Below, in pieces: positions 1 through 64,000 of a stretch of DNA of 64,000 nucleotides. How positions within the stretch are numbered: position 1 is the first letter of the stretch; every line of letters starts with the position of its first letter. The stretch comes from Xylophilus sp. GW821-FHT01B05. GTDB taxonomy: Bacteria > Pseudomonadota > Gammaproteobacteria > Burkholderiales > Burkholderiaceae_C. The translations under genes were made by a program, and so were the position numbers. Below the pieces are notes generated by a model. The model did no database searches, was not told the origin of the DNA, and saw only the letters and a program-made list of their open reading frames with translations. The stretch covers positions 4,960,001 through 5,024,000 of the forward strand of contig CP152408.1 in the NCBI GenBank assembly GCA_038961845.1. The letters are read 5' to 3'.

Positions 1-1
1 C

Positions 2-364
2 AACCCGGAGTACGTGCAGCGCGCCTTGCAGGCCGGCGCCCGCGGCTATGTGCTCAAGGATGCGCCCGCCAGCGAGATCAGCACGGCCATCGCCACCGTG
101 GCCGGCGGCGGTGTCTTCCTGAGCGCGGCACTCTCCAAGCGCCTGCTGCGCAACCAGTCCCCACGCCCCCTGCTCTCTCTGCGCGAGAGCGAGATCCTCT
201 CCGCCCTGGGCTGGGGCCAATCCAGCAAGCACATCGCCCGCACCCTGGGCCTGAGCGTGCGCACGGTAGACGCGCACCGCCAAAGCATCCGCCGCAAGCT
301 CGACCTGGAAGGCCAGGCCGAGCTGATCCGCTACGCGGTAGAGCACGCAGGCCGCAAGCGCTAG
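2..364 (+). CDS. LuxR/NarL-type response regulator, C-terminal part (5' end outside window)
   Basis: The reading frame is open from the left edge, so this is the C-terminal part of a two-component response regulator. The first ~30 residues match the end of a receiver domain (GYVLKDAP is the usual K-containing beta5/alpha5 segment). From about residue 55 a LuxR-type helix-turn-helix follows (LSLRESEIL ... SKHIARTLGLSVRTVDAHRQ ... IRRKL). It would bind DNA after phosphorylation by a partner histidine kinase that is not in the window. The target is unknown. The DUF3311/symporter pair starts about 160 bp downstream on the same strand and could be a target, but that is only inferred from position. 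Confidence 0.9.
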   Translation, partial: NPEYVQRALQAGARGYVLKDAPASEISTAIATVAGGGVFLSAALSKRLLRNQSPRPLLSLRESEILSALGWGQSSKHIARTLGLSVRTVDAHRQSIRRKLDLEGQAELIRYAVEHAGRKR

Positions 365-527
365 CGCCGCGTCAGGCGCGATGTGGCGCCAAGGGTTATC
401 ACTTAGTCAATGCCACGGATGCCGGCACGGCGGCGACTCCGGATACTCCCGCCACCCGGCCCGCATGCCTCATGCCGGCGCCGCCCTTGCCTGCGTTCGC
501 GCGATCAACATCCCAAGGTGGACCACC

Positions 528-707
528 ATGCGGTTCTTGCTTTTACTGCCCTTCATCGGCTTGCTATGGGTGCCCTTCTATAACAAGGAGCTGCCGCAGC
601 TGTTCGGCTTCCCCTTCTTCTACTGGTACCAGTTCGCCTGGGTGCCGCTCACGGCGCTGATCATCTGGATCGTCTACCGCGACGGCCTGAAGAAGGGGGT
701 GGAATGA
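528..707 (+). CDS. DUF3311 small membrane protein, symporter partner
   Basis: A 59-residue protein with two hydrophobic segments (about 2-16 and 30-49) ending in a charged tail, typical of DUF3311. The ATG at 528 is chosen because the family begins directly with the first membrane helix; a longer in-frame extension upstream has no family resemblance. Its stop overlaps the start of the symporter by 4 bp (ATGA), implying translational coupling. DUF3311 genes commonly pair with sodium:solute symporters of the MctP/PanF kind, so an accessory role in that transporter is likely, although its mechanism is not known. Confidence 0.85.
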   Translation: MRFLLLLPFIGLLWVPFYNKELPQLFGFPFFYWYQFAWVPLTALIIWIVYRDGLKKGVE

Positions 708-2221
708 TGGAAGGCCAGATCAACTGGACGGCGCTCGGCGTCTTCATCTTCTTCTTCCTGCTGGTGACCGTGCTTGGCTTCTGGGCCTCGCGCTGGCAAA
801 GCGGTAGTGCCAACAAGGGCGCCCACCTGGACGAATGGGGCCTGGGCGGCCGCAACTTCGGCACCTGGATCACCTGGTTCCTGGTGGGCGGCGACTTCTA
901 CACCGCCTACACCATCATCGCCGTGCCGGCCCTGGTCTATGCGGTAGGTGCCTACGGCTTCTTTGCCCTGCCCTACACCATCCTGGTCTACCCGATCGTC
1001 TTCGTCGTCATGCCCAAGCTGTGGCGCGCGGCACACCGTGCCGGCCACGTCACCGCAGCCGACGTGGTGTACGGGCGCTACGCCTCGCGCCCGCTGGAGC
1101 TGGCCATTGCGCTGACCGGCGTCGTTGCCACCATGCCCTACATCGCGCTGCAGCTGATCGGAATGGAGGTGGTCATCAAGGCGCTGGGCGTGACGGGCGA
1201 GCTGCCGCTGGCCGCCGCCTTCATCATCCTCGCGCTCTACACCTACTCCGCAGGCCTGCGCGCACCCGCACTGATCGCCTTCGTGAAGGACCTGATGATC
1301 TACATCGTGGTGCTGGTCGCGGTGGTGCTGGTGCCGATGAAGCTTGGCGGCTATTCAGCGGTGTTCTCCGCCGCCAGCGATGCCTTTGCCCAAAAGGGTG
1401 GCGCCACGGGCATCACGCTCAAGCCGCAGCAGATCCTGCCCTTTGCCACGCTGGCGCTGGGCTCGGCCATGGCCGCCTTCATGTACCCGCACACGCTGAC
1501 CGGCATCTTTGCTGCCAAGAGCGCCGACACGATCCGCAAGAACGCCGTGTTCCTGCCCGCCTACACCGTGCTGCTCGGCCTGATCGCGCTGCTCGGCTTC
1601 ATGGCCCATGCCGCCCATATCAACGTCAAGAGCAACAACGACGTGGTGCCGGCGCTGTTCAACGCGCTGTTCCCCAGCTGGTTCAGCGGCTTTGCGTTCT
1701 CTGCCATCGCCATCGGTGCGCTGGTGCCGGCCGCGGTGATGTCCATTGGCGCGGCCAACCTGTTCACCCGCAACTTCTGGAAGCCCTATGTCAACCCCGG
1801 CGTCACGCCTGCCGGCGAGGCCAAGGTGGCCAAACTGGTGTCGCTGGCGGTCAAGCTGGGTGCGCTGGTGTGCATCATCTTCATGCCAACGCAGTTCGCA
1901 CTCGACCTGCAGTTGCTGGGCGGGCTGTGGATTCTGCAGACCTTCCCGGCCGTGGTGTTCGGGCTGTTCTCGCGCTGGTTCCGGGCCGTGGCCCTGCTGG
2001 CGGGCTGGGCGGTAGGCATCGGCGTCGGCAGCTGGATCGCCTTTGCCGACGGCATCAAGCCGGTGCACACGCTGGTAGTCGGCGGCAGCAGCTACACGCT
2101 CTACACCGGCCTGCTGGCGCTGGCGCTCAACATCGCCGTGGCGGTGGTGGTCCAGCTGGCCCTGGGCCGGCGCGGCGACACCTACCAGGAGCCAAGCGAG
2201 CCCGCCCTGAAGCGCAGCTAA
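704..2221 (+). CDS. Sodium:solute symporter family permease (MctP-like)
   Basis: A 505-residue polytopic inner-membrane protein of the SSS family, with about 13 hydrophobic segments and the usual length. The segment GGRNFGTWITW near residue 49 and the following gating region resemble the clade containing rhizobial monocarboxylate permease MctP, so short organic acids such as pyruvate, lactate or propionate are plausible substrates. That is inferred from family only. It is coupled to the DUF3311 gene by a 4-bp overlap and followed by a good intrinsic terminator, so the two genes form a complete transcription unit. Confidence 0.85.
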   Translation: MMEGQINWTALGVFIFFFLLVTVLGFWASRWQSGSANKGAHLDEWGLGGRNFGTWITWFLVGGDFYTAYTIIAVPALVYAVGAYGFFALPYTILVYPIVFVVMPKLWRAAHRAGHVTAADVVYGRYASRPLELAIALTGVVATMPYIALQLIGMEVVIKALGVTGELPLAAAFIILALYTYSAGLRAPALIAFVKDLMIYIVVLVAVVLVPMKLGGYSAVFSAASDAFAQKGGATGITLKPQQILPFATLALGSAMAAFMYPHTLTGIFAAKSADTIRKNAVFLPAYTVLLGLIALLGFMAHAAHINVKSNNDVVPALFNALFPSWFSGFAFSAIAIGALVPAAVMSIGAANLFTRNFWKPYVNPGVTPAGEAKVAKLVSLAVKLGALVCIIFMPTQFALDLQLLGGLWILQTFPAVVFGLFSRWFRAVALLAGWAVGIGVGSWIAFADGIKPVHTLVVGGSSYTLYTGLLALALNIAVAVVVQLALGRRGDTYQEPSEPALKRS

Positions 2222-2242
2222 GGCAGCACACTCCCGCATCCC

Positions 2243-2268
2243 AAGGCCTGCCACGTGCAGGCCTTTTT
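2243..2268 (+). terminator. Intrinsic terminator after the symporter gene
   Basis: A perfect 9-bp stem, AAGGCCTGC / GCAGGCCTT, with a 5-base loop is followed by more T residues. It lies 21 bp after the symporter stop codon. Confidence 0.8.
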
Positions 2269-2400
2269 GCCTTCTGCGCCGCGGCGGCCCTAAGGAAAGC
2301 ACTGATGCGCGCCGCAGCCGCCGGTCCATACGATGTACATGGCCCGCCGGGCCAGCTGCAAGCCTGCAGCTTCCGTCCCCCAGCTTCCAGCCTCTACGCC

Positions 2401-2979
2401 ATGTCTTCGCCCCCCGAATCCGGCCCGCTGCTGGATGCCGCCAGCCCGGCCCCCGATCCCACCCCAGAAACCGACGAACCCACCCGCGTGCCGCTGGCGA
2501 TAGAAGACTGGCTCACCGTCATCGTCATGGCGGTGCTGGCGCTGATCACCTTCGCCAACGTGCTGGTGCGCTACTTCACCAACAGCTCCTTTGCCTGGAC
2601 GGAAGAGTTCTCGGTATTCCTCATGATCGTGCTGGCACTCATCGGCGGCTCGGCCGCGGTGGCGCGTGACCGCCACATCCGCATCGAGTACTTCGCCGAG
2701 GGCGGCTCGATGAAGCGGCGCACGCGCCTGGCGCAGTTCGGCGCGCTGATGGTGGCCCTGCTGTTCCTGCTGATCGCCGCGCTGAGCGTGCGCGTGGTCT
2801 GGGACGACTACCGCTACGGCGAGACCTCCCCCGGCATCGGTGTGCCGCAGTGGTGGTACTCGATCTGGCTGCCCGTCATATCGCTGGGCATCGCGCTGCG
2901 GGCGTTGGGCCTGTTCATCCGGCGCCGCCGGCAAGGCCGCGTCGACGAAGGCAAACAAGGCGGCGGGGGCGCCGCATGA
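2401..2979 (+). CDS. TRAP transporter small permease (DctQ type)
   Basis: A 192-residue membrane protein with four hydrophobic segments (about residues 39-60, 75-93, 118-138 and 155-175), as expected for the four-helix Q subunit of a tripartite ATP-independent periplasmic transporter. The N-terminal ~35 residues are a Pro/Asp-rich cytoplasmic extension. The ATG at 2401 is the first sensible start after the upstream terminator. The stop overlaps the start of the large permease (ATGA), and the binding protein follows, giving the full Q-M-P set. The substrate is probably a carboxylic acid. Confidence 0.88.
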   Translation: MSSPPESGPLLDAASPAPDPTPETDEPTRVPLAIEDWLTVIVMAVLALITFANVLVRYFTNSSFAWTEEFSVFLMIVLALIGGSAAVARDRHIRIEYFAEGGSMKRRTRLAQFGALMVALLFLLIAALSVRVVWDDYRYGETSPGIGVPQWWYSIWLPVISLGIALRALGLFIRRRRQGRVDEGKQGGGGAA

Positions 2980-4277
2980 TCGCGACGCTGCTGTTTACGC
3001 TTTTCATCCTGATGATGTTGGTCGGCGTGCCGATCGGCGCAGCGCTGGGCCTGGCCGGCGCCGCGGCCATTGCGCTGGCCAACCTCGATACGCAGTGGTA
3101 TGGCCTGCTGGCTGTGCCGCAAAACTTCTATGCCGGCCTGGGCAAGTACCCGCTGCTGGCCATCCCCATGTTTGTGCTGGTGGGCTCCATCTTCGACCGC
3201 TCCGGCGTGGCGCTGCGGCTGGTGAATTTCGCCATCGCCATCGTCGGCCGCGGCTCGGGCATGCTGCCGCTGGTGGCCATCGTGGTGGCGATGTTCCTGG
3301 GCGGCATCTCGGGCTCGGGGCCGGCCAACGCGGCGGCGGTGGGCGGCGTGATGATCGCGGCCATGTCGCGCGCCGGCTACCCGGCGGCGTTCTCGGCCAG
3401 CGTGGTCGGCGCAGCAGCCGCCACCGACATCCTGATCCCGCCCTCGGTGGCCTTCATCGTCTACTCGGTGCTGGTGCCGGGCGCCTCCGTGCCGGCGCTG
3501 TTTGCCGCCGGCATGATCCCCGGCATCCTGGCCGGCATCGCGCTGATCGTGCCGGCCGTGTGGCTGGCGCGCAAACACAAGATGGGCGCGCTCGAATCCA
3601 CCCTGCCCCGCCCGGCCTTCTGGAAGAGCCTGCGCGAAGCGGTCTGGGGCCTGGCCGCACCGGTGCTGATCCTGGGCGGCATGCGCGCTGGCTGGTTCAC
3701 TCCCACCGAGGCCGCCGTGGTAGCAGTGTTCTACGGCCTGTTCGTGGGCATGTGCATACACCGCACGATCAAGGTCCGCGACCTGTTCGTGATCCTGCGC
3801 GAGTCGGGCGAGCTGTCGGCGGTAATCCTGCTGGTGGTGTCGCTGGCAGGCATCTTTGCCTATTCGCTCTCCACGCTGGGCGTGATCGACCCGATCACCC
3901 GCGCCATCGTCAACTCGGGCCTGGGCGAGTACGGCGTGCTGGCGCTCTTGATCCTGATGCTGATCACGGTCGGCATGTTCCTCGATGGTGTCTCGATCTT
4001 CCTGATCTTCGTGCCCCTGCTCTGGCCCATCGTGCAGCACTACAAGTGGGATCCGGTCTGGTTCGGCGTGATCCTCACGCTCAAGGTGGCGCTGGGCCAA
4101 TTCACCCCGCCGCTGGCGGTGAACCTGATGGTGTCCTGCCGCATCGCCAAGGTGCGTATGGAAGAAACCGTGCGCTGGGTCGGCTGGATGCTGTTCGCCA
4201 TGTTCCTGGTGATGGTCGCCGTCATTGCCTGGCCAGAGTTGGCGCTGTGGCTGCCTCGCCGCCTAGGCTATCTGTGA
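2976..4277 (+). CDS. TRAP transporter large permease (DctM type)
   Basis: A 433-residue protein with about 12 membrane segments, the usual DctM length. It forms the Na+-coupled translocation pathway with the Q subunit. Family features include the GGISGSGPANAAAVGG stretch near residue 110 and the closely packed helices around residues 305-340 ending at the DGVSIFLIFVPLLWP segment. The ATG at 2976 lies in a 4-bp overlap with dctQ. The N-terminus MIATLLFTLFILMM matches the normal family start. Confidence 0.92.
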   Translation: MIATLLFTLFILMMLVGVPIGAALGLAGAAAIALANLDTQWYGLLAVPQNFYAGLGKYPLLAIPMFVLVGSIFDRSGVALRLVNFAIAIVGRGSGMLPLVAIVVAMFLGGISGSGPANAAAVGGVMIAAMSRAGYPAAFSASVVGAAAATDILIPPSVAFIVYSVLVPGASVPALFAAGMIPGILAGIALIVPAVWLARKHKMGALESTLPRPAFWKSLREAVWGLAAPVLILGGMRAGWFTPTEAAVVAVFYGLFVGMCIHRTIKVRDLFVILRESGELSAVILLVVSLAGIFAYSLSTLGVIDPITRAIVNSGLGEYGVLALLILMLITVGMFLDGVSIFLIFVPLLWPIVQHYKWDPVWFGVILTLKVALGQFTPPLAVNLMVSCRIAKVRMEETVRWVGWMLFAMFLVMVAVIAWPELALWLPRRLGYL

Positions 4278-4308
4278 GTTATCCATGAGCCCCCGGCTTC
4301 TCACTGGC

Positions 4309-4362
4309 TTCGCTGCGTGTAGTTCGCCACCCCCGAGGGGAGGCGCGGCCCGGCGGCGGCCG
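4309..4362. repeat. Degenerate copy of the repeat seen at 8018 and 8922 (reverse orientation)
   Basis: The stretch between the large permease and the binding protein reads GGCTTCGCTGCGTGT then GTTCGCCACCCCCG, then a GC-rich run ending GGCCCGGCGGCGGCC. It resembles the reverse complement of the elements at 8018-8098 and 8922-9006 but is considerably diverged. I read it as a decayed copy. It separates the translationally coupled permease genes from the binding-protein gene. Confidence 0.4.
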
Positions 4363-4422
4363 CATGCATTTCTATTCGCTTCGTCCTGTGTCATCCCCGC
4401 TTTTCAAAGAGGAGTTAGCCCC

Positions 4423-5463
4423 ATGAAGTTCCGCCGTTCCATCCTCGGTCTGGCGCTGGCCGCGACCGGCCTCGCTCTCTCGCTCGGCGCCACGGCGCAG
4501 GTCCCGCCCAACTACCGGGCCGAGTACAAGATGTCGCTGGTGCTGGGCCCCGCATACCCCTGGGGCAAGGGCGGCGAGATCTGGGCCAACCTGGTGAAGG
4601 AGCGCACCCAGGGCCGCATCAACATCAAGCTCTATCCCGGCACATCACTGGTGCAGGGCGACCAGACGCGCGAGTTCACTGCGCTGCGCCAGGGTGTGAT
4701 CGATCTAGCCGTGGGCTCCACGCTCAACTGGTCGCCGCAGGTCAAGCAGCTCAACCTGTTCTCGCTGCCCTTCCTGATGCCGGACTTTGCCGCCATCGAC
4801 GCACTCACGCAGGGCGAGGTCGGCAAGGACATCTTTGCCGAGATCGAGAAGGCCGGTGCCGTGCCGCTGGCCTGGGGCGAGAACGGCTTTCGCGAGATCA
4901 GCAACTCCAAGCACGCGATCCAGTCGCCCAAGGACATGAAGGGCCTGAAGATCCGCGTGGTCGGCTCGCCGCTGGTGCTGGAGACCATGAGCACGCTCGG
5001 CGCCAACCCGACGCAGATGAGCTGGGCCGATGCCCAGCCCGCGCTGGCCAGTGGCGCGGTAGACGGCCAGGAGAACCCGCTGGCGGTCTACACCGCGGCC
5101 AAGCTGCAGACCGTGGGCCAGAAGCACCTCACGCTCTGGGGCTACGTCGCCGACCCGCTGATCTTCGTCGCCAACAAGGAGATCTGGAACAGCTGGACGC
5201 CAGCCGACCGCGAGATCGTCAAGCAGGCCGCCTTCGACGCCGGCCAGCAAGAGATCGCCATCGCCCGCAAGGGCCTGGTGGAGGCCGACAAGCCCTTTGT
5301 GCAGGAACTGTCCGCTCTGGGCGTGACCGTGACCCAGCTGACGCCAGAGCAGCACGCAGCCTTTGCCAAGGCCACCCGCCCGGTCTACGACAAGTGGAAA
5401 TCCGCCGTCGGCACCGAGCTGGTGACGCGCGCCGAGAAGGCGATCGCGGCACGCCAGAAGTAA
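4423..5463 (+). CDS. TRAP transporter periplasmic substrate-binding protein (DctP type)
   Basis: A 346-residue periplasmic protein with a signal peptide (KFRR, hydrophobic core, cleavage near ATA|Q at residue 25). The DctP-family body includes a GLKIRVVGSPLVLETM segment, whose Arg normally makes the carboxylate salt bridge, and the WADAQPALASGAVDGQENP motif. The start is fixed by an AGAGGAG ribosome-binding site 8 bp upstream of the ATG. It delivers substrate, probably an organic acid, to the Q/M permease encoded just upstream. A perfect hairpin follows the gene. Confidence 0.92.
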   Translation: MKFRRSILGLALAATGLALSLGATAQVPPNYRAEYKMSLVLGPAYPWGKGGEIWANLVKERTQGRINIKLYPGTSLVQGDQTREFTALRQGVIDLAVGSTLNWSPQVKQLNLFSLPFLMPDFAAIDALTQGEVGKDIFAEIEKAGAVPLAWGENGFREISNSKHAIQSPKDMKGLKIRVVGSPLVLETMSTLGANPTQMSWADAQPALASGAVDGQENPLAVYTAAKLQTVGQKHLTLWGYVADPLIFVANKEIWNSWTPADREIVKQAAFDAGQQEIAIARKGLVEADKPFVQELSALGVTVTQLTPEQHAAFAKATRPVYDKWKSAVGTELVTRAEKAIAARQK

Positions 5464-5472
5464 GCGCCGCGG

Positions 5473-5497
5473 TTCAGCCGGCACCTGGCCGGCTGAA
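5473..5497. terminator. Hairpin between convergent dctP-type and glxA-type genes
   Basis: A perfect 10-bp inverted repeat, TTCAGCCGGC / GCCGGCTGAA, with a 5-base loop sits between two convergent stop codons. No long T-run is visible on either side, so its termination efficiency is uncertain. Confidence 0.55.
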
Positions 5498-5509
5498 AGC
5501 AGGGCCGCA

Positions 5510-6475
5510 TCAAACGCGGTAGCGGCTGGGGTTGGCGCCTGCCAGCCTCTTCATCATGCGCCGCAGCGCCGTGGCGTCCTGGTAGCCCACGGCCCCGGCC
5601 ACCTGCTCGACCGTCATGCGGCTGGACTCCAGCAGCGCACGCGCGCGTCGCAGCCGCACGCTCTGCAGCAAGGCCTGGGGACTCTTGCCGGTGGCCTTCT
5701 GCACGTGGCGTGACAGCGTGCGCTCGGACATGCAGAACTCGCGTGCCAGCCCACTGACCGAAAGCGCCTGCGGCAGCGCCGCCTCGATCCGTGCCGCGAG
5801 CCGCGCCACCAGCTCGCTGCCGCTGGCCAGTACCTCCGGCACGATGAACGGCGCCTGCGCCTGGCGCGCATCCATCAGCAGCATGCGTGACACCAGGTCG
5901 CTGAGCGCGCTGCCGCAGCGCTCGCGCAGCAGGTGCAGCATCAGGTCGGTCTGTGCAAAGGCAGCACCGGCCGTGACCACCGCCCCATCGGCGCACACCA
6001 TGCGGTCGGCATCCACCGTGCAGCCGGGCGCCATCGTCTTGAGCAGCGGCGCATACCACCACGAGGTGGTGGCGCGTCGCCCCTGAAGCAGTCCGGCGGC
6101 GTTCAGCAGAAACACCGCCGAGCACGAGGCCGCGACCTGCCCGCCACCCTTCGCATGCCGCACCAGACCCGCGACCGCCGCAGCCGCCGCGTCGCTCTCA
6201 AGGCAACGGCGGATCTCGCCCGGCGTGTTGAGCCCCAGCCCCGGCACCACCCATATCGAACGGTCGCCGCGCGGTCGTGCGGGCATGCGTGTCGTGTCGA
6301 TGGTCATGCCGGCCTGCAGCGGCACCGGGCCGCCCTGCACCGAGCACAGCCGCCAGCGCGGCGGCGCCACGCCGGCCCGTGCCGCCAGCGCCTGCGCGGT
6401 GCCGAGGATGTCGAGCGTGACCGCCATGCTGGAGTTGAAGGCGCCGGGCAGCACCAGGATAGTGAAGTCGTGCAT
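5510..6475 (-). CDS. GlxA-family AraC-type transcriptional regulator
   Basis: A 321-residue regulator with an N-terminal DJ-1/PfpI-like domain (about residues 3-190; the elbow GGGQVAASCSAVFLL carries the cysteine) and a C-terminal AraC helix-turn-helix pair (about 225-320; LSVSGLAREFCMSERTLSRH, then VEQVAGAVGYQDATALRR). This is the usual GlxA architecture. The amidotransferase-like domain is generally thought to sense a ligand rather than act as an enzyme. It is divergent from the tautomerase/hydrolase pair, with a 12-bp palindrome in the shared spacer, so control of those genes is likely. Regulation of the TRAP genes is also possible. Confidence 0.9.
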   Translation of the reverse strand: MHDFTILVLPGAFNSSMAVTLDILGTAQALAARAGVAPPRWRLCSVQGGPVPLQAGMTIDTTRMPARPRGDRSIWVVPGLGLNTPGEIRRCLESDAAAAAVAGLVRHAKGGGQVAASCSAVFLLNAAGLLQGRRATTSWWYAPLLKTMAPGCTVDADRMVCADGAVVTAGAAFAQTDLMLHLLRERCGSALSDLVSRMLLMDARQAQAPFIVPEVLASGSELVARLAARIEAALPQALSVSGLAREFCMSERTLSRHVQKATGKSPQALLQSVRLRRARALLESSRMTVEQVAGAVGYQDATALRRMMKRLAGANPSRYRV

Positions 6476-6507
6476 TCTTGGTAGCTGTCTGATTAAGCCT
6501 CTAAACA

Positions 6508-6519
6508 GTCAAATTTGAC
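6508..6519. promoter_or_regulatory. Palindromic candidate operator between glxA-type regulator and tautomerase gene
   Basis: GTCAAATTTGAC is a perfect 12-bp palindrome in the 81-bp spacer between two divergent start codons. It is locally AT-rich in a GC-rich genome. Its position suits an operator for the adjacent regulator, but nothing else proves this. Confidence 0.4.
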
Positions 6520-6556
6520 ACTGCCATTCTGGTGGCACGAAGGGCCCAATACAAGC

Positions 6557-7039
6557 ATGCCCAACATCCTTGTGAAGATTCCCCACGGCGCCTTTCCCGG
6601 CGAGAGCCGCGCCACGCTGGTGCGCACAATCAATGAAGCGGCTGCGGCCGTGGAGCAGATGCCGGACGAGCCCCGCGCGCGCTTCATGTGCTGGGTGCTC
6701 GTCGACGAAATCGCGACCGGCGGCTGGACCTGCGGCGGTGTCGACGCCACCGCGCAATACCTGCCCTGCATGGCGCGGGTGCTGCTGCCGGCCGGCGTGC
6801 TCGACGGCGCGTCGCGCAGCCTCTATGCCGCGCGCATGCACGCCGCCTTCGCGCAAGCCATGCCGGCCGACGACCGGCGGCGCCTCATGACATCGGTGGT
6901 GCTCGACGAAGTACCCGACGGCGCATGGGGCGTGGGCGGTGAGATCTGGACGCTGCCCGACTTCGCCCGCAGCGCGGGCTATGCCCACCTGCAGCACCTG
7001 GCGCACCCTTTCTCTTCAATAACCGGAAGACAGCCATGA
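6557..7039 (+). CDS. Tautomerase-superfamily protein with two internal modules
   Basis: A 160-residue protein. The start at 6557 is chosen because it places proline directly after the initiator methionine (MPNILVKIPHG), as needed for the N-terminal catalytic proline of 4-oxalocrotonate tautomerase relatives. The chain reads as two similar halves. The first ends VLVDEIATGGWTCGG (about residues 50-64) and the second has VVLDEVPDGAWGVGGE (about 115-130). Only the first half has a candidate catalytic proline. Its stop overlaps the next gene by 4 bp, so both products probably act in one ring-cleavage or unsaturated-acid pathway. The substrate is unknown. Confidence 0.75.
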   Translation: MPNILVKIPHGAFPGESRATLVRTINEAAAAVEQMPDEPRARFMCWVLVDEIATGGWTCGGVDATAQYLPCMARVLLPAGVLDGASRSLYAARMHAAFAQAMPADDRRRLMTSVVLDEVPDGAWGVGGEIWTLPDFARSAGYAHLQHLAHPFSSITGRQP

Positions 7040-7857
7040 CGACGACCCGCGCCCTGACCGAAGACGATCCGCTGGACGATTTCACGCCGCGCCAGATCAA
7101 CCTGGACGGCATCGAGAAGAAGGTCTACGTCGCCGGCCACGGCCCAGCGGTCATCGTGATGACCGAGATGCCCGGCATCAGCCCGCACGTGGCGCGCTTC
7201 GCACGCTGGGTGCGCGACGCCGGCTTCACCGTCTACATGCCCTCGCTGTTCGGCCGCGACGGCGCCGTACCCGGCGCGGAAGAAGGCGTGGCCGTATTCC
7301 GGCGCGCCTGCGTCAGCGCCGAGTTCCGCGCCTTCGCCGCCAACGAATCAAGCCCGGTCACGCAATGGCTGCGCGCGCTGGCACGCCTGGCACATGCCGA
7401 GTGCGGCGGCCCGGGCGTGGGCGCGATCGGCATGTGCTTCACCGGCAACTTCGCGCTCTCCATGATGCTCGAGCCCGCGCTGCTGGCACCGGTGGTGTGC
7501 CAGCCCTCGCTGCCCGTGGACAACCCCGCCGCCACGAACATGGCGCCCGAGGAGCTGGCCGCCGTCCGTGAACGGCTGGAGCGCGAGGACCTGACGGTCA
7601 TGGCCTACCGCTTCGAGGGCGACAAGCACTGCAGGGCGCAGCGCTTCGCGGCCTTCACCAAGGCTTTGGGCAAGCGCTTCGTGGCACGCGTACTCCCCGA
7701 CAGCGCAGCCAACCCCGACACGCCCCCCTTCTTCGCCCAGGTGGTGGCCAGCCCGCACAGCGTGGTCACCGCCCACCTGATCGACCAGGCCGGCCAGCCC
7801 ACCCTGGCCGCACGCGACGAAATCCTGGCCTTCTTCGCCCAGCGGCTCAGCCGCTGA
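7036..7857 (+). CDS. Dienelactone hydrolase family protein
   Basis: A 273-residue alpha/beta-hydrolase. The nucleophile elbow is GMCFTG with Cys134, the cysteine typical of dienelactone hydrolases rather than serine esterases. An Asp in the segment RFEGDKHC (about residue 196) and a His near ASPHSVVT (about 240) fit the rest of the triad. It is translationally coupled to the tautomerase by an ATGA overlap. Family members hydrolyse carboxymethylenebutenolide to maleylacetate, but the substrate here is not determined. A strong bidirectional terminator follows. Confidence 0.85.
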   Translation: MTTTRALTEDDPLDDFTPRQINLDGIEKKVYVAGHGPAVIVMTEMPGISPHVARFARWVRDAGFTVYMPSLFGRDGAVPGAEEGVAVFRRACVSAEFRAFAANESSPVTQWLRALARLAHAECGGPGVGAIGMCFTGNFALSMMLEPALLAPVVCQPSLPVDNPAATNMAPEELAAVRERLEREDLTVMAYRFEGDKHCRAQRFAAFTKALGKRFVARVLPDSAANPDTPPFFAQVVASPHSVVTAHLIDQAGQPTLAARDEILAFFAQRLSR

Positions 7858-7866
7858 GCCATGCAA

Positions 7867-7898
7867 AAAAGCCCCGCGGCGCAAGCCGCGGGGCTTTT
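7867..7898. terminator. Bidirectional intrinsic terminator
   Basis: AAAAGCCCCGCGGC / GCCGCGGGGCTTTT pairs perfectly over 14 bp with a GCAA tetraloop. It has A residues on one side and T residues on the other, so it can stop transcription from the hydrolase gene (+) and from gltL (-). Confidence 0.9.
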
Positions 7899-7915
7899 CA
7901 TATGATCGACCGATG

Positions 7916-7975
7916 CTACAAATTAAATAGCCAAAAGCCCAGGCTACACAAGGGCTAGAGGCCTATTTCACCAAA
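7916..7975 (+). repeat. Dispersed intergenic repeat, family A, copy 1 (diverged)
   Basis: This copy contains ATTAAATAGC, AGCCCAGG and GGGCTAGAGGCCTATTT, matching the better-preserved copies at 19171, 30952, 49849 and 60896. The internal hairpin is weakened by an insertion between the AGCCCAGG arm and the GGGCT arm. It lies downstream of gltL. Confidence 0.7.
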
Positions 7976-8017
7976 ATCCGCCACACCCCAAAACCCGCAC
8001 AGCCTATGCGCAGACAT

Positions 8018-8098
8018 CCGCGGAACCGGCTCTGCCGGGCCGCTGGATGTGCCCCCGGAAGGGGGAAGGCGAAGACGCGAAGCGCGTAGCCTGGGGGT
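8018..8098 (+). repeat. Intergenic repeat, family C, copy 1
   Basis: The element starts CCGCGGAACCGGCT and continues TGCCGGGCCGCTGG, a CCCCC/GGGGG hairpin, GGCGAAG and finally AGCCTGGGGGT. A second copy at 8922-9006 has the same order of blocks. It ends 4 bp before the gltL stop codon. Confidence 0.75.
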
Positions 8099-8102
8099 GA
8101 AC

Positions 8103-8852
8103 CTAGTGCGCCAGGATCTTGTTGAGGAAATCCTTGGTACGCGGCTGGCGCGCATCAGGGTTGCCGAAGAAGTCGTCCTTGGAGCAGTCTTCCAGGATGC
8201 GGCCGCCAACGTCGATGAAGATCACGCGGTTGGCCACCTTGCGCGCAAAGCCCATTTCGTGGGTGACCACCATCATGGTCATGCCTTCCTTGGCCAGGCT
8301 CACCATCACGTCGAGCACTTCGCCGACCATCTCGGGGTCGAGTGCCGAAGTGGGTTCGTCGAACAGCATCACGATCGGGTCCATCGACAGCGCGCGGGCA
8401 ATCGCCACACGCTGCTGCTGGCCGCCAGAGAGTTGGCCCGGGAACTTGTCCTTGTGCGCCATCAGGCCCACGCGGTCGAGCATCTTCAGGCCGCGGGTCT
8501 TGGCTTCGTCCGCGCTGCGGCCCAGCACCTTGATTTGCGCAATCGTGAGGTTCTCGGTCACCGACAGGTGCGGGAACAGCTCGAAATGCTGGAACACCAT
8601 GCCGACCCTGGAGCGCAGCTTGGGCAGGTTGGTCTTGGGGTCATGCAGCGGAATGCCGTTGACCGTGATCTCGCCCTTCTGGAAGGGTTCGAGCGCGTTG
8701 ACGGTCTTGATCAGCGTCGACTTGCCCGACCCGGACGGGCCGCACACCACCACCACGTCGCCCTTGTTGATACCGACCGAGCAGTCGTTGAGCACCTGCA
8801 CCGGGCCGTACCACTTGGAGACGTTCTTGATTTCGATCATTTTTTCGGACAT
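8103..8852 (-). CDS. gltL: Glutamate/aspartate ABC transporter ATP-binding protein
   Basis: A 249-residue ABC ATPase of the polar amino-acid uptake class. It has Walker [10 protein letters not shown] (near residue 40), signature LSGGQQQR (near 140), Walker [17 protein letters not shown] and the switch His in VVTHEMGFA. It supplies energy for the GltJ/GltK permease. It is the last gene of the minus-strand order gltI-gltJ-gltK-gltL, but a repeat of about 85 bp separates it from gltK, whereas these genes are usually close together. That suggests the repeat was inserted into the operon. Confidence 0.95.
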
Positions 8853-8921
8853 TTCTTTCTCCTGTCAGTTACTGCGCTTGGCACATTCACTACGCATGAA
8901 GCGAGGTCTATGCCAGAAATA

Positions 8922-9006
8922 CCGCGGAACCGGCTTTGCCGGGCCGCTGGTATTGCCCCCTGCAAGGGGGTTGGCGAAGCGACACGAAGTGCGCGAAGCC
9001 TGGGGG
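8922..9006 (+). repeat. Intergenic repeat, family C, copy 2
   Basis: The blocks match those of the copy at 8018: CCGCGGAACCGGCT, TTGCCGGGCCGCTGG, CCCCCTGCAAGGGGG (a perfect hairpin), GGCGAAGCGAC and AGCCTGGGGGT. It ends at the base before the gltK stop codon and fills most of the gltK-gltL gap. Confidence 0.78.
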
Positions 9007-9672
9007 TTAGCGGATGATGGCGATTCTCTTGTGCAGGCGCTTGACCGCCCAGGACAAGGCAAAACAGATCACGAAGTAGGCGACCGCTGCGACTAGGTAA
9101 GACTCGATCGGACGACCGTAGTTCTTGCCCGCAGTCTCGAAGCCCTTGAGCATGTCGTAGGCGCCGATGGCATACACCAGCGACGTGTCCTGGAACAGGA
9201 TGATGGTCTGCGTCAGCAGCACCGGCAGCATGTTGCGGAAGGCCTGCGGCAGCACCACCAGGCGCATGTTCTGGCCGTAGGTCATGCCCACGGCCTGGCC
9301 GGCGTGGACCTGGCCGCGCGGGATCGACTGGATACCGGCGCGCATGATCTCGCTGAAGTAGGCCGCCTCAAACGCGATGAAGGTGACATAGGCCGAGATT
9401 TCCGCGCCGATGGGCCGCCCGATCAAAAAGGGCACCAGCAGGAAGAACCAGAGGATCACCATCACCAGCGGGATGCTGCGCATGCCGTTGACGTAGATCA
9501 CGGCCGGCACTTCCAGCACCTTCTTGCCCGACAGGCGCATCAGCGCCAGCAGCGTGCCCAGCAGAATGCCGCCAGCCGTGGCGACGATGGTCAGGGTGAT
9601 GCTGAACCAGAAGCCCTTCAGGACGAAGGCACGGATCAGCTCCCAATTCATGAAAGAGAAATCGAGATTCAT
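9007..9672 (-). CDS. gltK: Glutamate/aspartate ABC transporter permease
   Basis: A 221-residue inner-membrane permease of the HisMQ type with about five hydrophobic segments and the EAA-like loop (EIMRAGIQSIPRGQVHAGQA, about residues 105-125) that contacts the ATPase. It pairs with GltJ. The start codon overlaps the gltJ stop by 1 bp (TGATG), indicating coupled translation. Length and N-terminus match GltK of the family. Confidence 0.93.
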   Translation of the reverse strand: MNLDFSFMNWELIRAFVLKGFWFSITLTIVATAGGILLGTLLALMRLSGKKVLEVPAVIYVNGMRSIPLVMVILWFFLLVPFLIGRPIGAEISAYVTFIAFEAAYFSEIMRAGIQSIPRGQVHAGQAVGMTYGQNMRLVVLPQAFRNMLPVLLTQTIILFQDTSLVYAIGAYDMLKGFETAGKNYGRPIESYLVAAVAYFVICFALSWAVKRLHKRIAIIR

Positions 9673-10403
9673 CAGTGGCCCCCTCCGGCGCGGCCAGGCA
9701 AGGCAAAGCCAGGGATGCGCAGGCGCTTCTCGATGAACGCCATGATGCGGTTGATCGCAAAGGCCGACACGATGTAGAGCGCCGTCACGGCCAGGTAGAC
9801 CTCGATGCCGCGCGAGGTTTCTTCCTGCACCTGCATCGCGAACATGGTCAGCTCAGACACCGACACGGCAAAGGCCACGGAGGAATTCTTGAAGATGTTC
9901 ATCGTCTCGCTGGTGAGCGGCGGCACGATGATGCGAAAAGCCATCGGCAGCAGCACGTAGCGGTAGTACTGGAAGGTGGTGAAGCCCATGGCCATGCCCG
10001 CATAGCGCTGGCCGCGCGGCAGGGCCTGGATGCCCGAGCGCACCTGCTCGGCGATCCGCGCCGAGGTAAAGAAGCCCAGCGCCAGCACCACCAGCACAAA
10101 GCTCGGCACACCGCGCAGCGGCGGAATCAAGGCCGGCACCACGTGGTACCAGAGGAAGATCTGCACCAGCAATGGAATATTGCGAAACAACTCCACCCAG
10201 GCATTGCCCAGGCGCGCCCAGACCGGGCTATCGGGGAGCGTGCGCAGCGTCCCGATGACAAAACCCAACACCAGGGCCACGATCAGCGCCAACACCGACA
10301 CCGACACCGTCCAGCCCCATGCGGACATCATCCATTGCCAGTAGGTCGGGTACTCGCCCCCTGGGTCCTGCAGAAACATCTGCCAATCCCAATTCGATCC
10401 CAT
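9672..10403 (-). CDS. gltJ: Glutamate/aspartate ABC transporter permease
   Basis: A 243-residue permease with an N-terminal soluble stretch containing NWDWQMFLQ, typical of GltJ, then about five membrane helices and the EAA-like loop (IAEQVRSGIQALPRGQRYAG, about residues 130-150). It forms the heteromeric channel with GltK. The preceding intercistronic region holds a terminator-like hairpin, so this gene is probably expressed at a lower level than gltI. Confidence 0.93.
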   Translation of the reverse strand: MGSNWDWQMFLQDPGGEYPTYWQWMMSAWGWTVSVSVLALIVALVLGFVIGTLRTLPDSPVWARLGNAWVELFRNIPLLVQIFLWYHVVPALIPPLRGVPSFVLVVLALGFFTSARIAEQVRSGIQALPRGQRYAGMAMGFTTFQYYRYVLLPMAFRIIVPPLTSETMNIFKNSSVAFAVSVSELTMFAMQVQEETSRGIEVYLAVTALYIVSAFAINRIMAFIEKRLRIPGFALPGRAGGGH

Positions 10404-10477
10404 AGGGATTCCTTCTCAAACTGTTGCACGACTCACTGGCCGTCTCTCCGGCCTGTCCTTGCCGCCCGGTGTGGACA

Positions 10478-10507
10478 ACAAAAAACGCCCACCTTGCAGG
10501 TGGGCGT
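10478..10507 (-). terminator. Intercistronic terminator/attenuator between gltI and gltJ
   Basis: ACGCCCACCT / AGGTGGGCGT is a perfect 10-bp stem with a 3-base loop. Read on the minus strand it is followed by TTTTTT. It lies 22 bp after the gltI stop and about 75 bp before gltJ, so it should end most transcripts after the binding-protein gene. Confidence 0.8.
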
Positions 10508-10528
10508 CGATCAGCGCATGGTTAGCGC

Positions 10529-11428
10529 TTACTCTTTGGCTGCGTATTCTTCCATAGGTTTGTCGTTCGGATGCTCCCATGCATCCTTGGTCGCGGCAGA
10601 CAGCGGCAGGCCGACCTTGACATTGCTCGGAGGAATCGGCTGCATGAACCACTTGTCATAGAGCTTGGCCATCTCGCCCGACTTGATCTGGGCCACGATG
10701 CTGTCGTCCACGGCCTTCTTGAAGGCGGGGTCGTCCTTGCGGATCATGATCGCAATGGGTTCGACGGAAAGCACTTCACCGACGATCTTGTAGTCGCTGG
10801 GAGCCTTGGACTTGGCTGCATTGGATGCAAGGATCGAGCCGTCCATCACGAAGGCGTCGGCGCGGCCGGACTCGAGCAGCAGGAAGCTGTCGGAGTGGTC
10901 CTTGCCAAACACTTCCTTGAAGGTCAGGCCATCGGCGCGCTTGTTCTTGCGCAGGGTCTGCACCGAGGTGGTACCCGTGGTGGTGGCGATGGTCTTGCCG
11001 TTCAGGTCCTTGATGCCGGCGATGCCGGAGTTGGCCTTGACCAGGATGCGCACTTCTTCCACATAGGTGGTGTAGGCGAAGGACACGTCCTTGGCGCGCG
11101 CCGTGTTGTTGGTGGTGGAGCCGCACTCCAGATCCACCGTGCCGTTTTGCACCAGCGGGATGCGGTTTTGCGAGGTCACGGGCTGGTACTTGGTCTCGAG
11201 CTTCTTGCCCAGGGACTTTTCCAGGTCCTTGATGATGTTGGCGCAGACGTCGTAGTGGAAGCCGGTGTACTTGCCGTCGCCCAGGGTGTAGGAGAGACCC
11301 GAAGATTCCCGCACGCCTTCGGTGATGACGCCCGAAGCCTTGATCTTGGCGAGGGTGTCGGTGTTCTGGGCGAACGCGCCGCCAGCAGCCAGGGCCGCGA
11401 CCGCGAGGGCCAACAGTTGTTTCTTCAT
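10529..11428 (-). CDS. gltI: Glutamate/aspartate ABC transporter periplasmic binding protein
   Basis: A 299-residue periplasmic binding protein with a signal peptide (MKKQLLALAVA ..., cleavage near AFA|Q at residue 20). The mature body has the GltI hallmark VDLECGSTTNN near residue 100 and the usual amino-acid binding fold to the C-terminus. An AGGAGA ribosome-binding site lies 6 bp before the ATG. It is the first gene of the gltIJKL unit. Uptake of L-glutamate and L-aspartate is well supported by family, though exact specificity cannot be read from sequence. Confidence 0.94.
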   Translation of the reverse strand: MKKQLLALAVAALAAGGAFAQNTDTLAKIKASGVITEGVRESSGLSYTLGDGKYTGFHYDVCANIIKDLEKSLGKKLETKYQPVTSQNRIPLVQNGTVDLECGSTTNNTARAKDVSFAYTTYVEEVRILVKANSGIAGIKDLNGKTIATTTGTTSVQTLRKNKRADGLTFKEVFGKDHSDSFLLLESGRADAFVMDGSILASNAAKSKAPSDYKIVGEVLSVEPIAIMIRKDDPAFKKAVDDSIVAQIKSGEMAKLYDKWFMQPIPPSNVKVGLPLSAATKDAWEHPNDKPMEEYAAKE

Positions 11429-11753
11429 GCAAATCTCCTAGTAAGCGAGGATGAAAGTAAGGGAGAGTCTAGAACGGAATCCAGGCCTGCTGCGCGCGGG
11501 TAACACCCAGGGCACGCCAAGTTGGTGCAAAGAGATTGCGCATGGGCATCATTCCGGTGCATCGGCAGACCCGTAGCATCTCCGTCGGAAACATACGGTT
11601 GCAAGCTCCGTGCCCAAGCTGGCGAACGGCAGGTGTTGCGAACTGTACGGCTGGCGGCGGAGGCTGACCAATGCCAGTTGCTCTCCGCTTCATGCAAAAA
11701 AAACATGGACTAATGACAAACCCTAATGCCGGGCCGGCACACCACGCAGCCGC
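11429..11753 (-). promoter_or_regulatory. Upstream region of gltI, no gene seen
   Basis: This 325-bp stretch lies between the gltI start and the LysR stop codon (both genes on the minus strand). It must hold the gltI promoter. I found no convincing ORF, repeat or terminator in it. It has one A/T run near 11690-11700 and otherwise ordinary composition. I could not place the -35 and -10 boxes with confidence. Confidence 0.5.
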
Positions 11754-12728
11754 CTATTTGCCGGCGCTGCGCACGGTGGACGGGTTCTGCAGAAAGGCCC
11801 AGAGCGCATCGGCTGGCCGGCGCGCCACGGCCGCGCGGCCGCGACCCGTCACGCCTTCGCGCGGGGCAGCCGGCTTTTCGCGGTAGGCGCGGATTTCCAT
11901 GGTCATCTGCAGGCCGGTTTGCTCGGCCGGCAGCGCACTGACCAGGCGGCGGCTGCGCAGCTCGCGCCGTACCGCGCTGTGCGGCAAGAACGCCAGGCCG
12001 TGGCCTTCCAGCGCCATGGCCTTCAGGCCTTCGGCCATGTCGGTCTCATAGACGCGGTCCAGGTGGATGGGCGTGCCGGCCTCTTTCAGCAATGTTTCGA
12101 CCACGCGGCCCAGGTAGGCGCCGGGCGCGTAGGCCAGGTAGGGCAAGGGCTGGCTGCTGCGGCCGGGCAGCTCGAACATGGGCCGGCCGTCGGCGTCGGG
12201 ACGCGAGAACGGGGCCACGGTTTCCTCGCCCAGCACCACCATCTCGTAGCGGTCGGCATCGAGCTGGATCGGCTGGGTGCTGTGGTGGTAGGCGATCAGC
12301 AGATCGCAGTTGCCCTCCATCAGCCGCAGCACGGCGTCGTGCACGTTGAGCGCGATCAGGCGGCTGCGCATGGGGCCGAAGCGCTCGCGCAGGCCCGACA
12401 CCCAAGTGGGGAAGAAGGTGAAGGCCAGCGTGTGCGGCACGGCGAACTGGATCACGTCCTTGCCGGCTGCGGTGTGGCCACGCAGCATGGCGCGCGTGCT
12501 CTGCAAGGCCTGCAGCATCTCCAGCGACTGGGCGTAGAGCGTCTCGCCGGCGGCGGTCAGGCGCGTGGGATACGAGGTTCGGTCCACCAGATCGGTGCCG
12601 GCCCAGCCCTCCAGCGCCTGGATGCGGCGCGAAAACGCCGGCTGCGTCACATGGCGCAGCTGTGCCGATCGGCTGAAGCTGCGCGTTTCCGCGAGGCTGA
12701 CAAAGTCCTCGAGCCACTTGGTTTCCAT
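11754..12728 (-). CDS. LysR-family transcriptional regulator
   Basis: A 324-residue LTTR. The N-terminal winged helix-turn-helix begins METKWLEDFVSLAETRSFSR and includes QPAFSRRIQALE; an effector-binding domain follows from about residue 90. The ATG at 12728 is preferred over one 9 bp upstream because the family starts at METKWLEDF. It is divergent from a Bug protein-ligI-porin-oxidoreductase operon across 162 bp, the classical LysR arrangement. Control of that operon by a pathway intermediate is inferred. Confidence 0.88.
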   Translation of the reverse strand: METKWLEDFVSLAETRSFSRSAQLRHVTQPAFSRRIQALEGWAGTDLVDRTSYPTRLTAAGETLYAQSLEMLQALQSTRAMLRGHTAAGKDVIQFAVPHTLAFTFFPTWVSGLRERFGPMRSRLIALNVHDAVLRLMEGNCDLLIAYHHSTQPIQLDADRYEMVVLGEETVAPFSRPDADGRPMFELPGRSSQPLPYLAYAPGAYLGRVVETLLKEAGTPIHLDRVYETDMAEGLKAMALEGHGLAFLPHSAVRRELRSRRLVSALPAEQTGLQMTMEIRAYREKPAAPREGVTGRGRAAVARRPADALWAFLQNPSTVRSAGK

Positions 12729-12890
12729 GGCCCGCATTATGGAATTTTCGCGGGGCCCTGGCCGGCCATGCCGCATTGATATATCTCCCAGTGCAAACAG
12801 CCGGTTGTGCAGGGGCGGCCCGCGCGGAATAGTCGCGGCAGCGGCGGGACAGCCGCCCGCGTTCCATTTCCCAGGATTCCAAGGAGACTT

Positions 12891-13868
12891 ATGCATTCCC
12901 CCCGCCGAACCTTCGCCGCCGCATTGCTGGTGGCCCTGGCCACCCTTGCCGGCGCGCCCGCGCAGGCACAGCCGCTGTCCTCGCGCCCGATCCGCCTGGT
13001 CGTGCCCTTCGGGCCGGGCGGCGTGGCCGACCTGACCGCGCGCAGCGTGGCGCAGAAGATGTCCGAATCCATGGGCCAGAGCATCGTGGTGGACAACAAG
13101 CCCGGCGCCGGCGGCGTGGTGGCCTCGGACACGGTCGCCAAGGCACCGCCGGACGGGCACACGCTGCTGCTGATGTCCAACGGCACGGCCGTCAGCGTGG
13201 GCCTGTTCAAGTCGCTGCCCTATGACACGGTGAAGGACTTCGCGCCGGTATCCATGCTCGGCTATTTCGACATCGCGGTGCTGGTGCCGGAGAACTCCAG
13301 GTTCAAGACGCTGCAGGACCTGGTGGCCCACGCCAAGGCGCACCCAGGCACGCTCAACGTCGGCACCATCAATACCGGCAGCACCCAGTTCCTGGCGGGC
13401 GAACTGCTCAAGAATTCGCTCGGTATCGACGCGCAGGTGGTGCCCTTCAACGGCACGCCGGGCGTGGTCACCGCGCTGCGCGGCGGCCAGGTGGATGCGG
13501 CGGTGGAGATTCTGGCGCCGGTCCTGTCGCAGGTCACCGGCAAGGCGCTGCGCGTACTGGCCGTGATGGGCGAGAAACGCTCCCCCAACCTGCCCGACGT
13601 GCCCACGGTGGCCGAAAGCGGCGCGCCAAAATTCAACGTCGCCTCGTGGAACGCGCTGGCCGCGCCGGCCGGCACGCCCAAGGATGTGCTGGCACGCCTC
13701 AACAAGGAAGCCAACGCCGCCCTGGCATCGCCCGAGGTGAAGAAGCGCCTGCAGGACCTGGGCGTGGAGCCGCGTGGCAGCACACCCGAGCAACAGGCCG
13801 CCCTGCTGGCAAGCGAGATCAAGCGCTGGTCTGCCGTGATCCAGCAGGCCGGCATCCCCAAGCAATGA
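12891..13868 (+). CDS. Bug-family (tripartite tricarboxylate receptor) periplasmic binding protein
   Basis: A 325-residue protein with a signal peptide (cleavage near AQA|Q at residue 26). Bug-family landmarks are RPIRLVVPFGPGG, VVDNKPGAGG and AKAPPDGHTLL, with the usual length. The start follows an AAGGAGA ribosome-binding site. Such proteins bind small carboxylates or amides and often lack a nearby TctAB permease, as here; some appear to act in sensing. Placement between a LysR regulator and ligI suggests that it binds an aromatic acid or a dicarboxylate intermediate. Confidence 0.9.
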   Translation: MHSPRRTFAAALLVALATLAGAPAQAQPLSSRPIRLVVPFGPGGVADLTARSVAQKMSESMGQSIVVDNKPGAGGVVASDTVAKAPPDGHTLLLMSNGTAVSVGLFKSLPYDTVKDFAPVSMLGYFDIAVLVPENSRFKTLQDLVAHAKAHPGTLNVGTINTGSTQFLAGELLKNSLGIDAQVVPFNGTPGVVTALRGGQVDAAVEILAPVLSQVTGKALRVLAVMGEKRSPNLPDVPTVAESGAPKFNVASWNALAAPAGTPKDVLARLNKEANAALASPEVKKRLQDLGVEPRGSTPEQQAALLASEIKRWSAVIQQAGIPKQ

Positions 13869-13893
13869 CCTGAACCCCAAAGCCCTGACGCCC

Positions 13894-14769
13894 ATGAAGA
13901 GCATTTCGCCCCCCCATCCCAACCCCAGCCGCCCGGCCTTGCGCCTACCGGCAGGCGCCTGCGACGCGCACTGCCACGTGTTCGGCCCGGGCGAGCAGTT
14001 TCCCTATTCGGACAACCGCCGCTACACGCCGCCCGATGCGCCGGCCGCCAAGCTGCGCGCGCTGCACCAGTTGCTGGGCATAGAGCGCGTGGTGCTGGTG
14101 CAGGCCAGCGTGCACGGCCATGACAACCGCGCCATGCTCGACGCCATTGCGCAGTCGCCCGACAGCTACCGCGGCGTGGCCATGGTGGGCGCCGGCGTGA
14201 GCGACGCCGAGCTGAGCGCGCTGCACAAGGCCGGCGTGCGCTCGGTGCGCTTCAACTTCGTGCAGCACCTGGGCGGCGCGCCCGACCTGCCGACCGTGCT
14301 GCGCATGGCCGAGCGCATCCAGCCGCTGGGCTGGCACCTGGTGCTGCACCTGGACGCGGAAGACCTGCTGACCTACCGCGCCTTCCTGGACACGCTGCCC
14401 GTGCCCTTCGTGATCGACCACATGGGCCGCACCATGGTCGAACACGGCCTGGAGCAACAGCCTTTCGCCATGCTGCTGGACCTGATGCGCGACGAGCGCG
14501 CCTGGGTCAAGGTCAGCGGCGCGGAGCGCATCTCGCACACCTTGTCGACGCAGGGCGCGCCCTATGCCGACGCCGCCCCCTTTGCCCGCCGCCTGATCGA
14601 GGCCGCACCAGACCGCGTGCTGTGGGGCACCGACTGGCCGCACCCCAACGTGCGCGAGATGCCCGACGACGGCAAATTGGTCGACCTGCTGCCGCTGTTC
14701 ACGGAAGACGCCACGCTGCTGCACAAGTTGCTGGTGGACAACCCGACGCGGCTGTACTGGTACGACTGA
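13894..14769 (+). CDS. ligI: 2-pyrone-4,6-dicarboxylate lactonase (LigI/PmdD type)
   Basis: A 291-residue amidohydrolase-superfamily protein closely resembling LigI of Sphingobium SYK-6 as I recall it: GACDAHCHVFGPG near residue 27, VRFNFVQHL near 112, VIDHMGR near 170 and DRVLWGTDWPHPN near 233, in LigI order. LigI hydrolyses the ring of 2-pyrone-4,6-dicarboxylate to 4-oxalomesaconate in protocatechuate 4,5-cleavage and related gallate routes. The next enzymes, LigJ and LigK, are encoded at 22085-23813. The dioxygenase and LigC dehydrogenase that would make PDC are not in the window. Confidence 0.88.
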   Translation: MKSISPPHPNPSRPALRLPAGACDAHCHVFGPGEQFPYSDNRRYTPPDAPAAKLRALHQLLGIERVVLVQASVHGHDNRAMLDAIAQSPDSYRGVAMVGAGVSDAELSALHKAGVRSVRFNFVQHLGGAPDLPTVLRMAERIQPLGWHLVLHLDAEDLLTYRAFLDTLPVPFVIDHMGRTMVEHGLEQQPFAMLLDLMRDERAWVKVSGAERISHTLSTQGAPYADAAPFARRLIEAAPDRVLWGTDWPHPNVREMPDDGKLVDLLPLFTEDATLLHKLLVDNPTRLYWYD

Positions 14770-14807
14770 GCACTTTCTTTCCTTTCCCTAAAAAACACGG
14801 AGACACC

Positions 14808-15860
14808 ATGCCAACACGTCCCATGAAGCGGACGCGCGCAGCCCTGCGCGCCCTTCCCTTGCTTGCCGCTGCTTGCGCTGCCAGCACCAGCTTCGCGCAG
14901 AGCGCCCCCAGCTCCAGCGTGCAGATCTACGGCCTGATCGACGCCTACGCCGGCACGCTGCGCCGCAGCGACCAGACCGGCCGCACCACCGTCGTCAACA
15001 GCGGCGGCATGAACACCGCCTTCTGGGGCGTGCGCGGCAGCGAGGACCTGGGTGGCGGGCTGAAAGCGCTGTTCATGCTGGAGAGCTTCTTCCAGACCGA
15101 CACCGGCGTGTACGGGCGCAACGCCACCGACCCATTCTTCTCCAAGAACTCCTGGGTTGGCCTGGGCGGCGACTTTGGCCAGGTAGCGGCCGGCCGGCAG
15201 ACCAACCCGCTGTTCCTGGCGACCGGCGCGTTCAACCCGTTTGGCGGCTCGCTGCAGTTCTCGCCCGTGATGCTGCAGACCTGGCAGCCCACCTACAACC
15301 GCAGCGTGCTGGGCGACAGCGTGTGGGACAACACGCTGCAGTATTCGTCGCCCACCGTGGCCGGCCTGCGCGCCAACCTGGTGTACGGCTTTGGCGAGGT
15401 GCAGGACCGTGCCGGCGTGCGCAACCTGAACCTCACCGTCAACTACGAGCGCGGCCCGTTCGCGGCCGTGGTGTCAGCCCAGCAGGCCAAGACCGGGCCC
15501 GGCTTCACCACCGCCATCGGCCGGCAGAACGCGGCACTGGTCGGCGCCTCGTATGACTTCAAGGCCGTGCAGCTGTACGGCCAGTTGCTGCGCAGCCGCA
15601 CGCCCGACATCCAGACCACGGCCGACACGCTGCAGCTGGGTGCAGCCGTGCCGGTGGGCGCGGGGCGCATCATGGCCTCTGCATCGCGCACCACGCGCGA
15701 GGTGCAGGGCGCTGGCGACACGCACCGCACCACCTGGGCCGCCGGCTACGACTACAACCTGTCCAAGCGCACCGACATCTACGCCATCTACCTGCGCGAC
15801 CAGCTCACCGGCTACGCCGGCGCGGGCAGCCTGGGCGCCGGCATCCGGCACCGGTTCTGA
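14808..15860 (+). CDS. General bacterial porin (outer membrane)
   Basis: A 350-residue outer-membrane beta-barrel. It has a signal peptide (cleavage near SFA|Q at residue 30), then SSVQIYGLIDAYAGTL, the standard first strand of beta-proteobacterial trimeric porins, the GSEDLGGGLKALFMLE segment, and a C-terminal phenylalanine in IRHRF for BAM recognition. An in-frame ATG five codons downstream (MKRTR) could also be the start. Lying between ligI and an oxidoreductase gene, it probably admits the aromatic acid or its lactone. Confidence 0.92.
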   Translation: MPTRPMKRTRAALRALPLLAAACAASTSFAQSAPSSSVQIYGLIDAYAGTLRRSDQTGRTTVVNSGGMNTAFWGVRGSEDLGGGLKALFMLESFFQTDTGVYGRNATDPFFSKNSWVGLGGDFGQVAAGRQTNPLFLATGAFNPFGGSLQFSPVMLQTWQPTYNRSVLGDSVWDNTLQYSSPTVAGLRANLVYGFGEVQDRAGVRNLNLTVNYERGPFAAVVSAQQAKTGPGFTTAIGRQNAALVGASYDFKAVQLYGQLLRSRTPDIQTTADTLQLGAAVPVGAGRIMASASRTTREVQGAGDTHRTTWAAGYDYNLSKRTDIYAIYLRDQLTGYAGAGSLGAGIRHRF

Positions 15861-15883
15861 AGCCACGATCAAGAGACTCACGC

Positions 15884-16798
15884 ATGTCACAACTCCCCTC
15901 TTCCCTGCGCATCGGCGTGATCGGCTACGGCGAGGTCGGCAAGATCTTCGCCGCCGGCCTGCAAGGCCAGCCCGGCGTGGCCGGCATCCAGGTCTGGGAC
16001 CTGCGCCTGGCGCCCGGCCAGGCAGCGCGCGAGGCCGAGGCCGCGCACGCCCGCGCGGCCGGCCTGGAGCCCGTTGACAGCGCTGCGGCGCTGGCGCAGG
16101 TCGACCTGGTGATCTCGGCCGTCACCGCGTCGCACACCTTCGAAGTAGCGGCGCAAGCCGCGCGCTTCATGCGCCCCGGCGCGCTGTTCCTGGATTTGAA
16201 CTCGGCCTCGCCCGGCACCAAGCAGGAAGCCGCCGCCGCCATCGATGCGCGCGGCGCCCATTACGTGGAAGCCGGCGTCATGACCTCGGTGCCGCCCTAC
16301 GGCATCCGCGTGCCCATGCTGCTGGGCGGCGCGCAGGCAGCGGCGCTGGCCGAGCGCCTGCGCGGCTGGGGCATGGACGCCACGGCGGTGGCCGAGCGCA
16401 TCGGCGTGGCATCGGCCATCAAGATGTGCCGCAGCATCATGATCAAGGGCCTGGAAGCGCTGGTGATCGAGAGCTACAGCACCGCGCGCCACTACGGCGT
16501 GGAAGACCAGGTGCTGCCGACGCTGGCCGAGACCTTCCCCAGCATCGACTGGCCGCAGCAAGGCGCCTACTTCTTCAGCCGCGTGGTGCAACACGGCAAG
16601 CGCCGCGCCGAAGAAATGCGCGAATCCGCCCGCACCGTGCAAGAGGCTGGCTTTGCGCCGCTGATGGCGGCGGCCATTGCCGACAAGCACGATGGCGTGG
16701 CGAAGCTGGCGCGGGAAGGGGTGTTTGCTGGCATTGGCAAGGATGCGGCGTGGCAGGAGTATGCGGATCGGTTGGTCAAGCAGTCCGCCACCAAATAG
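15884..16798 (+). CDS. NAD(P)-dependent oxidoreductase with DUF1932 C-terminal domain
   Basis: A 304-residue protein of the 6-phosphogluconate/3-hydroxyisobutyrate dehydrogenase superfamily. Its N-terminal Rossmann fold has GVIGYGEVGKIF (about residues 11-22) and DLNSASPGTK (about 104). The C-terminal helical region from about residue 190 (IKMCRSIMIKGLEALVIES) matches DUF1932. The catalytic Lys expected in this superfamily probably lies in that KMCRS helix. It follows the porin in the ligI operon. It is not a LigC homologue (LigC is of the GFO/IDH/MocA family), so its step in the pathway is unknown. Confidence 0.82.
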   Translation: MSQLPSSLRIGVIGYGEVGKIFAAGLQGQPGVAGIQVWDLRLAPGQAAREAEAAHARAAGLEPVDSAAALAQVDLVISAVTASHTFEVAAQAARFMRPGALFLDLNSASPGTKQEAAAAIDARGAHYVEAGVMTSVPPYGIRVPMLLGGAQAAALAERLRGWGMDATAVAERIGVASAIKMCRSIMIKGLEALVIESYSTARHYGVEDQVLPTLAETFPSIDWPQQGAYFFSRVVQHGKRRAEEMRESARTVQEAGFAPLMAAAIADKHDGVAKLAREGVFAGIGKDAAWQEYADRLVKQSATK

Positions 16799-16904
16799 AA
16801 AGCCAAGGAAGGTCTGCACAAGCCGATCGCGTACTCAACTAGCTGTTTGCTATCCATGGGCCCCGTTCGCCGTCAAGCGCTGGCCAGTTCGTGGTTCATG
16901 CGCT

Positions 16905-17300
16905 TCAGGCGACGAGGGTCATGCCCGCGTGCTTCGAGGCGCGGACATCGAAAGTCATCGTTTGAGAGCAGCCAGCACTGGATGCGGAACGCTCAATCAG
17001 GCAATCAGAGAAATCCGCCTTCCCTGCGCTATAGACCCGTAGGGCACGCATTACGACGTCGGCTCGCTCCACCACAAGTTGCTTGGTGCGAATGATGGAT
17101 TCAAGCGCTTGCGCGGCTTGCTCGCCGGCCAGTTCGTAGCTGGAAGTCAGGATCCAATACAACTCAACCACCGTGATGATGGTGATGAACCCGGGCTTGT
17201 CAGCATCGAGTGATTCAATCAGCTTGGTCGCCTTCGCAGACTGCTTAGGATCGTCCTGCATGATGTAGCGCACGAGGACATTCGTGTCGAGACCGATCAC
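16905..17300 (-). CDS. PIN-domain toxin (VapC family)
   Basis: A 131-residue PIN-domain ribonuclease, the toxin of a type II pair. Acidic residues are in place: Asp5 in MIGLDTNVLVRY, Glu in TVVELYW (near 45) and Asp in KADFSDCLIE (near 94-98). The tail MTFDVRASKHAGMTLV is typical of the family. The start overlaps the antitoxin stop by 4 bp. VapC toxins cut tRNA or rRNA when freed from antitoxin. Base composition here looks less GC-rich than the flanking catabolic genes, consistent with acquisition. Confidence 0.9.
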   Translation of the reverse strand: MIGLDTNVLVRYIMQDDPKQSAKATKLIESLDADKPGFITIITVVELYWILTSSYELAGEQAAQALESIIRTKQLVVERADVVMRALRVYSAGKADFSDCLIERSASSAGCSQTMTFDVRASKHAGMTLVA

Positions 17301-17539
17301 CGCGCTGCGGCTCCGCGCCGTGCGACGGCCGCGTTCATGGCCTCAATCGAAACGGTCTTCTTTGCAGGCCCGAACATGCCCTTCAGTTCAGCGACCTCCC
17401 GGGTGGCGGCCACGAACTCATACCGTCCAGGCCCGATCTGGACGAATTCAACGCGATCACCCGTATCCACCTTAAGGTCGTTACGGACATCGACGGGGAT
17501 TGTGATCTGGCCTTTGGAGCTGAGTGTGGCAGTCGCCAT
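17297..17539 (-). CDS. AbrB/MazE-type antitoxin (VapB partner)
   Basis: An 80-residue antitoxin with an N-terminal SpoVT/AbrB swapped-hairpin DNA-binding domain (TATLSSKGQITIPVDVRND, then GDRVEFVQIG) and a C-terminal toxin-binding tail. The ATG at 17539 is chosen because the fold starts there and an AAGGA ribosome-binding site precedes it; an upstream in-frame extension lacks family similarity. It is expected to repress its own promoter together with the PIN toxin that overlaps its 3' end. Confidence 0.88.
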   Translation of the reverse strand: MATATLSSKGQITIPVDVRNDLKVDTGDRVEFVQIGPGRYEFVAATREVAELKGMFGPAKKTVSIEAMNAAVARRGAAAR

Positions 17540-17768
17540 TGCAAATTCCTTTTTCCTTACTTTAGTGTAAGGCGTTTGGCGCGTCAACGGACACGAAGCA
17601 ACCCGCCATCAGGTTATCCGTTTGACGCTCGGTCGAGCTAACAGGCCCAAGCGGCGCGTCCGCTTGGGTCAGCGAACAGGGTTCACCGTCTTCGGCCAGG
17701 ACAGCCAGGGCCGTGCCATAGAGGGTGAGCAGCAGCGCGGTATCACGCAAGGGCGCACGGCTGTTTTC

Positions 17769-18167
17769 CTACTTGGTCCAGTTCTCGACTTGCAGGCCCT
17801 TCACGCGCCCGAAGTCCTTCACGTTGTTCGTGACCACGATGGCGCCCATGGCCCGTGCATGGGCCGCGATCATCAGATCAGCAGCGCCAAGCTGCGCGCC
17901 GCGCTTCTTGAGATCGGCGCGAATTTCGGCGTAATGTCTCGCTGCATCTTGAGGCCAGTCCAACACTGCCAGGTGCAAGGCCAAGCTGTCGAGCACAGCT
18001 TGGTTCTGTTTGCGCTTGGCGGCTGCAGAGGCCTGCACGCCATATGCCAGCTCGGCAAACGTTACTGCCGACATTACCTGTTGCTGAAGCGGCACCGACT
18101 GCACCTTTGCCGCCAGCGCCTCAGACCCACCTCGCATCAGGAAGATGCAGGTATCGGTATCGAGCAT
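17769..18167 (-). CDS. VapC-type PIN-domain toxin, second pair
   Basis: A 132-residue PIN-domain protein of the FitB/VapC branch. Conserved acids are in MLDTDTCIFLM (Asp3, Asp5), TFAELAYG (Glu near 37), GAADLMIAAHA (Asp near 95) and TNNVKDF (Asp near 114). The ATG at 18167 gives the canonical N-terminus. A TTG at 18185 that overlaps the antitoxin stop would add six residues and would couple translation. It forms a type II module with the VapB encoded immediately upstream on the same strand. Confidence 0.9.
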   Translation of the reverse strand: MLDTDTCIFLMRGGSEALAAKVQSVPLQQQVMSAVTFAELAYGVQASAAAKRKQNQAVLDSLALHLAVLDWPQDAARHYAEIRADLKKRGAQLGAADLMIAAHARAMGAIVVTNNVKDFGRVKGLQVENWTK

Positions 18168-18181
18168 GAAGAGTTGCGCCG

Positions 18182-18439
18182 TCAAAACGAGCGCTCCTGC
18201 ACCGGCAAACGGTCGCTTTCTGCCATGAAGTCGGATGAGGCCTTCATGCATGACGCAAAGAAACCAGACCAATCAGTCGGTCGCGGCGTCAAGACCACGC
18301 TTTCACCTTCTCGGCGGATGAACACCTCACGCACAGATTCGGGGAACCGATATTCGAGCGGCATAGTCACCGTCTGCGAACGGTTGTTCCATCCGACGCG
18401 GGCGGTCGGTCTTGGGATAGAGGTTTGACGTGATGCCAT
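18182..18439 (-). CDS. VapB-type antitoxin, second pair
   Basis: An 85-residue protein with an AbrB-like DNA-binding segment (RSQTVTMPLEYRFPE, then REVFIRREGESVVLTPRP) and an acidic, aromatic C-terminal stretch (DWSGFFASCM) that would wrap the toxin. The start is less certain: an ATG 36 bp upstream is in frame, but the family begins near the chosen one. The gene ends just before the VapC frame. Together they are a complete VapBC module. Confidence 0.85.
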   Translation of the reverse strand: MASRQTSIPRPTARVGWNNRSQTVTMPLEYRFPESVREVFIRREGESVVLTPRPTDWSGFFASCMKASSDFMAESDRLPVQERSF

Positions 18440-18483
18440 GTATCGCAGTATATGGCGGCCTATGCCATATGGCAAACCATATA

Positions 18484-18783
18484 TCAGACTACGCTTGCAA
18501 ACACCTCCTGCAGCGTCACCAGGGTCGCTGTCAAAGTCTTGGCCGACACCGCTCCAAGCTTCCTGGCCAGGCGCACCTTGTCGACCGCCCGGAGTTGGTC
18601 CAGCACGATCAGTCCCTTGGTGCCAGCGTGCGTTACCGGCACCCGAAACGGGGCCTCAAAGCCCTTCGGCGTCATCGGCGCCACGATCACCGTCCGAAGG
18701 TGGTCATTCAGCTCGGCCGGCGACGCCACCACGCACAGGCGGAACTTCTTGATCTCGCTCCCCACGTTAGCGTCAAGATTCAC
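18484..18783 (-). pseudogene. MazF/PemK-like toxin, 5' end apparently damaged
   Basis: The 99-codon frame opens with GTG and continues NLDANVGSEIKK, RLCVVASPAELND and VIVAPMTPK, matching MazF/PemK endoribonucleases from the first loop onward. The usual N-terminal strand (roughly KRGEIWLVNLD) is missing from the frame. Just upstream the DNA reads GGTGAATCTGGCTGGTGAATCTTGAC, which encodes GEIWLVNLD only if one A is restored after GGTGAA. A single-base deletion is therefore likely. No antitoxin gene is visible upstream. It is either a pseudogene or a shortened protein started at GTG. Confidence 0.6.
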
Positions 18784-18911
18784 CAGCCAGATTCACCCAG
18801 GCCCTGGCTCTCCAGCAGCGCCTTGCTGGCGTCACCGGCCGCCCGCACCAGATGGCCCTGCCCCGCCCCGCCCGATTGCACCCATCAATCAACAAGCAGG
18901 CGACACCCAAA

Positions 18912-18944
18912 GAAAAAGCCCCGGCGCTCTCACGCTCGGGGCTC
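18912..18944 (-). terminator. Orphan intrinsic terminator (minus strand)
   Basis: Read on the minus strand, AGCCCCGAGCG pairs with CGCCGGGGCT (one bulge) and is followed by TTTTTC. The nearest upstream minus-strand gene ends about 290 bp away, beyond a repeat, so the gene it once served may have been lost. Confidence 0.55.
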
Positions 18945-19099
18945 TCTCTGTCAGCGGCGGCCATTCACCTTGTCGCTGCCGTGGTTCGACTCACCAGATC
19001 AATGGCGGTTACGGCTGCGGCACAGTGCAGATCGGCAGCAAGGGCGTCGCACGCCGGCATTCGACATCACAGAAGCAGCGCAGGGAAGCCCGAAGGGCC

Positions 19100-19155
19100 C
19101 CTGACTCCGGTACGCCTTCTCTTTGCCTAGCAGGGCGAGTCCCGGCTCCTGCCGC
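19100..19155 (+). repeat. Repeat block G, degenerate copy preceding family A copy 2
   Basis: CCTGACTCCGG, CGCCTTCTCTTTGCCTA and GGGCGAGTCCCGGCTCC follow the same order as at 60788-60886, but most of the central stem-loop is missing. Confidence 0.6.
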
Positions 19156-19170
19156 CAGCAAGACACACCA

Positions 19171-19232
19171 ACTATCAAATAGATAGCTAATAGCCCAGGA
19201 AGCACCTGGACTAGAGGCATATTTCGCTAAAA
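19171..19232 (+). repeat. Dispersed intergenic repeat, family A, copy 2
   Basis: ACTATCAAATAGATAGCTAA is followed by an imperfect AGCCCAGG / CCTGGACT hairpin and GAGGCATATTTCG. It ends two bases before the stop codon of the minus-strand Bug gene. Confidence 0.8.
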
Positions 19233-19233
19233 C

Positions 19234-20217
19234 CTATTCAGCCCTGACATTCCCCGCCGCCAGCACCGGCTTCCACCGCGCAATCTCCCGCACGATCAGT
19301 TGCCCAAACACCTCCGGCTTGGCCGGCGTGGCCTCCGCGCCTTCGGCGGAGAAGCGCTCGGCCAGCGCGGGCGTGCCCAGCGCCTGGTTGATCTGCGCAT
19401 TGAGCTGCGCCACCACGGCCGCCGGCGTGCCGGCCGGGGCGACGACGCCGTACCACTGGTCGGCCTCGAAGCCTGGCCAGCCGCTTTCGGCCACGGTGGG
19501 CAGGTCGGGGAAGGCCTTCATGCGGTGCGGCGAGGACACGGCCAGCGCGCGCAGTTGCCCGGCCTTGACCGGCGGCATGACGGCGGGCGCGCCGGTGAAC
19601 ATGAGCTGGATCTGGCCGGCGATCAGGTCGGTCACGCCGGGTGCGGTGCCGCGGTAGGGCACGTGGGTGAGCGGCGCGCCGGTCTGCAGCCTGAAGTACT
19701 CCATGGCGATGTGGGCCGCGCTGCCGTTGCCGCCCGAGCCGTAGTTGAGGCCGCCGGGCGTGGCCCGGGCGTAGGCCACCAGTTCTTTCACCGTGCGTGC
19801 CGGCACCGAGGGGTGCACCGCCAGCACATTGGGCACGCGCGCCACCCAGGCCACGGGCGCAAAGCTGTGCACCGGGTCGTAGGGCAGGCGCGGGTAGAGC
19901 GAGGGGTTGACCGCCAGCGTGCCGATGTGGCCCATGAGCAGCGTGTAGCCGTCGGGCGTGGCCTTGGCGACCTTGTCGGCGCCGATGGAGCCGCCCGCGC
20001 CGGGCACGTTGTCGATGACGACTGGCTGGCCCCAGGCCTCGGTCAGCTTCTGGGCAATGGAGCGCGCCAGGATGTCGGTGGAGCCACCGGGCGTGAAGGG
20101 CACGACCAGGCGGATCGGCCGCGTGGGCCAGTCGCGCGGGGCCGCCGCCAGTGCCGAGCCCGCCAGCAAGCTGCCGGCCAAACCGAGATTGAAATGCCGC
20201 CGTGGAATACCGGCCAT
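19234..20217 (-). CDS. Bug-family periplasmic binding protein
   Basis: A 327-residue protein with a twin-Arg-containing signal peptide (PRRHFNLGLAGSLLAG, cleavage near residue 25). Bug landmarks are RPIRLVVPFTPGGSTD, VIDNVPGAGGS, AKATPDGYTLL and the central YGSGGNGSAAH loop that contacts the ligand carboxylate. It is on the same strand as the LysR gene upstream and 81 bp from it, so the two may be cotranscribed. It is the second Bug protein linked to the Lig genes and probably binds a related acid. Confidence 0.9.
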   Translation of the reverse strand: MAGIPRRHFNLGLAGSLLAGSALAAAPRDWPTRPIRLVVPFTPGGSTDILARSIAQKLTEAWGQPVVIDNVPGAGGSIGADKVAKATPDGYTLLMGHIGTLAVNPSLYPRLPYDPVHSFAPVAWVARVPNVLAVHPSVPARTVKELVAYARATPGGLNYGSGGNGSAAHIAMEYFRLQTGAPLTHVPYRGTAPGVTDLIAGQIQLMFTGAPAVMPPVKAGQLRALAVSSPHRMKAFPDLPTVAESGWPGFEADQWYGVVAPAGTPAAVVAQLNAQINQALGTPALAERFSAEGAEATPAKPEVFGQLIVREIARWKPVLAAGNVRAE

Positions 20218-20298
20218 GGTGTTGTCTCCGAAGTCGTACTTATCAGCCGACTATCGGGGCCAGCGGCCGGGCCCACAAGCCAGGCACGGCGCTAGCAG

Positions 20299-21228
20299 CT
20301 ATGCCGTTCTGGCAGAGGAGATATCCACGCCGCCGCCCAGCAGTTGCTGCGCCAGCTCGCGGATCAGTTCCAGCATGGCCTGCTGCGTCAGCGTGGCCGG
20401 GCGCTGCGAGCTCACCGCCAGCGCCAGCCGGCTGCGCAGGCGCGGCTTGATGATGGGGCGCGTGGCATAGGCCTGTGGCCGCGCGGCGGTGGACACCGCG
20501 TTCATCGACAGCACGGCGCTGCCGGCGCCGTCGGCCACCAGGTCGAGGATGGCGGCCACGCCGTCGATCTCGAGTGCGATCTGCGGGCGGCAGCCGATGT
20601 TGGCCAGCTCGGCCTCTACCTGCATGCGGATGGCGTTGGGCCGGGTCGGGATCACCAGCGGCTCTTCGGCCAGTTCGCGCAGCGACAGCGGCTGGCGCTC
20701 CAGCGGCGCGCCGTGTGCGGCACTGACCAGGAACAGGTCTTCCTCCAGCAGCACCACGCTGTCTACGTCGGACGAGGGCTGCGGGTTGTAGAGCAGCGCA
20801 ATGTCCAGGCGGCCGGTGAGCAGGGATTCCTGCATGGCGGTGGACAGGTTCTCGGTGATCGACAGCGTGGCCTCGGGCAGGCGCTGGCGGAAGGCGCGGG
20901 TCAGCGGCACCGTCAGCAGCTTGGCGATGCTGGGCGGCAGGCCCACTGCCACGCGGCCGGCCAGCGCGCCGCGCATGCGGCCCAGGTCTTCGCGCGCGCG
21001 CTCGACCTGGTGCAGGATGCCGCGGCCATGCTCCAACAGGCGCTTGCCGGCCTCGGTCACCACCACGCCGCGGCCGTTGCGGATCAGCAGGTTCTGCCGC
21101 AGCTCCACCTCCAGTTGCCGCACCTGGCGGCTGAGCGCCGGCTGGGCGATGTCGATGGCAATGGAAGCACGGGTGAAGCTGCCCAGCTCTGCCACGCGGA
21201 TGAAGTATTCGAGCTGTTTCAGGTCCAT
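20299..21228 (-). CDS. LysR-family transcriptional regulator (probable regulator of ligJK)
   Basis: A 309-residue LTTR with an N-terminal helix-turn-helix (MDLKQLEYFIRVAELGSFTR, ALSRQVRQLE) and an effector-binding domain from about residue 90. It is divergent from the ModA-like/ligJ/ligK operon across 98 bp. In Sphingobium the LysR protein LigR controls ligK and ligJ, so an equivalent role is likely from context; sequence alone does not prove orthology. Confidence 0.88.
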   Translation of the reverse strand: MDLKQLEYFIRVAELGSFTRASIAIDIAQPALSRQVRQLEVELRQNLLIRNGRGVVVTEAGKRLLEHGRGILHQVERAREDLGRMRGALAGRVAVGLPPSIAKLLTVPLTRAFRQRLPEATLSITENLSTAMQESLLTGRLDIALLYNPQPSSDVDSVVLLEEDLFLVSAAHGAPLERQPLSLRELAEEPLVIPTRPNAIRMQVEAELANIGCRPQIALEIDGVAAILDLVADGAGSAVLSMNAVSTAARPQAYATRPIIKPRLRSRLALAVSSQRPATLTQQAMLELIRELAQQLLGGGVDISSARTA

Positions 21229-21244
21229 AGCCGCAGTGTAGAAA

Positions 21245-21265
21245 CATAGCAGGCCGCCGGATATG
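21245..21265. promoter_or_regulatory. Candidate LysR site in the divergent lysR / modA-like spacer
   Basis: CATA and TATG form an inverted pair separated by 13 bases in the 98-bp divergent spacer. This is compatible with an LTTR box but short, so it is only a candidate. Confidence 0.25.
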
Positions 21266-21326
21266 CGAATTTGCTCTAGCTGCTAGTCAAAGGCGCGCCT
21301 GTTGCCCTGCGGGCCGCTTTTGCACA

Positions 21327-22088
21327 ATGGACGCGATGGAGACAAACATACCCGCCGTAGCTGGCACCAGGCTGCGCTGCATTTCGTCCATGGCGACCCG
21401 GCTGCTGCTGGTGGCGCTGGCGCGGCAATTCCACGCCGCCTCGGGAGTCGAGGTGGAACTGGTATCCATCGGCGGCGTGGACGCGGCCAAGCGCGTTGCC
21501 GCTGGCGAGCCCTTTGACGTGGTCGTGCTGGCATCGGATGCGCTGGCGCAGTTGGCTCAAGCTGGCCATGTGCGCGCCGGCAGCGAGGCACCGATCGCCC
21601 TGTCTGACGTAGCAGCCGCCGTGGCGCAAGGCGCGCCGGTCCCGTCCATCGCCCGCCAGGCAGAACTGATCGCGGCACTGCGCGCGGCGCGCGCCATTGG
21701 CTACTCGACCGGTCCCAGCGGCAAGGCGCTGCTGGCGCTATGGCAGCAATGGGGCCTGCTGGAAGAACTGCAGCCGCGCCTGGTGCAGGCGCCGCCGGGC
21801 GTGCCGGTGGGCGAGCTGCTGGTGCAAGGCACGGCCACGCTGGGCTTCCAGCAGCGCAGCGAACTCATTCACCACGCCGGCATCAGCCTGCTCGGGCAGA
21901 TGCCGGCTGGTGCCGGGATCAGCACCATTTTTTCTGCCGGCATCTGCGCCGCAGCGCCGGCGCCAGAGCAGGCGGCGGCCTTCATCGCCTATCTGCAATC
22001 GCCTGCCGCCGTGCAAGCCCTCACCCCGCAAGGCATGGCGCCACCCGGCGCGCCAGCCCTCTCACCTGAAAGGCCCACCGCCCCATGA
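21327..22088 (+). CDS. ModA-like type 2 periplasmic-binding-fold protein without signal peptide
   Basis: A 253-residue protein with the substrate-binding fold of molybdate-binding ModA relatives: LRCISSMATRLLLVALARQF near residue 16, FDVVVLASDAL near 62, ARAIGYSTGPSGKALL near 117 and ATLGFQQRSEL near 172. No N-terminal hydrophobic leader exists at either in-frame ATG (21327 or 21336), so it should be cytoplasmic. The stop overlaps ligJ by 4 bp. No ABC permease is near. Binding or converting a LigJ-pathway intermediate, or a co-regulatory role, are possible; none is shown. Confidence 0.75.
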   Translation: MDAMETNIPAVAGTRLRCISSMATRLLLVALARQFHAASGVEVELVSIGGVDAAKRVAAGEPFDVVVLASDALAQLAQAGHVRAGSEAPIALSDVAAAVAQGAPVPSIARQAELIAALRAARAIGYSTGPSGKALLALWQQWGLLEELQPRLVQAPPGVPVGELLVQGTATLGFQQRSELIHHAGISLLGQMPAGAGISTIFSAGICAAAPAPEQAAAFIAYLQSPAAVQALTPQGMAPPGAPALSPERPTAP

Positions 22089-23113
22089 TCATCGACTGCC
22101 ACGGTCACTACACCACCGCGCCCAAGGCGCTTGAAGACTGGCGCAAGCGCCAGATCGACGCGCTGGGCAACCCCGCCGCCGGCCCCAAGGCGTCAGAGCT
22201 GAAGATCAGCGACGACGAGCTGCGCGAGAGCGTGCTGGGCGCGCAGATCCGCATCCAGCAAGAGCGCGGCACCGACCTGACCATCTTCTCGCCGCGCGCC
22301 AGCTTCATGGCCCACCACATCGGCGACGCGCAAACCAGCGCCACCTGGGCCGCCATCTGCAACGAGCAGGTGCACCGCGTGGCGCAGCTGTTCCCCGACA
22401 ACTTCATTGGCGGCTGCATGCTGCCGCAGTCGCCCGGCGTGCGGCCCGAGACCTGCATCGCAGAGCTGGAGCGCTGCGTGAACGAGTTCGGCTTTGTCGG
22501 CTGCAACCTGAACCCCGACCCGTCCGGCGGCCACTGGAAGGAGCCGCCACTGTCGGACCGCTGGTGGTACCCGCTGTACGAGAAGCTGGTGGAGCTGGAC
22601 GTGCCGGCCATGGTGCACGTCAGCACCAGCTGCAACGCCTGCTTTCACACCACCGGCGCGCACTACCTGAACGCGGACACCACCGCCTTCATGCAGTGCC
22701 TGACCTCCAACCTGTTCAAGGACTTCCCGACGCTGAAGTTCATCATTCCGCACGGCGGCGGCGCGGTGCCCTACCACTGGGGCCGCTTCCGTGGCCTGGC
22801 GCAGGACATGAAGCTGCCGCCGCTGAAGGAGCACCTGTTGAACAACATCTTCTTCGACACCTGCGTGTACCACCAGCCGGGCATAGACCTGCTGCTGAAG
22901 GTGATCCCCGAGGACAACATCCTGTTCGCCTCCGAAGTGGTGGGCGCGGTGCGCGGCATCGATCCGGAAACCGGCTACTACTTCGACGACACGCGCCGCT
23001 ATGTCGACGCCGTCCCGGCCCTGTCGGCAGAGGGCCGGCACAAGGTGTTCGAAGGCAATGCGCGCCGCGTATTCCCGCGCCTGGACCGCGCATTGAAAGC
23101 GAAGGGACTCTGA
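22085..23113 (+). CDS. ligJ: 4-oxalomesaconate hydratase (LigJ/PmdE type)
   Basis: A 342-residue amidohydrolase-family enzyme matching LigJ over its whole length: MIIDCHGHYTTAPKALE at the N-terminus (metal ligands His6 and His8), SPRASFMAHHIGD near 74, CNLNPDPSGGHW near 140, HVSTSCNACFHTTGAHYLNA near 178 and IPHGGGAVPYHWGRFRGLAQ near 221. It hydrates 4-oxalomesaconate to 4-carboxy-4-hydroxy-2-oxoadipate, the step after LigI. It is translationally coupled to the upstream ModA-like gene and followed by ligK after one base. Confidence 0.93.
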   Translation: MIIDCHGHYTTAPKALEDWRKRQIDALGNPAAGPKASELKISDDELRESVLGAQIRIQQERGTDLTIFSPRASFMAHHIGDAQTSATWAAICNEQVHRVAQLFPDNFIGGCMLPQSPGVRPETCIAELERCVNEFGFVGCNLNPDPSGGHWKEPPLSDRWWYPLYEKLVELDVPAMVHVSTSCNACFHTTGAHYLNADTTAFMQCLTSNLFKDFPTLKFIIPHGGGAVPYHWGRFRGLAQDMKLPPLKEHLLNNIFFDTCVYHQPGIDLLLKVIPEDNILFASEVVGAVRGIDPETGYYFDDTRRYVDAVPALSAEGRHKVFEGNARRVFPRLDRALKAKGL

Positions 23114-23114
23114 T

Positions 23115-23813
23115 ATGGCCGCCTTGCACAACCTCGGCACCGTCGTGCGCCAACCGCCGCGCGCCGATGCCGCCGCCGTGGCCGAACTCGCCAAGTACGG
23201 CGTGGCCACCATCCACGAAGCCATGGGCCGCACCGGTCTGGCGCGGCCGGTGCTGCGGCCGGCCTGGGCCGGCGCGCACCTGTGCGGCACGGCGGTGACT
23301 GTGCTGGCCCAGCCCGGCGACAACTGGATGCTGCACGTGGCCGTAGAGCAGGTGCGCGAGGGCGACGTCGTCGTCGTTGCCTGCACCGCCGAGAGCACCG
23401 ACGGCATGTTCGGCGAGCTGCTGGCCACCTCGCTGCGCTCGCGCGGCGCGGTCGGCCTGGTGACCGAAGCCGGCATTCGTGACGTGAAAGAGCTGACCGC
23501 CATGGGCTTCCCGGCCTTTGCCCGCGCCTTCTCGGCACGCGGCACGGTCAAGGCCACGCTGGGCTCGGTCAACGTGCCCATTGTCTGCGCCGGCGCCCTG
23601 GTGCACCCGGGCGACGTGGTCGCGGCCGACGATGACGGCGTGGTGGTCGTGCCCCGCGCCCTCGCCGCCGAAGTCGCCGCCGCCTGCGCCGCGCGCGAAG
23701 CCAAGGAAGCCGGCAACCGCGCCCGCTTCCTCAAGGGCGAACTGGGCCTGGACATCTACGGCATGCGCGACACCCTGGCCAAGGCCGGGCTGCGCTACGT
23801 GGACCCGGAATAA
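23115..23813 (+). CDS. ligK: 4-carboxy-4-hydroxy-2-oxoadipate aldolase (LigK/PmdF type)
   Basis: A 232-residue RraA-fold class II aldolase. Motifs are KYGVATIHEAMGRTGL near residue 28, AQPGDNWMLHVA near 65, GLVTEAGIRDVKELTAMGFP near 115 (the RD pair binds substrate and metal in LigK/HMG aldolase) and VVAADDDGVVVVP near 170. It cleaves the LigJ product to pyruvate and oxaloacetate and usually also decarboxylates oxaloacetate. It is the last gene of the ModA-like/ligJ/ligK operon. Confidence 0.93.
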   Translation: MAALHNLGTVVRQPPRADAAAVAELAKYGVATIHEAMGRTGLARPVLRPAWAGAHLCGTAVTVLAQPGDNWMLHVAVEQVREGDVVVVACTAESTDGMFGELLATSLRSRGAVGLVTEAGIRDVKELTAMGFPAFARAFSARGTVKATLGSVNVPIVCAGALVHPGDVVAADDDGVVVVPRALAAEVAAACAAREAKEAGNRARFLKGELGLDIYGMRDTLAKAGLRYVDPE

Positions 23814-23830
23814 AGCGGGAAAATCAAAAT

Positions 23831-23925
23831 ACATAGCGGCATGCCGGCGTGTCACCTGCATTTCAGCCATAAACAATGCTGAAACGCAGGCAGAACAACG
23901 GCATCCAGCTATTTATTTAATAGCT
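23831..23925. repeat. Palindromic intergenic repeat, family B, copy 1
   Basis: ATAGCGGCATGCCGG opens the element. The core arms CACCTGCATTTCAGC / GCTGAAACGCAGG flank a short AT-rich loop, and GGCATCCAGCTATTTATTT closes it. A diverged copy with the same order of blocks lies at 40262-40361. Confidence 0.65.
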
Positions 23926-23977
23926 CCCCAAAACGCAGCACACCAAGGCGACAGCGCGCTTGGGGCAGATCACCCTA

Positions 23978-23994
23978 AAATCGATAATCGATTT
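23978..23994. promoter_or_regulatory. Palindromic candidate IclR operator upstream of the IclR gene
   Basis: AAATCGATAATCGATTT is a perfect palindrome apart from its single central base. It ends 28 bp before the chosen start of the IclR-family gene, where autoregulation would be expected. A related TATCG/CGATA site precedes the ABC transporter genes. Confidence 0.55.
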
Positions 23995-24022
23995 CATTGA
24001 TCCGCTTTAACGCCGCCCGCCC

Positions 24023-24847
24023 ATGACGCCCTCGTCCGCTTCCTCCGCCGCCCGTGCCGGCAAGCCGCGGGCGCCGGCCCCGGTGGCCGATCCGCTGTTC
24101 AACCAGTCGCTGGAAAAAGGCCTGGCCGTGCTGCGCGCCTTCGACGCCGCGCACCGCACCCTGACGCTGGGCGAGCTGGCCGAGCTGGCGGGCATGAGCA
24201 AGGGCTCGGCCCAGCGCACGGTGCACACGCTGCAGGTGCTGGGCTACATCGGCAAGCACCCGCAGACGCGGCGCTTTCAACTGCTGCCCAAGGTGATTGA
24301 GCTGGGCTTCAACTACCTGGCGGCGCACCCGCTGATCCGCATCGCGCACCCCTATCTGTCGCAACTGGCCAATGCCAGCGGCGAGACGGCCAGCGTGACC
24401 GAGCCGGTCGGGCTGGAGATGGTCTATGTGTCGCAACTGGTCACCTCCAAGTTCATTCCCATGCTCACGCCGGTGGGCATGCGCATCCCCATGTACTGCA
24501 CCAGCTCCGGCCGCGCCTACCTGAGCCGCCTGCCCGACGCCCAGGTGCGCGAGATGCTGGAGGCCTCCACCCGCGCGCCGCGCACGCCCGCCACGCTGAC
24601 CGACGTAGACGCCATCCTGGCGCGCATCGATGAGTGCCGGCAGATTGGCTACGCGGTGAACTGCGAGGAGCTGTTTCTGGGCGACATGGGCGTGGGCGCG
24701 CCGATCCAGAACAGCCGCGGCCAGGCCATAGGCGCCGTCCACCTGTCGCCGCCCAGCAGCCGCTGGACGCTGGAGGAAGCACGCCGCAAGCTGGCGCCGC
24801 TGGTGATCGAGTGCGCGCGGGCGATTTCGGAATCCATCGCGCACTGA
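24023..24847 (+). CDS. IclR-family transcriptional regulator
   Basis: A 274-residue regulator. The N-terminal winged helix spans about residues 28-90 (SLEKGLAVLRAFDAA, LGELAELAGMSKGSAQRT), followed by an IclR effector domain to about 270 (GETASVTEPVGLEMVY, GRAYLSRLPD, NCEELFLGDMGVGAPI). It sits just upstream of a dipeptide-type ABC transporter and ureide-like catabolic genes on the same strand. E. coli AllR, the allantoin regulon repressor, is also an IclR protein. A matching role here is inferred. Palindromes lie upstream of both this gene and the transporter. Confidence 0.9.
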   Translation: MTPSSASSAARAGKPRAPAPVADPLFNQSLEKGLAVLRAFDAAHRTLTLGELAELAGMSKGSAQRTVHTLQVLGYIGKHPQTRRFQLLPKVIELGFNYLAAHPLIRIAHPYLSQLANASGETASVTEPVGLEMVYVSQLVTSKFIPMLTPVGMRIPMYCTSSGRAYLSRLPDAQVREMLEASTRAPRTPATLTDVDAILARIDECRQIGYAVNCEELFLGDMGVGAPIQNSRGQAIGAVHLSPPSSRWTLEEARRKLAPLVIECARAISESIAH

Positions 24848-24923
24848 GAGCGGGCAATGCACCAGTTTGGGCACTGGCGCAGCGGCTTCCAGGCCCTTAA
24901 ACCACCGTTAATCAGCTCATATA

Positions 24924-24938
24924 TATCGATTAGCGATA
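24924..24938. promoter_or_regulatory. Candidate IclR operator upstream of the ABC transporter operon
   Basis: TATCGATTAGCGATA has perfect 5-bp arms (TATCG/CGATA) and shares ATCGATTA with the palindrome at 23978. It lies about 70 bp before the binding-protein start. Confidence 0.4.
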
Positions 24939-25009
24939 GCAACAAATATTAGGCATGCCTATTGCTTGGAGGCTTCCACGTTCACAACCATCCTTGAACC
25001 GGAGCCCCC

Positions 25010-26683
25010 ATGAGCCTGAACCCGCTGACGCCGACCCGTGCCGCACGCCCTTTCCGCCTGGCGTGCATTGCGGCCCTGTCCCTGGCCTGCTGTACCGGGG
25101 CTTTTGCACAAGAGAAGGTGCTGCGCATCGCCATGACGGCGGGCGACATCCCGCGCACCTCGGGCCAGCCTGACCAGGGCTACGAGGGCAACCGCTTCAC
25201 CGGCATCCCGATGTACGACAGCCTGACGCAATGGGACCTGTCGTCCGCCACCAAGCCCAGCGTGGTGATCCCCGACCTGGCCGTGTCCTGGGCGGTGGAT
25301 GCCAAGGACCAGACCAAGTGGATCTTCAAGCTGCGCCCGGGCGTGAAGTTCCATGACGGCACGCCCTTCAACGCCGACGCCGTGGTGTGGAACGTGGGCA
25401 AGGTACTGGACAAGGAAGCGCCGCAGTTCGACCCGGCGCAGATCGGCGTCACCGCATCGCGCATGCCCACGCTGCGCACCGCACGCAAGGTGGACGACCT
25501 GACGGTGGAGCTGACCACCTCCGAGCCGGATTCTTTCCTGCCGATCAACCTCACCAACCTGTTCATGGCCTCGCCCGCGCACTGGGCCAAGAAGCTGGCC
25601 GCAGTGCCGGCCTCGGTCACCGACAAGGCCGAGCGCAGCAAGCAGGCCTGGACCGCATTTGCCGCCGATTCATCGGGCACCGGCCCGTTCAAGCAGAGCA
25701 AGTTCGTCTCGCGCGAGCGCCTGGAGATGGTCAAGAACGCCGACTACTGGGACGCCAAGCGCCGCCCCAAGATCGACCGCGTGGTGCTGCTGCCCCTGCC
25801 CGAGGCCAGCGCGCGCACCGCCGCCCTGATGTCTGGCCAGGTGGACTGGATCGAGGCCCCCGCACCGGATTCGCTCGACGCCATCAAGGCGCGCGGCTTC
25901 AAGCTTTATTCCAACCTGCAGCCGCACCTGTGGCCCTGGCAGTTCTCGGTGCTGCCGGATTCGCCCTTCAAGGACAAGAAGGTGCGCCAGGCCGCCAACC
26001 TGTGCGTGAACCGCACCGCCATGAAAGAGCTGCTGGGCGGCCTGATGGCCGAGGCCACCGGCATCGCCGAACCCGGCGACCCATGGCGCGGCAACCCCAC
26101 GTTCCAGATCAAGTACGACGTGCCCGCCGGCCAGAAGCTGATGCAAGAGGCCGGCTACTCCGCCGCCAAGCCGGTGAAGGTGAAGGTGCAGACCTCTGCC
26201 TCGGGCTCGGGCCAGATGCAGCCGCTGCCCATGAACGAGTTCATCCAGCAAAGCCTGAAGGACTGCTACTTCGACGTGCAGTTCGACGTGGTCGAATGGA
26301 ACACGCTGTTCTCCAGCTGGCGCCTGGGCGCCAAGGACCCGGGCGCGCACGGTGCCAACGCCACCAACGTCAGCGCCGCCACCATGGACCCGTTCTTTGC
26401 CATGGTGCGCTTCGTCAGCACCAAGGCACAGCCGCCGGTGTCCAACAACTGGGGCTACTACAGCGACCCGACCATGGACGCGCTGGTGGAGAAAGCCCGC
26501 ACCACCTTCGACGACAAGCAGCGCGACACGGCCCTGGCCAACCTGCATGCGCACATCGTGGACGAGGCGCCCTTCCTGTTCGTGGCGCATGACGTGGGGC
26601 CGCGTGCGATGTCGCCCAAGGTCAAGGGCGTGGTGCAGCCGAAGAGCTGGTTCATCGATCTGGCCACGATGGACATGAACTAA
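25010..26683 (+). CDS. Dipeptide/oligopeptide-type ABC transporter substrate-binding protein
   Basis: A 557-residue SBP_bac_5 (cluster C) binding protein. Its signal peptide has a CC-containing core, with cleavage near AFA|Q at residue 33. Family landmarks are PDLAVSWAVDAKDQTKWIFK, LRPGVKFHDGTPFNADAVV near 110 and RQAANLCVNRTAMKE near 325. Such proteins carry peptides, nickel or diverse amides. In this context a ureido or carbamoyl compound handled by the downstream amidase genes is more likely than a peptide, but that is inference. A large inverted repeat follows before the permease genes. Confidence 0.9.
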   Translation: MSLNPLTPTRAARPFRLACIAALSLACCTGAFAQEKVLRIAMTAGDIPRTSGQPDQGYEGNRFTGIPMYDSLTQWDLSSATKPSVVIPDLAVSWAVDAKDQTKWIFKLRPGVKFHDGTPFNADAVVWNVGKVLDKEAPQFDPAQIGVTASRMPTLRTARKVDDLTVELTTSEPDSFLPINLTNLFMASPAHWAKKLAAVPASVTDKAERSKQAWTAFAADSSGTGPFKQSKFVSRERLEMVKNADYWDAKRRPKIDRVVLLPLPEASARTAALMSGQVDWIEAPAPDSLDAIKARGFKLYSNLQPHLWPWQFSVLPDSPFKDKKVRQAANLCVNRTAMKELLGGLMAEATGIAEPGDPWRGNPTFQIKYDVPAGQKLMQEAGYSAAKPVKVKVQTSASGSGQMQPLPMNEFIQQSLKDCYFDVQFDVVEWNTLFSSWRLGAKDPGAHGANATNVSAATMDPFFAMVRFVSTKAQPPVSNNWGYYSDPTMDALVEKARTTFDDKQRDTALANLHAHIVDEAPFLFVAHDVGPRAMSPKVKGVVQPKSWFIDLATMDMN

Positions 26684-26686
26684 ACC

Positions 26687-26757
26687 CCGTTCGCCCTGAG
26701 CTTGTCGAAGGGCTTGCCCCACGCAAGCAAGGCTTCGACAGGCTCAGCCCGAACGGT
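26687..26757. repeat. Inverted-repeat element, family E, copy 1
   Basis: CCGTTCGCCCTGAGCTTGTC on the left pairs with GACAGGCTCAGCCCGAACGG on the right, with smaller GAAGGGCTTG-type arms inside. A second element of the same type lies at 30853-30926. It sits between the binding-protein gene and the first permease gene, where it could act as an mRNA stabiliser or attenuator. Confidence 0.8.
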
Positions 26758-26814
26758 TCTTGATCAAACGGTGGTTGGAACGGTTGCCGATCCAGCAAAA
26801 AAAGAAAGCCCACG

Positions 26815-27768
26815 ATGCTTGCCTACCTTCTCCGCCGCGTGGGCTACGCCCTGCCCATCATGCTTGGCGTGTCTTTCTTGTGCTTCATGCTGGTGCACAT
26901 CGCGCCGGGCGATCCGCTGGTGGCGATCCTGCCGGCGGATGCCTCGGCCGACTTGCAGCAGCAGATGATGAAGCTCTACGGCTTTGACCGCAGCCTGCCG
27001 GAGCAATTCGCCCACTGGCTGTGGCGCGCGCTGCATGGTGACCTGGGCACCTCCATCGCCACCAGTCGCCCGGTGGCGCAAGAGGTGTTCAAGGCCGTGG
27101 GCAACACCTTCATGCTGGCCGCGATGGCCACGCTGATCGGCTTCTTCTTTGGCGCGCTGTTCGGCTTTGTGGCGGGCTACTTCCGCAACTCCTGGGCCGA
27201 CCGCGCGGCCTCTTTCATTTCGGTGATTGGTGTCAGCGTGCCGCACTACTGGCTGGGCATGGTGCTGGTGATCGTGTTCTCGTCGCAGCTGATGTGGCTG
27301 CCCGCCACCGGCGCCGGGCCGGATGGCTCGGGCGCCTGGAAGTGGGACCTGGAGCACATCAAGTACATGGTGCTGCCGGCCATCACCATGTCCTTCATTC
27401 CCATGGGCATCGTCGCGCGCACGGTGCGCGCGCTGGTGGCCGACATCCTGTCGCAAGAGTTCGTGATCGGGCTGCGCGCGCGCGGCCTGGGCGAGCTTGG
27501 CGTGTTCAAGCACGTGGTGAAGAACTGCGCGCCCACCGCGCTGGCCGTGATGGGCCTGCAACTGGGCTACCTGCTGGGCGGCTCGATCCTGATCGAAACG
27601 GTGTTCGCCTGGCCCGGCACCGGCTTTCTGCTGAACCAGGCCATCTTCCAGCGCGACCTGCCGCTGCTGCAGGGAACCATTCTGGTGTTGGCGCTGTTCT
27701 TCGTGGCGCTGAACCTGGTGGTCGATGTGCTGCAGACCGTGTTCGACCCCCGCATTGAAAGGGCTTGA
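26815..27768 (+). CDS. Dipeptide-type ABC transporter permease (DppB-like)
   Basis: A 317-residue permease with six expected membrane helices. The family N-terminus is LAYLLRRVGYALPIMLGVS; the EAA loop has ALVADILSQEFVIGLRARGLG (near residue 205) and the C-terminus has ETVFAWPGTGFLLNQAIFQRD. It forms half of the membrane channel with the DppC-like partner encoded one base downstream of its stop. It belongs to the operon of binding protein, two permeases and two ATPases. Confidence 0.93.
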   Translation: MLAYLLRRVGYALPIMLGVSFLCFMLVHIAPGDPLVAILPADASADLQQQMMKLYGFDRSLPEQFAHWLWRALHGDLGTSIATSRPVAQEVFKAVGNTFMLAAMATLIGFFFGALFGFVAGYFRNSWADRAASFISVIGVSVPHYWLGMVLVIVFSSQLMWLPATGAGPDGSGAWKWDLEHIKYMVLPAITMSFIPMGIVARTVRALVADILSQEFVIGLRARGLGELGVFKHVVKNCAPTALAVMGLQLGYLLGGSILIETVFAWPGTGFLLNQAIFQRDLPLLQGTILVLALFFVALNLVVDVLQTVFDPRIERA

Positions 27769-27769
27769 G

Positions 27770-28657
27770 ATGTCCGCCGTACTCAACTCCCCCATCCTGA
27801 CCCAGCCCGTACAGCGCTCGCGCAGCCACGGCGCCAACGTGCTGCGCCGGCTGGTGCGCAACCCTGTTGCGATGGGCGCTGCCACCGTCATCGCACTGCT
27901 GGTGCTGGCGGCAATCCTCGCGCCCTGGCTCATGCCGGCCGACCCGTTTGCCACCTCCATGTTCAAGCGCCTGCGGCCGGTTGGCACGCCGGGCTTCCCG
28001 CTGGGCACCGACGAGCTGGGCCGCGACATGCTGTCGCGCCTGATGCTGGGCGGGCGGCTGTCGCTGTTCATGGGCATTGCGCCGGTGCTGATGGCCTTTG
28101 TGATCGGCGGCGGCATCGGCATCCTGGCCGGCTACGCGGGCGGCAAGGTCAACACGGTGGTGATGCGCTGCATCGACGTGCTCTATGCCTTCCCCTCCGT
28201 GCTGCTGGCGATTGCGCTGTCGGGCGCGCTGGGCGCGGGCATCACCAATGCGCTGATATCGCTCACCGTGGTGTTTGTGCCGCAGATCGCGCGCATTGCC
28301 GAAAGCGTCACCACCCAGGTGCGCCGCAGCGACTATGTGGACGCAGCCCGCGCATCGGGCGCATCGCCCTTCACCATCGTGCGCCGGCATGTGCTGGGCA
28401 ATGTGGTCGGGCCGATCTTTGTCTACTCCACCAGCCTGATCTCGGTCGCCATGATCCTGGCCTCGGGCCTGTCCTTTCTGGGCCTGGGCGTGAAGCCGCC
28501 GCAGCCGGAATGGGGGCTGATGCTCAACACCCTGCGCACGGCCATCTACAGCCAGCCCTTGATCGCCGCGCTGCCGGGCGCGCTGATCTTCATCACATCC
28601 GTGTCCTTCAACATGCTGGCCGACGGCCTGCGCTCTGCCATGGAGGTCAAGTCGTGA
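27770..28657 (+). CDS. Dipeptide-type ABC transporter permease (DppC-like)
   Basis: A 295-residue permease with the usual N-terminal cytoplasmic extension, a periplasmic loop (PFATSMFKRLRPVGTPGFPLG) containing the TDELGRDMLSRL motif near residue 85, and an EAA loop (YVDAARASGASPFTIVRRH near 190). It ends in the conserved NMLADGLRSAME. The ATG at 27770 immediately follows the dppB-like stop. It overlaps the next gene by 4 bp (GTGA). Confidence 0.93.
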   Translation: MSAVLNSPILTQPVQRSRSHGANVLRRLVRNPVAMGAATVIALLVLAAILAPWLMPADPFATSMFKRLRPVGTPGFPLGTDELGRDMLSRLMLGGRLSLFMGIAPVLMAFVIGGGIGILAGYAGGKVNTVVMRCIDVLYAFPSVLLAIALSGALGAGITNALISLTVVFVPQIARIAESVTTQVRRSDYVDAARASGASPFTIVRRHVLGNVVGPIFVYSTSLISVAMILASGLSFLGLGVKPPQPEWGLMLNTLRTAIYSQPLIAALPGALIFITSVSFNMLADGLRSAMEVKS

Positions 28658-29796
28658 GCATCTCCAACATCACCCCCGCCGCCCTGGCCGACCCGCGCGA
28701 CCTGGGCGGCCCGCGCCAGCCGCTGCTGCGCGTGCAGCACCTGCAAAAGCATTTCCCGCTCAAGCGCAAGGGCCTGGGCCTGCGCGGCCCGCGCCCGGCC
28801 GTGCGCGCCGTGGACGACGTGAGCTTTGACATCAAAAAGGGCGAGACGCTGGGCGTGGTCGGTGAATCCGGCTGCGGCAAGTCAACCACCGCGCGCCTCT
28901 TGATGCAGCTGACCCGCCAGGACAAGGGCGAGCTGATATTCGACGGCCAGACGGTGGGCTCGCGCGGGCTGCCTTTGCGTGAATTTCGCCGGCAGACGCA
29001 GATGGTGTTCCAGGACAGCTACTCGTCGCTCAACCCGCGCATGACCATCGAGGACTCGGTGGCCTTCGGCCCCACGGTGCACGGCGTGTCGGCGCGCGTG
29101 GCCCTGAACCGTGCGCATGACCTGCTGGCGCGCGTGGGCCTGGACCCGGCGCGCTTTGCCGGCCGCTACCCGCATGAGCTGTCGGGCGGCCAGCGCCAGC
29201 GCGTGAACATCGCACGCGCCTTGGCGCTGGAGCCACGCCTGGTGATCCTGGACGAGGCCGTGTCCGCGCTCGACAAGTCGGTAGAGGCCCAGGTGCTGAA
29301 CCTGCTGGAAGACCTGAAGCGCGACTTCGGCCTGACCTACCTCTTCATCAGCCACGACCTGCACGTGGTGCGCTACGTGAGCGACCGCGTGCTGGTGATG
29401 TACCTGGGCCAGGTAGTGGAAGTTGGCCCGGCCGAGCAGGTGTTCGATGCGCCACGCCACCCCTACACCCGCGCCCTGCTGCAGTCCATGCCCAGCACCG
29501 ACCCGCTGCAGCGCACCACCGAGGCACCGCTGTCGGGCGACCCACCGAACCCGATCGATCCGCCGCCGGGCTGCCGCTTCCACACCCGCTGTGCCTTTGC
29601 CCAGCCGGTGTGCGGCCAGCAGATGCCCGCGTTTGTCGAGCCAGCACCGGGCCACGGCGTGGCCTGCCTGCGCTGGCAGCCCGAATCAGACTACGACCCG
29701 ACGCCAGACTTCCCCACCACCGCCGCGCCCGCGTCGGCCGTGCCCTTTGCGCTGAGCACCTTGCCCGACATCTTCCCGGAGGCCCGCCATGGCTGA
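28654..29796 (+). CDS. Dipeptide-type ABC transporter ATP-binding protein (DppF-like)
   Basis: A 380-residue ATPase starting at GTG 28654 in a 4-bp overlap with the permease gene. Walker A is GESGCGKST near residue 71, the signature LSGGQRQR near 178 and Walker B LVILDEAVSALDKS. The C-terminal oligopeptide/dipeptide extension (GCRFHTRCAFAQPVCG near 307) carries the cysteines common in this family. A further ~60-residue tail is longer than usual. It partners with the DppD-like ATPase encoded next. Confidence 0.92.
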   Translation: MSISNITPAALADPRDLGGPRQPLLRVQHLQKHFPLKRKGLGLRGPRPAVRAVDDVSFDIKKGETLGVVGESGCGKSTTARLLMQLTRQDKGELIFDGQTVGSRGLPLREFRRQTQMVFQDSYSSLNPRMTIEDSVAFGPTVHGVSARVALNRAHDLLARVGLDPARFAGRYPHELSGGQRQRVNIARALALEPRLVILDEAVSALDKSVEAQVLNLLEDLKRDFGLTYLFISHDLHVVRYVSDRVLVMYLGQVVEVGPAEQVFDAPRHPYTRALLQSMPSTDPLQRTTEAPLSGDPPNPIDPPPGCRFHTRCAFAQPVCGQQMPAFVEPAPGHGVACLRWQPESDYDPTPDFPTTAAPASAVPFALSTLPDIFPEARHG

Positions 29797-30820
29797 TTCC
29801 GCACAACACAAGGCCGCGCTGGCCGTGCGCATGCAGAACCTGAAGGTCGAGTTCCACGCGCCGGGCAAGCGCATCGAGGCCGTCAACGGCGTGGACCTGG
29901 AGCTGCGCCAGGGCGAGGTCGTGGCGCTGATCGGTGAATCGGGCTCGGGCAAGAGCGTGACGCTGCGCGCCATCATGCGGCTGCATGCCGAGCGCAGCAC
30001 GCGCATCACCGGCCAGCTCGAAGTCGCCGGCGAAGACGTGCTGGCCATGTCCTCCACCGCCCTGGCCGCGCTGCGCGGCAAGCGGGTGGCCATGATCTTC
30101 CAGGAGCCGCTGCTGGCGCTGGACCCGGTCTACCCGGTGGGCGCGCAAATCATCGAGACCATCCGCCGCCACGAGAACGTCTCCAAGGCCGAGGCCCATG
30201 CGCGCGCGCTGGCGCTGTTTGAGAAAGTGCGCATCCCCAGCCCCGAGCGGCGGCTGGCCGCCTATGCGCACGAGATGTCGGGCGGCATGCGCCAGCGCGC
30301 CATGATCGCGCTGGCCCTGGCCTGCCGGCCGCAGGTGCTGCTGGCCGACGAGCCCACCACCGCCCTTGACGCCACGGTGCAGATCCAGATCCTGCTGCTG
30401 CTGCGCGAGCTGCAGCAAGAAATGGGGCTGGCGATTGTCTTTGTCACCCACGACATCGGCGCCGCCGCCGAGGTGGCCGACCGCATGGCCGTGATGTATG
30501 CCGGGCGCATCGTCGAGCAAGGCCCGGCCGCCACGCTGCTGACCAAGCCGCGCCACCCCTACACCCAGTCGCTGCTGCGCAGCCGCAGCCACGGTGCCAT
30601 GCAAAAGGGCAAGCGCCTGCAGACCATTCCGGGCTCGCCGCCTGATCTGTCCAAGCTGCCCGCGGGCTGCGCCTTTGCCGAGCGCTGCGCCTGGGCCGAC
30701 GAGGCCTGCCGCAGCACGCAGCCGCCGGAAGAAGTGCTGGGCACCGGCCACAGCGCGCGCTGCCTGCGGCTGGAAGAGATCCAGGCCGGCGTGGTGCCCG
30801 TGCATGCCCTGCCGGCATGA
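29789..30820 (+). CDS. Dipeptide-type ABC transporter ATP-binding protein (DppD-like)
   Basis: A 343-residue ATPase. Walker A is GESGSGKSV near residue 50, the signature MSGGMRQR near 164 and Walker [15 protein letters not shown]. The C-terminal OppD-type segment has [14 protein letters not shown] near 293. The start overlaps the DppF-like gene by 8 bp. It closes the five-gene transporter operon and is followed by a second family E repeat. Confidence 0.92.
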
Positions 30821-30852
30821 CGATGGATGCTTTCGCGATGCATGACACAACA

Positions 30853-30926
30853 CCGTTCGGGCTGAGCTTGTCGAAGCCCTTCGACAGGCTCAGGGCAGGC
30901 TCCTTCGACAGGCTCAGGGCGAACGG
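30853..30926. repeat. Inverted-repeat element, family E, copy 2
   Basis: CCGTTCGGGCTGAGCTTGTC at the left matches, inverted, GACAGGCTCAGGGCGAACGG at the right. An extra CTTCGACAGGCTCAGGGC unit in the middle gives the element two possible pairings. It ends the transporter operon. Confidence 0.8.
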
Positions 30927-30951
30927 CATTGAGCCACCCCGGCAGCACTTC

Positions 30952-31009
30952 AAAAATGATAGCTATACCCCCAGGTACCACCTGGGCTAGAGGCCTATTT
31001 TCTTCAAAA
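30952..31009 (+). repeat. Dispersed intergenic repeat, family A, copy 3
   Basis: ATGATAGCTATACC is followed by CCAGGTACCACCTGG and GCTAGAGGCCTATTTTCTTC. It ends immediately before the AAAGGAGA ribosome-binding site of the amidase gene. Confidence 0.75.
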
Positions 31010-31022
31010 GGAGACCAATGGC

Positions 31023-32219
31023 ATGACCGACACCAGCGCCGCCCCCGCCCACTGCTTTGTCCCCTACCCCGCGCCGCCCGGCGGCACGCCGCATGCTGCG
31101 GCCGGCCCGCTGTCGGGTCTCTGCTTTGCCATTAAGGACATCTACGACGTGGCCGGCTACCCCACCGGTTGCGGCAACCCGCATGTGCTGGCGCTGTCGG
31201 GCATCAAGCCCGCATCGGCGCCGGTGGTGGACAGCTTGCTGGCAGCAGGCGCGGCCTTTGTCGGCAAGGTGGTGACCGACGAGCTGGCCTTCTCCATGAA
31301 CGGCAAGAACGCGCATTTTGGTGCGCCGCGCAACGGCGCCGCGCCAGACCGCATCACCGGCGGCTCCAGCTCGGGCTCGGCCTCCGCCGTATCCAACGGG
31401 CTGGCGGACTTTGCCATTGGCTCTGACACCGGCGGCTCGGTGCGCGCGCCGGCCAGCCACTGCGGGCTGATCGGCCTGCGGCCCACGCATGAGCGCATCT
31501 CGCTGGCGGGCTGCATGCCGCTGTCGCCGGGCTTTGATACCTGCGGCTGGTTTGCGCGCGACATTGCCACCTTTGCCCGCGTGGGCCAGGTGCTGCTGGG
31601 CGAAGACAGCGCGCCGCTGCCGCTGCGGCCACGCTGGCTGGTAGCCGCCGACGTGCTGGGCCTGCTCGACCCTGCGGTGCAGGCGCTGTTCTCTGCCACG
31701 CTCGACCGACTGGCGCTGGTGCTGGGCACGCCCACTCCCGTGCAGGCCACCGGCGGCATCGCCTTCGACACGCTGTACTGGGCTTTTCGCCACCTGCAAG
31801 GCGTGCAGGCCTGGCAAAGCCAGGGCGCCACCATAGAGCGCTACGGCCTGCAGCTGGGCCCGGGCGTGGCCGATCGCTTTGCCTGGGCGCGCGACGTGGC
31901 GCCCACCAACATCGCCACGCATAGCGCCGTGCAGCGCGATTTGCGCCAGCGCCTGCACACGCTGCTGGGCGAAGACGGCGTGCTGCTGCTGCCCAGCATG
32001 CCGCAGGTGGCGCCGCTGCTGGCCGAGTCCGAAGCCTCGCTCGACGACTACCGCAACCGCGCCATCCGCATGCTGTGCCTGGCCGGGCTCTCGGGCTGCC
32101 CGCAGCTCTCTTTGCCGCTCATGTCCATCGATGGCGTGCCGCTGGGCTTCTCGCTGATCGGCCCGCCGGGCAGCGACCAATCGCTGATCGCCCTGGCCGC
32201 CCAACTTCTTGAAAGCTGA
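31023..32219 (+). CDS. Amidase-signature family hydrolase
   Basis: A 398-residue amidase with the Ser-cisSer-Lys triad in place: Lys38 in FAIKDIYDVAG, the GGSSSGSASA loop (residues 113-120) and nucleophile Ser139 in SDTGGSVRAPA. It is shorter than the ~450-470 residues of many amidases. The start at 31023 follows AAAGGAGA; an ATG 5 bp upstream leads straight to a stop. It is followed after 4 bp by an M20 amidohydrolase and then allA. The likely role is hydrolysis of an amide or ureido bond in the compound imported by the upstream transporter. Confidence 0.88.
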   Translation: MTDTSAAPAHCFVPYPAPPGGTPHAAAGPLSGLCFAIKDIYDVAGYPTGCGNPHVLALSGIKPASAPVVDSLLAAGAAFVGKVVTDELAFSMNGKNAHFGAPRNGAAPDRITGGSSSGSASAVSNGLADFAIGSDTGGSVRAPASHCGLIGLRPTHERISLAGCMPLSPGFDTCGWFARDIATFARVGQVLLGEDSAPLPLRPRWLVAADVLGLLDPAVQALFSATLDRLALVLGTPTPVQATGGIAFDTLYWAFRHLQGVQAWQSQGATIERYGLQLGPGVADRFAWARDVAPTNIATHSAVQRDLRQRLHTLLGEDGVLLLPSMPQVAPLLAESEASLDDYRNRAIRMLCLAGLSGCPQLSLPLMSIDGVPLGFSLIGPPGSDQSLIALAAQLLES

Positions 32220-32223
32220 TCCC

Positions 32224-33501
32224 ATGTCCCTGCTTGCCCCCACCCGCCCCGCTCCCACTACCGCCGCCACGCTGCGCACCGATGGCGACCGCCTCTGGCA
32301 GTCGCTGATGGATCTGGCCGAGATCGGCGCCACCGACAAGGGCGGCGTCTGCCGCCTGGCCCTGACCGACCTCGACGGCCAGGGCCGCGACCTGTTCGTG
32401 TCCTGGTGCAAGGCCGAGGGCATGACGGTGCGCGTGGACCAGATCGGCAACATCTTTGCCCGCCGCGCCGGCACCGACCCCACGCGCGCGGCAGTCGCCA
32501 CCGGCAGCCACATCGACACGCAGCCCACCGGCGGCAAGTTCGACGGCAACTACGGCGTGCTGGCCGGGCTGGAGGTGGTGCGCACGCTCAATGCCAATGG
32601 CATCGAGACCGCCGCGCCGATCGAGGTGATCGCCTGGACCAATGAAGAGGGCTCGCGCTTCGTGCCGGTGATGATGGGCTCGGGCGTTTTTGCCGGCGCC
32701 TTCACGCTGGAGCATGCGCACCGCGCCACCGACATCGACGGCAAGACCGTGGCCGACGAGTTGCAGCGCATCGGCTACGCCGGCACCCAGCCCGCGGGCG
32801 AGGTGCCGGGCGGCATGTTCGGCGCCTACTTCGAGGCGCATATCGAGCAGGGCCCGGTGCTGGAGGCGCACGAGCTCACCATCGGCGTGGTGCCCGGCGC
32901 GCTCGGCCAGCGCTGGTACGACGTGGTCGTCACCGGCATGGAAGCACACGCCGGCCCCACGCCCATGCCGCTGCGCCACGACGCGCTGCTGGTGGCTGCA
33001 CGCATCGTCGAGCAGGTCAACCGCATCGCGCTTGACCAGGCGCCGCACGGGCGCGGCACGGTCGGCTTCATGCAGGTGCTGCCCAACTCGCGCAACACCA
33101 TTCCCGGCACGGTCAAGTTCAGCGTAGACCTGCGCAACCTCACCGACGAAGGCCTGCTGGCCATGGACGCGGCACTGAAGGCCGCCTGCACCAGCATCGC
33201 CAGCGCGGCCGGCGCGCAGGTGTCGATAGAGCAGGTGGTGTACTTCCCGCCCTGCCACTTCGCGCCGGCCTGCGTCGCCAGCGTGCGCGACGCCGCCGAC
33301 ACGCTGGGCCTGGCCCACATGGAAGTGGTGAGCGGCGCCGGCCACGACGCCGTCTATGTCGCCAACAAGGCGCCCACGGCCATGATCTTCGTGCCCTGCA
33401 AGGACGGCATCAGCCACAACGAGATCGAATCGGCCGAGCCCGCCCACCTCACCGCCGGCGCCAACGTGCTGCTGCACGCCATGCTGGCCCACGCGCGGTG
33501 A
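32224..33501 (+). CDS. M20-family amidohydrolase (allantoate / N-carbamoyl amino acid amidohydrolase type)
   Basis: A 425-residue metal-dependent hydrolase of the AllC/HyuC/UAH group. Metal ligands are visible in GSHIDTQPTGGKFDGNYG (near 96-113), TNEEGSRF (near 140), HIEQGPVLE (near 208) and ISHNEIESAEP (near 401). The ATG at 32224 sits 4 bp after the amidase stop. The family includes allantoate amidohydrolase, ureidoglycolate amidohydrolase and carbamoylases, which cannot be told apart here. The adjacent ureidoglycolate lyase gene favours a ureide substrate. Confidence 0.88.
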   Translation: MSLLAPTRPAPTTAATLRTDGDRLWQSLMDLAEIGATDKGGVCRLALTDLDGQGRDLFVSWCKAEGMTVRVDQIGNIFARRAGTDPTRAAVATGSHIDTQPTGGKFDGNYGVLAGLEVVRTLNANGIETAAPIEVIAWTNEEGSRFVPVMMGSGVFAGAFTLEHAHRATDIDGKTVADELQRIGYAGTQPAGEVPGGMFGAYFEAHIEQGPVLEAHELTIGVVPGALGQRWYDVVVTGMEAHAGPTPMPLRHDALLVAARIVEQVNRIALDQAPHGRGTVGFMQVLPNSRNTIPGTVKFSVDLRNLTDEGLLAMDAALKAACTSIASAAGAQVSIEQVVYFPPCHFAPACVASVRDAADTLGLAHMEVVSGAGHDAVYVANKAPTAMIFVPCKDGISHNEIESAEPAHLTAGANVLLHAMLAHAR

Positions 33502-34004
33502 ACACGCTGCAGGCCCAGCCGCTCACGCGCGAGGCCTTTGCGCCCTTTGGCGAAGCGCTGCTGGTGCCGCAAGACACCGGCCTGGCCATCAACGGCGGCA
33601 GCGCCCAGCGCTTTGATGCGCAGTCGCCGCCCGATCTATTGGCCCAAGGCGGTGCGCCCTGCCTCACGCTGTTTCGCACCGCTGGCCCCGAGCATGCCGC
33701 GCCCTGGTCGCTGCGCCTGCTGGAGCGCCACGCACTCGGCAGCCAGACCTTCGTGCCGCTGGGCAGCGGCCGCTGCCTGGCCGTGGTCGCCCCCAGCGCC
33801 GCCGACGGCAGCCCAAACGAAGCCCAACTGCAGGCCTTTGTCGTCGAGCCCGGCCAAGGCATCACCCTGCGCCGCGGCACCTGGCACCACCCGCTGCTGA
33901 CGCTGGGCCCTATCGATGTGCTGGTGCTGGAGCGGCGGGGGCCGGTGGTGGATTGCGACCTGGTGCCGCTGCGCCAGGCATGGCGCGTGAGCCTGGCTGG
34001 CTAG
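33498..34004 (+). CDS. allA: Ureidoglycolate lyase
   Basis: A 168-residue cupin-type protein close to E. coli AllA in order of motifs: PLTREAFAPFGEAL at the N-terminus, RLLERHALGSQTFVPLG near 75, LRRGTWHHPLL near 126 and VDCDLVPL near 154. It splits ureidoglycolate into glyoxylate and urea. The start is GTG 33498 in a GTGA overlap with the M20 gene, so the two are coupled. Its stop overlaps the stop of the convergent Bug gene by 4 bp. Urease is not in the window. Confidence 0.9.
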   Translation: MNTLQAQPLTREAFAPFGEALLVPQDTGLAINGGSAQRFDAQSPPDLLAQGGAPCLTLFRTAGPEHAAPWSLRLLERHALGSQTFVPLGSGRCLAVVAPSAADGSPNEAQLQAFVVEPGQGITLRRGTWHHPLLTLGPIDVLVLERRGPVVDCDLVPLRQAWRVSLAG

Positions 34005-34981
34005 CCGTCGACCTTCACATCGGCCGCGCGGATCACCTTGCCCCACTTGGCCGTCTCGGCGGCAATGAAGGCATCAAATTCAGCCGGCGTGCCGCCGGCC
34101 GGGAAGGTGCCCATGGCGTCGAGCCGCTGGCGCGTCTCTTCGCTGCGCACGATGCGCGTGACCTCTTCTGCCATGCGCTGCACGATGGGGTCGGGCGTGC
34201 CGGCCGGCGCCACCATGCCGGCCCAGGTGCTGCCGGTGAAGCCGGCAAAGCCCTGCTCGATGAAGGTTGGCACATCGGGCACCGCCGGCAACCGCTTGTC
34301 GCCCGCCACGCCAATCAAGCGCACCTTGCCAGCCTTGCCCGAGGGGATCAAGCCGGTGGGCGCATCAAAGCAGAACTGGATCTGGCCACCCAGCAAATCA
34401 TTGAGCGCCGGCGCCGCGCCACGGTAGGCCACGTGCACCATGTCGGTCTGGGTTTGCAGCTTGAACAGCTCGCTGGTCAGGTGCACGGCCGAGCCATTGC
34501 CCGACGAGCCAAAGCTCACCTTGCCCGGATGGGCGCGCGCATAGTCCACCAGCTCGCGCGCGGTCTTGAACGGCGCCTGGATGGCCGCCGCCGCCAGCAA
34601 TGGCGACACGCCCATCAGCGCCACGCCGCGCAAGTCCTTGGCCGGGTCATAGGGCAGCTTGGGGTAGAGCGTGGTGTTGGCCGAGAAGGCCGCGATCACC
34701 ACGCCAAAGGTGTAGCCATCCGGCGGCGCCTTGGCCACCGCATCGACGCCGATGATGCTGTTGGCACCCGGCTTGTTGTCTATCACCACCGGCTGGCCCA
34801 GGCGCTGCTGCAGGCCCACTTGCAACAGCCGCGCCATCTGGTCGGTGAAACCGCCCGGGGTGTAGGGCACGATGATGCGGATCGGCTTCTGCGGCCAGGG
34901 CGCCTGGGCAAAGGCGGGGGCTGCCAATGTGGCGGCAGCGGCAATCGAAAAACGTCTACGGCTCAGGGGAACAACATGCAT
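34001..34981 (-). CDS. Bug-family periplasmic binding protein
   Basis: A 326-residue protein with a signal peptide (SRRRFSIAAAATLA, cleavage near AFA|Q at residue 25) and Bug motifs KPIRIIVPYTPGGFTD, VIDNKPGAN, AKAPPDGYTF and FGSSGNGSAVH. It is convergent with allA, the stop codons overlapping. No TctAB permease lies nearby. It may bind a substrate of the neighbouring catabolic genes. Its own promoter must lie in the 72 bp before the next gene. Confidence 0.9.
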   Translation of the reverse strand: MHVVPLSRRRFSIAAAATLAAPAFAQAPWPQKPIRIIVPYTPGGFTDQMARLLQVGLQQRLGQPVVIDNKPGANSIIGVDAVAKAPPDGYTFGVVIAAFSANTTLYPKLPYDPAKDLRGVALMGVSPLLAAAAIQAPFKTARELVDYARAHPGKVSFGSSGNGSAVHLTSELFKLQTQTDMVHVAYRGAAPALNDLLGGQIQFCFDAPTGLIPSGKAGKVRLIGVAGDKRLPAVPDVPTFIEQGFAGFTGSTWAGMVAPAGTPDPIVQRMAEEVTRIVRSEETRQRLDAMGTFPAGGTPAEFDAFIAAETAKWGKVIRAADVKVDG

Positions 34982-35053
34982 TCAGGGGACTCCTTCAGTC
35001 CTGCCCATTGTTGCGCCTGGGCCCTGCCCTCCCAAAGAGGGGTTTCCCGAAAA

Positions 35054-36001
35054 TCAATCGACCAGCGCCAAGGCCGCGTAGTCACCCACCTTGTCCTGCA
35101 GCCCGGCCGGCACCAGCTCAACCCCGGCCGTAAGCGCCGGCAAGTGCCGCGCCAGCTCGGCCTGCAGCCGCGGCAGCAGGTGCTCGCGGTGGTGCCAGAA
35201 CACGCTGCCGCCCAGGCTGATGCGCTGCAGGTCCAGCAGCGCCACCACGTTGTAGAGCGCCCGGCCCAGGATGTGGCACAGCTCGTCGACGATGGCCGCC
35301 GCCGCTGGCTCGCCAGCGCGCGCGGCCTGCAGCAAGGCGGCGGCATCATGAAAGCCCTGGCCCGCGAAGCGCCGGCCCATGGCGGTGCCCGACACCAATG
35401 ACTCCAGGTCGCCCACGTTGCCGCAGCCGCACAGCGGGTCTTCATAGCTGCCGCTGGAAAAGGTGTGGCCGCCATGGCCGGCGTTGCCGTTCTTGCCGCG
35501 CAGCACGCGGCCGTCCGCGCACAGGCCCATGCCCACGCCGGTGCTCCAGGTGACATAGGCGCAGTGGTCCACGCCCCGCAGCGCGCCCCAGCGGCGCTCG
35601 GCCTCCAGCGCGGCGACGGCATCGTTCTCTACCCGCACCGGCACGCCGGCGCCAAAGTGGGCGCGCAGCGGCGCCTCCAGCGGGAACGAGGTCCAGTCAT
35701 TGGGCAGCCCCCGGTCGGCACCGGCCAGGCCGCCGCAGATATTGGGCGTGGCCACCTCGATCATCCCGTCGCGCATCAGAAAGGGGCTGGCCGAGGACAC
35801 CCCCACGCCCCGGATCGCCGCCAGCGTGATGCCCGCCTCTGCGCAGGCATCGCCCAGCAGCCGCAGGATCTGCCGCGCCACCGCATCGGGCGCGCCCTCT
35901 TTGGCGGTGGGCTCGGCGCGGCGGTGCAGCAGTTGCCGCGAGCCAGGCTGCGCCAGGCTTACCGCCAGCTTGGTTCCACCGATATCGACGCAGGCATGCA
36001 T
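35054..36001 (-). CDS. ROK-family sugar kinase
   Basis: A 315-residue ROK protein: VDIGGTKLAVSLA (phosphate-binding segment, near residue 4), WSTGVGMGLCADGRVLRG near 155 and GNAGHGGHTF near 173, then CGCGNVGDLES. The ROK zinc motif is normally C-x-C-G-x-x-G-C; here the last Cys is Asp, so metal binding may be altered. No DNA-binding domain precedes it, so it is a kinase type (glucose, N-acetylglucosamine or fructose), not a repressor. The ATG at 36001 is preferred over an upstream TTG because of its position relative to a GAGGAAG site. Confidence 0.82.
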   Translation of the reverse strand: MHACVDIGGTKLAVSLAQPGSRQLLHRRAEPTAKEGAPDAVARQILRLLGDACAEAGITLAAIRGVGVSSASPFLMRDGMIEVATPNICGGLAGADRGLPNDWTSFPLEAPLRAHFGAGVPVRVENDAVAALEAERRWGALRGVDHCAYVTWSTGVGMGLCADGRVLRGKNGNAGHGGHTFSSGSYEDPLCGCGNVGDLESLVSGTAMGRRFAGQGFHDAAALLQAARAGEPAAAAIVDELCHILGRALYNVVALLDLQRISLGGSVFWHHREHLLPRLQAELARHLPALTAGVELVPAGLQDKVGDYAALALVD

Positions 36002-36011
36002 GGGTGCTTCC

Positions 36012-36206
36012 TCAAACAAACTTGGCGACCAGGCCGGCCACCACGCCGATCAACAGCGTGCTGGTGACGGGTACGTCCCACTGCCGCCCAAACAGCCGAA
36101 AGTGCAGGTCCCCCGGCAGCCGGCCCAAGCCAAAACGCCGCAGCCAGGGCGCGGCCCAGCTGAGCAGGATAAGGACGAGGAAGACGACGAGGTAGAGACG
36201 GATCAT
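36012..36206 (-). CDS. DUF2905 small membrane protein
   Basis: A 64-residue protein with two hydrophobic segments (about 3-19 and 46-62) around a basic loop, LRRFGLGRLPGDLHF. The GRLPGD motif is the hallmark of DUF2905. Function is unknown; homologues are scattered in proteobacteria as solitary inner-membrane proteins. It lies 10 bp upstream of the ROK gene on the same strand, so both are probably cotranscribed. It is divergent from kynB across 96 bp. Confidence 0.85.
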   Translation of the reverse strand: MIRLYLVVFLVLILLSWAAPWLRRFGLGRLPGDLHFRLFGRQWDVPVTSTLLIGVVAGLVAKFV

Positions 36207-36302
36207 GGCAACGGGCAGGCAAGGCCGCATTCTGCGCGATGGCCAGGGCCTGTTGGAAATAACCGACACCACGCGGTTTTTTGCGGTGATAGCGTCAGGC
36301 CC

Positions 36303-36956
36303 ATGTCTTCGACCACGCCCCTCACCGCCCCGCGCTTGTGGGATATCTCGCCGCCGGTGCATGCCGGCAGCCCGGTGTTCCCGGGCGATGCGCCCTACCG
36401 CCAGGAATGGCTGGCGCGCATCACGCCCGCCTGCCCGGTCAACCTGAGCACGATCACGCTGTCGCCCCACATCGGCGCGCATGCCGATGCGCCGCTGCAC
36501 TACGACCCGCAGGGCGTGCCGATCGGCGCGCTGGACCTCGCGCCCTATCTCGGCCCCTGCCGCGTGGTGCATGCCATTGGCTGCGGCCCGCTGGTGCGCT
36601 GGGAACACATTGCCCACGCCGCGCACAAGCTGCCGCCACGCGTGCTGGTGCGCACCTATGCGCAGATGCCGGTAGACCGCTGGGACGCCGCACTGGCCGG
36701 CTTCGCGCCCGACACCATAGAGCGCCTGGCCGATGCCGGCGTGCAGCTGATAGGCATAGACACCGCCAGCATCGACCCGGCCGACAGCAAGACGCTGGAC
36801 AGCCACCAGACCATTCGCCGCCGCGGCCTGCGCGTGCTGGAGAACCTGCTGCTCGACGACGTGCCCGAGGGCGACTACGAGCTGATCGCGCTGCCGCTGC
36901 GGCTGGCCACGGCTGACGCATCCCCCGTGCGCGCCGTTCTGCGCTCACTGACCTGA
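36303..36956 (+). CDS. kynB: Kynurenine formamidase
   Basis: A 217-residue metal-dependent cyclase-family hydrolase. The N-terminal LWDISPPVHAGSPVFPGD and the metal motif HIGAHADAPLHYD (near residues 58-70) are typical of bacterial KynB, as is the later GIDTASIDPADSKTLDSH segment. It converts N-formylkynurenine to kynurenine and formate. It is the first gene of a tight kynB-kynU-kynA operon for tryptophan degradation to anthranilate. Confidence 0.94.
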   Translation: MSSTTPLTAPRLWDISPPVHAGSPVFPGDAPYRQEWLARITPACPVNLSTITLSPHIGAHADAPLHYDPQGVPIGALDLAPYLGPCRVVHAIGCGPLVRWEHIAHAAHKLPPRVLVRTYAQMPVDRWDAALAGFAPDTIERLADAGVQLIGIDTASIDPADSKTLDSHQTIRRRGLRVLENLLLDDVPEGDYELIALPLRLATADASPVRAVLRSLT

Positions 36957-36974
36957 TTTCTTCCCCCGCACCCC

Positions 36975-38261
36975 ATGACCACCTTGCAAGACTGCCTGCG
37001 CCTGGACGCGCAAGACCCGCTGCGCGCCCTGCGCGATTTGTTCACCCTGCCCAAGGGCGTGCTCTACCTTGATGGCAACTCGCTGGGCGCGCTGCCCGCC
37101 GCCACACCGGCCCGCGTGGCCCAGGTGGTGACGCAGGAGTGGGGCCACGAGCTGATCCGCGCCTGGAACACGGCCGACTGGGCCACCGCACCGCAGCGCC
37201 TGGGCGACAAGATTGCGCGCCTGATCGGCGCCGGGCCGGGCCAGGTGGTGGCCACCGACAGCACCTCGGTCAACCTGTACAAGGTGCTGAGCGCGGCGCT
37301 GACCATTGCCGCGCAGGACGCGCCCGGGCGCAAGCGCATCGTCAGCGAGCGCAGCAACTTCCCGACCGATCTCTACATTGCCGAATCGCTGGCGCGCGAG
37401 CGCGGCCTGGAGCTGGTGCTGGTGGAGCCCGAAGAGATCGCCGCCGCGCTCGACGACCGCCTGGCGCTGCTGATGCTGACCCACGTCAACTACCGCACCG
37501 GCGCCATGCACGACATGGCCGCCATCACCGCCGCCGCCCATGCCGCCGGCGCGCTGGTGGTGTGGGACCTGGCGCACAGCGCCGGTGCGGTGCCGGTGGC
37601 GCTGCAAGAGGCCGATGCAGACTTTGCCGTGGGCTGCGGCTACAAGTACCTGAACGGCGGCCCGGGCGCCCCGGCCTTTGTCTGGGCGCACCCGCGCCAT
37701 GCCGAGCGCTTTCGCCAGCCGCTGTCGGGCTGGTGGGGCCACGCCCGGCCCTTTGCCTTTGTGCCCGGCTACGAGCCGGCCGCCGGCATTGCGCGCTACC
37801 TGTGCGGCACGCAGCCGCAGATCGCGCTGGCCGCGCTCGAGTGCGGGCTGGACACCTTGCTGGCCGCCGAGCCGCTGGGCGGCATGGCAGCGCTGCGCGC
37901 CAAGTCGCTGGCGCTGACCGACCTGTTCATTGCGCTGGTGGAAGAGCGCTGCGCCGGCCACGGCCTGGGCCTGGCCACACCGCGCGCGCATGCGCAGCGC
38001 GGCTCGCAGGTCAGCCTGAGCTGGGGCGGCGAGGATGACGCCGGCGCCTACGCCATCGTGCAGGCGCTGATCGCACGCGGCGTGATCGGCGACTACCGCG
38101 CGGGCGACGGCGCACGGCATGCGCACATCCTGCGCTTTGGCTTCACGCCGCTGTATGTGGGCTTTGAGGACGTGTGGCATGCGGCCGAGCATCTGCGCGA
38201 GGTGCTGACCAGCGGCGAGTGGCGCCGGCCAGAGTTCAAGCAACAGCACGCTGTCACCTGA
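36975..38261 (+). CDS. kynU: Kynureninase
   Basis: A 428-residue fold-type I PLP enzyme. It has [11 protein letters not shown] near residue 31, [12 protein letters not shown] near 173, the cofactor Asp in [11 protein letters not shown] near 197 and the Schiff-base Lys224 in [12 protein letters not shown]. It cleaves kynurenine to anthranilate and alanine. It lies 18 bp after kynB and 1 bp before kynA, so expression is shared. Confidence 0.95.
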
Positions 38262-38262
38262 G

Positions 38263-39120
38263 ATGACCCACGACACGCCCCCGCAAGACCCCTCGCGCAT
38301 CGTCACCGAGGAAAAAGCCCAGCTCGACTTCAGCAAGTCGATGAGCTATGGCGACTACCTGCAGCTCGACGCCGTGCTGTCGGCACAAAAGCCGCTGTCG
38401 CCCGCGCATGACGAGATGCTGTTCATCGTGCAGCACCAGACCAGCGAGCTGTGGATGAAGCTGATGCTGCACGAGCTGCACGCCGCCATCCGCTGCGTGG
38501 CCGCCGACGAGCTGGCGCCGGCCTTCAAGATGCTGGCGCGGGTGAGCCGCATCATGGAGCAGCTGGTGCACGCCTGGAGCGTGCTGGCCACCATGACGCC
38601 GCCCGAGTACACCGCCATGCGGCCCTACCTGGGCGCCTCCAGCGGCTTCCAGAGCTGGCAGTACCGCTGCATCGAGTTCGCGCTGGGCAACAAGAACCCG
38701 CTGATGCTCAAGCCCCACGAGCACCGCCCCGACCTGCTGGCCGCGGTGCAGGCGGCCTACGAGGCGCCCTCGCTCTACGACGAATCGCTGCGCCTATTGG
38801 CGCGGCGCGGCTTCGCCATTCCCGCCGAGGAATTGCAGCGCGACTGCAGCCAGCGGCGCGAGCCGAGCGAAGCCGTGGAGCAAGCCTGGCTGGAGGTCTA
38901 CCGCCACCCCGAGCAGCACTGGGACCTGTACCAGCTGGGCGAGAAGCTCACCGACATCGAAGACTCGTTCCGGCTCTGGCGCTTCCGCCATGTGTCCACC
39001 GTGGAGCGGGTGATTGGCTTCAAGCGCGGCACCGGTGGCACCGGCGGCACCAGCTATCTGCGCAAGATGCTGGAGGTGGTGCTGTTCCCGGAAGTATGGA
39101 GCTTGCGCACGCAGCTGTAG
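38263..39120 (+). CDS. kynA: Tryptophan 2,3-dioxygenase
   Basis: A 285-residue haem dioxygenase with [17 protein letters not shown] near 27, [19 protein letters not shown] near 52 (substrate pocket), [17 protein letters not shown] near 117 and the [17 protein letters not shown] loop near 251, all in family order. It opens the indole ring of L-tryptophan to N-formylkynurenine, the first step of the pathway completed by KynB and KynU. It is the last gene of the operon. No kyn-specific regulator such as a KynR-type Lrp protein is adjacent. Confidence 0.96.
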
Positions 39121-39178
39121 GGGCCCGGCCGGCCGGCGCAGTGCCTGCGCGTGACCGGGAAAGTCACAGAGCTGCCCC

Positions 39179-40204
39179 TCAAGAATTGCCGTCGCGCGCG
39201 GCCTCGGCCTTGCCTACGCGCAGCTCGCCCTTGGCCAGCAGCGCGCGCAGGCGGCTGGCATCGGCAAAGTCGGAATGCCGGCCGGTGGAATCCAGCAGCA
39301 CCATGACCACCGGGCGCCCATGGATGGTCGCCTGCATCACCAGGCAAATACCTGATTCGTTGATGAAGCCGGTTTTCTGCACGCCGATCTCCCAGCTCGG
39401 GTCGCGCAGCAGGATGTTGGTGTTGCGGTAATGGAGCACGCCCCGGCCACCATGGACCTCGTGGCTGGGGTCGGTGGAGAAGCGGCGGATCAGCGGGTAT
39501 TGGTAGGCGGCATCGACCATTTTGGCCAGGTCGCGCGCGCTCGATACGTTGAGCCTGGACAGGCCGGCCGGGTTCTCGAAGTGCGTATCGACCATGCCGA
39601 GCGCGCGGGCCTTCTGGTTCATCGCCTCGATGAAGCCCGGGCGCCCGCCCGGGTAGTAGCGCGAGAGTGCCGCGGCGGCGCGGTTCTCTGAGGCCATCAG
39701 GGCGATGTGCAGCATGTCTTCACGCGACAGCACCGAGCCGACCGACAGGCGCGAGCCGGTGTTCTTCTCGGCGTCGCGGTCTTCGTCGGTAACCCGGATC
39801 TGCTCGGGCAGCGGCGCCTTGGAATCGAGCACGACCATGGCCATCATCAGCTTGGTGATCGACGCAATGGGCACGACGGCGTGCGAGTTCTTGTCGAACA
39901 GGGCCTCACCAGACTCGCGGTCCACCATGTAGGCGATGGACGAGCGCAGCGCCGGCGCGGCAAACGGGCCGTGGCCCAGCGGCGCGCGCGGCTCGAACGC
40001 CACATTGCGCACGCCCTTGCTGGCCTTGCCGGCCTTCTTCAGGTGCGCTGCGGCAGCACGGGAATGCTTGTGCGCGGCAGCGCTGGCGCCCAGCGGCAGG
40101 CTGGCCAGCGCGGCGGCCATGGCCAGCGGCAAGGCAGCGCGCGACACGGCGCGAAGCCCGGACGCGCACAGCGCGCCGAGCGAAAAAGAGATATCTGTCG
40201 TCAT
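39179..40204 (-). CDS. pbpG: D-alanyl-D-alanine endopeptidase (penicillin-binding protein 7 type)
   Basis: A 341-residue S11-family serine peptidase with a complete catalytic set: Ser115-x-x-Lys118 in ASITKLMM, S-x-N at 172-174 (ASENRAAAA) and K-T-G at 277-279 (VQKTGFINE). An N-terminal hydrophobic segment (about 19-43, ending GASAAAHKHS) is a signal peptide. It trims peptidoglycan cross-links in the periplasm. No clear Shine-Dalgarno precedes the ATG, so a start further downstream, still before the signal core, remains possible. Confidence 0.92.
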   Translation of the reverse strand: MTTDISFSLGALCASGLRAVSRAALPLAMAAALASLPLGASAAAHKHSRAAAAHLKKAGKASKGVRNVAFEPRAPLGHGPFAAPALRSSIAYMVDRESGEALFDKNSHAVVPIASITKLMMAMVVLDSKAPLPEQIRVTDEDRDAEKNTGSRLSVGSVLSREDMLHIALMASENRAAAALSRYYPGGRPGFIEAMNQKARALGMVDTHFENPAGLSRLNVSSARDLAKMVDAAYQYPLIRRFSTDPSHEVHGGRGVLHYRNTNILLRDPSWEIGVQKTGFINESGICLVMQATIHGRPVVMVLLDSTGRHSDFADASRLRALLAKGELRVGKAEAARDGNS

Positions 40205-40255
40205 GACTCAGGAGGTGGGGAATGGCAGGCGGCGGTGGCTGCGCCGCAGATCATA

Positions 40256-40272
40256 ACTATCAAATAGATAGC
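40256..40272 (+). repeat. Family A core palindrome joined to family B copy 2
   Basis: ACTATCAAATAGATAGC is identical to the leading core of family A copies at 19171, 49849 and 60896, but here it runs straight into a family B element instead of the usual AGCCCAGG hairpin. Confidence 0.6.
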
Positions 40273-40361
40273 GACATGCCGTAGGGCCACCTATATTTCA
40301 GGTACAAAACATGCTGAAACACAGGTAAACCGCCGGCTTACCGCTATCAATTTAGACAGCG
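40262..40361. repeat. Palindromic intergenic repeat, family B, copy 2
   Basis: GATAGCGACATGCCG, CCACCTATATTTCAG, ACATGCTGAAACACAGG and CCGCTATCAATTTAGACAGC occur in the same order and spacing as the blocks at 23831-23925. It fills the spacer between the divergent upstream side of pbpG and the 3' end of slt. Confidence 0.65.
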
Positions 40362-40380
40362 TTTATTCAGCGCGTGGGCA

Positions 40381-42462
40381 TCAAGGCAGGTCCTTGTTCG
40401 GCTCCACGAAGTTCGGGTCTTTGGGCCCGACGGTGCCCAGCCGCGCGCGCAGCGACTGCGCCTGGCCGCTCAGGATGGCGGCGTAGGTGGTGGTGTTGGC
40501 CAGCACCTTCTTCACGTAGTCGCGCGTCTCGGAGAAGGGCACGTTCTCGGCCCAGATGGCGGCGTCCAGCACCGGGCCATTGCGCCAGTTGCGCGGGCGG
40601 CCGGGGCCGGCGTTGTAGGCGGCGGCGGCCAGCGCCATGGAGCCCTGGAAGTCGTCCAGCGCCAGCTTGAGGTAGGCGGTGCCAATGGCGATGTTGGTGT
40701 CGCGGTCGTTGATCTGCTCGGGGCGGAAGCCGTCCAGGCCGATCTTCTTGGCGGTCCAGCGCGCGGTGGCGGGCATGACCTGCATCAGGCCGGAGGCACC
40801 CACGCCCGAGCGCGCGTCGGTGATGAAGCGGCTCTCCTGGCGGATCAGGCCGTAGACGTAAGACGGGTCGATGCCAATGGCGCGGCTGCGCTGCACCACC
40901 TGGGACTGGTGCGGCATGGGGAAGCGCTGGGCCACGTCGAAGAGGTTCTTGGTGCGCTCGCTGGTGTTGATGCAGCGGTCCCAGACCTCGTTCTGGCAGG
41001 CCAGCTCGGCGGCGGCCAGCAGCTCGCGGTCGCCCATGCCGCCGTTGTCGTGCAGGTTGGTGGCGTAGTTCCATTCACGCACGCCTTCGCTACGCAGGCC
41101 AAGCTGGATGGCGTACAGGCCGCGCGCCAGCGATGGGTTGCTGCGCGCGGCGGCGCGCTCTTCGGGCGTGGGCGGCAGCGGCCGCTGCGGCAGCACGATG
41201 CGCTGGCCCAGCTCTTCCAGCGCCAGTTGCTCGTAGAAGCCGCGCGGGCTGGCGATGCTTTCGAACAGGCGCTGGGCCTCGGCGCGGCGCGCCTCTGGCG
41301 GCTGGCCGCGCACGGTGGCGGCGGCCGGCTCGGCGGCGGTCTCTGCCTGCGGCGCGGTGGCGACGGGCGCCGGGCCCAGTGCGCCGCCGCCCAGCAGCGC
41401 CTTGGCGCGCCAGTAGACCCAGGTGCTGTCGCTGCGCAGCGGCGCGTCCATGGCGGCGGTGGCGGCCAGCACCTCGCGCCAGTTGCCGGCGCGCAGCGCG
41501 GCGCGGGCCTTCCAGGCGATCATTTCGTCGTTCAGGTCGGCGTCCTTGGTGACCCGGGCGTAGTAGTCGAGCGCGTTGGGCGCCAGCCGCGTGGCGGCCT
41601 GGCGGCCAATGGCGCCCCAGACCCAGTTGCGCTCTTCGGCCGTGATCTGCACGCCCCACTTGCCTTCCAGCTGGGCGGCGGCGGTATCGGGATCGGTGCT
41701 GCCCATCTTCAGCAGGGCCAGCGCGATCAGTTCCTTGCGCGTGCTGCCCGATACCGTGGCTTGCGACATCAGAAAGCGCATCGGGCTGTCGTTGATCTGC
41801 GTGACCAGGCTGGAGGCCTCGGGCGCGACGATCTGCACCGCATTGCGCGCCACGCGCGGGCGGTTGGCGTCGATGGCCAGGCGCGCCTTGCGCCAGATGT
41901 CGGCGGCGCCCAGCTGGCGCGCGCTGTACAGCTCTGAGGCGGCCAGGGTGCAGCCGTCGTCGGCCTCGCGCAGGCCCCACCAGTTGCGGCGCACCTCGTC
42001 AAGCTGCTCGGGTGCCAGCGGCGTGCCGCTGCGCAGGGTGCCGACCAGCAGCGCGTAGCAGCGCACCTCGCGGTCGTCGTTCATGCGGAACTGCGGATAC
42101 AAATCGGCAAAGCGCGGCCAGTCGCGGCGCTGGCCCAGCAGGCGCAGCCAGTCGTTGCGCAGGCGGTCTTCCTGGTAGCTGCCGGCCCAGCGCGCCAGGA
42201 AGGCGTCGACCTCGGCCGGCTGCGCCTCTTCCAGGCGCACCTTGAGTTCCCAGTAGGCGGCCCAGGCCTCCAGTGTGTGGCCGCGGGCCAGCGGCAGCAG
42301 TTGCGCCAGGCGGTCACGGTCGCCGCGGCGGAAGGCCTGGTTCATCTGCAGCAGCACGTCATCGGTGCGCGCGGTGGGCAAGGGTTGGGCCTGCGCCACA
42401 CTCCCGCTACCCACCAACAGGCAGGCCCACAGGGCGGATGTCAGAATCTTCGGGAATTTCAT
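40381..42462 (-). CDS. slt: Soluble lytic murein transglycosylase (Slt70 type)
   Basis: A 693-residue periplasmic enzyme with a signal peptide (cleavage near AQA|Q at 25), a long alpha-superhelical region to about residue 500 and a C-terminal lysozyme-like domain. The catalytic Glu543 lies in GLIRQESRF, followed by SGLMQVMPATA and AYNAGPGRPRNW. An Ala/Pro-rich insert near residues 350-390 is low-complexity. It cuts peptidoglycan to anhydro-muropeptides. The ATG at 42462 is only 10 bp from the divergent start of the folate gene. Confidence 0.94.
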   Translation of the reverse strand: MKFPKILTSALWACLLVGSGSVAQAQPLPTARTDDVLLQMNQAFRRGDRDRLAQLLPLARGHTLEAWAAYWELKVRLEEAQPAEVDAFLARWAGSYQEDRLRNDWLRLLGQRRDWPRFADLYPQFRMNDDREVRCYALLVGTLRSGTPLAPEQLDEVRRNWWGLREADDGCTLAASELYSARQLGAADIWRKARLAIDANRPRVARNAVQIVAPEASSLVTQINDSPMRFLMSQATVSGSTRKELIALALLKMGSTDPDTAAAQLEGKWGVQITAEERNWVWGAIGRQAATRLAPNALDYYARVTKDADLNDEMIAWKARAALRAGNWREVLAATAAMDAPLRSDSTWVYWRAKALLGGGALGPAPVATAPQAETAAEPAAATVRGQPPEARRAEAQRLFESIASPRGFYEQLALEELGQRIVLPQRPLPPTPEERAAARSNPSLARGLYAIQLGLRSEGVREWNYATNLHDNGGMGDRELLAAAELACQNEVWDRCINTSERTKNLFDVAQRFPMPHQSQVVQRSRAIGIDPSYVYGLIRQESRFITDARSGVGASGLMQVMPATARWTAKKIGLDGFRPEQINDRDTNIAIGTAYLKLALDDFQGSMALAAAAYNAGPGRPRNWRNGPVLDAAIWAENVPFSETRDYVKKVLANTTTYAAILSGQAQSLRARLGTVGPKDPNFVEPNKDLP

Positions 42463-42472
42463 CAAGGGAATT

Positions 42473-43045
42473 ATGGACAAATCAGCTGTTCGCCGGGCGT
42501 TGATCGAAGAAAGACTGAACCTGCCGGACCGCCTGCAGCGCGCCGACCAGCTGCAGCGGGTGATGCGGATCTGGCTCATTGGCCGCCCGGACGCCGTCAT
42601 TGGCGCCTACTGGCCGATCAAGGGCGAGTTTGACCCCCTGCCCGCGCTGCACCGCTGGAAGGAAGACGGCGAGCTGCAAGGCGAGCCGCAGCGCCGCCGC
42701 ATCGGCCTGCCGGTGGTCGACAAGGTGGCCGGCACCCTCACCTTCCACGTCTGGTACCCGGGCTGCCCGATGGAAGAAGACGCCTACGCCATCCCCAAGC
42801 CCAAGAACACCGAGGTAGTCGTGCCCACGCTGCTGTTCGTGCCCTGCGTGGGCTATGGCGCGGGCGGCTACCGGCTGGGCTATGGCGGCGGCTTCTATGA
42901 CCGCACGCTGGCCTCGCTCAGCCCCAAGCCCTTTACCGTCGGCCTGGGCTTTGGCCAGGGCTTTCTGCCCGACTTCGAGCCCGAGGCGCACGACGTACCG
43001 CTGGACGCCATCCTCAATGACAACGGCGTGGTCTGGCCGGTCTGA
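42473..43045 (+). CDS. 5-formyltetrahydrofolate cyclo-ligase family protein
   Basis: A 190-residue protein. The N-terminus is basic (MDKSAVRRALIEERL), IGAYWPIKGEFD (near 42) is the substrate region and PCVGYGAGGYRLGYGGGFYDR (starting near 125) is the ATP/folate motif of the family. It would convert 5-formyl-THF to 5,10-methenyl-THF using ATP. The spacer to the divergent slt start is too short for a promoter, so transcription must begin inside slt. Confidence 0.9.
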   Translation: MDKSAVRRALIEERLNLPDRLQRADQLQRVMRIWLIGRPDAVIGAYWPIKGEFDPLPALHRWKEDGELQGEPQRRRIGLPVVDKVAGTLTFHVWYPGCPMEEDAYAIPKPKNTEVVVPTLLFVPCVGYGAGGYRLGYGGGFYDRTLASLSPKPFTVGLGFGQGFLPDFEPEAHDVPLDAILNDNGVVWPV

Positions 43046-43073
43046 GAATTCCCCCTGTTTGACGGAAAGCCCC

Positions 43074-43757
43074 ATGTTCACCCTGCTGATCGGCAACAAG
43101 AACTACTCGTCCTGGTCCATGCGCCCCTGGGTGCTGATGCGCCAGGCCGGCATTGCGTTTGAAGAGCGCCTGGTGCGCTTCGACTCGTTCGAGCCTGATT
43201 CGCAGTTCAAGCAATCGCTGCAAGGCCTGAGCGCCTCCGGCAAGGTGCCGGTGCTGCTCGACGGCCCGCTGGCGGTCTGGGATTCGCTGGCCATTGCCGA
43301 AACCCTGGCCGAGCGCTTTCCCGACAAGCAACTCTGGCCCACCGACCCGGCCGCACGCGCCCGGGCCCGCAGCGTGGTCTGCGAGATGCACACCGGCTTC
43401 ACCGCCCTGCGCAGCCACTGCCCGATGAACATCGAGGCGCACCTGCCCGAAGTCGGCGCCCTGCTCTGGCGCGACCAGCCCGCCCTGCGTGCCGACGTGG
43501 CGCACCTGGTCGACACCTGGTCCGCCCTGCTCGACGCCCACGACGGCCCCATGCTGTTTGGCGAATTCACCATTGCCGACGCCTTCTTCGCCCCGGTCTG
43601 CATGCGCCTGATTACCTACGCGCTGCCGCTGCCCGAGCCCATCCGCGCCTATGTCGGCCGCGTTGCCGCCCTGCCCGGCGTGGCGGCCTGGATCGAGGGC
43701 GCGCTGGCCGAGAAGGACTTTCTCACCTTCGAGGAGCCTTACCGGCTGCGATCTTGA
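43074..43757 (+). CDS. Glutathione S-transferase family protein
   Basis: A 227-residue protein with an N-terminal thioredoxin-like domain ([20 protein letters not shown], with Ser residues where the active residue is expected, and [19 protein letters not shown] near 55-75) and a C-terminal helical domain from about residue 90. It begins 28 bp after the cyclo-ligase gene and its stop lies 14 bp before the chosen cca start, so the three genes are probably one unit. Its substrate is unknown. Confidence 0.9.
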
Positions 43758-43771
43758 CAAGGCACAACGCG

Positions 43772-45007
43772 ATGCAGGTCTACAAGGTCGGCGGCGCCGT
43801 GCGCGACGCCCTGCTCGGGCTGCCGGTACAGGACGTGGACTGGGTCGTCGTCGGCAGCACCCCTGAGGCCATGGCGGCCCAAGGCTATCTGCCGGTCGGC
43901 CGTGACTTCCCCGTCTTTTTGCACCCGCAGACGCGCGAGGAATACGCGCTGGCCCGCACCGAGCGCAAGACCGCGCGCGGCTACCACGGCTTTGCCGTGC
44001 ACGCCTCGCCCGAGGTCACGCTGGAAGAAGACCTGGCGCGGCGCGACCTGACCATCAACGCCATCGCCCAGCCCGTGGGCGCCAGCGGGCAAGACGGCCT
44101 GGTCGACCCGTATGGCGGCCAGCGCGACCTGGCCGCGCGCGTGCTGCGCCACGTCACCGACGCCTTCCGCGAAGACCCGGTGCGCATCCTGCGGCTGGCG
44201 CGCTTTGCCGCGCGCTTTGCCGACTTCACCGTCGCCCCCGAAACCGAGGCGCTGATGCGCCAGATGGTGGAAGACGGCGAGGTCGACGCCCTGGTACCCG
44301 AGCGCGTCTGGCAGGAGCTGAGCCGCGGCCTGATGGAGCAGCGCCCCTCGCGCATGCTGGAGGTGCTGCGCAACTGCGGCGCACTGGCCCGCCTGCTGCC
44401 CGAGGCCGACCGGCTCTGGGGCGTGGCCCAGCGCGCCGACTACCACCCCGAGGTCGACACCGGCGTGCACCTGGGCATGGTGCTGGACATGTCGGCCCAG
44501 CTGCAGGCGCCGCTGGCCGTGCGCTTTGCCTGCCTGTGCCACGACCTGGGCAAGGGCACCACGCCACCCGACGTGCTGCCGCGCCACACCGGCCACGAGC
44601 AGCGCAGCGCCGAGCTGCTGCAAGGCGTGTGCGAGCGCCTGCGCGTGCCCGCCGACTGCCGCGAGCTGGCCGACGTGGTCGCGCGCGAGCACGGCAACAT
44701 CCACCGCAGCAGCGAGTTCAACGCCGCCGCGCTGGTGCGCCTGCTCGATCGCTGCGACGCCTGGCGCCGGCCGCAGCGTTTTGCCGACGCACTGCTGGCC
44801 TGCGAATGCGATGCGCGCGGGCGCGGTGGCAAGCAAGGCGCGGCCTACCCGCAACGGCCACGCCTGCTGGCCGGGCTGCAGGCCGCGCAAAGCGTGGACA
44901 CCGCCGCAGTCGCGGCAGCCGCCGCCAGCAGCGGCGCGCGCGGGCCGCAGATTGGCGCGCGCATCCTGGCGGCGCGGGTGGCTGCGGTGGCAGGCGCAGG
45001 CTACTGA
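43772..45007 (+). CDS. cca: CCA tRNA nucleotidyltransferase, with HD domain
   Basis: A 411-residue multifunctional enzyme of the E. coli type. The nucleotidyltransferase head has [20 protein letters not shown] near residue 7, then [11 protein letters not shown] near 91 and [15 protein letters not shown] near 134. A C-terminal HD phosphohydrolase domain has CLCHDLGKG near 253. It adds or repairs the CCA end of tRNA. The ATG at 43772 gives the canonical N-terminus; a TTG 18 bp upstream overlaps the GST stop and is less likely. It is followed by 540 bp of repeats. Confidence 0.94.
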
Positions 45008-45547
45008 AACGCATCCCTTTCAAGGTCTTGTGATTTGTTCGGTAGTTCTCGTGTCTTGCCGACGGCGGGCGGCAGCCGAGCAGCCAACATCCCAACAGCC
45101 GGCCCCCACCCCAGCCCTCCCCCAGCGGGGAGTAATGCAAAGGCCGAGCGCAGCGACGGCCCGACTGGCTATCCGGGGTCCCCTCTGTGGCGTCGAGGAG
45201 CGGAGGTGGGGGCAGGTTGCCCGCAGCGCAGCGAAGGGCCGGCGAGGACTGTTTGAGCGCAGCGAGTTCCGCAGCCGCCTGCCCGCACCGAGCACCGGAG
45301 AGCAGTCTGCGAAGCAGACCGCCACAGCGGGGTCGCCTTCTCTTTGGTGACTTTCTCTTGGCGACGCAAGAGAAAGTTACTCGCCCGCCGGGGCGAACTC
45401 CCGGCACCCGCCGCCTGCAAAGGCAACCACCCCTGGGATAGCTCAAAGAACTTGAAAAGGATGCTACTGAGACGGCGCTGCTAAAACCACCCCGCCCGGT
45501 GCTCGAAGCACGCCGGGTGCTCTAATCCGCCATTGCCAGGAGCCCCC
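45008..45547. other. Gene-free spacer built of repeats
   Basis: This 540-bp interval contains the family F repeat (45090-45432) with its stem-loop, then about 110 bp that include the promoter region of the next gene. Short open frames exist but have no ribosome-binding site, no family resemblance and the composition of the repeat. I see no gene in it. Confidence 0.75.
45090..45432. repeat. Large intergenic repeat, family F, copy 1
   Basis: Moving right to left it reads as GGCGGGTGCCGGGAGTTCGCC, GGCGGGCGAGTAACTTTCTC, a stem-loop, AGTCACCAAAGA, GGCGACCCCGCTG, later GGGCCGTCGCTGCGCTCGGC and GGGGGAGGGCTGGGGTGGGG. The same blocks occur in the opposite orientation at 60380-60760. The stem-loop at 45351-45376 is CTTTCTCTTG, loop GCGACG, CAAGAGAAAG. 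Confidence 0.8.
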
Positions 45548-45721
45548 ATGCCCACCGAAGAAACCGCCGCCTCCCTCACGCTCAAGCTCCGCTGGGCGCG
45601 CCAGCAGTTCATGCGCGACACGCCCACCCTGGCCCAGGCCGAGAAGCGGCAGCGCGAGCAAGAGTTGGCCGCGCTGGAAGAGGCCCTGCGCCAGGCGCAG
45701 GCCAGCGAGAGCGCTCTGTAG
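45548..45721 (+). CDS. Small hypothetical protein, helical
   Basis: A 57-residue protein rich in Ala, Glu, Gln and Arg, probably one long amphipathic helix or coiled coil (LAQAEKRQREQELAALEEAL). It has no membrane segment or signal. An AGGAG site lies 5 bp before the ATG and it ends 20 bp before the RIO-kinase gene, so it is probably translated and cotranscribed with it. I do not recognise a family. Confidence 0.65.
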   Translation: MPTEETAASLTLKLRWARQQFMRDTPTLAQAEKRQREQELAALEEALRQAQASESAL

Positions 45722-45741
45722 CCACAGCGCACAATGGGCCG

Positions 45742-46587
45742 ATGAAAGCCCCCCAAAGACTAGAGTCACTGATCGAAGAAGGCCTGATCGACACCGTCGT
45801 GCGCCAGCTCATGAGTGGCAAGGAAGCCATGGTCTACGTGGTGCGCTGCGGCGACGAAACGCGCTGCGCCAAGATCTACAAGGACGCCACCCAGCGCAGC
45901 TTCCGCCAGGCCGTCGACTACACCGAAAACCGCAAGGTCAAGAACACACGCCAGGCGCGCGCCATGGCCAAGGGCACGCGCTTTGGCCGGCAAGCCACCG
46001 AGGCCGCCTGGCAAAGCGCCGAGGTCGATGCGCTGTTCCGCCTGGCCGCCGCCGGCGTGCGCGTGCCGCGCCCCTACAACTTCGCCGACGGCGTGCTGCT
46101 GATGGAGCTGGTGGCCGACGCCGAAGGCAATGCCGCGCCGCGCCTGAACGACGTCGTCTTCACGCCCGAGGACGCGCGCCGGCACCACGCCAGCCTGCTG
46201 ACCGAGGTGGTGCGCATGCTGTGCGCCGGCATCGTGCACGGCGATTTGTCCGAGTTCAACGTGCTGCTGGCGGCCGACGGCCCGGTCATCATCGACCTGC
46301 CCCAGGCCGTGGACGCCGCCGGCAACAACCACGCCGGCCGCATGCTGCGCCGCGACGTCGCCAACCTGCGCGGCTTCTTCGGCCAGTTCGCGCCCGAGCT
46401 GCTGCACACCCACTACGGCGACGAGATCTGGCAGCTGTACCAGCACGGCACGCTGCGCGAAGACACGGTGCTGACCGGCATCTTTGTGGGCGAGAGCGGC
46501 CCGGTGGACCTGGGCGGCGTGTTGCGGGAAGTGGATGACGCGCGGGACGAGGAAGCGGCGCGGCGTTTGCGGATGGCGGGGGGCTGA
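45742..46587 (+). CDS. RIO-type (PA4780-like) serine protein kinase
   Basis: A 281-residue atypical protein kinase. ATP Lys44 lies in RCAKIYKD after SGKEAMVYVV; the catalytic loop is HGDLSEFNVLL (Asp168, Asn173) and the metal Asp185 is in IIDLPQAVD. Length and motifs match the bacterial RIO1-like group. It may phosphorylate proteins in stress or translation control; bacterial targets are largely unknown. It follows a 57-residue ORF closely on the same strand. Confidence 0.9.
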   Translation: MKAPQRLESLIEEGLIDTVVRQLMSGKEAMVYVVRCGDETRCAKIYKDATQRSFRQAVDYTENRKVKNTRQARAMAKGTRFGRQATEAAWQSAEVDALFRLAAAGVRVPRPYNFADGVLLMELVADAEGNAAPRLNDVVFTPEDARRHHASLLTEVVRMLCAGIVHGDLSEFNVLLAADGPVIIDLPQAVDAAGNNHAGRMLRRDVANLRGFFGQFAPELLHTHYGDEIWQLYQHGTLREDTVLTGIFVGESGPVDLGGVLREVDDARDEEAARRLRMAGG

Positions 46588-46668
46588 CGACTCAAGCCCG
46601 CCGACTGCACGAAGGCTTGTTGGCCTTGCCGGCGGCGGGTGAAGGGCGCTGCTTTAAAAAAACAGCCT

Positions 46669-47991
46669 TCAGCGTCGCCCCAAGAGTGGCGAGCGGCCCA
46701 TCTTCTCCGCCGGCGTGGGCACTGCCGGCTTCACGGCAGCAAAGCCTGCTTCTTCAATTGCAGTGGCCAATGACGGCAGGCTCCAGCTTCTTTGAAGACG
46801 CAGGCTGTTCATCCCCGCATTCCACGCATGCAGCATTCGCCTCCCCGTTTCATGGAAGGATGGATAGCGGTTTATCGCCTCGATGACCTTCGGCGTGACG
46901 CTCACCATGGCCTCGCATATGCGCTCCACGCGCTCTCGGGTCTGTGCGGGCATGACCCCGCACCGCACTTGCAGAAACCGCTCCAGGGCCCGGCCGGGCG
47001 CCCAGGTGCTTCGCCCCTCCACCGACATGCCCGGCGGGTTCTTCGCATAGTCTTCGTACACCGTGATCGTCAGCATGTCGTAGACCGGCGCCAGGCTGAT
47101 GTTGTCGCGCGATGAGTACAGTAGCGCGATGTTTTTGGTGTGGCAGTCCGCGTTGCGCAGGGCATAGGTCAGCAGCAGCAGGTCCGCCAGTTGCGAAAGC
47201 GCCGCGTTTTGCTGCGCCGCATCCGCCACTACGTCCTTGATGCGGCTGACTACGCGCTCCCAAGTCGACTGATACTTCTCCTCGGGTCGCAGCGACAGCA
47301 GACTGCACAGGTCTTCCATCCCCTTGCGGGTGATGCCGTCAGCCTCGAAGTCGAATCGGTGCACCACGAGCGCCTGCCCGTCGTCGGACACTTCCGTCTG
47401 CGCCGTTGGAATACCTGCCTGGCGCGAAACCTCCATGCAAAAGTGCTCGTTGAGCGCCACACCTGGAAGTTTGGCGGTGGTGCCCTTGATGATGTGGCGG
47501 TCGGTCGCCAGGGTTCCCTTGCCAAAGGCTTCAAGCGTATGGGGCGACAGGAACTTGGGAACGACGCCCGACACCCCTGAAATGGCGTACCTGCGAACCA
47601 GTTCAACAAAGGCCGCCTCGGAGTTGTCCCCCCGCAGGATGGACGCAAGCTCGAAGGGCACGGGCGGCTGTGTTGGATTGGCTCCGGGAGCCGCGACTTT
47701 GACTCGACCAATGGCATTGCGCCCCACCACAGAGAGCAGGTTGAGCGGCGATGCGCCAACGTGGGGCCCGAGTTGCTCCTGCAGGATGGACAGCAAGAAG
47801 CCTTCTGGCAGATTCATCCGGAACACAGGATGCAAATCCGGATAGGCGTAGGACTCCGTGCGCACCGGCATGAGCAGCGAGACGAACTGCTCGGGCGCAG
47901 CGTCAGGGTGGTAGGCCATGACGTGCCGGAACCCGTCGGTGGACTCCAGAGTGGCCACCGGCTTGTCGTGCACGAAGACATGGACCTTCAT
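46669..47991 (-). CDS. hipA: HipA-type serine/threonine kinase toxin
   Basis: A 440-residue toxin. The N-terminal HipA_N domain lies near residues 1-110 (MKVHVFVHDKPVATLES, FRMNLPEGFLLS); the kinase domain follows, with SGVSGVVPKFL near 140, HIIKGTTAKLPGV near 168, the catalytic RNADCHTKNIALL near 291 and metal-binding YDMLTIT near 318. It forms a type II pair with the HTH protein whose stop overlaps its start by 4 bp. E. coli HipA phosphorylates glutamyl-tRNA synthetase; the target here is not known. Confidence 0.93.
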   Translation of the reverse strand: MKVHVFVHDKPVATLESTDGFRHVMAYHPDAAPEQFVSLLMPVRTESYAYPDLHPVFRMNLPEGFLLSILQEQLGPHVGASPLNLLSVVGRNAIGRVKVAAPGANPTQPPVPFELASILRGDNSEAAFVELVRRYAISGVSGVVPKFLSPHTLEAFGKGTLATDRHIIKGTTAKLPGVALNEHFCMEVSRQAGIPTAQTEVSDDGQALVVHRFDFEADGITRKGMEDLCSLLSLRPEEKYQSTWERVVSRIKDVVADAAQQNAALSQLADLLLLTYALRNADCHTKNIALLYSSRDNISLAPVYDMLTITVYEDYAKNPPGMSVEGRSTWAPGRALERFLQVRCGVMPAQTRERVERICEAMVSVTPKVIEAINRYPSFHETGRRMLHAWNAGMNSLRLQRSWSLPSLATAIEEAGFAAVKPAVPTPAEKMGRSPLLGRR

Positions 47992-48269
47992 CTCTGCTCC
48001 CTGTTGTCGCTCGCAAAGTCCCGCTGCCGCTCCGCCAGCGCATCGTCCAAGGTGAACTCGCGCTTCATGGGCACGTAGCGCATCTCATAGCCCAAGACCT
48101 CCAGCAACCGTAGGAGCTTTCGAGAGCCGAATTCGGCCACGCCCCCCGTCTCGAAGCGCGCCAGCGTCGACTGCCCCATGCCGCACAGAGAAGCCAGCTC
48201 TTTCTGCGTCATACCCCGCTCCCTGCGCAGAAGCGCAAGTGATCGACCAAGGTCAAGCAGTGTGTTCAT
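47988..48269 (-). CDS. hipB: HipB-type antitoxin, XRE-family DNA-binding protein
   Basis: A 93-residue protein with a Cro/CI helix-turn-helix (RERGMTQKELASLCGMGQST, then LARFETGG) and a basic/acidic tail. It should neutralise HipA and repress the operon. Translation is coupled to hipA through an ATGA overlap. A 5-bp inverted repeat with the 8-bp spacing of HipB operators lies 41 bp upstream. Confidence 0.9.
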   Translation of the reverse strand: MNTLLDLGRSLALLRRERGMTQKELASLCGMGQSTLARFETGGVAEFGSRKLLRLLEVLGYEMRYVPMKREFTLDDALAERQRDFASDNREQR

Positions 48270-48310
48270 GTGCTGTATTTGCTATCAAAATCACCCGAAA
48301 CGCTCAGAAT

Positions 48311-48328
48311 TCCATTTAAAAATATGGA
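48311..48328. promoter_or_regulatory. Candidate HipB operator
   Basis: TCCAT and ATGGA are separated by eight A/T-rich bases upstream of hipB. E. coli HipB binds TATCC-N8-GGATA, so the arm sequence is similar and the spacing identical. The surrounding ~100 bp is strikingly AT-rich, as expected of the hipBA promoter. Confidence 0.5.
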
Positions 48329-48414
48329 TGAGCCCCGGATATTTATAGCATATAAAGCATTATTCAATGATCGACGTGGTGCAGCACTCCAGGCGGCGAT
48401 CTCCTAGTGTCGCG

Positions 48415-49200
48415 TCAAGCCTCAATAGTCGGATAGAGCCTGAGCAACTTGACCCGAGCATCCTCAGAGGTGAACTGCCAGTTGATCTTGGCCTTGAGGT
48501 TGTCGCGGCGCTGCTGCCAGGCGGCAACCTCCGAGCGCATGGTCTCGATAGAGTCGATACGCCGGTCCAGGCATTGGCCAATCATCACGTTGAGTTCAAT
48601 CTCGGCCATGTTGAGCCAACTGCCGTGCTTGGGCGTGTAGACAAACTCGAAGCGATCCCACAATGCCTTGGCCTCTTCGGGCACAAACGTCTCGTAGAGT
48701 GCGCCCGCAGTGTGGGTGTTCAAGTTGTCCATGACCAGGGTGATGCGCTGCGCCTCGGGCCAGGCCTGGGCTATTTCCTTGACGAAGTGCGCCCAGTCGG
48801 GTTTTGTCTTGCGTTCGGTGACCTGCGTGATGCGCCGTCCCGCCAATGGCTCACAGGCCATGAAGACGTTGCAGTGGCCCTGGCGCTCGTATTCGTAGTC
48901 CTCGCGCGCAGGCCGCCCAGGTGCAGCTTCTATCGGCTGGCGCGTCTGGCCTATCAGTTGGCGCGGCGTCTCGTCCATGCACACCACCGGGTGTGCGGGG
49001 TCGTAGGGGCGGCAGTAGACGTCAAGCACTTGCTCCATCGCCGCCACGAAGGCCGCGTTGTCCTTGGGCGGGATCACCCAGCCAATCTTGCGCCAGGGCT
49101 TGAGTTCGTTTTTTGAAGGGTTTTGCGCACCGTCTCGTGCGACAGGCTGTCTGCGTAGGAGAGCTCGACCGCCCGATCGGCCAGCAGTCGCAGGCTCCAA
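48415..49200 (-). CDS. IS630-family transposase, catalytic part (orfB frame)
   Basis: The open frame has 261 codons, but only about the last 230 are transposase. The DDE residues are visible: Asp in VVCMDETPRQL, Asp in LVMDNLNTHT and Glu in NMAEIELNVM, with GSWLNMAE as the IS630 signature. Residues before about position 30 are the out-of-frame overlap with orfA. It is probably made only as a fusion with the upstream frame by slippage at the A6 run (49109-49114). No independent ribosome-binding site is evident. Confidence 0.85.
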   Translation of the reverse strand: MEPATAGRSGGRALLRRQPVARDGAQNPSKNELKPWRKIGWVIPPKDNAAFVAAMEQVLDVYCRPYDPAHPVVCMDETPRQLIGQTRQPIEAAPGRPAREDYEYERQGHCNVFMACEPLAGRRITQVTERKTKPDWAHFVKEIAQAWPEAQRITLVMDNLNTHTAGALYETFVPEEAKALWDRFEFVYTPKHGSWLNMAEIELNVMIGQCLDRRIDSIETMRSEVAAWQQRRDNLKAKINWQFTSEDARVKLLRLYPTIEA

Positions 49201-49547
49201 CGGGCGCTGCCCTGCGGAGGCTCGCCGCAGCTCAGGGCGATCAGGCGAGCCTCTAGCTCGCCATCGATCTTGCGCAGGTAGCTGCGCTCGGGCCGCTTGC
49301 GCTGCAGTGCGGCTGGCAGACCTTCTTCCACCATGCGCTTCTTGAGCCGGTCTATCTTGCGCTCGCTCACGCCCATTAACTGGGCGATCTCGCTGTTGGT
49401 CTTGTGCTCGCGGCTGCTGTGCGAGCGGTCGCAGTTGAGCAGGATCAAGGCATTGATCACTTCGCTCGTCTTGTGCGCTCCCTTGCGTGTCAGCGCGCTC
49501 AGTTGCTCCCGCTCTTCCGGGCTCAGATTGACTGTGTAATGCTCCAT
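49074..49547 (-). CDS. IS630-family transposase, N-terminal DNA-binding part (orfA frame)
   Basis: A 157-codon frame starting MEHYTVNLSPEEREQL, with helix-turn-helix regions (NSEIAQLMGVSERKIDRLKK near 51 and SLSHETVRKTLQKT near 133). The last ~13 residues after LQKT are out of frame with the transposase. Reading CAA-AAA and slipping back one base continues as NELKPWRK in the catalytic frame. This is either programmed -1 frameshifting, known in some IS630 members, or an inactivating deletion. Confidence 0.85.
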   Translation of the reverse strand: MEHYTVNLSPEEREQLSALTRKGAHKTSEVINALILLNCDRSHSSREHKTNSEIAQLMGVSERKIDRLKKRMVEEGLPAALQRKRPERSYLRKIDGELEARLIALSCGEPPQGSARWSLRLLADRAVELSYADSLSHETVRKTLQKTNSSPGARLAG

Positions 49548-49592
49548 CCCTCTATTGTCTTCTGCCGACGTTTTAGGATTGACGCGACACTA

Positions 49593-49751
49593 GTGTCGCG
49601 TCAAGCGTGAGGTGACGGATGGGTGCGAAGGCATCGGCGTGCAGCGCAAGGCGCGGGCCGCCGCCCAGGCTTTACGCCTGGGCAAGGGCTGCAACGCAGC
49701 GATGCGCGGCGAGGGCAAGCGCACACCGGCAGATCATGCTTGACGCGACAC
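49593..49751. mobile_element. MITE-like non-autonomous relative of the adjacent IS630 element
   Basis: This 159-bp element shares the outer 12 bases of the IS630 terminus at both ends (GTGTCGCGTCAA and its complement), with subterminal agreement to about 25 bp. It is flanked by TA on both sides, sharing one TA with the IS. It has no coding frame. Inside is an 8-bp-stem hairpin, GCCCAGGC / GCCTGGGC (49663-49683). Confidence 0.8.
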
Positions 49752-49848
49752 TAGGTTTGCATGGCCCGCCAGGGCACGACAGGCATGGATTGACGACCCA
49801 GACGGCTATCGGGCGAGTCCCGGCTCACAGCGATGGCAAAACACCATT

Positions 49849-49911
49849 ACTATCAAATAGATAGCTACCAGCCCAGTCGGCACCTGGGCTACAGGCACTT
49901 TTTACCTAAAA
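49849..49911 (+). repeat. Dispersed intergenic repeat, family A, copy 4
   Basis: ACTATCAAATAGATAGCTAC, AGCCCAGTCGGCACCTGGGCT and ACAGGCACTTTTTACC. Its distal end overlaps the last codons and stop of the minus-strand chemoreceptor gene. A remnant of block G (GGGCGAGTCCCGGCTC) precedes it at about 49811. Confidence 0.8.
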
Positions 49912-51446
49912 ACGCTCACCGCCTCCACCAGCCTTGTGGCCTGCTGCTTCAGGCTGGCCGAGGCTGCTGCGGTCTGCTCGACCAGCGCGGCGTTCTTCTG
50001 GGTGATGTCGTCCAGGTCGTTCACCGCCCGGTCTACCAGGGTGATGCCGTCGCTCTGCTCGATGGTGGCCGAGCTGATCTCGGCGATCAGGTCGGAGACG
50101 CGCTTCACACGCGAGACGATCTCGTCCATGGTCTTGCCGGCGTCATCGACCAGGCGCGAGCCCCATTCCACCTTGTCGACGCTGGCGCTGATCAGGCCCT
50201 TGATCTCCTTGGCGGCTTCGGCACTGCGCTGGGCCAGGCTGCGGACCTCGCCCGCCACCACGGCAAAGCCACGGCCCTGCTCGCCGGCGCGGGCGGCCTC
50301 GACCGCGGCGTTGAGGGCCAGGATGTTGGTCTGGAAGGTGATGCCGTCGATGACGCCGATGATGTCGGCGATCTTCTTGGAGCTGTGGGTGATCTCGGTC
50401 ATGGTGGCGACCACCTCCGACATGGCCCGGCCGCCCTTGGTGGCGGCCTCGCTGGCCGAGCTGGAGAGCTGGTTGGCCTGGGTGGCGATCTCGGCGTTGC
50501 TGGCCACGGTGGCGGTCATCTGGCTCATGGACGAGCCGGTCTGCTGCACGCTGCTGGCGGCCTGCTCGGTGCGCACGCTGATGTCGTCATTGCCCTGCGC
50601 AATCTCGTTGACGGCGGCCTGCACCGTAAGCACCTGCTCACTTACATCGTCGATCAGCCAGCGGAACATCAGGCCCAGCTGGCTGATGGTGCGCAAGGTC
50701 ATGCCGATTTCGTCGACCCGGTCCATGTGCACCGCCTTCTGGCTTTCGCCAGAAGCCACGCGCAGCGCCTGGTCGCGCATTTCTTCCAGCGGGCGCGCGA
50801 TCTGCGCCTCCAGCCACCAGGTGGCCAGCAGCGCGGCGGCGGCCGCCACGCCGGCAAAGCCGCCAAGGGCAGCGCCACCCAGGCCCAGCGCCCAGGCGCC
50901 GCCAAGCAGTACCGGCAGCATGGCCAGCAAGGCCGAGCGGATGCGCCAGCGCACCGGCATGGTCTGCAGCCATGAGGTCCAGCCCAGCAGGCCGCTGCGC
51001 ACGATCAGGCCTTTGCGGAACTGGCGGCTGCCGGCCTTGCCGCTGCGAAAGCTGGCGTACAGCGCCTCGGCGGCGGCGATCTCCTCGCGCGAGGCCTTGG
51101 TGCGCACCGACATATAGCCCGCCTGCCGGCCGTTGCGCACCACCGGCGTGGCATTGGCGCGCACCCAGTAGTGGTCGCCGTTCTTGCGCCGGTTCTTCAC
51201 CAGCGCGGTCCAGGGCTCGCCGCCCTTGAGCGTGGCCCACATGTCGGCGAAGGCCTCTTGCGGCATGTCCGGGTGGCGCACCAGGTTGTGCGGCTGGCCC
51301 TGGATCTCTTCCCGGCTGAAGCCGCTGACCTCGACGAAGGCAGCGTTGGCGTAGGTGATGTGGCTCTGCGTGTCGGTGGTCGACATCAGGGTGGCGTTGT
51401 CCGGGAATTCGAACTCGCGCTGCGTGACAGGTTCATTGATGCGCAC
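49902..51446 (-). CDS. Methyl-accepting chemotaxis protein with N-terminal PAS domain (Aer-like)
   Basis: A 514-residue chemoreceptor. It has a cytoplasmic PAS domain (about residues 1-115; [29 protein letters not shown]), hydrophobic segments near 165-215, a HAMP-like stretch and a C-terminal signalling domain with the hairpin tip [20 protein letters not shown]. This is the Aer-type layout for redox or energy taxis. The start is GTG 51446, supported by AGGAG 8 bp upstream and the normal N-terminus [15 protein letters not shown]. Its 3' end lies inside a family A repeat. Confidence 0.92.
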
Positions 51447-51548
51447 ACTTGGCTCCTGGGAGTGGACAAGACCGCCGTCGTGAAACAGCGTGTGCAGCAT
51501 TAAGCCTTTTGTTACATATGTGGCGATTACACGGTATGACGGGCGCGC

Positions 51549-51654
51549 CTAGCTGGCCGGCACCTCCCAGCGCCCGGCGATGTTCTTCAGCAGCATGCCG
51601 ACCGCCATCTGCCGTCGGACGCACGGGCTCGGGCCCGCATTCGGCCACTACAAT
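51549..51654 (-). pseudogene. Remnant of the 3' end of a NodT-type outer-membrane factor gene
   Basis: The first 70 bp match 55751-55820, the end of the intact NodT-type gene, with about six mismatches and in the same orientation. Read on the minus strand it would end [18 protein letters not shown] then TAG, against [18 protein letters not shown] in the intact gene. Weaker similarity extends to about 51654. It has no start and cannot be a gene. It marks the left border of the fecI/fecR/receptor cassette. Confidence 0.85.
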
Positions 51655-51672
51655 CAAGAACAATTCTTATTT
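51652..51672 (+). promoter_or_regulatory. Candidate Fur box upstream of fecI-type gene
   Basis: AAGAA-CAA-TTCTT lies in an A/T-rich stretch 16 bp before the GTG start, between the NodT remnant and the sigma-factor gene. Position and palindromic A/T-rich form suit iron repression, but the match to the classical Fur box is only partial. Confidence 0.4.
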
Positions 51673-51683
51673 ACAACATTGCC

Positions 51684-52199
51684 GTGACCGCCCCGCCGCA
51701 GCCCAGCCCTTCTGCCCATGCCACCGTCGAGGCGCTCTACACCCACCACCATGACTGGCTGCAGGGCTGGCTGCGGCGGCAGTTGGGCAGCGCGGCCCAG
51801 CATGCGGCGGACTTGGCGCACGACACCTTCGTGCGGCTACTGGCCCGGCCGCGTCTGATCGATGCGGCGCGACCGCCGCGCGCCTACCTCAGCACCATCG
51901 CGCGCGGCTTGGTGATTGACCACTGGCGCCACCAGGCCGTGGAGCGCGCCTGGCTCGACACGCTGGCGGCCCAGCCCGAGGCATTCGCGCCCTCGCCCGA
52001 GGAGCAGGCGCTGGTGATCGAGGCGCTCTGCCGCATCAGCGCGCTGCTCGACCAGCTAGCGCCGCGACCGCGCCAGGCCTTCCTGCTGGCGCAGATCGAC
52101 GGACTGGGCTATGCGCAGATCGGCGTGGAGCTTGGCGTATCAGAGCGCATGGTCAAGAAATACATGGCGCAGGCCATGCTCCATTGCATTGCCGGATGA
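51684..52199 (+). CDS. ECF sigma-70 factor, FecI type
   Basis: A 171-residue sigma factor. Region 2 spans about residues 14-80 (YTHHHDWLQGWLRRQLG, AADLAHDTFVRLL, YLSTIARGLVIDHWR) and region 4 about 115-165 (RPRQAFLLAQIDGLGYAQIG, GVSERMVKKYM). It starts with GTG and overlaps the FecR gene by 4 bp. It should transcribe the downstream receptor gene when FecR relays the signal from the ligand-loaded receptor. Confidence 0.92.
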   Translation: MTAPPQPSPSAHATVEALYTHHHDWLQGWLRRQLGSAAQHAADLAHDTFVRLLARPRLIDAARPPRAYLSTIARGLVIDHWRHQAVERAWLDTLAAQPEAFAPSPEEQALVIEALCRISALLDQLAPRPRQAFLLAQIDGLGYAQIGVELGVSERMVKKYMAQAMLHCIAG

Positions 52200-53215
52200 G
52201 CGCGGACAAGACTCCGATCGACCCGCGCGCGCTGCGCGAGGCGGCCGAATGGTTTGCCGTGCTTGGCATGGCGCCGGGCTCAACTGCCGAACAGGATGGC
52301 TGGCGCCACTGGCTGGCCGCCGCGCCGGCCCATCGCAGCGCCTGGGCGCGGGTCGAAGCGGTGCAGGCCGGCTTCGCGCCGCCGCGGCAGTTGCCGGCCG
52401 CGCAGCGTGCGGCGGCCGGCGCCGCGCTGGATGCCGCCACGGCCCAACTGCGCCGGCGGCGGCTGGCGCTGCGCACGCTGCTGGTGGCCGGTGGCGGCGG
52501 CGTCATCGCCTGGGCCGCCGTGCGGCACACGCCCGGCGGCAACTGGCTGGCGGCGCTCGGCGCCGACCACCGCACGGCCACCGGCGACACACGCCGCCTG
52601 GAGCTGCCCGGCGGCGGCGTGCTCTGGCTCGCAAGCGCCACCGCCATCGATCTTGGCGATGACCCGGCCACGCCCGGTGGCCAGCGCCTGCGGCTGCGCC
52701 AGGGCGAGGTGCTGGTCGAGACCGGCCATGGCGCCGGCGCACGGCCACTGGTGGTAGAGACGCCGCACGGCCGGCTGCACCCGCTGGGCACGCGCTTTGC
52801 CGTGCGGCTACAAGACGGCGCGGCACAAACGCTGCTCGCGGTGTTCGACGGCCGCGTCGCGCTGCGGCTGGCCCGTGCGGCTGGTGGCGGCGACATCGTG
52901 GTGGACGCAGGACTGCAGCGCGCCTTCTCTGCCGATGCGGCCGGCCCGGCCGCCCCCGCCGATCCGGCCCGCGCCGCCTGGACACGCGGCGTGCTGCTGG
53001 CCGACGACATGCCGCTCGACGCCTTCGTGGCCGAACTGGCCCGCTACCGCCGTGGCCGATTGGCCTGCGCGCCTGATGCGGCCCAGTTGCGCGTGGCGGG
53101 GGGCTTCCCGCTGTACGACACCGACCGCGCGCTGGCCATGCTGGTCAATGTGCTGCCAGTGCAGGTGCGCCACACGCTGCCGTGGTGGACCACCGTGGAA
53201 TTGAGTCGGCCCTGA
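52196..53215 (+). CDS. FecR-type anti-sigma/sigma regulator
   Basis: A 339-residue inner-membrane regulator. The cytoplasmic N-terminal DUF4880 domain has EAAEWFAVLGMAPGSTAEQ near 16 and WLAAAPAHRSAWARVE near 39; one membrane segment lies near 91-109. The periplasmic FecR domain has GDTRRLELPGGGVLWLASAT and PHGRLHPLGTRFAVR, and a C-terminal STN-like part (ADDMPLDAFVAELARYRRGR). The ATG at 52196 overlaps the sigma gene stop. It passes the receptor signal to the FecI-type sigma factor. Confidence 0.9.
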   Translation: MSADKTPIDPRALREAAEWFAVLGMAPGSTAEQDGWRHWLAAAPAHRSAWARVEAVQAGFAPPRQLPAAQRAAAGAALDAATAQLRRRRLALRTLLVAGGGGVIAWAAVRHTPGGNWLAALGADHRTATGDTRRLELPGGGVLWLASATAIDLGDDPATPGGQRLRLRQGEVLVETGHGAGARPLVVETPHGRLHPLGTRFAVRLQDGAAQTLLAVFDGRVALRLARAAGGGDIVVDAGLQRAFSADAAGPAAPADPARAAWTRGVLLADDMPLDAFVAELARYRRGRLACAPDAAQLRVAGGFPLYDTDRALAMLVNVLPVQVRHTLPWWTTVELSRP

Positions 53216-53307
53216 AATCTTTTTTTAAAAAACCCGGATTTCCAGTTCCCTTTTTCCGCGCTCGCCCGGACTCCCTCCTGACAACCATCACCGAGGAGAA
53301 CCCGACC

Positions 53308-55749
53308 ATGCGCCACCGCGCTTTTTCCCCCACCCTGCGCCCGCTCGCGCTGGCCCTGCACCTGGCCTGCGCCGCCCTGGCTACCACGCCCGCGCTGGCG
53401 CAACCCGTCGCCGCGCCCGCCACCACCCGCTACGCCATCCCTGCGGGCCCGCTGGGCGCCGCGCTCAGCCGCTTCGTCGCGGATTCGGGCGTGTTCGTCG
53501 CGGCCGACGCCCGCCTGACCGCCGGCAAGGCCAGCCCCGGCGTGCAGGGTAGCCATACGCCGGCGGCGGCGTTGTCGCGGCTGCTGGCCGGCACCGGCCT
53601 GGAAGCCGCCGCGCAGGCCGGCGGCAGCTACACGCTGCGCGCAACGCCGGAGGTGAGCGGCGCTGCCGAAGGGCAGACGCTGGGGCTGGTCACGGTGACG
53701 GCACAGTCCGAGCAGGACGGCACAGCAGCAACCGTCGGCTACGTCGCCAAGCGCAGCGCGGCCGGCACAAAAACAGACACGCCGATCCTGGAGATTCCAC
53801 AGACCATCAACGTCATCACAGCCGACGAGATCACGGCCCGCGGCGCCACCAGTGTTTCGCAGGCCCTGCTCTACACGCCGGGCCTGAAGGTGTCCGGCTA
53901 CACCGAGAACTACATGCTGGCCGACGAGACCGCCTCGCGTGGTTTTGCGCCGGCGCCGCTCTACCTGGATGGCGCCTACATCCCCTATGCCGGCAGCCTG
54001 GGCGGCTCGGCGCAGATCGAGCCCTACAGCCTGGAGCGAGTGGAAGTATTCAAAGGCCCGGCCTCGGTGCTGTTTGGCCAGAACCAGCCGGGCGGCATCA
54101 TCAACATGGTGACCAAGAAGCCAAGCGCCGATGCGGTACGCGAGGTACGGTTAGGGGTTGGCAGCTATGGCCGCACGAATGCAGCGCTTGACCTGGGCGG
54201 CGCACTCGGCGAGCAGCAGACCCTGCTCTACCGCGTGGTGGCCGTGGCCAACGGCGGCAACCAGCAGACCGACTACACCAAGAGCCAGCGCCTGTTTGTG
54301 GCACCCAGCCTCACCTGGAAGCCGAGCGCCGCAACATCCCTGACGCTGTACGCGCAACTGCAGCGCGATGACGGCCTGTCGGACTACCAGGCGCTGCCGG
54401 CCATCGGATCGCTCTTCCCCGGCCCTAACGGGCAGCGGATCAGCCGCGACTTCTTCAACGGCGACCCCCACTACAACGACGTCTGGCGCAAGCAGGCGGT
54501 CGTGGGCGTGGACTTCTCGCATCGATTCAACGATGCCGTGCGCCTGCAGCAAAAGCTGCTCTTCATCGACGTCAAGGACCAGTACAAGGGCTTCTACCTG
54601 CGGGCATTCGCCAACGACGCCTCGGGCGCCACCGACACCAGCCGCGCCACCCGCACCAAGCTGGATTGGGCCCAGCACAACAACGTCCTGAGCCTGGACA
54701 ACAACCTCGAAATCCAGGCCAGCACCGGCGCCGTGCGCCACACCGTGCTGGCCGGACTGGACTACCGGCGCTTCTCGCGCAAATACGTGGGCTACAACGA
54801 CTATGCGTCAGCAGCCATCAACCTCTATGCGCCCAACTACAGCACCGTCACGGCGGCGCCTGTGCTGACGACGCGCTGGGACAACACGGTGGATCAGGTC
54901 GGCCTGTACCTGCAGGACCAGATGCGCTGGCAGGACTTCGTGCTCACCATCGGCGGCCGGCACGATTGGGCCGGCACCGACAACAAGGATCTGATCGCCG
55001 CCGACCGCACCCGGCAGGACGACAAGGCCTTCACCGGCCGCGCCGGCCTGACCTGGCTCGCCGGCAATGGCTGGGCGCCGTACGTGAGCTACTCGGAATC
55101 CTTCGTGCCGCAGATCGGCACCAACTTCGATGGAGCGCCCTTCAAGCCGACGACGGGCCGCCAGGTAGAGGCGGGCGTGAAGTACCAGCCGCCGGGCTCG
55201 AATGCGCTGGCGACCTTCTCGGTCTTCGACATCCGGCAGCAGAACGTGCTGACGAACGATCTGCAAAATATCGGCTTCTCCGTGCAGACCGGCGAGGTCC
55301 AGTCCCGGGGCGCTGAGCTGGAGGTCAAGGCCCGGCTGTGGAAGGTGCTCGACATCGCCGGTGGCCTCACCTATTCCGACGTGCGCACCACGCGCTCAAA
55401 CACGGCCACGGACATCAACCGCCAGTCGGCCGCCGTGCCGCAATGGAGCGCCGCGCTGTGGTCGAACTATCTCGTCCAGCCCGGCTTGAGCGTGGGCACC
55501 GGCGTGCGCTGGACGGGCAGTGCCTATGGTGACGCCAACAACAGCTTCCGCACCCCCGCCTATGCGGTGTTCGATGCCGCGCTGCGCTACGACCTGGGCC
55601 AGATCGACAGCCGGCTGCGTGGCGTGGAAGGCTCGCTCACGGTCCAGAACCTGTTCGACAAGACCTACATCTCCAGCTGCAACTATGCGTTTGGCTGCTA
55701 CTACGGCAAGGCACGCAGCGCGACCGCCAACGTGACCTACCGCTGGTGA
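53308..55749 (+). CDS. TonB-dependent siderophore receptor with STN signalling domain
   Basis: An 813-residue outer-membrane receptor of the FpvA/FoxA class. It has a signal peptide (cleavage near ALA|Q at 31), an STN domain (about 40-115; YAIPAGPLGAALSRFVADSG), a plug (about 150-260; EIPQTINVITADEITARG, VEVFKGPASVLFGQNQPGG) and a 22-strand barrel ending in VTYRW. The STN domain fits signalling to FecR encoded just upstream. An AGGAG site precedes the ATG. The stop lies 1 bp from the stop of the convergent NodT-type gene. The siderophore is unknown. Confidence 0.95.
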   Translation: MRHRAFSPTLRPLALALHLACAALATTPALAQPVAAPATTRYAIPAGPLGAALSRFVADSGVFVAADARLTAGKASPGVQGSHTPAAALSRLLAGTGLEAAAQAGGSYTLRATPEVSGAAEGQTLGLVTVTAQSEQDGTAATVGYVAKRSAAGTKTDTPILEIPQTINVITADEITARGATSVSQALLYTPGLKVSGYTENYMLADETASRGFAPAPLYLDGAYIPYAGSLGGSAQIEPYSLERVEVFKGPASVLFGQNQPGGIINMVTKKPSADAVREVRLGVGSYGRTNAALDLGGALGEQQTLLYRVVAVANGGNQQTDYTKSQRLFVAPSLTWKPSAATSLTLYAQLQRDDGLSDYQALPAIGSLFPGPNGQRISRDFFNGDPHYNDVWRKQAVVGVDFSHRFNDAVRLQQKLLFIDVKDQYKGFYLRAFANDASGATDTSRATRTKLDWAQHNNVLSLDNNLEIQASTGAVRHTVLAGLDYRRFSRKYVGYNDYASAAINLYAPNYSTVTAAPVLTTRWDNTVDQVGLYLQDQMRWQDFVLTIGGRHDWAGTDNKDLIAADRTRQDDKAFTGRAGLTWLAGNGWAPYVSYSESFVPQIGTNFDGAPFKPTTGRQVEAGVKYQPPGSNALATFSVFDIRQQNVLTNDLQNIGFSVQTGEVQSRGAELEVKARLWKVLDIAGGLTYSDVRTTRSNTATDINRQSAAVPQWSAALWSNYLVQPGLSVGTGVRWTGSAYGDANNSFRTPAYAVFDAALRYDLGQIDSRLRGVEGSLTVQNLFDKTYISSCNYAFGCYYGKARSATANVTYRW

Positions 55750-55750
55750 G

Positions 55751-57208
55751 CTAGCTGGCCGGCGCCTCCCAGCGCCCGGCGATGTTCTTCAGCAGCATGC
55801 CCACCGCCGCCAGCCGGCGGTTGCGCACGCCCAGCAGGGCGCTCTCGGCATTGAGGGCGGTGGCCTGGGCGGTGATCACATTCAGGTAGCTCACCGTGCC
55901 GGCGAAGTACTGGTTGTTGGTGACCTCCAACGCGCGGCGCGCGGCGGCCAGGGCGTCGGCCTGCACTGCCTGCTCGCGCTCCAGGCTGGCGGCGATGACC
56001 AGGTTGTCTTCCACCTCTTGCAGCGCGGTGAGCACGGTCTGGCGGTAGGTGGCCACGGCCTGGTCGGTCGAGGCGCGGGCCGATTCCACCGCAGCGCGGC
56101 GCGCGCCGCCATCAAACAGCGATACCGCCAGCGCCGGGCCCACCGACCAGAACAGGTTGGGCGCACTCACCAGATTGTTCAGGCTGGTGTTGCGGTAGCC
56201 GGCGCTGGCCGACAAGGTCAGCGCCGGGAAGAAGGCAGCGCGCGCCACACCGATCTGCGCATTGGCGGCGGCCACGCGGCGCTCGGCGGCGGCGATGTCG
56301 GGGCGGCGCTGCAGCAGGCTCGACGGCAACTGCATGGGCACCGGCGGCGCCTCGGGCAGTTGCGCGCTGCGCGCCAAGGTGAAGCCCGCGGGCGCCTGGC
56401 CGACCAGCGCGGCCAGCGCGTGCTCCAGTTGGGCGCGGTTGGTGTCGGACTCGATCAGTTGCGCCTCGGCGGACTTCAGTTGCGACTCGGCCTGGGCTAC
56501 ATCGGCGGAAGAGGCCACGCCCGAGGTGTAGCGGTTGCGCGTGAGTTCCAGCGACTTGCGGTAGGCGGCCAGGGTGTCGGTCAGCAGTTGCGACTGCGCG
56601 TCTGCGGTGCGCAGCGAGAAGTAGGTTTGCGCCACCGTCGCCTGGGTCGACAGGCGCAGCGCGGCCAGGTCGTCTGCGCTGGCCAGGACATTGGCCTGGG
56701 CCGCATCCACTGCGCCCGACAAACGGCCCCACAGGTCCAGCTCCCAACTGGCGCTGGCGCCCAGGGTGTCTATGGTGCGCGGCTTGCCGCCGGTGCTGCC
56801 AACCGGGTTGCCAGATGAATCCACCGTGCCCGAGCTGCTGCTGCCGCTGACGCTGCGCGTGGCGCCAAAGTTGCCGTTGACGGTGGGCAGTTGCGCCGCC
56901 TGACTGCTGCTTACTGCGGCCCGCGCGCTGCGCAGCCGGGCCACGCTCAGCGCCACGTTCTGGTTGCCGGCAGCGGCCTGTTGCTGCAGTTGGTCCAGCA
57001 CCGGGTCCTTGAACAGCGTCCACCAGTCGTCGGGCACGGCTGCCGCCTGCGGGTCGGCCGGCTGCCAGACGGCGGCGCCGGGCACGCCCTCTTTGTAGGC
57101 GTCGGGAATGTCCATGGCCGGGCGCACATAGGGCGGCGCGCTGTTGCAGGCGGCGAGCAGGCACAGCGTGGCCAACAAGGACAGGCGTAGGGAGCGATCA
57201 AGCAGCAT
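55751..57208 (-). CDS. RND efflux outer-membrane factor lipoprotein (NodT family)
   Basis: A 485-residue TolC-like channel. The N-terminal lipobox is LLAAC with lipidated Cys21. It contains two OEP repeats and the conserved [16 protein letters not shown] and [20 protein letters not shown] segments. The start overlaps the upstream RND gene's stop by 11 bp, so both are translated together. It should form the outer-membrane exit duct for the two RND pumps. The last ~23 codons are duplicated upstream of fecI. Confidence 0.94.
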
Positions 57209-60200
57209 CGGGAGATTCCTTGAAGGCCGGCAGCGCGGCCGCACGGCGTGCGCGGCGGCGCTGGCGCATGGTGCGCAGCCGGTCCAGCGCAACGTAGACA
57301 ACCGGCGTGGTGTAGAGCGTGAGCAGTTGGCTGCCGATCAGGCCGCCGACCACGGCAATGCCCAGCGGCTGGCGCAGCTCGGCGCCGTCGCCGGTGCCAA
57401 AGGCCAGCGGCAGCGCGCCGAAGATCGCTGCCACGGTGGTCATCAAAATCGGCCGCACGCGCAGCTGGCAGGCGCGGTAGATGGCCTGGGCTGCGCTGAT
57501 CGGGTAGGCGCGCTGCCGCGCCACGGCGAAGTCGATCATCATGATGGCGTTCTTCTTGACGATGCCTATCAGCAGGATCACGCCGATCATGGCGATCAGC
57601 GAGAACTCGGTCTTGAACAGCATCAGCGCCAGCAGCGCGCCTACACCGGCCGAGGGCAGCGTGGACAGGATGGTGAGCGGGTGCACCAGGTTCTCATACA
57701 GGATGCCCAGCACCAGGTAGATGGTGACCAGCGCCGCCAGTATCAGCACCGGCTGGCTGCCCAGCGCATCCTTGAAGGCGCCGGCCGTGCCGCTGAAGCT
57801 GCCGCGTATCGACACCGGCACGCCCAGCTCGGCAATGGCGTTGTTCACCGCCGCCGTGGCGTCCGACAGCGACACGCCCGGCGGCAAATTGAAGCTGATG
57901 GTGGTGGCCGGTGTGCCGCCCTGGTGGCTCACCGACAGCGGCGTGTTGGTGAGCTCCAGCCGCGCAAAGGCCGACAGCGGCACCTGCGCCCCGGTGCTGG
58001 AGACAAAGAAGAACTTGCGCAGCGACTCCGGGCTTTGCAGGTAGGCCGGCGCGGCCTCCATCACCACGCGGTACTGGTTCAGCGGGTTGTAGATCACGCC
58101 CACCTGGCGCTGGCCGAAGGCGTCGTTCAGGGTGGCGTCCACCACGCTCATGGTCAGGCCGTATTGCGCGAGCGCGTCGCGGTCTATCACCAGCGAGGTC
58201 TGCAGGCCGTTGTCCTGCTGGTCGCTGTTGACGTCTTCCAGCTCGGGCAGCGCCGCCAGCGCCAGGCGGATGCGCGGCTCCCAGGTGCGCAGCTCGGCGT
58301 TGTCGTCGGCCTGCAGCGTGTATTCATACGAGGCATTGGACTGCCGCCCGCCAATGCGTATGTCGCGCTGCAGGCTCATGTACAGGATGGCGCCGGGTTC
58401 GTTCTGCAACTGCTTGCGCAGGCGCTCTATGACCTCGGAAGACGAGGCATCGCGCTGGCCCAAGGGCTTGAGCGACATGAACATCTGCGCCGAGTTACGC
58501 TGCCCGCCGCCCGTAAAACCGGTAACGTGCTCCACCGCCGGATCGGCCTCGACGATGGCCAGGAAGCGCTTCAGGCGCTGCTCCATGGCCTGGAACGAGG
58601 TGGACTGGTCGGCACGGATAAAGCCGACCACGCGGCCGGTGTCCTGGTCGGGCAAGAAGCCCTTCTCGATCGCGCCATACAGGTAGACGTTGAGCCCCAC
58701 CACCGCCGCCAGCGCCAGCAGCGCCACGGGCTGGTGCCGCAGCATCCAGGCCAGCGAACGCCGGTAGCCGCGCCGCAGGCCCTGCTGCATGCGCGCCGAC
58801 CATTGCGACAAGCGCGAAGGCGGCCGGCCGTTGTCGCGCGGCGGCTTGAGCAGCGTGGCGCACATCATGGGCGTGGTGGTGAGCGAGACCACCATCGACA
58901 CCAGAATCGCCGCCGACATCACCACCGCGAATTCGCGGAAGAAGCGCCCGACGATGCCGCCCATCAGCAGGATGGGGATGAACACCGCGATCAGCGACAG
59001 GCTCATGGACACCACGGTGAAGCCGATCTCGCGCGCGCCCTCGAGCGAGGCCTGCAGCGCCGACTTGCCGCGCTCCATGTGGCGCGAGATGTTCTCCAGC
59101 ACCACGATGGCGTCGTCCACCACGAAGCCGGTGGCCACCGTCAGCGCCATCAGCGACAGGGTGTCCAGCGTGTAGCCCGCCAAATACATCACGCCAAAGG
59201 TGCCGGCCAGCGACACCGGCACCGCCACGCTCGGGATCAGCGCCGCGCGGCCGTTGCGCAAGAACAAGAACACCACCAGGATCACCAGCCCCACCGAGAT
59301 CGCCAGCGCGCGCTCTACCTCGCGCAGCGAGGCGCGCAGCGTGGGCGTGCGGTCAGAGACCACATCGAGATCAATCGCCGCGGGGATCGAGGCCTTGAGC
59401 CGCGGCAGCAGCGCGCGCACCCGCTCGGTCGCCTCCAGGATATTCGCGCCCGGCTCCTTGAAGACCTGCAGCAGGATGGCCGGCTTGCCATTGGCCACGC
59501 CGTAGTTGCGCACGTCCTGCACCGAGTCGCTTACCTCGGCCACGTCCTGCAGGCGTATCGCGTTGCCATTCTGGTAGGCCAGCACCAGCGGCGCGTACTC
59601 GGCTGCGGTGCGCGCCTGGTCGTTGGTGCCGATCTGCCAGTAGCGCCCGTCGCGCTCCACTGCGCCCAGCGGCCGGTTGGCATTGGCCGAGGTGACGATG
59701 GTGCGCACCGTCTCCAGCGAGATGCCGTTGGCGGCGAGCTGGGTCGGGTTCAGCTCGATGCGCACCGCCGGCAGCGCGCCACCGCCAATCGTCACCTGGC
59801 CCACGCCCTCGACCTGCGCCAGGCTTTGCGACAGCACGGTGGAGGCGGCGTCGTACATCTGCCCGCGCGTGAGCGTGTCGGAGGTGAGCGACAGGATCAG
59901 GATGGGCGAATCCGCCGGGTTGACCTTGCGGTAGGTCGGGTTGCTGGGCATGCCCGTGGGCAGCAGCGTGCGCGCCGCATTGATGGCCGCCTGCACATCG
60001 CGCGCGGCGCCGTTGATGTCGCGGTTCAGGTCGAACTGCAGCACCACCCGGGTGCTGCCCAACGTGGAGGTGGAGGTGAGTTCATTCACCCCCGCAATCG
60101 CGCCCAACGCCCGCTCCAGCGGCGTGGCCACCGTGGCGGCCATGGTGTCCGGACTGGCGCCGGGCAGGCTGGCGGAGACGGAGATGGTGGGGTAATCGAC

Positions 60201-60317
60201 CTGCGGCAGCGGGGCTACCGGCAGCATGAAGAAGGCTATTACGCCGGCTATCGCCAGGCCTAGGGTCAGGAGGCTGGTGGCTATGGGGCGGAGGATGAAG
60301 GGGGTGGAGGGGCTCAT
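57198..60317 (-). CDS. RND multidrug efflux transporter (MdtC/MuxC-like)
   Basis: A 1039-residue inner-membrane antiporter with 12 membrane helices and two large periplasmic loops. It has [20 protein letters not shown] at the N-terminus, [14 protein letters not shown] near 395-410 (helix 4, with the paired proton-relay aspartates) and [12 protein letters not shown] near 925-940. The ATG at 60317 matches the family start; a GTG four codons upstream is less likely. It resembles the second pump of the MdtABC/MuxABC systems, in which two different RND subunits work together. Confidence 0.93.
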
Positions 60318-60379
60318 GTTGCGATCCACCCCGACCGTTGGAACGCCTGGGACGAAGCGAGCTTTTGCTGCTCTTGCAG

Positions 60380-60760
60380 AGGGCGGGTGCCGGGAGTTCG
60401 CCCCGGCGGGCGAGTAACTTTCTTTCGCGTCGCCGAAAGAAAGTCACCAAAGAAAGGGCGACCCCACGTGCTGCGTCCCCTGCGCTTCGCTCCGGGGCAA
60501 CCTGTGGTGCTCGCGTCAGGCGGGGTATCGCCCAAACTCGCCTGCGGCTCAAACAAGGGCGATCCCTTATCCGCCTGCCGCTGCGCTCCTCGGCGCATCC
60601 CGAGGGGACCCGGGACAGCCACACGGGCCGTCGCTGCGCTCGGCCTCTTGCGCCCCCACCCCTGCCCTCCCCCAAAGGGGGAGGGAGTTGGGCCGTTCTG
60701 TATTGCCCCCTCCACCGCTGGGGGAGGGCTGGGGTGGGGGCCGGCTGTTGGATGTTCAGG
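60380..60760. repeat. Large intergenic repeat, family F, copy 2
   Basis: GGCGGGTGCCGGGAGTTCGCC, GGGCGAGTAACTTTCTTTCG, AGTCACCAAAGAAAGGGCGA, later GGGCCGTCGCTGCGCTCGGC and GGGGGAGGGCTGGGGTGGGG, inverted relative to 45090-45432. The stem-loop at 60418-60443 is CTTTCTTTCG, loop CGTCGC, CGAAAGAAAG. Its middle section differs from copy 1. Confidence 0.8.
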
Positions 60761-60787
60761 CTGTCCCACGCCGTTGGCAGCGCAGGC

Positions 60788-60886
60788 CTGACTCCGGCTC
60801 GCCTTTCTTTTGCCTACTTTTCTTTGGCGAAGCAAAGAACAAGTAGGTCGCCCGCCGGGGCGAGTCCCGGCTCCCGCCGCCTGCAA
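60788..60886 (+). repeat. Repeat block G, with stem-loop
   Basis: CCTGACTCCGGCTCGCC leads into an imperfect stem-loop (60813-60847, CCTACTTTTCTTTG / CAAAGAACAAGTAGG, loop GCGAAG) and then GGGCGAGTCCCGGCTCCCG. It precedes family A copy 5 directly. Related remnants precede family A copies at 19171 and 49849. Confidence 0.7.
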
Positions 60887-60895
60887 GGCAACAGA

Positions 60896-60959
60896 ACTAT
60901 CAAATAGATAGCTAACAGCCCAGGCAGCACCTGGGCTAAAGGCACTTTTCATCAAAAAA
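60896..60959 (+). repeat. Dispersed intergenic repeat, family A, copy 5 (best preserved)
   Basis: ACTATCAAATAGATAGCTAA contains CTATC/GATAG arms. It is followed by the perfect hairpin AGCCCAGG-CAGCA-CCTGGGCT and AAAGGCACTTTTCATC. It ends 6 bp before the stop codon of the minus-strand RND gene. Confidence 0.85.
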
Positions 60960-60965
60960 GAAGGC

Positions 60966-63900
60966 TCAAGCAGCATGCTTCAGTTCCCCTCTCCGCCGCC
61001 ACCGCTGCGCCAACCCCGCAAACCCCAGATAGATGACAGGCGTAGTGAACAGCGTCAGCAACTGCGACACGATCAAGCCCCCCACCATCGTCACCCCCAG
61101 TGGATGCCGCAACTCGCTGCCAACACCCGTGCCCAGCATCAGCGGCAAGGCGCCCAACAGGGCGGCAAGGGTGGTCATCAAGATGGGCCGGAAACGCAGC
61201 AGGCAAGCCTGGTAGATGGCATCGCGCGGTGACAAGCCCTGCTCGCGCTCAGCATCCAGCGCGAAGTCGATCATCATGATCGCGTTCTTCTTCACGATGC
61301 CAATCAGCAGCACGATGCCGATGATGGCGATGATGTCCAGGTCCAGCCGGGCGGCGAGCAAGGCCAGCAGCGCCCCCAGGCCGGCCGAGGGCAGTGTGGA
61401 GAGGATGGTGACCGGGTGAATGGTGCTCTCATACAGCACGCCCAGCACGATGTACATGGTGACCACGGCCGCCAGAATCAGCAGCAGCGTGTTCGACAGC
61501 GAGGCCTGGAAGGCCAGGGCCGCGCCCTGGAAGCTGGTCTCCACGCTGATCGGCATGTCCATCGCCGCCTGCTCGCTCTTGATCGCCTCCACCGCGTGGC
61601 CCAGCGACACGCCGGGCGCGGTGTTGAAGGAGATGGTCGCGGCCGGCAACTGGCCGACGTGGTTCACGGCCAGTGCGGTGGGCCGCTCTTCCACCGTGGC
61701 CACCGATGACAGCGGCACCGGCGCACCGAGCGAAGACGGCACGTAGATGGCGCTGAGCGCCTCTGGCCCCAACTTGAAGCGCGGCGCCACCTCCAGCACC
61801 ACGCGGTACTGGTTGGACTGGGTGAAGATGGTCGATATCAGCCGCTGGCCGAAGGCGTTGTAGAGCGCAGTGTCTATGCCCGCCACCGTCACGCCCAGGC
61901 GCCCGGCCTGGGCGCGGTCGATCTGCACGAAGGCCTGCAGGCCCTGGTTCTGCAGGTCGCTGGCCACGTCGGCCAGCTCGGGCCGCTGGCGCAGGCGCTG
62001 CAGCAGTTGCGCGGTGGTGGTCTGCAACTGCTGCATGTCGGGCGAGGACAGCAGGAACTGGTACTGCGTGCGCGCCACGCGGTCTTCGATGGTCAGGTCC
62101 TGCACCGGCTGGGCATAGAGCGCAATGCCGGGCACGTCGTGCACGCTGTCAGACAGCCGGCGCAGCACCTCGGCCATGGGGCCGCGCTGCGCCTTGGGCT
62201 GCAGGTCTATCAGCAGGCGGCCGGTGTTGAGCGTGGTGTTGGCGCCATCCACGCCAATGAAGGACGACACGCTCTTGACCGCCGGGTCTTGCAGTACGCG
62301 CGCCACCAGCGCCTGCTGGCGCTCGGCCATGGCGGCGAAAGAGATGGATTGCTCGGCCTCGGTCGTGGCCTGGATCGTGCCGGTGTCCTGCTCGGGGAAG
62401 AAGCCCTTGGGCACGACGAAGTACAGCAGCACGGTCAGCACCAGCGTGGCCAGAAACACCAGCAGCGTGAGGCCGCTGCGGTCCAGCACCCAGTTCAGCA
62501 TGCGGCCGTAGCCGGCGATGGTGCGCTCGAAGAAGCGGCCGGTGGCCTGGTACAGGCGGCCATGGCTTTCTTCGGGTGTGTGCTTGAGCAGGCGCGCGCA
62601 CAGCATGGGCGTGAGCGTGAGCGAGACCACCATCGACACCAGGATCGCCACCGCCATGGTGATGGCGAACTCATGGAACAAGCGCCCCACCACGTCACCC
62701 ATGAACAGCAGCGGGATCAGCACCGCGATCAGCGAGATGGTCAGCGAGATGATGGTGAAGCCGATCTGCTTGCTGCCCTTGAGCGCGGCCTGCATCGGCG
62801 TCTCGCCGGCCTCGACGTAGCGGGCGATGTTCTCGATCATGACGATGGCGTCGTCCACCACGAAGCCGGTGGAGATGGTGAGCGCCATCAGCGTCAGGTT
62901 GTTGATCGAGAAGCCGCACAGGTACATCACGCCAAAGGTGCCGATCAGCGACAGCGGCACCGCCACGCTCGGGATCAGCGTGGCCGAGAAGCTGCGCAAG
63001 AACACGAAGATCACCATCACCACCAGGGCCACGGCCAGCATCAGCTCGAACTGCACGTCTTTGACGGATGCGCGGATGGTCACGGTGCGGTCGGTCAGCA
63101 CCTGCACGTCGAGCGATGCCGGCAGCGTGGACTGCAGCTGCGGCAGCAGCGCCTTGACGCGGTCCACCGTCTCGATCACGTTGGCGCCGGGCTGGCGCTG
63201 GATGTTCAGGATCACGCCGGCGATGGAGCCCTGCCCAGGCAGGCCGGCCCAGGCCGCCAGGCGGGTGTTCTCGGCGTCGTCCACCGTGTCGGCGATGTCC
63301 TTCAGGCGGATCGGGTTGCCGCTCTTGTAGGCAATGATCAGGTTCTTGTATTCGTCGGCCGACTGCAACTGGTCGTTGGCGTCGATGGTGGAGGCGCGCG
63401 CCGGGCCGTCGAAGCTGCCCTTGGCCTGCTTGACGTTGGCCGCTGCAATCGCCGTGCGCACGTCGTCCAGCGTCATGCCGGCCGAGGCCAGCGCCACCGG
63501 GTTGGCCTGGATGCGCACCGCCGGCCGGCGCCCGCCGGCAATCGCCACCAGGCCCACGCCCGGCACCTGCGACAGCTTGGGCGCCAGCCGGTTCTCGACC
63601 AGGTCGTGCACGCGTATCACCGGCAGCGAGGGCGAGGTAATGGCCAGCGTCAGCACCGGCGCGTCGGCCGGGTTCACCTTGCTGTAGACCGGCGGCATGG
63701 GCAGGTCGGAGGGCAGCAGGTTGCTGCCGCCGTTGATGGCCGCCTGCACCTCTTGCTCGGCCACGTCCAGCCCGATGTCGAGCGAAAAGCGCAGCGTGAT
63801 GACCGATGCGCCGCCCGAGCTGGTGGACGACATCTGCGCCAGCCCCGGCATCTGGCCGAACTGGCGCTCCAGCGGCGCGGTGACAGAAGACGTCATCACG

Positions 63901-64000
63901 TCCGGGCTGGCGCCGGGGTAGAGCGTGACGACCTGGATCGTCGGGTAATCGACCTCGGGCAGGGCCGACAGCGGCAGCAGCCGGTAGGCCAGCACACCGG
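60966..64000 (-). CDS. RND multidrug efflux transporter (MdtB/MuxB-like), 5' end outside window
   Basis: The frame is open to the right edge, giving about 1010 residues; only the first ~30, including part of helix 1, are missing. It has [17 protein letters not shown] just after helix 1, [17 protein letters not shown] near helix 4 and [17 protein letters not shown] in the C-terminal half. It pairs with the pump encoded downstream. A membrane-fusion protein gene (MdtA-like) is expected beyond the window edge. Confidence 0.92.

Follow-up and report, generated by a model that had tools for sequence, protein, structure and literature searches.

The closest described counterparts of the locus examined here are of two kinds. 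The FecI-FecR-FecA and PupI-PupR-PupB modules encode a sigma factor, an anti-sigma factor, and a receptor with an N-terminal signalling (STN) domain, in that order. Insertions bounded by direct repeats and matched by an empty allele in a relative are described in parts of a study of variable segments (PMC2884548), according to which 10–18% of the segments are flanked by direct repeats and 66–94% of those repeats are shorter than 30 bp. Homology-assisted illegitimate recombination is described there in naturally competent species, and a passage of a further paper has duplications form during transformation via repeats common to donor and host (PMC3784515).

We compared these systems with a 64,000-nucleotide stretch of the genome of Xylophilus sp. 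GW821-FHT01B05 (the window, to which all positions refer). A three-gene iron-uptake cassette lies there between two copies of the 3' end of a nodT-type efflux gene (Table 1). The cassette shares its gene order and its receptor STN domain with the Fec and Pup modules but differs from them in a receptor barrel that is closer to FoxA and CntO. As with the variable segments, the insertion is bounded by direct repeats and an empty allele is found in a relative. The short segments in the parts of that study cited above (PMC2884548) measure 20–500 bp and their repeats mostly fall below 30 bp, whereas the present insertion is 4.1 kb long and has a 70-bp repeat.

Table 1. Positions of the cassette genes, the repeat copies, the joints, and the neighbouring genes in the window.
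Feature	Position	Strand	Basis or remark
Chemoreceptor gene (left neighbour)	49902..51500	-	PAS, HAMP, and MCP signal domains (Pfam); collinear with G004
Left copy of the repeat	51549..51618	-	Orphan 3' end of nodT including the stop codon, read as still lying in its original position, next to the DNA upstream of the chemoreceptor gene
Left joint	51619..51637	.	Stretch after nodT similarity ends and before similarity to the Variovorax cassette begins
Fur-box-like site upstream of fecI	51653..51674 (approximate limits)	+	Sequence; same position in Variovorax L003
fecI-like ECF sigma factor	51684..52199	+	Sigma70_r2, Sigma70_r4_2, and TIGR02937 above cut-off
fecR-like anti-sigma factor/regulator	52196..53215	+	FecR and DUF4880 above cut-off; PDB 6ovk_R, E 3e-34
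TonB-dependent siderophore receptor with N-terminal signalling (STN) domain	53308..55749	+	STN, Plug, and barrel above cut-off; TIGR01783 above cut-off
Right joint	55750..55750	.	Single base separating the receptor stop from the right copy
Right copy of the repeat	55751..55820	-	Terminal (3') part of nodT, which is intact here
nodT-type efflux outer membrane protein gene, intact	55751..57211	-	OEP; TIGR01845 outer_NodT above cut-off

The iron-uptake module and its relatives

The initial annotation had placed complete sigma factor, anti-sigma factor, and receptor genes between the two copies, and all three were found there (51684-55749), with the start of fecR overlapping the stop of fecI. The set that characterizes Fec/Pup-type modules is present in full: an ECF sigma factor, a FecR-type regulator, and an STN-bearing TonB-dependent receptor. 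The solved chain matched by the FecR-like protein (6ovk_R) is one that we take to be PupR, and a further match is that of the receptor N-terminus to the signalling domain of PupB (6ovk_B). Among solved structures (PDB), the best relatives of the receptor are FoxA and CntO, followed by an enantio-pyochelin receptor and then by FhuA. None of the FecI, FecR, or receptor equivalogs reached its cut-off among the 25 of 26 NCBIfam families listed (173.8 bits against a cut-off of 260 for FecI, 209 against 385 for FecR, and 84.8 against 1100 for FecA). With all three below cut-off, we rejected a ferric citrate (FecIRA) system in the strict sense. We read the cassette receptor as a siderophore receptor, with a hydroxamate perhaps as its ligand.

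A candidate Fur box had also been proposed just inside the left copy. We located a Fur-box-like site at this place, recognized by its motif, and it has a counterpart at the same position in the Variovorax cassette described below. We consider cell-surface signalling the most likely function of the module. Once a siderophore loaded with iron had bound the receptor, the STN domain would signal via FecR, and FecI, once freed, would transcribe the receptor gene; in iron-rich cells, Fur would repress fecI.

Among named organisms, Variovorax sp. J22G73 carries the nearest relative of the module, and the two are similar from the Fur-box-like site to the receptor stop. This cassette has the same three genes and the same Fur-box-like site, with 74.6% DNA identity over window positions 51709-55747, but it has other neighbours and no nodT similarity alongside (22 kb compared). 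Conversely, the sequence flanking the cassette in the window had no match in Variovorax J22G73 except for one short stretch from elsewhere. The nearest FecR was 77% identical and came from a metagenome, and the nearest named one was again that of Variovorax sp. J22G73, at 66%. The receptor formed a cluster of one in the protein collection, the next being 74% identical among the matches listed (7994 candidates scored). At E <= 1e-230 it was found in at least one of 399 family genomes, its own (two candidates scored per genome shown). Our genus set consisted of seven genomes, the own genome and six congeners (G001-G006); at E <= 1e-150, the receptor was found in two of these seven, the second being G002, which has a 41% identical protein at another place.

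Possible sources of the cassette were also searched among phages and plasmids. A phage origin was rejected: 22 phage records matched 49500-57211, and of the 15 listed, 14 lay on the chemoreceptor and one on fecI, none of them covering 80% of the query. A plasmid source was rejected as well, since the best listed of 118 plasmid records matching parts of 51400-55900 reached 68.8% over 21% and none covered 80%; no plasmid matched the joint at 51590-51720. The GC3 of the three cassette genes (0.86-0.88) is close to that of their neighbours (0.89-0.93 for nodT, both RND genes, the chemoreceptor, and cca), so base composition is no marker of foreignness at this locus.

The repeated nodT end and the empty site

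A same-orientation repeat of about 70 bp with some six mismatches had been claimed, and the alignment confirmed it closely. The two copies are identical at 64 of 70 bases (91%) without gaps, and there are exactly six mismatches (51562, 51600, 51607, 51608, 51610, and 51615). The copies agree perfectly over at most 37 consecutive bp, starting at 51563. The receptor stop (55747-55749) does lie 1 bp from the right copy, as had been noted. When the own genome (5.83 Mb) was searched with the left copy, it returned itself and the right copy (E 7.4e-22), and there was no third copy at E <= 0.001. The left copy translates in frame as the NodT C-terminus followed by a stop, which excludes a conserved element unrelated to nodT. 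Its outer flank is chemoreceptor-upstream DNA that can be aligned to G004 from 51523. Because of this reading frame and the flank that continues into the chemoreceptor upstream region, we read the left copy as the resident nodT end in its native place and the right copy as the one that completes the intact gene.

The empty site was found in G004, the closest of the six congeners compared (nodT 90% identical). Window positions 49811-51606 align with 8650-10447 of the G004 locus L052, and positions 55765-60649 align with 10404-15242 of the same locus, so that the doubly aligned bases are those of the repeat only. The nodT end of G004 directly adjoins the chemoreceptor side, without a cassette, and this junction sits within a contig of 45,290 bases. 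The chemoreceptor gene follows nodT on the same strand in G004; the pair is now separated in the own genome. This is the arrangement that the initial annotation had foreseen for a related genome lacking the cassette, and the empty site supports its reading of a cassette insertion. Its alternative of a tandem rearrangement found no support, with no second cassette and no second nodT body alongside in 49000-62000. In the other five congeners the chemoreceptor does not adjoin nodT, and the junction is visible in G004 only.

Among the seven genus genomes, the duplicated nodT end was found in the own genome only, a second match in G006 lying within another gene. The inner part of the left copy was also considered as a piece of an HlyD-type secretion gene, because about 48 bases of it match G006 at 86%. 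At E <= 1e-40, a search of the seven genus genomes found this HlyD-type gene in one of them, which was not the own genome. The same query matches in 13 of 399 family genomes, including the own, at E <= 0.001 (two candidates scored per genome shown), and we therefore set this candidate aside as a probable chance match, a real shared origin being less likely.

The shared tail bears on where the repeat came from. Both copies encode W-E-(A/V)-P-A-S-stop, a tail found in none of the six congeners: nodT ends in W-E-G in G004 and in W-E-P-V in G003 and, by eye from the alignment, in G001, while G005, G006, and G002 differ further. Since the tail shared by the copies is absent from the congeners, import of a nodT end from a foreign species is unlikely. 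The repeat probably duplicates resident DNA or else came from a donor of the same lineage.

Two observations concern the neighbourhood at large. Judged by eye, the chemoreceptor gene may truly start at a GTG near 51446. The DNA separating nodT from the cca-like gene enlarges stepwise from G006 through G004 to the own genome: it is about 1.1 kb long in G006 and holds one chemoreceptor in G004, to which the own genome adds a RIO-type kinase, hipA, hipB, two transposase genes forming a pair, and the iron module.

Joints, age, and mode of the probable gain

The initial annotation had let weaker similarity continue to about 51654, and this part of the claim was rejected by extension and alignment controls. 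A gapped extension of the repeat anchored at 51600 gave a score reached by one of 1000 control segments, and one anchored at 51608 gave a score reached by 37 of 1000, which is weakly above chance. Anchored at 51619, the extension scored 0 and all 1000 controls did as well; aligning 51619-51660 with the corresponding nodT stretch gave a score that 4523 of 5000 control segments matched or exceeded. Beginning at 51638, the window instead aligns with what precedes fecI in Variovorax. As nodT similarity ends at about 51618 and similarity to the Variovorax cassette starts at 51638, we place the left joint between the two. No inverted repeats of at least 30 nt were found to pair both joints. On the right, the receptor gene and nodT are convergent with stop codons one base apart, and there is no terminator-like site at these stops (a scan of 51300-56000 returned two sites elsewhere, with 2.4 expected by chance).

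The repeats appear younger than the split from G004, from which nodT and the chemoreceptor gene have synonymous divergences of 0.31 and 0.34, respectively. Their six differences over 70 bases compare with about 15 expected if they were as old as this split (P 0.007), and the first 51 bases have one difference against 11 expected (P 0.0002), although this cut was chosen after seeing the data. If the left copy alone drifts, the test on the full 70 bases is weak (P 0.067), and that on the first 51 gives P 0.0025. The differences are unevenly spread, with five of the six in the last 19 bases, at the inner end of the left copy (P 0.005). Such clustering is not what drift alone would produce following a simple duplication, and it counts against the explanation that we favour below. 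It could come from a mosaic crossover, from gene conversion, or from the outer half being constrained as DNA upstream of the chemoreceptor gene.

We think it probable, with appreciable room for doubt, that the 4.1-kb module was gained after the G004 split at the nodT 3' end, with about 70 bp of resident DNA duplicated in the course of illegitimate or homology-assisted joining. The module would have entered between nodT and the chemoreceptor gene, and the insertion would have doubled the 70 bp or so, such that the original nodT end stayed with the chemoreceptor gene as an orphan and the second copy kept nodT intact. The empty site, the orphan copy, the identity of the module, the common tail, and the low divergence between the repeats are direct observations, from which a horizontal origin, the way of joining, the regulation, and the ligand are inferred. 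Ku-dependent end joining was rejected, as PF02735 was found in none of the one host genome searched and the control search found it in one of 14 named genomes (B. subtilis). None of the three genes between the repeats encodes a recombinase, no inverted repeats of at least 30 nt pair the joints, and the window has no tRNA genes. Of the classes of mechanism left after these results and the failure to find Ku, we favour illegitimate or homology-assisted recombination. A duplication of 70 bp is long against known transposition target duplications.

A Campbell-type single crossover, in which a circle carrying the cassette and a nodT 3' end would have left the two copies as crossover products, is unlikely but deserves to be taken seriously. 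It would give the same anatomy, in which the gene is intact at one border and only its orphaned end stands at the other, and a mosaic copy would fit the clustering of the differences towards the inner end of the left one. However, both copies carry the tail absent from all six congeners, so that the circle would have needed a nodT end of the same lineage, and the Variovorax cassette has no nodT alongside in the 22 kb compared. In our judgement, the odds are about three to one in favour of resident DNA having been duplicated over a same-lineage nodT end having integrated in this way. We give considerably less weight to a cassette already present in the common ancestor with G004 and then lost precisely from G004 across the repeats. 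Such a loss would yield the G004 arrangement, and the 37-bp perfect run exceeds the threshold of about 30 bp for RecA-dependent recombination given in part of one source (PMC2884548). Against this, two events are needed, the repeats are too similar for that age by the test on 70 bases (with the higher P if only the left copy drifts), and none of the six congeners has the receptor (E <= 1e-150) at this place.

Two further routes are very improbable. A site-specific integrase acting in trans could have placed the cassette in the nodT 3' end, the repeats then being attachment sites. Direct repeats formed by a gene 3' end are a trait of integrase-type genomic islands and are present here, and islands are known to integrate into gene 3' ends and to reconstitute the gene. 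What speaks against an integrase here is that none of the three genes between the repeats is a recombinase gene and no tRNA gene lies in the window, and that the duplicated nodT end is confined to the own genome within the genus set. The least probable route begins with a tandem duplication of nodT, the left body of which would have been replaced or deleted upon entry of the cassette; this would likewise leave an orphan 3' end, but it requires an extra event, and no trace of nodT is found further in than about 51618.

Consequences of the probable gain

In the arrangement as it stands, excision across the repeats, which would restore the old gene order, is possible in principle given their 37-bp perfect run. 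A testable side effect follows from the convergent receptor and nodT genes: their stops are separated by a single base without a terminator-like site at that place, and expression of iron uptake and of efflux may interfere with each other. We also considered, as a long shot, that gene 3' ends, that of nodT among them, are reusable docking sites at which iron-uptake cassettes without an integrase enter and leave by way of a short duplicated gene end. If so, both neighbours would be restored each time, and a population could swap siderophore receptors by insertion and precise loss.

For the preferred reading of a single insertion with duplication of resident DNA, both the kind of module and the kind of gain event are known, and the limits are unusually clear, since a relative keeps the empty site. 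The locus is a clearly bounded gene gain in which the filled site, the empty site, the orphan duplicate, and the limits of the module are all visible, with no mobile-element gene among the three that lie between the repeats. It seems from this that an iron module with cell-surface signalling can travel whole, as a single compact unit that reaches from the Fur-box-like site to the stop of the receptor gene.

Gene content between the cca-like gene and nodT

The interval from the cca-like gene to nodT (window 45007-57211) is a spot of gene gain. The two genes lie about 1.1 kb apart in the congener G006, and a single chemoreceptor gene separates them in G004, the closest of the compared genomes. 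In our strain, the same interval holds a RIO kinase gene, hipA/hipB, a transposase, a chemoreceptor gene, and the iron module. The transposase, encoded in two overlapping reading frames, appears to be that of an IS630-type element.

Features of the interval and of the dispersed repeat
Feature	Window position	Remark
Transposase	48415-49547	HTH part 49074-49547; DDE part 48415-49200
Dispersed repeat member	60650-60965	Strong inverted arms at 60652-60741
Dispersed repeat member	49811-49912	
Dispersed repeat member	45141-45405	

Relatives of the iron module

Directly upstream of the related cassette in Variovorax sp. J22G73 lies a second, divergently oriented sigma-factor-like stretch (L003 7867-8119; 69% to window 51745-52003). 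In the congener G002 (L058 1984-2579 and 7500-9830), only a few kb separate a receptor relative with 41% identity from a chemoreceptor-like match. The latter match (76% over 598 bases) possibly reflects just a conserved signalling domain.

A segment bordered by a dispersed repeat

A second segment missing from G004 (window 45142-49811) comprises the RIO kinase gene, hipA/hipB, and the transposase pair, and GC3 values for hipA, hipB, and the transposase (0.76-0.78) are below those of neighbouring genes. A copy of a dispersed intergenic repeat sits at each border. The repeat occurs in congener genomes as well, and a search of the strain's own genome returned 103 matches (E <= 0.001) to its longest tabulated member. 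Because copies flank the segment on both sides, recombination at this repeat may explain its arrival.
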